Shown piece by piece: positions 1 through 20,123 of a stretch of DNA of 20,123 nucleotides (its first letter is position 1; every line of letters begins with the position of its first letter). The notes beneath the pieces were generated by a model. That model worked only from the letters and a program-made list of their open reading frames with translations. It searched no databases and had not been told where the DNA came from. The stretch covers positions 1 through 20,123 of the IMG/VR virus record IMGVR_UViG_3300030106_000005; one strand, written 5' to 3'. This stretch comes from a virus. The translations under genes and the position numbers were made by a program.

Positions 1-106
1 TGTGGATAGAACTCAAATACCAAAACATTTAAGACATCTATCAGATAGAAGATTAAAAGCATTACAGGAACTTTTTAAAGGGAGGTTTACATGGATGAAC
101 AGATAG
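1..106 (+). CDS. C-terminal end of an upstream gene (partial)
   Basis: Frame 2 is open from the left edge to the TAG at 104-106, giving 34 visible residues that are basic and Leu-rich (for example KHLRHLSDRRLKALQELF). This looks like the helical end of a longer protein beginning outside the window. It overlaps the next gene by 16 bp, as other junctions in this block do. A GTG lies at base 2, so a short independent ORF is formally possible, but the edge position favours a truncated gene. The family is not recognised. Confidence 0.5.
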   Translation, partial: VDRTQIPKHLRHLSDRRLKALQELFKGRFTWMNR

Positions 107-429
107 AAAGTTGGCAAAGTAGAATTAGAGATGTAGCACCAGTAATGCAAACTGCTGAATACGAACTGTTGAAAGCAGAAGCAGATGTTAAAAGAGTAGT
201 AGCCTTATGTAAGGCTGTTGCTCTTTCTGAAGGCATTAAGACTGCAAGTGGACAAGATAACTATGCTGAAAATCAAGAAGAAGTATATAAGTCTAGGTTG
301 GCTGTTGCAGTTGCCAAAGGTCAGTTGAGTGCTGTTAAAGTTGAATTAAGATCATTAGAGGTTGGCTTTGAAGAATGGCGAACTAAGATGGTCAATGCAA
401 GAGAAGAAAGAAAGAGGTATGGAGCGTGA
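91..429 (+). CDS. Coiled-coil protein of unknown function
   Basis: This 112-aa acidic/basic protein is almost entirely helical by composition, with long Ala/Glu/Lys/Leu stretches (roughly residues 15-55 and 62-110) suggesting an antiparallel coiled coil. The ATG at 91 has a strong ribosome-binding site, GGAGG at 81-85, with ideal spacing, so the start is well supported. It has no catalytic motif, signal peptide or membrane segment. It is the first complete gene of a compact + strand block with the Ref-like nuclease and RusA-like resolvase, so a supporting role in phage DNA replication or recombination is plausible. That role is inferred from neighbours only. I do not recognise the family. Confidence 0.8.
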   Translation: MDEQIESWQSRIRDVAPVMQTAEYELLKAEADVKRVVALCKAVALSEGIKTASGQDNYAENQEEVYKSRLAVAVAKGQLSAVKVELRSLEVGFEEWRTKMVNAREERKRYGA

Positions 430-659
430 GTATAAGTAAGAATAAGGCATTTCATAAATGGTTAGGGACTTGTCCTTTTAGGATAAGTAAAATGGACTTT
501 CAAGATTATGGTTTAACTTCTGTGACCTTTATATGGGATGATGTAGATGATTGGTCTAATAAGAATATTGCAGATACAGTAGAAGAAGTAGAAAAGCTAG
601 AGGATAAATATCTATCTATAGATAGACACAATGAGGATTACTTTGTTAGAGAGAATTAA
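426..659 (+). CDS. Small hypothetical phage protein
   Basis: This 77-aa protein uses a GTG start at 426 that overlaps the TGA stop of the previous gene (GTGA overlap), with AGAGG at 413-417 as ribosome-binding site. Both features support translational coupling to the coiled-coil protein upstream. The N-terminal half is aromatic and mixed (KWLGTCPFRISKMDF, then a strand-like TSVTFIWDD). The C-terminal half is acidic and helical. No known domain or motif is recognised. The gene's last bases contain a 16-bp palindrome and overlap the start of the next small ORF. The function is unknown; its place in the DNA-metabolism block is the only clue. Confidence 0.7.
   Translation: MSISKNKAFHKWLGTCPFRISKMDFQDYGLTSVTFIWDDVDDWSNKNIADTVEEVEKLEDKYLSIDRHNEDYFVREN
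611..626. repeat. 16-bp perfect palindrome
   Basis: TCTATCTATAGATAGA equals its own reverse complement. It lies in the 3' end of the 77-aa gene, a few bases before the ATG at 631. It could form a short A/T-rich hairpin near the start of the next ORF. Because it is built from a simple GATA/TATC repeat, chance is a fair explanation. Confidence 0.5.
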
Positions 660-771
660 GAAATACAACAAGATAATAAAGGAAAGATTAGAAAAAAAAG
701 TTGATAGGTGTGTTGAGAAATCATTGCAAAAACAAGAGGATAGAATGACAAACCATGACAAAGGGAAGTAG
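631..771 (+). CDS. Very small basic helical protein
   Basis: This 46-residue frame starts with ATG at 631 and ends with TAG at 769-771. It is extremely Lys/Arg/Glu-rich (LERIKKYNKIIKERLEKK) and looks like one charged helix or short coiled coil. The 631 ATG has no good ribosome-binding site. An in-frame TTG at 643 is preceded by GAGGA (633-637) at normal spacing and may be the true start, giving 42 aa. It overlaps the 77-aa gene and the following zinc-ribbon ORF, as its neighbours do. It fills a stretch that would otherwise be non-coding. The family is unknown, and it may be a chance ORF. Confidence 0.45.
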   Translation: MRITLLERIKKYNKIIKERLEKKVDRCVEKSLQKQEDRMTNHDKGK

Positions 772-913
772 ACAAAGACCATACGATAGAGATAGCTTTA
801 ATGAAAACTTTGATAGGATATTTAAAGATAAGAAGAAACCTATAAGAACTTATTGTCAGAAGTGTGGCAAAGATGTAGCGATAGAAGATATCAATAATCA
901 CAAATGTCAATAA
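755..913 (+). CDS. Small zinc-ribbon-like protein
   Basis: This 52-aa protein runs from ATG at 755 to TAA at 911-913. The N-terminus is basic (MTKGSRQRPYDRDSF), followed by a helix (FNENFDRIFKDKKK). A C-terminal C-x2-C ... H-x-C cluster (C34, C37, H49, C51) looks like a small zinc-binding ribbon. Phage proteins of this type, with a short basic head reading like GSRQRP and a Cys pair, commonly sit just upstream of HNH or Nin-type recombination genes, as here. It overlaps the preceding ORF by 17 bp and the next gene by 10 bp. A role in nucleic-acid binding is an inference from the zinc ligands and neighbours. Confidence 0.7.
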   Translation: MTKGSRQRPYDRDSFNENFDRIFKDKKKPIRTYCQKCGKDVAIEDINNHKCQ

Positions 914-1215
914 AGGGTAGAAATCCGACAAAAGAAGAAGCTGAACACATGGACAAGGTAAGCGAGTTAGGTTGCATTGTCTGTAGGAATATGGGTTTAG
1001 GTATAGTTCCTGCTGAAATACACCACATAGAAGGCAAGACAAAGGATAATGCACACTTTAAAGTATTACCCTTATGTTTTGGGCATCATAGAGAAGGTGG
1101 TAGGTTTGAGCCAATGATTAGCAGACATCCATACAAAAGAAGATTTGAGAGTGCTTATGGCACAGAAGAAAAGTTATTAGAGCAAGTTAATAATATGTTA
1201 AAGAATGAAGATTGA
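904..1215 (+). CDS. Ref-like HNH endonuclease (RecA-dependent nuclease family)
   Basis: This 103-aa protein matches the small Cys/His-rich nucleases related to phage P1 Ref, a RecA-dependent HNH endonuclease. The visible zinc and active-site pattern is C24-x2-C27, then the paired H40-H41 (AEIHHIEGK), H51, C58 and H61-H62 (PLCFGHHREGG), and H75 in SRHPYKRRF. The ending FESAYGTEEKLLEQV is also typical of the family. Ref cuts DNA where RecA filaments form displacement loops; this short form keeps the globular nuclease domain but lacks P1 Ref's long basic N-terminal tail. The ATG at 904 overlaps the previous gene's stop, and the stop overlaps the RusA-like gene, so the three are probably co-translated. 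The family call is confident; RecA dependence here is inferred. Confidence 0.82.
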   Translation: MSIKGRNPTKEEAEHMDKVSELGCIVCRNMGLGIVPAEIHHIEGKTKDNAHFKVLPLCFGHHREGGRFEPMISRHPYKRRFESAYGTEEKLLEQVNNMLKNED

Positions 1216-1597
1216 TTTACCTTTAGAGGTTTACTACACAAAGAATAAGAAGTTTATCTTGAACTTGAATAACTATCGCAACGCACATTATAGGGTGTTA
1301 GCTAGTGCCAAAAAGATTTATGCAGAAAATTTAGTTGATAGGATTAGCCATCCTATGTATGAGGAGCCTGTGGTTTTGACCTATACATACTACGCTAAAA
1401 CCAAGAGAAGGTTAGATGTTAGTAATCCTTGCTCTATTATTGATAAGTTTACTTGTGATGCATTAGTTAAAGCGAATGTGTTAGAGGATGATAGTTTTAA
1501 ACAGATCAAAGAAGTGATCTATAAATTTGGTGGGATTGATAAAGACAATCCTAGATGTGAATTGGTAATCGCAGCCGTTAGCTGCAGCATAAAATAA
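1205..1597 (+). CDS. RusA-like Holliday junction resolvase
   Basis: This 130-aa protein, close to the usual ~120-aa RusA length, carries the family's core: a basic strand KTKRR, then LDVSNPCSIIDKFTCDAL (residues 70-87) and VLEDDSFK (92-99). RusA enzymes are dimeric and cut Holliday junctions using conserved Asp residues in a D-x-D-N motif, a nearby Lys and a later D-D. Here D71, N74, D85, D95 and D96 are present. The second Asp of D-x-D-N is Ser73, and the expected Lys position is Ser77, with Lys81 one helical turn further on. It overlaps the Ref-like gene by 11 bp, consistent with a recombination/debranching operon preparing DNA for packaging. Family confidence is good; activity is less certain because of the substitutions. 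Confidence 0.75.
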   Translation: MKIDLPLEVYYTKNKKFILNLNNYRNAHYRVLASAKKIYAENLVDRISHPMYEEPVVLTYTYYAKTKRRLDVSNPCSIIDKFTCDALVKANVLEDDSFKQIKEVIYKFGGIDKDNPRCELVIAAVSCSIK

Positions 1598-1629
1598 TAT
1601 TTACCAGTCTATTGTAATCGGGGGAGAAA

Positions 1630-1965
1630 ATGCTAGTTGATATACTGCAAGAAAAGTTAGATAAAAGAAAAAGGAAGTGGTGGGAATGGCACAAAAAAAA
1701 TCCACAGGTTTGGGATAAGTTTGAGGAATACACATTAGAGGCTATCCATAGTGGGAGAAAAAAATACTCACAATGGGCGATCATAAATCGTATCCGTTGG
1801 CACAATGAGATAGAAACAAAGGGTGGTGAGTTTAAGATTAGTAATGATCACATAGGTTTCTATGCAAGACTATTCCAAGCAAGGCATCCACAACACAAAG
1901 ACTTCTTTACACTAAAACCATTGAAAGAAGAAAAAGATATAGCTATGTTAAAGGTTAAGGCTTAG
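1630..1965 (+). CDS. Conserved phage protein of unknown function
   Basis: This 111-aa protein is Trp/Lys-rich and basic at the N-terminus (KRKRKWWEWHKKNP). It contains a pattern I associate with a widespread small phage protein: NPQVWDKFEEYT, then SQWAIINRIRWHNE, then ISNDHIGFYARLF, and a closing HPQHKDFF. No function is known to me for that family. Its basic, aromatic content and place beside the nuclease genes would fit a DNA-binding role, but this is inference. The ATG at 1630 has a strong ribosome-binding site (GGGGGAGA, 1619-1626), so it can be translated independently of RusA. It is the last gene of the + block, and its 3' end overlaps the 3' end of the giant opposite-strand gene by 18 bp. 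Confidence 0.78.
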   Translation: MLVDILQEKLDKRKRKWWEWHKKNPQVWDKFEEYTLEAIHSGRKKYSQWAIINRIRWHNEIETKGGEFKISNDHIGFYARLFQARHPQHKDFFTLKPLKEEKDIAMLKVKA

Positions 1966-4900
1966 AACAGGTATATTAGCTCTCTTTCTTAGTTCTGGCA
2001 CCATAGCTAGTCTCATATCTCTCTCTAGCTCTAGTTCACGAAGCATATCTGACTTAACTGATACAGATATGTTCTCATCTCTCATCAGTCTATCTCTACG
2101 CTTTCTCCAGTTGTCTAAGTATCTCTCAATCGCTCTTACTTGACCTTTGACATTCAACACGCCTTGCATATTGCTTCTGTAAGCTGATAGCTCATCAAAT
2201 CGTTGTTGTTTCTGTAGCGAGTTGATAGTTGCTACTGCCCTGTCAACCTCACCTCTAAGCTCATAGAATTGTTGCTGATAGCCACCAGACTTATCTAAAT
2301 CAAGTAATAGTCTATTAATGACTGGTAGTTTATTTAATTCAAAGTTAGAAGGTAGTAGAGGACTTCCTGTAGCTCCTCTAGTGATAGTATCTACAACAGC
2401 TAATACATATCCACCAAGAGTTCCTGTATAACCTCTCATAATGTGTTCTATCTTTGCAGGTGAAACATTAAGAAACTCACCCATAATTCTTGCAAATTCA
2501 TTGGTAGTTGCCCTTGCTTGTAGTGCAGGTTCTTTTTGTTGTTGATAGTAAGGCACAATTTCTGTATCAGTAAAACTATTTCTGTTAGCTCTAACTTCAG
2601 CTATTGGTTTAATTAGTTGTAAACCAGCACCTGGCTGGAAAAATGGAATATTTGCTGAAGTGCCTAATTGTCTAGTTATAGAGGTTAATGCTTCATCAGC
2701 AGATTTTCTTGTAAAAGCATCATCTCCTAAGGTCATATCAAACACTCTTTCAGGTATAGCTTTAAACAACATACCTACCTCAAATGGAATAGGTATCTTA
2801 ACTGCATTTCCACTACCTATAGGTATTACCCAGTTATCATCTCTTACTTCTCGTTTAAGATTTTTGTATTCATCTGTATCATGCACCATCAAGTAATACA
2901 ATAGTGTTAAACCAGACAACAAACCGCCATTCAATAATGCTCTCCTCATTATCCTTGATTGAACATCTTTAAGTGTTTCACCCTCACCAAGTTTTTCTAC
3001 AGAAGAATATTGACCAGTAAATCCTCTATACAGAACATCAAGACCTTGGATTCTTGCATTTAAGAATGGTATGGCTGCAGTAACTATTCTGAAATTAGTG
3101 TCTAAACCACGCCTTCCAAAATTTATTATTTCTAATCCCTGGAACGCTGCTTCGGACTGAGCTTGTGCTTCTGTATAACCTTCATTCTTTAGTTTCTTAT
3201 ATACAGCATCATATACTGCCATACGAGTTGCACCATCAGATTTAGTGGTAAGTGCTCCAAGACCATCCCATAATTTAAAGAAAGCTCCAGATGCTGACAT
3301 ACCATTATTTGGTGTCAGTCCTTTTTGTCTCATCGTTCTAGTAATAAATTGTTTTACACTACCTTCATCATTAGCAAAATCATAACCACCAAGTACGCCA
3401 AACTTTTCTAAGTTTTCCATCTCACCAAACATATTTTTTACTGAATCAACAAATGGTGTATATGGAGCACCACTTGTTACAGCAGAAGATAAGGTATCTC
3501 TTAATATGTTTACAACAACAAATCCAGGGTCTCTAGTAACAGTATCTCTTAGTAATCCTGCAGGCATTGCTAGTGCTTGTGCTATTGGTCCTACACTTGT
3601 GCCACCGATAGCTTGTATGCCATGAAATAAATTAACATCATCTAACTGATAATATTGTTTTATACCATCTTCAAAAACAAATATAGTATTTAATCTACCT
3701 GCTTGTTTAGCACTTACTTTTCTAGCTTCACCTATTGATTGTAGGTCTCTTAATAGTTTGGCAGTACCATCATTCTTAAGTGCTGCTGTAAGAATAGATA
3801 ATGAGTTTCTTGATATAGCTTCTATTGGGTCTGCATCAATAGGTTTTTCTGATCCAGTAATTTTTATACTTAATGGGTTATTAGGTAATGATCCACCTGC
3901 TATTCTTGGTCCCTGTATATCTGCATCATCTATCATTTGTTTATAGAAAGGATAATATGATGAGTGCGTTCTCCACATTTGAGCTTGTTCAGGGTCTAAT
4001 AAACCTTTATTTTCTGCAAACTCTATCAGTCTGTTATTCCATCGTTGATAGTTGTTATAGACCTCTACTACTTCTGGATGTTGCTGTTCTATTTGTTCTA
4101 TAAGAGCAAAATCTTCAGGTCTTACTGGTGTATCTATTTCTTTACCAGTTTCATCAAATGTCTTTGCTCTTTTTAAAGTAGCATATAACTTAAATACTTG
4201 TTCTAAATTAACATCAGGATTTCCATATAATGGTGCTAATATTTGTACTAAACCACCTGTTTCTCCATTTTCTAACTCTAAGTCTTTTATATTTGCTAAA
4301 GCTGCTTGACCATCTATAACATCAGTTACATAACCTCTAGTAAGAAGTCCTGCAAATAAACCTCTAGCTCTATCTGCTAGTCTTAAAGCAGCCATAGTAG
4401 CTGTATCAGCAGTATTATTTGCAAGTCTTACATCCTCATTATCTTCTTTTGCTTGCATTATTTTCTTTTCTACTGCATCTAATTTATCTACAAAATTTGT
4501 TCTAAAGTTTTTAAATACATTACTAATAGATGTAACTGGGTCTTTTACTGCTTCAATAGTTCTAGCACCCCAAGACACATCTGGTCTATGTTCACCACCT
4601 AATCTTTCTGCTGCTTCTGCAATATTAGGGTCTATATTATCAAGTGTGGGTCTTGAGAACTTAGGTATATCATCTGGTGCTGTAGCAGATAGGTCTTTAT
4701 TAAAGTCTATAGCAGCCTTTAAGGCTGTATCTGAGGCGTTTAAATTGTAATAAGGTATTGAACCCCTAGGTGTTTGTTTAACTGTTTCTTCGGCTTCTGC
4801 TAGAGCTTCTCTTAATTGTATATTTTCTTGTGAGTTTGTGCCTGTATCATCTCTCCTTTTTCTACTAAACAATGGCACATCTGTTATCAAAGCAACTTTT

Positions 4901-7900
4901 CTGTTTTCTAATTCTGGAGAATATTGATATGTTGGTTTTATACCACGAAGATCAGCAAGAACTTCTGCTTCTTGTATATATCTATCATAGTTATACATTT
5001 CATCTTCAAGTAAATCTTCTTGACTTTCTGTACGATTAGGCTCACTACCTGGATATAAAAAGTCTCTAAACTCTTTTTCAAATTCAATTTCTAATCTATC
5101 TATTTCTTTTTCTAGTTCTTCACGACTTATATCAGATTCAGTTGCTTCAAGCTCACGCTTTAAATCTTCAATTCGATAATAACTTTCATCAAATTCTTCT
5201 TGTAATTGTTCCAAATCATCTCTTTTATAAATGCCTGAACCAGCATATCCATCTTCAAGAATATCAATATAATCTGGTCTCATTGCTTTTAATAACATAG
5301 GTATATAACCTTTTACTTTGCTCATAGGAACTTCATATCTAAGTATTTCAGGATTCCATGCTTCACCCCTTCTTTGTGATCTGTTAAATAAATTACGACC
5401 TATCGCTAATGCTTCTCTACTATTTAATGTTGTGCTTGCAAATAAATCTTCTGGAAGCTGTCCATAGTTTTTAATTTTCTCACCTTCAGGAATATTTAAA
5501 GCTCTAAATAAAACTAAGTTACCTTTTTTATTTGTAAATTTTTCTAAGAATTTTTTACTAGCTTTTAATAAAGGTCTATTATTTCTACCTTTAAATGCTT
5601 CAACTATAGCCATTTTAAGTGGTGGAGGATTATCTCTGTTACCACCATCCTCTCTACTCGTTTTTAACTGATCTAATATTGAAAAAGTATCAAAACGATT
5701 TCTACTTGCCCAATCAAAAGGAACTTCACTATCATCAGGTACTAAATTAGTTCTACTAAATAAAGGTAACTGTCCTGTGCCAGTTCGTAATTCTTCTAAT
5801 CTTCTTTCTGTTTTAGCAACAACAGCTTCTGCATTATAACGCCTTCTTTCAAGAGTAATTTTTTCATCAGGTCTTAATACATCTTGGAATAATTCTCTTT
5901 CTGTTTTATAAACTAAATTACTATAATAGCTAAGACTATCTTCTAATAATTCTTGGGAGGCAACATTTATTTCTTCTTGTGTTGTTGGAAATCTACTTTG
6001 TGCTCTACTAAAGGTAGGTATATCCTCTACAGCTTTTATTCTTGGGAAATATCCCCATCTTGCCCAGCCATTATTACCATCCCAACGAACATCTCCTGCT
6101 CTTAATTTAAAAGTATGCACCTTTGATGGAGTTCTTTCAGGCATACCAAATATATCCATAATTCCATCCATTTGGTTATATAGTTTTTCTTGTTGTAAAT
6201 CTATTGCACCTGTTTTATCTATTTGTTCTTGCCTTCTTCTAGCTCTATCTGCTTCTCTAATTTCTTCTCTTGTAACTTTAGAATCTTCTACAAGAGCTTC
6301 AGCTTCACTTAAGAATGGAGTTATTAAATCTCCCTCTCTTAAATCTCTTTGTGGTGCAGCTTGATACATAGTTATTTCTGCATTTGGATTGCCTTTAATT
6401 TCTTGTAATTTTCTTAAAAAATCAACTTCTTCTGCTAAACCAAGAAGCATATTTTGATAGTCAGGATTTTCTTTTATTATTTTTAATCCTTCTTCTCTTG
6501 TTGGTGCTGAATCTATAATACGATTTATTGTTGCAAGATTTCCTCTTTGTGTACTAAAATCTTGTAGTCTATCGTAATCTACATTCACACCAAAAGTAGA
6601 ATAACCTTCAGGAGTAAATTCTTCTTGACTAGGTTTTACATTTAAGTCATGTGCAGGTGGACCATATTGTGCAGGTACACCATCAGCTACATGACCAGAT
6701 GATTCATCTCTTGGTGGTCTACTAAATAAAGGCACATCTCTAACATCTCTTGTATCAAGATTAATGCCAGTTGTTTGTAAGTCTAATACTGTAGAAGCAT
6801 TTTTTAAAAATGCAGATAATTCTGTATTAAGTTTTGCAGGTACAGCTAATAATTTTCTAATTGTTTCTACAAATTTATTCCATAAATTACCAGTAGCATC
6901 TTTACCAAATGGTATAGATTCAAGCATTTCTTGAAACTCTCTATTAGTTAAACCGAATGTTAATAGTTCTGAAACATCACCTCTTTTTTGAGATTGATCG
7001 CTATATAACTGATATTTAATGCGATAGTTTTCAAAATTTCTTTTTCTAGCTTTTCTTAAACCAGTTTCTGTTCTAGTAATAATTCCATCACTATATTCTC
7101 GTATATATATATCTGCTATTTCTTTTTCTATTGCAGGAGCTTTAGCATAATTCTCTTTATATATTTCTAAGTTTGTCTGATCACCAGTGCTGACATCTTG
7201 AAGTATTTTATCTGATAAATCTTCATAGAATCTCATCTTACTTCTGTAATGATTTTTAATTCTATTAGCTTGACTTCTTAATTCTTTTTGTGCTTCCAAT
7301 GCTTTAGAGCCACCATCAGGAGATAATTTAGCTAATATACTTGGACTACCTGATGCAGCATAAATTTGAGCTAAGGTAGCTTGATGTATGCTTTCATGTA
7401 ATATAGTTTCAAAATTTACACCATTTTTTAATTTCCAATCTTTATAAGCTTGATCACTAGCTAATGGAATTAAACTATATCCTTTACCATCATCATTTAA
7501 CGACATAGAATAAGTAAAAGGTTGACCAAATTTATCTTCTTTACCTCTAGGATTAATTTGACCTCTAATACGCCCTGTTAAACCATTTGTATCTCCTACT
7601 TTAAAATTTAAAGGAAATGATCTACCTTGTTTTTTTAATGCTAATAAAGATTTATGAACTTTTTGTGCAATAATTTTATAATCTTGACTTGGTGAATTAT
7701 CTATTAACCATTTCATCATTTTTACAGAATCATTATTACCTTTAATAGTTTTAGTTACATTACCATCTTTATCAAAAACATCTTTATCTAATATTTTTGC
7801 ATCTTGTAAACCTTTAATTATTTTTTCTCTTTCAGAATTATATTGTGCATTAGATAATGTACGAGAATTATAAATAGTTGTAGGTGTCGTAGGAGGCGTT

Positions 7901-10900
7901 GTAGGACCTGTTGGTGCAGGTGGCACAGGTGGTGCTGGTTTGGGTTTTGGTATAGTTATAGGTCTCATACCTCTAGGTCTTAGAGTTTGTCTTATCTCAT
8001 CACCAGGAATTGGCTCTGGTGCTCTTATAACTTCATCTCGTTCTTCTGTTGTAAGAAAACTAGCAGGAATACGACCTGCATCTACAAGTCTTGTAGTTCG
8101 CACAACTCCTCTCTCTCTTGCACCAACTCTGCCAGATTCTATATTATTAAATATTTCTGTAGCACTCTTGTAGCCTGAGCTACGCATTGCTTGTCCTGCA
8201 GTTTTAAAGAACTGTATTATCTTATTAAAGATGCCATCTACTTTAGGTGGAGTATTAACTAGTAAATCTTTATTTCTAAACAGTTCTGCTATAGCTTCTT
8301 CTACAATCAAATCCTCTTGTATTGCAGCACTTCTGCCTTGTCTTTCTCTTTTAGTTCTTTCTACAGCTTCATTGTAAAAAGTCCTATTTTTTGGATCATT
8401 AGGAAATTTAGTTGTCTTAGTCATCTTAGTTAGATAACTATATTCAGATTTGTTAATTAAATCTTTTGCCCTAAAAGCATGGATCATTTCATGGTCTAAT
8501 ACTTTTTTAAGTCTTTCTTCTATTTCTACTTCTGTAGCACCACCATCAGGATTAACTGCATTTAAAGATAAAAATATAGTATCTGTATTTTTATCATATT
8601 GTCCTTCTACTGATCCCCTAATTCCTCTTGGATCAAATTTTATTTCTCCATCTACTCTCCTTAATGTGGTGGTAGAAAGTATGTCATCACTTACAACAAT
8701 ACCAGTTTCTCTTAAACCTACAGCGTTTAATCTTTTTCTAAACTCTTTTGCAAACTTATTAACCTTACCTTCTTGCAAAGTCTCAGCATAGTTAATAGTC
8801 TTAGGTTCTATTTCTACAGGTGGTAATAGTCTTTCTTGTTTTGTTCTTTCTTGTTCTACTAATTCTGCAATAGATTCTGCAGGTAATTTGCCTTCTGCAG
8901 TAAGTCTTGCACCAAATTCTTCTGGTGTTTCATTAAACCCTTCTGCTTTTCTAGCTATATCAAACTCAAAGTTATCTCTAATCTTATAGTTATTAGTGCC
9001 TTCTATTTGTTCAGCTCTGCCACTATAAATTAAATCATCTATAAATTGTTTTGTAGCAACCTCATTTTTTCTAATAGAATCTGGTCCAACTTTTAATAAA
9101 GTATTTTTATCAAAAATAATATTGTTGCTTTTTGCATTGGCAACAAAATCTGCCATCTCTTGTGCAGTATAGTTTCTTGGTCTAAAGTCTGGAAAAGTTG
9201 TTCTTGAATTGAACTTTGGAAGTGCATGAAGTTTAGCCAAAAATAGTTCTTTCTGACCTTTCTTCATCTTATTGAACTCAGGAGTACCTGTGTATTTTTC
9301 TGCTGCATATTGAACAGCAGGTGATTGAAAGTTTAAATCTATATTTTTAGATGCAGCTATTTCTTTTACATATTTAGCTGATATATCTATTGTATCTTTA
9401 TCTGCAATAATAGAAGGCTCACCTTTTTTCTCAGAAGCTTTAAATACTCCTTGTGCATATGCAGATGTAAATTCATTAAATTGTTTTGCAGTTAATAATT
9501 GTTTAGCTTCTGCCATAGATAATCTAGGATAACTACGAGAAGTTTTGCCTGGATTTTGTGCAACAAAACTATTTACTAAACCTCTAAGAGTTACCTCTTG
9601 TTTAGAATTTTTAGGCACACTATTAATTAACTGTGAAATAGTTACATCACTAGCTCTACTATCTTCTAAGCTTTGTCCTATCTCATAAGCAGTAGAACTA
9701 TTAATTAATCCTAAGTTATAAGTGTCATTATCTAATTTTGATTTTAATTTTTTATTGTTAAAGTCTTGCGTTATTTTATCTCTAACTTTAATAGCATCTA
9801 TTTCTTTATCTTTTATATCAATTTGTACAGGAGCTTCAGGATTGCTAATATCAACAACAGCAAATTGTTCTTGTGGCGTGACTATAACTTCTACAGATGG
9901 TTCTGCTCCTAGTTCTTCAGGTGCTATTATTTGTGGAACTGTAACAGATGGTATGTCTTGCATTTCTTCAAGCACACCTTGTTCAACAGCTTGATCTTGT
10001 TTCTTCTGAAGTATTAATCTTTGTTTATTTTCTTCAGACCTTAACTCATCTTCTTCTAATTGTTTTCTTCTTGCAGACTGTTTACCAGCCATGCTAGTAA
10101 CAACTAAATCAGCAGCAGAACCAATAATGCCACCAATAGTAAATTCTTCAAACATACTATCAGCCATAGGTAAATCTTCACTATAAAGACCTCTAGCTGT
10201 TAAATCTTGTAATATACTTGCAGCTACCTCTTGTCCACCCTCAAATGCACCAGATTGTAAAGCAGATACTAATCTTTCTTTTGTATTTTTAGGAGCAGAT
10301 TTAGAAACTTTGCCTAATATACTTGCTACAGGTAATACTTCAGTTATACCTATAAGACCACCAAATAGTTCAGCAGTAGTCTCAGTAAGACCACTTACAT
10401 CTTCACCCATCTCTCTAGCCATCTGCAGTCTATCGCCTTGTGCTGCTATACCTGTTGGTATTGCTAAAGCTGTCGGTGCTGTAAATGTTGGTGATAGAAA
10501 GCCTTTAGCTGCTCCTGGTGCCTTTGCTAGAGCTCTACCTACCATACCTGCACCTAAGAAAGGAACAAACGATCCTACGCCTTCTCCTAGTTTTGTAGAA
10601 AATTTATCAGCATATCGTGGGTCTGCTGCTAATACAGAATCTTGTCTTAGTCTATCTTGTAAACCTTCAAGACCTTTATATAAGTTACTATCGTTGCCAA
10701 TATCAAATAAACCAACAATACCTGTAGGCACATCTAAAGCTAAACTAGCAATACCTCTAGGTATCGCTTTACCAAACTCTTTTGCTTGCTCTAGTGCTGA
10801 TGTTTGATTTATATCTATTCCATATTCATCTTTTATAACTTCAGCTAATTTTAATCTTGTTTCAGCATCTAAATTATCTGGAATTTGTATTTTTTTCCCA

Positions 10901-10923
10901 CCACCAATATCATATTCAGTCAT
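1948..10923 (-). CDS. Giant polyvalent virion protein: two zincins, ART-like segments, LPD38-like C-terminus
   Basis: This 2,991-aa protein fills about 45% of the window. It resembles the 'large polyvalent proteins' of phages, multidomain proteins packaged and probably ejected with the DNA. In order: a Gly/Ala-rich hydrophobic N-terminal region (1-285); charged helical linkers; a zincin with HEMIH at 811-815 and EEAIAE at 875-880; a Pro/Thr-rich hinge (about 984-1014); a second HExxH site, HESIH (1176-1180); two ADP-ribosyltransferase-like segments (1519-1628 and about 1804-1895); a coiled coil (about 1896-1975); and a long C-terminal region (about 2091-2991) like Pfam LPD38, with a hydrophobic stretch near 2662-2682. 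Five P-x-F-S-R motifs separate the modules after residue 1397. It is far longer than T7 gp16 (about 1,300 aa) and nearer N4 virion RNA polymerase, but no polymerase motif is seen. The start has no clear ribosome-binding site, and the gene follows the 441-aa gene by 3 bp. Domain calls are by eye. Confidence 0.85.
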   Translation of the reverse strand: MTEYDIGGGKKIQIPDNLDAETRLKLAEVIKDEYGIDINQTSALEQAKEFGKAIPRGIASLALDVPTGIVGLFDIGNDSNLYKGLEGLQDRLRQDSVLAADPRYADKFSTKLGEGVGSFVPFLGAGMVGRALAKAPGAAKGFLSPTFTAPTALAIPTGIAAQGDRLQMAREMGEDVSGLTETTAELFGGLIGITEVLPVASILGKVSKSAPKNTKERLVSALQSGAFEGGQEVAASILQDLTARGLYSEDLPMADSMFEEFTIGGIIGSAADLVVTSMAGKQSARRKQLEEDELRSEENKQRLILQKKQDQAVEQGVLEEMQDIPSVTVPQIIAPEELGAEPSVEVIVTPQEQFAVVDISNPEAPVQIDIKDKEIDAIKVRDKITQDFNNKKLKSKLDNDTYNLGLINSSTAYEIGQSLEDSRASDVTISQLINSVPKNSKQEVTLRGLVNSFVAQNPGKTSRSYPRLSMAEAKQLLTAKQFNEFTSAYAQGVFKASEKKGEPSIIADKDTIDISAKYVKEIAASKNIDLNFQSPAVQYAAEKYTGTPEFNKMKKGQKELFLAKLHALPKFNSRTTFPDFRPRNYTAQEMADFVANAKSNNIIFDKNTLLKVGPDSIRKNEVATKQFIDDLIYSGRAEQIEGTNNYKIRDNFEFDIARKAEGFNETPEEFGARLTAEGKLPAESIAELVEQERTKQERLLPPVEIEPKTINYAETLQEGKVNKFAKEFRKRLNAVGLRETGIVVSDDILSTTTLRRVDGEIKFDPRGIRGSVEGQYDKNTDTIFLSLNAVNPDGGATEVEIEERLKKVLDHEMIHAFRAKDLINKSEYSYLTKMTKTTKFPNDPKNRTFYNEAVERTKRERQGRSAAIQEDLIVEEAIAELFRNKDLLVNTPPKVDGIFNKIIQFFKTAGQAMRSSGYKSATEIFNNIESGRVGARERGVVRTTRLVDAGRIPASFLTTEERDEVIRAPEPIPGDEIRQTLRPRGMRPITIPKPKPAPPVPPAPTGPTTPPTTPTTIYNSRTLSNAQYNSEREKIIKGLQDAKILDKDVFDKDGNVTKTIKGNNDSVKMMKWLIDNSPSQDYKIIAQKVHKSLLALKKQGRSFPLNFKVGDTNGLTGRIRGQINPRGKEDKFGQPFTYSMSLNDDGKGYSLIPLASDQAYKDWKLKNGVNFETILHESIHQATLAQIYAASGSPSILAKLSPDGGSKALEAQKELRSQANRIKNHYRSKMRFYEDLSDKILQDVSTGDQTNLEIYKENYAKAPAIEKEIADIYIREYSDGIITRTETGLRKARKRNFENYRIKYQLYSDQSQKRGDVSELLTFGLTNREFQEMLESIPFGKDATGNLWNKFVETIRKLLAVPAKLNTELSAFLKNASTVLDLQTTGINLDTRDVRDVPLFSRPPRDESSGHVADGVPAQYGPPAHDLNVKPSQEEFTPEGYSTFGVNVDYDRLQDFSTQRGNLATINRIIDSAPTREEGLKIIKENPDYQNMLLGLAEEVDFLRKLQEIKGNPNAEITMYQAAPQRDLREGDLITPFLSEAEALVEDSKVTREEIREADRARRRQEQIDKTGAIDLQQEKLYNQMDGIMDIFGMPERTPSKVHTFKLRAGDVRWDGNNGWARWGYFPRIKAVEDIPTFSRAQSRFPTTQEEINVASQELLEDSLSYYSNLVYKTERELFQDVLRPDEKITLERRRYNAEAVVAKTERRLEELRTGTGQLPLFSRTNLVPDDSEVPFDWASRNRFDTFSILDQLKTSREDGGNRDNPPPLKMAIVEAFKGRNNRPLLKASKKFLEKFTNKKGNLVLFRALNIPEGEKIKNYGQLPEDLFASTTLNSREALAIGRNLFNRSQRRGEAWNPEILRYEVPMSKVKGYIPMLLKAMRPDYIDILEDGYAGSGIYKRDDLEQLQEEFDESYYRIEDLKRELEATESDISREELEKEIDRLEIEFEKEFRDFLYPGSEPNRTESQEDLLEDEMYNYDRYIQEAEVLADLRGIKPTYQYSPELENRKVALITDVPLFSRKRRDDTGTNSQENIQLREALAEAEETVKQTPRGSIPYYNLNASDTALKAAIDFNKDLSATAPDDIPKFSRPTLDNIDPNIAEAAERLGGEHRPDVSWGARTIEAVKDPVTSISNVFKNFRTNFVDKLDAVEKKIMQAKEDNEDVRLANNTADTATMAALRLADRARGLFAGLLTRGYVTDVIDGQAALANIKDLELENGETGGLVQILAPLYGNPDVNLEQVFKLYATLKRAKTFDETGKEIDTPVRPEDFALIEQIEQQHPEVVEVYNNYQRWNNRLIEFAENKGLLDPEQAQMWRTHSSYYPFYKQMIDDADIQGPRIAGGSLPNNPLSIKITGSEKPIDADPIEAISRNSLSILTAALKNDGTAKLLRDLQSIGEARKVSAKQAGRLNTIFVFEDGIKQYYQLDDVNLFHGIQAIGGTSVGPIAQALAMPAGLLRDTVTRDPGFVVVNILRDTLSSAVTSGAPYTPFVDSVKNMFGEMENLEKFGVLGGYDFANDEGSVKQFITRTMRQKGLTPNNGMSASGAFFKLWDGLGALTTKSDGATRMAVYDAVYKKLKNEGYTEAQAQSEAAFQGLEIINFGRRGLDTNFRIVTAAIPFLNARIQGLDVLYRGFTGQYSSVEKLGEGETLKDVQSRIMRRALLNGGLLSGLTLLYYLMVHDTDEYKNLKREVRDDNWVIPIGSGNAVKIPIPFEVGMLFKAIPERVFDMTLGDDAFTRKSADEALTSITRQLGTSANIPFFQPGAGLQLIKPIAEVRANRNSFTDTEIVPYYQQQKEPALQARATTNEFARIMGEFLNVSPAKIEHIMRGYTGTLGGYVLAVVDTITRGATGSPLLPSNFELNKLPVINRLLLDLDKSGGYQQQFYELRGEVDRAVATINSLQKQQRFDELSAYRSNMQGVLNVKGQVRAIERYLDNWRKRRDRLMRDENISVSVKSDMLRELELERDMRLAMVPELRKRANIPVLSLNL
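1951..4653 (-). other. LPD38-like C-terminal region of the giant protein
   Basis: Residues about 2091-2991 form a long, mostly helical region with stretches I associate with Pfam LPD38 (large polyvalent protein-associated domain 38), such as RDPGFVVVNILRDTLSSAV and VIPIGSGNAVKIPIPFEVG. A hydrophobic segment (LLNGGLLSGLTLLYYLMV) lies near residues 2662-2682. It may anchor or insert the protein in a membrane during ejection; that role is inference. Confidence 0.55.
5230..5514 (-). other. ADP-ribosyltransferase-like segment 2 of the giant protein
   Basis: Residues about 1804-1898 contain VLFRAL with Arg1807, then ASTTL (1829-1833) where R-S-E ART enzymes carry S-T-S, then strands RYEVPMSKVKGYIPML. 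No clear E-x-E motif follows. The first two elements fit an ART fold; the missing third leaves the call tentative. Confidence 0.4.
6040..6369 (-). other. ADP-ribosyltransferase-like segment 1 of the giant protein
   Basis: Residues 1519-1628 begin MYQAAPQRDLREGDLITPF and end KVHTFKLRAGDVRWDG ... WGYFPR. This head-and-tail pattern recalls ART-fold modules of phage proteins, which usually start V-Y-R-A with a catalytic Arg. Here the Arg position is Gln1521, so the segment may be inactive in NAD binding. The fold call rests on pattern resemblance only. Confidence 0.35.
7384..7398 (-). other. Zincin-like HExxH site 2 of the giant protein
   Basis: Residues 1176-1180 read HESIH in the context FETILHESIHQATL, close to the LHEAxHAAT helix of many phage zincins. 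It is preceded by a strand-rich stretch (KGYSLIPLAS) and followed by a helical region. A third zinc ligand is not obvious, so activity is less certain than for site 1. Confidence 0.5.
8284..8493 (-). other. Zincin metallopeptidase site 1 of the giant protein
   Basis: Residues 811-815 read HEMIH, matching HExxH, where two His bind zinc and Glu is the general base. Downstream EEAIAELF (875-882) offers the acidic third ligand found in gluzincin-type sites. The preceding strand DTIFLSLNAV and the helix leading to DHEMIHAF are typical of phage-encoded peptidase domains. Confidence 0.65.
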
Positions 10924-10926
10924 AAT

Positions 10927-12252
10927 TTATACTACTTTAGTTAAACCTAATAATTCATCTTTTTCACTTTTTTGATCAGCTGTTATTCCCTGTAATTCCT
11001 GTATTCTTTTTGATAATGCAATTTCTCTTATTTTTGCTTCTTCTGCAGTTAATACTCCAGAATCAACTAAATCATTTAAAGATTCATATTGTTTAATAGC
11101 AATATTTAATGGCATATTAGCTACTTCTAGTTCAATTTTAGAAATCTGTGCTTCTAATAATCTACCTTGTAAACCTGCTTGCTTTACAGCAGCTCTATCT
11201 GCCATAACTCCTCTATATGCATCAGATATACCACTACCTAATTCACCTAAATCTCTAGCTGAAGCTATAGCACCACCAAGACCTATTAATAGGTCTGCAT
11301 TATCAGGCGATGTTGCAAATTCTCTAAGTTTAGTTAATCCTTTATCTGAATCTTCTTCTACCTTAGACAAAGCATCTCCTTCATTTGTTTCTACAGGTCC
11401 TTTAAATCCAGCAATACCAGATTTTGATGGTTCTAAATTAAAATTAAGTTTATTTTTTCCCATACCTATTGGTATAGTAGCTATATCTTGATTTGCAGCA
11501 GGACTCATACCATATTCAACACCTTTATATGTTCCATAACCACCAGCAAGACTACCTGTATATCTTTTAGTATCAAACTGTCTACCATATTTCATTACAT
11601 CATCAGCAAAACCTAATGATTTAGCTGCATCACCAAGGTCTTGAGCTTTATTTACTCTTTCTAATGTTACAGGTTTACTATACATACTTTTTATTACATT
11701 TTTACCTTTTACTGCTTTATTTACAGCATCTACAGCAAGTTTGCCGCCTCTTAATGCCCAACCAACTCCAGGAACAAGAGTTAAACCTAAGAATGCAGCA
11801 TCAACAGGATTATTTTTTGCCCATTGACCAACATCACTAGCTTTATCAAATAAATATTCACCAGCAGCTTGGAACTTAGTTTTTGGTTTTGGATATGGCA
11901 AAGCACCCCCTGCCATATAACCAGTTCTACCACCACCAGCCATCATCTGCATAGGAGAAGGCGGAGCCATGTTACCCATATCACCCGATGGGAAAGCTTG
12001 TTGTAAATCAGGTGACTGAGCCATAGCTCCTAAACCAGATGGACTGTCAGAAAATTCTGCTACTAACTCCTCAGCTACAGAAGTTTGTGGCTTAGGTTGT
12101 TGTGCTTCATAAGCTTTACGCAAATCTGTTCTTCTTTTTACTTCTTGTATAGCAACAAATGGTGGAAAATTACCTTGACCTTGTGTTGCTTGTATTAACT
12201 GTTCATCAGGCATATCTTCTGCCATTTGTGATAGTTCTACTAAATTTGCCAT
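10927..12252 (-). CDS. Virion structural protein (441 aa)
   Basis: The N-terminus (NLVELSQMAEDMPDEQLIQA ... VAIQEVKRRTDLRKAY) resembles a conserved opening of virion proteins in uncultured marine phages. A low-complexity Met/Pro/Gly part follows, with the motif MAGGGRTGYMAGG at residues 104-116. Next come a hydrophobic Gly-rich stretch (LGLTLVPGVGWALRGG) and a C-terminal coiled coil (about 345-435). No enzyme motif is visible. It starts at TAATG with the upstream 395-aa gene, has AAGGGA as ribosome-binding site, and precedes the giant protein by 3 bp. An internal virion or ejection role is suggested by neighbours and composition. The exact function is unknown. Confidence 0.7.
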   Translation of the reverse strand: MANLVELSQMAEDMPDEQLIQATQGQGNFPPFVAIQEVKRRTDLRKAYEAQQPKPQTSVAEELVAEFSDSPSGLGAMAQSPDLQQAFPSGDMGNMAPPSPMQMMAGGGRTGYMAGGALPYPKPKTKFQAAGEYLFDKASDVGQWAKNNPVDAAFLGLTLVPGVGWALRGGKLAVDAVNKAVKGKNVIKSMYSKPVTLERVNKAQDLGDAAKSLGFADDVMKYGRQFDTKRYTGSLAGGYGTYKGVEYGMSPAANQDIATIPIGMGKNKLNFNLEPSKSGIAGFKGPVETNEGDALSKVEEDSDKGLTKLREFATSPDNADLLIGLGGAIASARDLGELGSGISDAYRGVMADRAAVKQAGLQGRLLEAQISKIELEVANMPLNIAIKQYESLNDLVDSGVLTAEEAKIREIALSKRIQELQGITADQKSEKDELLGLTKVV

Positions 12253-13439
12253 TATGATAATCCCTTATAAAGTCCAAGTCCCTGCAGTCCCATACCTAAA
12301 GCTGACTGAAATAATCCTGGTTGTTGTTGATAAGTGCTTACTTGTTGCTGTGGTTGAACAGGCACACCTCTTAGTAATCCACCTAAGAAACCTAATTGAT
12401 CTCTGGTAAATCCTTGTTGTCTTAAAAAGTCTTGATAACCCATATCTAAAGAAGCTTGTTGCATACCTCTTTGTTGTGAGCCAATACCTTGTAATGCTGC
12501 AATTCTTTGCCTTGTATCATCTTGTATATCACGACCAACACCTCTTAAAGCATCTATAGATTCTAAGCCATATTTTTGTGTCATACCATATGCACTTTGA
12601 GCAAATTTTTCCTCTGCTTGTCTTGCTGCTTCATTTTGTTGATCAGCAGTTAAACCTAATTTAGCTGCTGCTTGTCTAGCTTTTTCACCTGCATCATAAG
12701 CTCTTTGTCTAAATGCTTCTTCTGCTTGTCTTGATTTCTCGCTAACACCAAATTGTTGTAGTCCAAATTGTGCTCCTTTTAATTCAGCAGCTCTCTCTCT
12801 TTCAAGTTGTTGTAGTGCTGATTGATAACCAGCTTGACTACCTCTTGCTTGTATATCATCTAACTGTTGTCCTAAATTACGCTCTCTTTCTGCTTGCATT
12901 ATAGCTTCACGATAGCCACCTAAACCACCTGATCTAGTAGCTGCATCTGCAGTTTTATCACCTAACATTTCTGATTGTCTTAGAGCTTCTCTTTTTTGTA
13001 TATCTATAACATTTTGTTGATATGGAGACATAAACCTTTGTAGGTTTTCTTCAAAACCTAAAGGCACATATTGCTCACCAACATTACCAGCTCCATACAT
13101 TGATGTTATATCTCTAGGATCATATGAAGATTGTGTAGTCATTGCATCATATCCAGAACCATATGGTCCACCTAACATAGCTGCTCTTTGTGAAGCTACA
13201 TCAAACTCAAAAGGTGATCCTGATTGTGCATAACCTCTAGTCATAGCCTGTGATGTTAATTCATCTGGTGAAAAATAAGCTATTCTTTCGCCACCATAAG
13301 GTGTATATGGCTGATTAGATTCAGCTTCTCCTCTTTTGAGTAGTCTCTCAAAATAAGGTTGTACATATTCTGGTAAATCAGTCTGAGTTACCCTTGTTTC
13401 TGTTGGTGCTGCTGGTGCACTTCTACTTCTACCACCCAT
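12252..13439 (-). CDS. Gln/Ala-rich virion structural protein (395 aa)
   Basis: This protein opens with a polar Tyr/Pro/Gly-rich region (DLPEYVQPYFERLLKRG, YTPYGGERIAYFSPDE). From about residue 130 to 345 it becomes a long Gln/Ala/Glu/Arg-rich helical region, probably coiled coil (for example QAGYQSALQQLERERAAELK). It ends in a glycine-rich amphipathic tail (LFQSALGMGLQGLGLYKG). Such long helical, Gln-rich proteins in podoviruses are often internal core or ejection proteins, and its place before the giant protein supports this. That is inference, as no domain is recognised. GAGGA lies before the start, and the start and stop share TAATG with both neighbours, so expression is probably coupled. 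Confidence 0.7.
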   Translation of the reverse strand: MGGRSRSAPAAPTETRVTQTDLPEYVQPYFERLLKRGEAESNQPYTPYGGERIAYFSPDELTSQAMTRGYAQSGSPFEFDVASQRAAMLGGPYGSGYDAMTTQSSYDPRDITSMYGAGNVGEQYVPLGFEENLQRFMSPYQQNVIDIQKREALRQSEMLGDKTADAATRSGGLGGYREAIMQAERERNLGQQLDDIQARGSQAGYQSALQQLERERAAELKGAQFGLQQFGVSEKSRQAEEAFRQRAYDAGEKARQAAAKLGLTADQQNEAARQAEEKFAQSAYGMTQKYGLESIDALRGVGRDIQDDTRQRIAALQGIGSQQRGMQQASLDMGYQDFLRQQGFTRDQLGFLGGLLRGVPVQPQQQVSTYQQQPGLFQSALGMGLQGLGLYKGLS

Positions 13440-13906
13440 TATTTACTATCCTCAAATTCATATTCAAAAAATATTGATGTTTTCTGCCAATTATTTTTTG
13501 ATTTTATCCAATTCCAAAAACCTTCTCTGCCAACGCCTTCTACGCCATCACAGTCATTGGCTTTTGCCCATTTATATATAACTTCTAAACTTCTGTCTGC
13601 CCATTCATTCATTTTTTTACCAGCTACATGATCAATATTTAACATTCTTTTGCCAGTAGGATATTGACTTATTTTAGTAATAGCACAACCTATAATATTT
13701 AAAGTTTCTGTATCAAATATAATCCATAAAGAACAAACATTTCTTATGCAATCATAAAATATATCTTTAGTAGTTGCTCTACCATTAGAACGATTACAAG
13801 ATTTTTGTAAAAACTTTTCACAATCATCCCATACCAAAGTAATTCTATCGCTTGGCATTAATGATATATCAAATTCTTCTTTTATTTTTTCTGCTACTTC
13901 ATTCAT
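13439..13906 (-). CDS. GNAT-like protein (T7 gp13-like type)
   Basis: This 155-aa protein looks like the small GNAT-fold proteins found among podovirus virion genes. A helix with DRITLVWDDCEKFL is followed by strands SLWIIFD (59-65), IIGCAITKI (71-79) and MLNIDHVAG (88-96), then a helix EWADRSLEVIYKWAKANDC. It closes with the characteristic VGREGFWNWIKSKNNW. GNAT enzymes transfer acyl groups from acyl-CoA, but the usual R/Q-x-x-G-x-G/A pyrophosphate loop is not clear (HVAGKKMNEW occupies that place). A catalytic role is therefore doubtful, and a structural or assembly role as for T7 gp13 is possible. It overlaps the 795-aa gene by 4 bp (ATGA) and has no own ribosome-binding site, so it is probably made by coupling. 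Confidence 0.6.
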   Translation of the reverse strand: MNEVAEKIKEEFDISLMPSDRITLVWDDCEKFLQKSCNRSNGRATTKDIFYDCIRNVCSLWIIFDTETLNIIGCAITKISQYPTGKRMLNIDHVAGKKMNEWADRSLEVIYKWAKANDCDGVEGVGREGFWNWIKSKNNWQKTSIFFEYEFEDSK

Positions 13907-16290
13907 ACTGGTAATACTTTATTTGGATTTATACGACCTGCTTGTTTAGTCGTGCCTGTTTTTTCTGTTCTAACTCTATCTAACATAGCATCTAATTGTT
14001 TAGAACCAGCATCAGAGCTGCCATCTCCTAACATAGATACAACATCTGCAGGAATAATATACTCATCTTGTGATACAGCAGCAGCAGTTGTATCTGCTCC
14101 TATTGACATAGGTAAGTCATCAGCCATGCCACTATTGCCATTGCCTCTAATTAACCCTTCAGTTTGTACATCTAAATTGCCTGCAGCTTGTCTTAGTATT
14201 TGATCTCGCAATATCATAAATTGTTCTTGTCCATACTTAACAATAAACTCATTTACAATGTCGCTATTATCAGTTTCTCCTAAAATAAACTGTATAGTTT
14301 CTTGTACTATAGGGTCTTGCATCATATCTGTTGATTGACCAGTAGGCATATTTACATCTTGACCTTCTTGATAACCCATTGCTTTTACAGCTTCTCTACC
14401 TTTTTCTGTTTTAGCTAAAGCTTTTAATCCTTCATTAGGTAATTCTTTATCGGTATCTCCACCTTCTGCAAACATAGGTGCACTAAACATAGGAGTATTA
14501 GTCATAGGTCTAATACCAAATGGTTGCATTGGTGTATTATCTGGTGCTGCTGGTGTAGGTGGTGTAAATACAGGTCCTCTTTCATTAAATGTAGGACTGC
14601 CACCTGCAAATACTCTATTATCATTAAAACCACCACCTGGTCCACCTATTGACATTGAAGGTGCTGGTTTAGTTACAGGCATTTCTACAGGTATAGTTAC
14701 ATCTGCTCCACCTTCAATAGGTATAGTAATAGTTTCTGGAGATTGATCGTATATAGTTCCACCCTCTGGTAAAGGTTTAGCAAAATCTATTGGATTAGGT
14801 CTAGGCATACTTGGTGGTTTACCACCAAATATATCTTCATCTCCTGGTCCAGTTATTGGTAACTCACTTAGGTTAGGTAAACTAGGTGTGGGCATAGGAT
14901 CAGGTACTGGTCTATTAATCATTTCAGGATATACAAACTCATCACCAGTATCAACTGGAGAGGGATTAAAAGCTCCACCTTTTGGAGATGGTGCTGGTCC
15001 ACCAACATTTGGTGGTGGTGTTATTGAGTCTGGTGGTGGTGTAGATATTGGTCCTTCTCCTGGTCCACCTATTGATGGTGGAGCAGGTGGTCTTACTGGT
15101 TGTTCAAATATTGGAAATGGCATAGGCTGTTGTACAAATCTAGCATATGGATTTAAAATTTGTTGCATTTGTGGAGTACCATAAAATGTTTGATAAGTTG
15201 GAGACTGCATAAATGGATTACCATATCCTGCAAACATAGGTGGTCTACCAAATCTAGGTCCTCTTTCATTAGGTGGTCTACTAAATCTTGGTCCTCTCAT
15301 TCCATATGAACTAGCAACTGGTCTATTAAATCCTAAATCAGTTGCAGTTGGATTTATATTTTCAAAATATGCAAACTCAGGTTGAAAACCTGGCATAAAA
15401 CCTCTAGGTATAGTTGTTGGTGCCCTACGAGCAGGTAAATTATACACACCTGTTAAGTTTGGAACAGGATTATAAGGATTAAATCCTACATTAATATTAC
15501 GACCTCTTTGAAAACCTACTTTACCACCATCAGCCATAGGTATTTGTTCAGGATATCTTTCATACATTAATCTTTTTCTTTCTTCTTCATCAATATCCAT
15601 TTGAGCTAACATTCTTTCAAATTCTTCTTGTGATTGCATAACACTTGCTGTACCTGCTGCAGTTCCTGCTAACATACCAGTTGGTTCCATTGCAGCTCCT
15701 GCTAATGATTGCATACCTGCATCAAGACCTCTATCACCAAACATAGTTCCAAATGATTCACGAGGTGTAAATCCTCTAAAATCACCTGCAGCATTAAATC
15801 CAAGCTTAGAGCCTTCTTGTGCAGCTTGTATTGCAGCATCTCTAGCTCCTTGTTCTGCTACTTGTATTGATAAATCTGTTGCTTTAGGTAATGTTGCTGC
15901 ATCTATTCCTGCTTGTGTTGCTGCATCTGCACCTACTGCAGTTTCTGCTGCACCACTTAAAGCTTTTGTTCCTAATCCTGCTGTAAGACCAGATAGTAAT
16001 GCTTTAGAACCAGAACCACCTGTTTGTGCATAAGTGGCTAAACCTGCTCCTATTCCAGCCATGGCTCCTGCTGATAAACCTGTTCCAGCTAATAAAGTAG
16101 GTGCTAATAAACTTCCTAACATAGGTGCTAAAAAAGGTAAGAAAGCTTCAGGCTGTCCTGTCTCTGGATTTACTGTCAATGGCATAGCAGATGCTAATCC
16201 TTTAACTTCTGCAGGATTAACATGAAGTAACATAGAATCGCCAAAACGACCTTGTGCTGCTACGTTCTTAGTTTGTTGTTTTATATCCAT
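13903..16290 (-). CDS. Gly/Pro-rich virion protein (795 aa)
   Basis: The order is: a polar N-terminus with SMLLHVNPAEVKGL; a Gly/Ala-rich hydrophobic segment (about 51-118); MADGGKVGFQRG at 252-263; a long Pro/Gly-rich low-complexity middle (about 264-640) with internal repeats; and a conserved C-terminus. That C-terminus includes IRGNGNSGMADDLPMSIG and QDEYIIPADVVSMLGDGS, which resembles a module of many podovirus virion proteins. The Pro-rich middle suggests an extended, flexible protein. No enzyme motif is seen. GAGGAAG precedes the start, and the gene directly abuts the 113-aa gene (TAG then ATG). It is probably a tail-associated or internal virion component; the exact role is unknown. 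Confidence 0.72.
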   Translation of the reverse strand: MDIKQQTKNVAAQGRFGDSMLLHVNPAEVKGLASAMPLTVNPETGQPEAFLPFLAPMLGSLLAPTLLAGTGLSAGAMAGIGAGLATYAQTGGSGSKALLSGLTAGLGTKALSGAAETAVGADAATQAGIDAATLPKATDLSIQVAEQGARDAAIQAAQEGSKLGFNAAGDFRGFTPRESFGTMFGDRGLDAGMQSLAGAAMEPTGMLAGTAAGTASVMQSQEEFERMLAQMDIDEEERKRLMYERYPEQIPMADGGKVGFQRGRNINVGFNPYNPVPNLTGVYNLPARRAPTTIPRGFMPGFQPEFAYFENINPTATDLGFNRPVASSYGMRGPRFSRPPNERGPRFGRPPMFAGYGNPFMQSPTYQTFYGTPQMQQILNPYARFVQQPMPFPIFEQPVRPPAPPSIGGPGEGPISTPPPDSITPPPNVGGPAPSPKGGAFNPSPVDTGDEFVYPEMINRPVPDPMPTPSLPNLSELPITGPGDEDIFGGKPPSMPRPNPIDFAKPLPEGGTIYDQSPETITIPIEGGADVTIPVEMPVTKPAPSMSIGGPGGGFNDNRVFAGGSPTFNERGPVFTPPTPAAPDNTPMQPFGIRPMTNTPMFSAPMFAEGGDTDKELPNEGLKALAKTEKGREAVKAMGYQEGQDVNMPTGQSTDMMQDPIVQETIQFILGETDNSDIVNEFIVKYGQEQFMILRDQILRQAAGNLDVQTEGLIRGNGNSGMADDLPMSIGADTTAAAVSQDEYIIPADVVSMLGDGSSDAGSKQLDAMLDRVRTEKTGTTKQAGRINPNKVLPV
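15239..15304 (-). repeat. 33-bp imperfect tandem duplication
   Basis: Two adjacent 33-bp units begin with GGTGGTCTAC (15239 and 15272) and differ at only a few positions. They encode repeated R-G-P-R-F-(S/G)-R-P-P (residues around 332-351 of the 795-aa protein). The unit length is a multiple of three, so the frame is kept. Confidence 0.7.
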
Positions 16291-16632
16291 CTATCTATCT
16301 TCCTCTTTGGTTTCACAGCCAAACATATTAAAACTCATGTCAACTGCACTTGTATAAACTTTTACTACATCTGTTTGATTTAAGGTTATGCCTAAAACAA
16401 TAGCAAAAGAATCATTTGCTGCTACTGATTTATCATAAAAAAGAAACTGCTTATCATCAGCAGTTGCACCAGCAACATGAACACTTAATCTAAATGTTAT
16501 TGCTGATCCTGTTCTATTTGCTGCAACTATTGAACTTACTGTTGTTTGTGTCATATCAGGACAGGTATAAAGTGTAGTAGTTGTAGTTGCTGCTGGGTCT
16601 ACTTGACCTAAAACTTTTAAATTATCAGCCAT
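16291..16632 (-). CDS. Small beta-rich virion protein
   Basis: This 113-aa protein is Thr/Ala/Val-rich and strand-forming. Its pattern recurs in marine podovirus and cyanophage virion genes: KVLGQVDPAATTTTTLYTCP, then VSSIVAANRTGSAITFRLSV, then KQFLFYDKSVAANDSFAIVL, ITLNQTDVVKVYTS and SFNMFGCE. This predicts a compact beta-sandwich, probably a decoration or tail-associated subunit. No enzyme motif is present. GGGA lies upstream of the start, inside the preceding gene, with which it overlaps by 8 bp. The structural role is inferred from family resemblance and from its place between tail and other virion genes. Confidence 0.72.
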   Translation of the reverse strand: MADNLKVLGQVDPAATTTTTLYTCPDMTQTTVSSIVAANRTGSAITFRLSVHVAGATADDKQFLFYDKSVAANDSFAIVLGITLNQTDVVKVYTSAVDMSFNMFGCETKEEDR

Positions 16633-16828
16633 GTTTCATTCCCATTAATAAAAATTGTTGTCTCTTTATAGCTTTGCTTGATACAACATCTTGCAATCTA
16701 CTTAATCTACTAACTTCAGTAGCTAAATCCTGTATAGCTTGTTCTGTAATTCTTCTTGATACTGTTTCTTCTGTAGCATCATATTCTTGTCTAGGTATTG
16801 GTAATACTATAGTTTTAGGATGTGCCAT
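16625..16828 (-). CDS. Small coiled-coil virion-operon protein
   Basis: This 67-aa protein has a short N-terminal extension (MAHPKTIVLPIPRQEY) and then a single amphipathic helix (about 20-62) with regular hydrophobic spacing (ITEQAIQDLATEVSRLSRLQ), suggesting an oligomeric coiled coil. It ends KRQQFLLMGMKHG. It shares TAATG with the tail gene upstream and overlaps the 113-aa gene, so it is probably translated by coupling; its own ribosome-binding site is weak. It may be a small adaptor or tail-fibre-associated helix, but the function is unknown. Confidence 0.65.
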   Translation of the reverse strand: MAHPKTIVLPIPRQEYDATEETVSRRITEQAIQDLATEVSRLSRLQDVVSSKAIKRQQFLLMGMKHG

Positions 16829-18678
16829 TATCTTTTACCATCTGGTCTTATATCTAATCTTACATCACCTAATCGCCAACCATAATCATTTGATGAATTA
16901 GATACTCTTATTGCACATTGTCTGCTTCTAGCTCTAGTATTAGTAAATGTAGAAGCTGGAGTGACTGAAACAGTTGATAATGTTGATAAATCTTCTAAAG
17001 GATAGTTTCTACCTTTTATAGTAATAGTTACATCATCAGTTGTTGATTGCTGATCTCTAAACTGTACATCAGGTATTATACTATTAACTGCTATAAATTT
17101 TTCTCCATCTGGGTCTAAATCAAAATCACTTGATTCTATAAATGCAGTAAAATCAGCACCATCATCACCATGACCTATTTCATGTCTATAAATATAATTA
17201 CTATTGCTTGTGCTACTATTTTTACTTGCAGCTATAGGGTTAGTTAATATTAATGCTTGATCCCAAGCTGTTCTTACAAAATTATCTGATGTTGTACCAA
17301 TAGACCAAACTTGTTCTAAATAATTATATAAAACATATCTATCTACTTCTGAACTATTTTTTGAAGGATAAAACCACATAATTTCATTAGCACTATCATT
17401 TACAGCACCAAATATTTTAAACGCTTGTCCTTGATTAAGATCACTTAAAACATAATCTAAAACTGTGCATGGTAATCTTTGTGCAGAACCTGAGTAAACA
17501 TAGAATCCACCATTATCCATAAAGTAAACACTATTATTTGCACTAACTGCTGCATTTGGAGATATTAAAGAAGGACCATGTGCAACTTCATTAAAAGAAA
17601 AAACAAATGGTGCTCCTACAAACCTCATAGAGATAATACCTGCATCTGTCCAGATAAGTATTTCTTGTCTTGTTTGTAATGCTCCTATAATAATAGAACC
17701 CATAGAAAGTTGCACACCACCAGCTTGATTAGTTGCAGTTGGTGTCCAGTCAGTAATACTTTCTGTATCTGAAAATCTTACTAATAAAGGGTCTAAAGTT
17801 GATGATCCTACTGGATTACATCCAAAAGTTATAACATGACGATCTACATCAGATACCATTGTTTGTAAAGCTACTGTTGGAACATCGCTTGCTCCACTTA
17901 AAGATGTAGCATTTACAGCTCTAGTGCTTGTTCCTGATGATTCATCCCAATAAAATATACCGCCTGCTCTTGGATTTAAAACTGTATCATCTCCAAAATT
18001 ATCTATAGACCACAATCTAAGCTGATTAGTAAATGATAAAGATGTTGATGATCCCCATGTTCCTGCTCCCCATGTTCCTGCTCCCCAACCTGTAGATTGC
18101 ACATATGAATCTAAACCAGAATTAAGTTGATATACAGCATCTGCTGCAGAACCACCATTACCAGTATCACTAGAATTTGCAGTAGCAGTTGCAGTAAATG
18201 TAAAAGTATTAGCATTTGGAACAGTATCTATTTGATATTCTTGATTTAAAACTGCAGCAGTAATATTACCACCTAAACTTACAGCTTCACTTATAGTAAC
18301 AAAATCACCTGTTACAGCTCCATGACTGCTATCAGTTGCAGTTATTGTTGTAGAGCCATTAGTAGCTGCAAAAGTAATACCATTTGTTGTTGTAGCTCTT
18401 ATAGGAGTTACATCAGCATATTGATTACCTTCTAATACATAAAATTTTTGATGTGTTCCAAGAGTAATATAATTAGAACCATCTGCAGCTTTATAGGTAT
18501 GTATCTTTCTTGATGTGCCAATAAAACTATCAGTACTTTGTTTTTGCCAACCACCTATTCTTTCAGGTCTACCTTTACGAAATCTAACTTTATCTGCATC
18601 AAACCAGCCACCTTCATTACTATAGTTGGTGCCTTCTTTATTTATTCCTGGTCTAAATACATATTTTCTTAATGGCAT
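16828..18678 (-). CDS. Tail hub/nozzle protein, P22 gp10 / T7 gp12-like
   Basis: This 616-aa protein opens with LRKYVFRPGINKEGTNY and GGWFDADKVRFRKGRPERIG, which resembles the P22 gp10 'phage stabilisation' family (Pfam PF11134). In P22 that protein forms the tail hub beneath the portal; T7 gp12 is the functional counterpart. The rest is beta-rich, with VGAPFVFSFNEVAHGP and SVYFMDNGGFYVY expected of a propeller-like fold. Residues about 82-165 are a Thr/Ala-rich strand insert resembling small beta repeats found in phage tails. A GAGTWG repeat lies at 197-209. It is longer than P22 gp10 (472 aa), mainly through that insert. GAGG precedes the start, and the gene follows the endolysin stop by 2 bp. 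The choice between gp10-like and gp12-like is unresolved. Confidence 0.75.
   Translation of the reverse strand: MPLRKYVFRPGINKEGTNYSNEGGWFDADKVRFRKGRPERIGGWQKQSTDSFIGTSRKIHTYKAADGSNYITLGTHQKFYVLEGNQYADVTPIRATTTNGITFAATNGSTTITATDSSHGAVTGDFVTISEAVSLGGNITAAVLNQEYQIDTVPNANTFTFTATATANSSDTGNGGSAADAVYQLNSGLDSYVQSTGWGAGTWGAGTWGSSTSLSFTNQLRLWSIDNFGDDTVLNPRAGGIFYWDESSGTSTRAVNATSLSGASDVPTVALQTMVSDVDRHVITFGCNPVGSSTLDPLLVRFSDTESITDWTPTATNQAGGVQLSMGSIIIGALQTRQEILIWTDAGIISMRFVGAPFVFSFNEVAHGPSLISPNAAVSANNSVYFMDNGGFYVYSGSAQRLPCTVLDYVLSDLNQGQAFKIFGAVNDSANEIMWFYPSKNSSEVDRYVLYNYLEQVWSIGTTSDNFVRTAWDQALILTNPIAASKNSSTSNSNYIYRHEIGHGDDGADFTAFIESSDFDLDPDGEKFIAVNSIIPDVQFRDQQSTTDDVTITIKGRNYPLEDLSTLSTVSVTPASTFTNTRARSRQCAIRVSNSSNDYGWRLGDVRLDIRPDGKR
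18053..18087 (-). repeat. Two perfect 15-bp tandem repeats plus a partial third
   Basis: CCCCATGTTCCTGCT occurs at 18053-18067 and 18068-18082, and CCCCA follows at 18083. On the coding strand this gives GWGAGTWGAGTWG (residues 197-209) in the tail hub protein. The repeat is in frame. Confidence 0.85.
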
Positions 18679-18680
18679 AT

Positions 18681-19136
18681 TTAAACCTCATGCCATTCTT
18701 TACCTTCAAATAGTAAAGATTCTGCTAATCTTCTTCGCTCTAAACCTGGCAAGACTACTTTCTCTCCATTAACTCTTGCCTTATTCCATTTACGCATTTG
18801 ATGTGGAACTTCATCTTTTTTATTTTCGTTTAAAACTCTTAACATAGTGCTACTATTTAGGTTTGTAGGACCTAAGTTATAAGTCCAAGCTACTAAAGCA
18901 TCAAATTCATTTTGTTCTAATGGCACAGTTACAGCACTATTTACATAAGCACCATAAACTGGTAATTCTTCTTCTAGCCATTTTTCTGCTTGTTCTTGTG
19001 TGCAAGTATCTCCTTCTTTTACATCTTTAGTTCGACCAAATGCTATGGTCCATTTTCCTGCACTACATTTATAAGCTTCAAGCTCACAACCTTCAAACTT
19101 TTTAATAAGCTGTTTGCCTTCTTCTGATATTTCCAT
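18681..19136 (-). CDS. Endolysin, GH24 (T4-type) lysozyme
   Basis: This 151-aa enzyme would cut the N-acetylmuramic acid/N-acetylglucosamine bond of peptidoglycan at lysis. The GH24 signature is clear: KKFEGCELEAYKCSAGKWTIAFG (broken here for reading: E15 in KKFEG, C24 in AYKCSAG, T30 in KWTIAFG). It aligns with the T4 Glu11-Asp20-Thr26 triad at the same spacing, with Cys in place of Asp. The domain continues with FDALVAWTYNLGPTNL and ends GLERRRLAESLLF, all typical. It has no N-terminal signal or SAR segment, so it should need the adjacent holin to reach the wall. The ATG at 19136 is chosen over an in-frame start at 19193 because a strong ribosome-binding site lies just upstream and the family homology begins here. 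Confidence 0.92.
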   Translation of the reverse strand: MEISEEGKQLIKKFEGCELEAYKCSAGKWTIAFGRTKDVKEGDTCTQEQAEKWLEEELPVYGAYVNSAVTVPLEQNEFDALVAWTYNLGPTNLNSSTMLRVLNENKKDEVPHQMRKWNKARVNGEKVVLPGLERRRLAESLLFEGKEWHEV

Positions 19137-19137
19137 T

Positions 19138-19617
19138 TTACTCTCCTTTATCGCTTGTGTGAGATGCTCCAAAATAGAATGAAATAATCGCACTTGCTAA
19201 TCCCCCTAAATATCCTAATACTAGATTTATAAGAGCTTCGCTATTTTGTTCTGGTGGCTGTAGTGTTACTAAAAAAATATAACCTAAAAATCCACCAATA
19301 GTAAATAAACCTATAATTCTTGCTGTCCAATCTTTGCTAAACATACCTCTAGCGTGTTGTTTATCTTGTGTTTCTAACTTAAATATATCTACATCTAACT
19401 CTTTCATTTGAACTTCAAATTCTTGTTCAGCTTTTTTAAGTTCCATCATTTGTTCTGGTGTAGCACTTTGTAAAGCTTGCTGTATAGATTTTTGATCATT
19501 TGATACGCCTAATACTTCTGCTATCTTACCCATAGCCATGCCACCTAAAGGACCACTTAAAGCAGTTCCTATTGTTGGTGCTACTGTACTAACTAAATTT
19601 TTTAATATCCCTTTCAT
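19138..19617 (-). CDS. Holin (GTA-type 3TM holin-like)
   Basis: This 159-aa protein has a hydrophobic Gly-rich N-terminal helix (about 4-37: LVSTVAPTIGTALSGPLGG). A charged coiled coil follows (57-84), then two membrane segments (about 101-119, RIIGLFTIGGFLGYIFLVT, and 129-150, LINLVLGYLGGLASAIISF). The arrangement matches the three-segment holins first named from gene transfer agents (Pfam GTA_holin_3TM). Such proteins make the inner-membrane lesion that releases the endolysin, and the endolysin starts one base after this stop codon. The start has AGGA (19625-19628) at good spacing, embedded in the end of the cyclase gene. The holin call rests on topology and neighbour; the family match is by eye. 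Confidence 0.8.
   Translation of the reverse strand: MKGILKNLVSTVAPTIGTALSGPLGGMAMGKIAEVLGVSNDQKSIQQALQSATPEQMMELKKAEQEFEVQMKELDVDIFKLETQDKQHARGMFSKDWTARIIGLFTIGGFLGYIFLVTLQPPEQNSEALINLVLGYLGGLASAIISFYFGASHTSDKGE
19141..19147 (-). promoter_or_regulatory. Ribosome-binding site that fixes the endolysin start
   Basis: On the coding strand AGGAGAG lies 4 bases before the ATG at 19136 (6 bases counting AGGAG alone). It is embedded in the last codons of the holin gene, so endolysin translation is tied to holin translation. Confidence 0.75.
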
Positions 19618-19626
19618 AATACTTTC

Positions 19627-20123
19627 CTACCTTAATGTATATATAGCTAATTTATGTTTTTTGCCTTTTACAGATATTGGTTTTAGTAATTTTAACTTAA
19701 AACTACAATGTTTTTTAGTGTTATGACCTATGATTAAATCAACACCTACATCTTTGGTAGCACTTTCAAGTCTAGCTGCTGTATTTACAGCGTCACCTAT
19801 TGCACTATAATCAAAGCGTGTATCACTTCCCATATTACCTATTATCGCTTCTCCTGAGTTTACCCCTATACCTATGTCTATTCCTAGATTGGCTTGCTCC
19901 ATATCTGCCTGTATTTTCTGTGCTGCTAATATGGCTTTATTCTCATGCTCTTTTAAATCTATAGGTGCATTAAATATAGCCATCATCGCATCACCTATAT
20001 ACTTATCTACCATACCACCATACTCTTTTACTGCATTAGCTTGTATAGTTAAAGCTCTGTTCATAATATGAGTAACTTCTTCTGGCTCTAGTTTTTCTGA
20101 CAAACTTGTAAACCCTCTTACAT
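19627..20123 (-). CDS. Class III adenylate cyclase catalytic domain (partial, N-terminus outside window)
   Basis: The frame is open to the right edge and reads VRGFTSLSEKLEPEEV just before and through base 20103, so the protein begins outside the window; the TTG at 20103 is not the start. Numbering from 20103, the visible residues include K34 (DKYIGDAMM), the second metal ligand D38, D98 (RFDYSAIGD), N107 and R111 (VNTAARLE). In class III cyclases the Lys/Asp pair selects adenine and the Asn/Arg pair stabilises the transition state. The first metal Asp should be the codon split by the window edge (?-A-T, so GAT is possible). It probably makes cAMP from ATP as a dimer. The C-terminus ends in a normal domain end (VKGKKHKLAIYTL). 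It is 9 bp upstream of the holin and carries that gene's ribosome-binding site. An N-terminal sensor or membrane part may exist outside the window. Confidence 0.9.
   Translation of the reverse strand, partial: VRGFTSLSEKLEPEEVTHIMNRALTIQANAVKEYGGMVDKYIGDAMMAIFNAPIDLKEHENKAILAAQKIQADMEQANLGIDIGIGVNSGEAIIGNMGSDTRFDYSAIGDAVNTAARLESATKDVGVDLIIGHNTKKHCSFKLKLLKPISVKGKKHKLAIYTLR

Follow-up and report, generated by a model that had tools for sequence, protein, structure and literature searches.

A CHASE2 receptor-type adenylate cyclase at the end of a phage curli cassette, a putative envelope sensor in ocean phages

Results

A cyclase gene truncated at the contig end

The stretch of DNA analysed here, referred to as the window, is a virus record of 20,123 bases. 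Its minus strand contains an open frame of 164 codons, which enters at the right edge (position 20121) and ends in a stop at 19627 (19627..20121); at the composition of the window, such a frame has a chance probability of approximately 2e-5. The translation begins VRGFTSLSE and reads on to the stop, matches PF00211 (8.3e-16) and is 99% identical to the protein of a related contig, L002. It represents the C-terminal 164 amino acids of a CHASE2 - class IIIb adenylate cyclase. Approximately 415 residues are cut off by the contig end, comprising a transmembrane segment, the CHASE2 domain, further transmembrane segments, a linker and the first metal-binding Asp. Measured against full-length relatives of about 580 amino acids, the window holds roughly the C-terminal 30% of the protein and not a lone domain. 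Solved class III cyclases match the full-length form of the 99%-identical relative (down to 2.7e-31).

Two contigs continue where the window ends. L002 is colinear with window positions 15945-20123 (93.5% DNA identity over 4.2 kb) and extends rightward past the window end. Colinearity with the 31-kb contig G024 (locus L071/L309) begins at the first gene of the window and extends through the cyclase, and this contig holds the whole missing part. The window cyclase is thus a phage gene truncated by the contig end, and the sensor half and the gene cassette described below are known from these two relatives, as the window stops before both. An earlier note on this DNA had reported an intact-looking class III cyclase domain, which is borne out by the Pfam match, the open frame and a dN/dS of approximately 0.09 against L002, L003 and L004; the frameshift that the note had named as a possible objection did not turn up. 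Among the relatives, dN/dS has a median of 0.13 in the cyclase and of 0.17 in CHASE2; these low values indicate that both halves are maintained. Given the intact active sites, the low dN/dS and the complete lack of stop codons in the aligned part of 83 cyclase copies, a degenerate passenger gene was ruled out.

Relatives are encoded on at least 591 viral contig stretches. Judged from its sequence, the window gene is real, intact-looking, phage-borne and widespread. It can no longer be called unusual for a phage, as it had been initially, in view of this number and of the published cyclase in such a cassette (PMC9599517).

Three genes follow downstream, all on the minus strand: a holin-like gene of phrog_1544 with C-terminal membrane segments in its product (19138..19617, 1.6e-26), an endolysin gene of the phage lysozyme type (18681..19193, PF00959, 2.4e-42) and a gene for a virion structural ('stabilization') protein (16828..18678, phrog_3287, 2e-73). 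The virion protein resembles proteins of phage DSL-LC04 (39%) and Pelagibacter phage HTVC023P (32%), and by these matches shows the contig to be that of a tailed phage.

Three further genes of the window deserve mention. The product of a minus-strand gene at 1948-10923, which makes up 45% of the window, has 2991 aa and carries at its C-terminus the LPD38 domain of large polyvalent proteins (PF18857, 3e-36); over approximately 1000 aa, it shares 57% identity with its counterpart of 2776 aa in G024. A small group of opposite-strand genes at the left end includes a RecA-dependent (Ref-like) nuclease at 904-1215 on the plus strand (PF16786, 9e-21). The 155-aa protein encoded at 13439-13906 (minus strand) has no family match, is 87% conserved in G024 and weakly similar (23%) to a protein encoded near gp80 in HTVC023P; on visual inspection, it looks like an acetyltransferase-type protein.

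Active site and subclass

K34, D38, N107 and R111 (numbering of the earlier note) are present in the window and invariant in the relatives, except that N107 is replaced by Ser in phage Melnitz. The following counts refer to 83 aligned copies, including the window and two cultured phages, and to 63 loci fetched via csgG, with a few contigs occurring in both sets. The second metal-binding Asp, D460, is found in 83/83 and 63/63 copies; it corresponds to D38 of the window, where it is the sole metal Asp visible. The base-selecting Lys and the transition-state Arg each occur in 146/146 copies, and the transition-state Asn in 145/146. The earlier note had proposed to look beyond the right end for the first metal Asp and an N-terminal domain, and both exist: the former, D416, is an Asp in every copy that covers this position, and relatives carry the CHASE2 half. 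The final two bases of the window (AT) are compatible with the end of a GAT codon, which places the first metal Asp just outside.

In class III cyclases, the second base-selecting residue sits seven positions before the transition-state Asn. Class IIIb adenylate cyclases show the pattern Lys plus Thr or Ser, and Asp is found in other subclasses. D98, originally assigned as adenine selector, is nine residues before N107 and hence two residues too early; the correct position is S100. This position is Ser or Thr in 145/146 copies (82/83 and 63/63), and P. aeruginosa CyaB (3r5g) aligns with a Thr here in a ...DY-T... pattern. The adenine pair is therefore Lys/Ser, i.e., of the class IIIb type, and not Lys/Asp, while the other four catalytic assignments of the earlier note stand. 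The protein family thereby combines the hallmarks of class III and IIIb enzymes, namely two metal Asp, a Lys and Ser/Thr adenine pair, and the transition-state Asn and Arg. From these residues, the substrate is likely ATP.

The Melnitz cyclase (L083, 7702-9750) is the only copy in which Ser replaces the Asn and Asp occupies the second base-selecting position; it may be altered in activity or inactive.

A CHASE2 receptor architecture

Full-length relatives consist of an N-terminal hydrophobic segment, a CHASE2 domain, further hydrophobic segments, a short linker and the cyclase. In four of them, CHASE2 (PF05226) is detected with 3e-22 to 6e-28. The L002 protein, for example, has 580 aa, matches CHASE2 (2e-25) and cyclase (2e-18) models, and exhibits hydrophobic segments at 4-26 and 291-341 according to hydropathy. 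CHASE2 is located between membrane segments and N-terminal to the cyclase in these relatives, which is the arrangement of a CHASE2 receptor cyclase. An AlphaFold model of the full protein had a mean pLDDT of 54, which is too poor to use and uninformative on a FecR-CHASE2 contact. The term CHASE2 is absent from the descriptions of the phage cassette in PMC9599517, PMC9004378 and PMC7029224, where the enzyme is named only adenylate cyclase. That the cyclase is, by its domain composition, a CHASE2 receptor is new here.

The curli cassette as constant genomic context

Beyond the right end of the window, the relatives reveal a cassette in the fixed order csgF - csgG - curlin-like - fecR - CHASE2/cyclase, with the cyclase last. 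Synteny was counted in the closest 80 loci of each search, a biased sample of non-independent contigs, and wherever enough DNA was available, FecR (66/66), CsgG (40/40), curlin (40/40) and CsgF (35/35) were encoded upstream of the cyclase on the same strand. Starting from phage csgG, curlin (70/70), FecR (70/70) and the CHASE2-cyclase (63/63) follow downstream. All relatives with enough DNA have the four genes upstream, including L002 and G024. The upstream order in L004 is nuclease, small membrane proteins, CsgF (PF10614, 3e-19), CsgG (PF03783, 2e-47), curlin-like repeat protein and FecR (PF04773, 2e-9), and neighbouring genes overlap or abut. The curlin-like repeat protein of L004 has no Pfam match; its homologue in HTVC008M is annotated as CsgB. 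Curlin-like repeats are present in this gene, and the export of an amyloid fibre is predicted. The cassette is shared by two cultured phages, HTVC008M (SAR11 phage) and Melnitz (OM43 phage), in which a second curlin-like gene joins it.

Ahead of csgF, L004 (5229-5779) encodes a pair of neighbouring small membrane proteins that both belong to phrog_18771; HTVC008M and Melnitz have relatives of them in the corresponding position. The phrog_18771 proteins may correspond to what has been published as histidine kinase in other phages, or may form an unrecognised part of the cassette. In L098, a DNA-methyltransferase-like ORF (1694-2857) lies between fecR and the CHASE2-cyclase; the contig was binned as Neomarinimicrobiota and also carries phage-type replication genes.

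The lysis genes show no such constancy. A holin-like gene occurs within 1 kb downstream of the cyclase in 25/53 loci and upstream of csgF in L034, L045, L065 and L068. An endolysin gene is located at most 2.5 kb downstream in 31/53 loci. Neither is a constant partner, and no constant linkage with holin, endolysin or spanin genes that would define membership of a lysis operon was found. The earlier note had placed the cyclase in a phage late operon and proposed to search related contigs for the same gene beside holins. Its description of the visible neighbours holds, and about half of the loci do have a holin-like gene downstream, but the constant neighbours, csgF, csgG, curlin and fecR, lie past the right end of the window. 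The implied tie to lysis is not upheld, with an endolysin after the cyclase in 31/53 loci versus FecR before it in 66/66. The misreading arose because the contig ends inside the cyclase gene.

FecR and CHASE2 in bacteria, and the origin of the phage gene

In alphaproteobacteria, FecR is encoded within approximately 4 kb of 19 out of 40 CHASE2 genes, compared to 0 out of 20 control regions from the same genomes (Fisher p = 8e-5, loci being phylogenetically non-independent). Of these CHASE2 genes, 37/40 carry a cyclase, and bacterial FecR may be undercounted, as the FecR model was built from phage sequences. CsgG was found beside none of the 40 alphaproteobacterial loci, so the curli link is seen in phages only, as published. 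This suggests FecR-CHASE2 as a bacterial sensor pair in its own right, which is new here, and the phage cassette looks like this pair joined to a curli exporter. In L175, a TPR/SlipAM outer-membrane-type gene accompanies FecR and the CHASE2-cyclase. The same sensor pair with another output is seen in L192 (3938-8808, Pelagibacter-family genome G044), where a CHASE2-SpoIIE protein (PP2C phosphatase), a 435-aa protein and FecR are encoded in a row.

The viral CHASE2-cyclases form one clade (100/100) beside alphaproteobacterial ones under midpoint rooting, and this tree fits one acquisition. The closest 'bacterial' matches, L097-L101, carry the phage cassette, and L097 a terminase as well; most simply, they are phage contigs in MAG bins.

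A further match labelled as Acinetobacter phage (H7) was rejected as a phage cyclase because ordinary chromosomal genes surround it. H7 and H8, from the same organism and with the same score, are the records CAKLQH020000011.1 and CAKLQF020000009.1 ('Acinetobacter phage MD-2021a'); the one inspected, H7, has the isc cluster, mfd and ppiD around cyaA and is thus likely a mislabelled bacterial contig. KC465899.1 / NC_020484.1 are further records named beside these two.

cAMP machinery of phages and likely hosts

The window shares only one virion protein with HTVC023P (32%), although other cassette carriers such as G003 share terminase (56%) and capsid (66%) with this phage. The likely hosts of cassette carriers are Pelagibacter-like and have hardly any cAMP machinery; for the phage of the window, such a host is a candidate. 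We screened 197 genomes of the family of a MAG named Candidatus Pelagibacter (G027), many of which are incomplete. A class I cyclase was found in 0/197. A class III cyclase above the cut-off occurred in 2/197, once on the phage contig L097 and once on the short contig L135, whose protein falls inside the viral clade. Cyclic-nucleotide-binding domains were detected in 11/197 genomes and are CRP-sized in 3. No cyclic-nucleotide receptor (PF00027) was found in 28 cassette-bearing phage records. With none in the phages and few in the Pelagibacter-family genomes, the pathway appears without a visible output.

Discussion

Genes for csgF and csgG in phages have been described by Zaragoza-Solas et al. 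2020 (PMC7029224) and Buchholz et al. 2022 (PMC9004378). Wittmers et al. 2022 reported that pelagiphages of the HTVC023P type and myovirus pelagiphages carry a curli/T8SS cluster that includes FecR and adenylate cyclase, and that this cluster is transcribed in the ocean, has an alphaproteobacterial origin and has moved between phage families (PMC9599517). The window gene is therefore a further member of a published kind. Our literature search on phage-encoded adenylate cyclases returned nothing relevant. As the finding is largely published, what remains of interest is the architecture of the sensor and a messenger that has no visible receiver.

Published cassettes (HTVC023P-type podoviruses, pelagimyophages, HTVC008M, Melnitz) and those of the window's group agree in the order csgF-csgG-curlin-fecR-(second curlin)-adenylate cyclase, and the cyclases of the window, HTVC008M and Melnitz fall into one viral clade. 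The window's group differs in that the cassettes inspected lack the second curlin gene; it has small membrane proteins before csgF, and the virion genes of the window are only distantly like those of HTVC023P, with the one shared protein.

From the architecture, residues, synteny, selection and single viral clade we infer the following model, towards which we lean: the phage encodes an inner-membrane receptor cyclase within a curli cassette, where FecR and CHASE2 sense a signal that is turned into cAMP. The enzyme would be a homodimeric class IIIb cyclase in the cytoplasm, anchored in the inner membrane with CHASE2 in the periplasm, and would make cAMP from ATP. CsgG and CsgF would form an outer-membrane pore that exports the curlin-like protein. 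Together with CHASE2, FecR would act as a periplasmic sensor of the state of this pore, of the exported curlin or of an external ligand, and would switch the cyclase on. The infected cell would then learn from the resulting cAMP that the fibre or pore is assembled or that a signal is present outside.

The switching step is modelled on Sinorhizobium meliloti, where the inner-membrane cyclases CyaK and CyaD answer a protein ligand via the barrel NsrA (PMC13001267, PMC7529298). CyaD1, CyaD2 and CyaK share the CHASE2-cyclase architecture of the phage enzyme, read their signal through this outer-membrane protein and have a FecR gene, SMc02177, near (PMC5498481, PMC7529298, PMC13001267). The locus tag of this FecR-domain gene adjoins that of cyaD1 (SMc02176), and plasmid-borne CyaD1 without CHASE2 makes cAMP constitutively (PMC5498481). 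The FecR gene is dispensable for perceiving the plant signal (PMC5498481), which weakens the analogy on that point. The systems also differ in their surroundings: in S. meliloti, the outer-membrane sensor is known and Clr, of the CRP family, serves as receptor; the phage cassette instead combines CsgG/CsgF with curlin, and no cAMP receptor is known for it.

A role of the cyclase as a lysis-timing device of the holin/endolysin operon comes near the initial picture and has in its favour the endolysin close behind it in the window and in 31/53 loci, as well as the lysis role that Buchholz et al. proposed for the CsgGF pore (PMC9004378). We consider it unlikely: 22/53 loci, HTVC008M and Melnitz among them, have no downstream endolysin although FecR, CsgG and CsgF are always present, and the position of the holin-like gene relative to the cyclase varies. 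By analogy to gammaproteobacterial cAMP-CRP-CsgD, cAMP could also regulate curli production itself, as argued by Wittmers et al. from the common cassette (PMC9599517). These phages have no CsgD (PMC9599517), and with PF00027 in 0/28 phage records and in 11/197 Pelagibacter-family genomes, only three times CRP-sized, we hold this reading to be improbable. That the gene belongs to a host, at an assembly or prophage boundary, had been named as a refutation of the phage reading; this cyclase class is indeed common in bacteria, and the gene sits at a contig end. The colinear 31-kb phage contig with the gene in its interior, the at least 591 viral stretches, the phage cassette on L097-L101 and the single viral clade refute it.

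The cyclase domain also matches the PycC profiles of PADLOC (best 5e-28), from which one might suspect that it acts as counter-defence or decoy against cyclic-nucleotide defence, or that the phage carries a cyclase of the Pycsar type. Window cyclase and PycC do share the class III fold, and the match reflects no more than this. The Lys/Ser base selection points to ATP, other base-selecting residues being expected in PycC; a CHASE2 receptor domain is attached; and no effector with a cyclic-nucleotide sensor adjoins the phage-borne gene, the neighbours always being FecR and Csg genes and PF00027 occurring in 0/28 records. Both versions are thus very improbable, and the suggestion that the phage feeds or tricks such a defence finds no backing. 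A related suggestion, that the phage raises host cAMP or acts on host cyclic-nucleotide signalling, fares better in its first half: making cAMP is plausible, but an effect on host signalling would be doubtful in a Pelagibacter-like host (class I cyclase in 0/197, CRP-sized proteins in 3).

Returning to the receptor cyclase model, cAMP would hardly take the usual CRP route in Pelagibacter-like hosts. Possible outputs are a receptor of another kind, release from the cell, or ATP consumption in itself. In S. meliloti, CyaK is switched on through NsrA by ribosomal protein L2 that occurs free in cell extracts (PMC7529298). By analogy, the cassette might serve as the envelope-to-cytoplasm sensor of the phage, in which curli pore and FecR report an outside event, e.g., debris of lysed neighbours, via cAMP, in hosts almost without a cAMP system; the message would be read by a phage or host receptor or released to other infected cells. 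We regard this extended version as speculative and assign it a low probability.

Of the accessory gene sets in ocean phages that still lack an explanation, curli cassettes are one of the most widespread. Proposals so far comprise sibling capture, superinfection exclusion, an uptake pore and a lysis pore, with the cyclase treated as an add-on. The cyclase of this lineage occurs just as constantly as the pore, and FecR is the partner of CHASE2 in bacteria, too. A constant CHASE2 cyclase, its FecR partner and likely hosts that are poor in cAMP machinery imply that any model of the cassette needs a sensing step and a cAMP output. The question can be tested in cultured cassette carriers, namely HTVC008M on HTCC1062 and Melnitz on OM43 H5P1.
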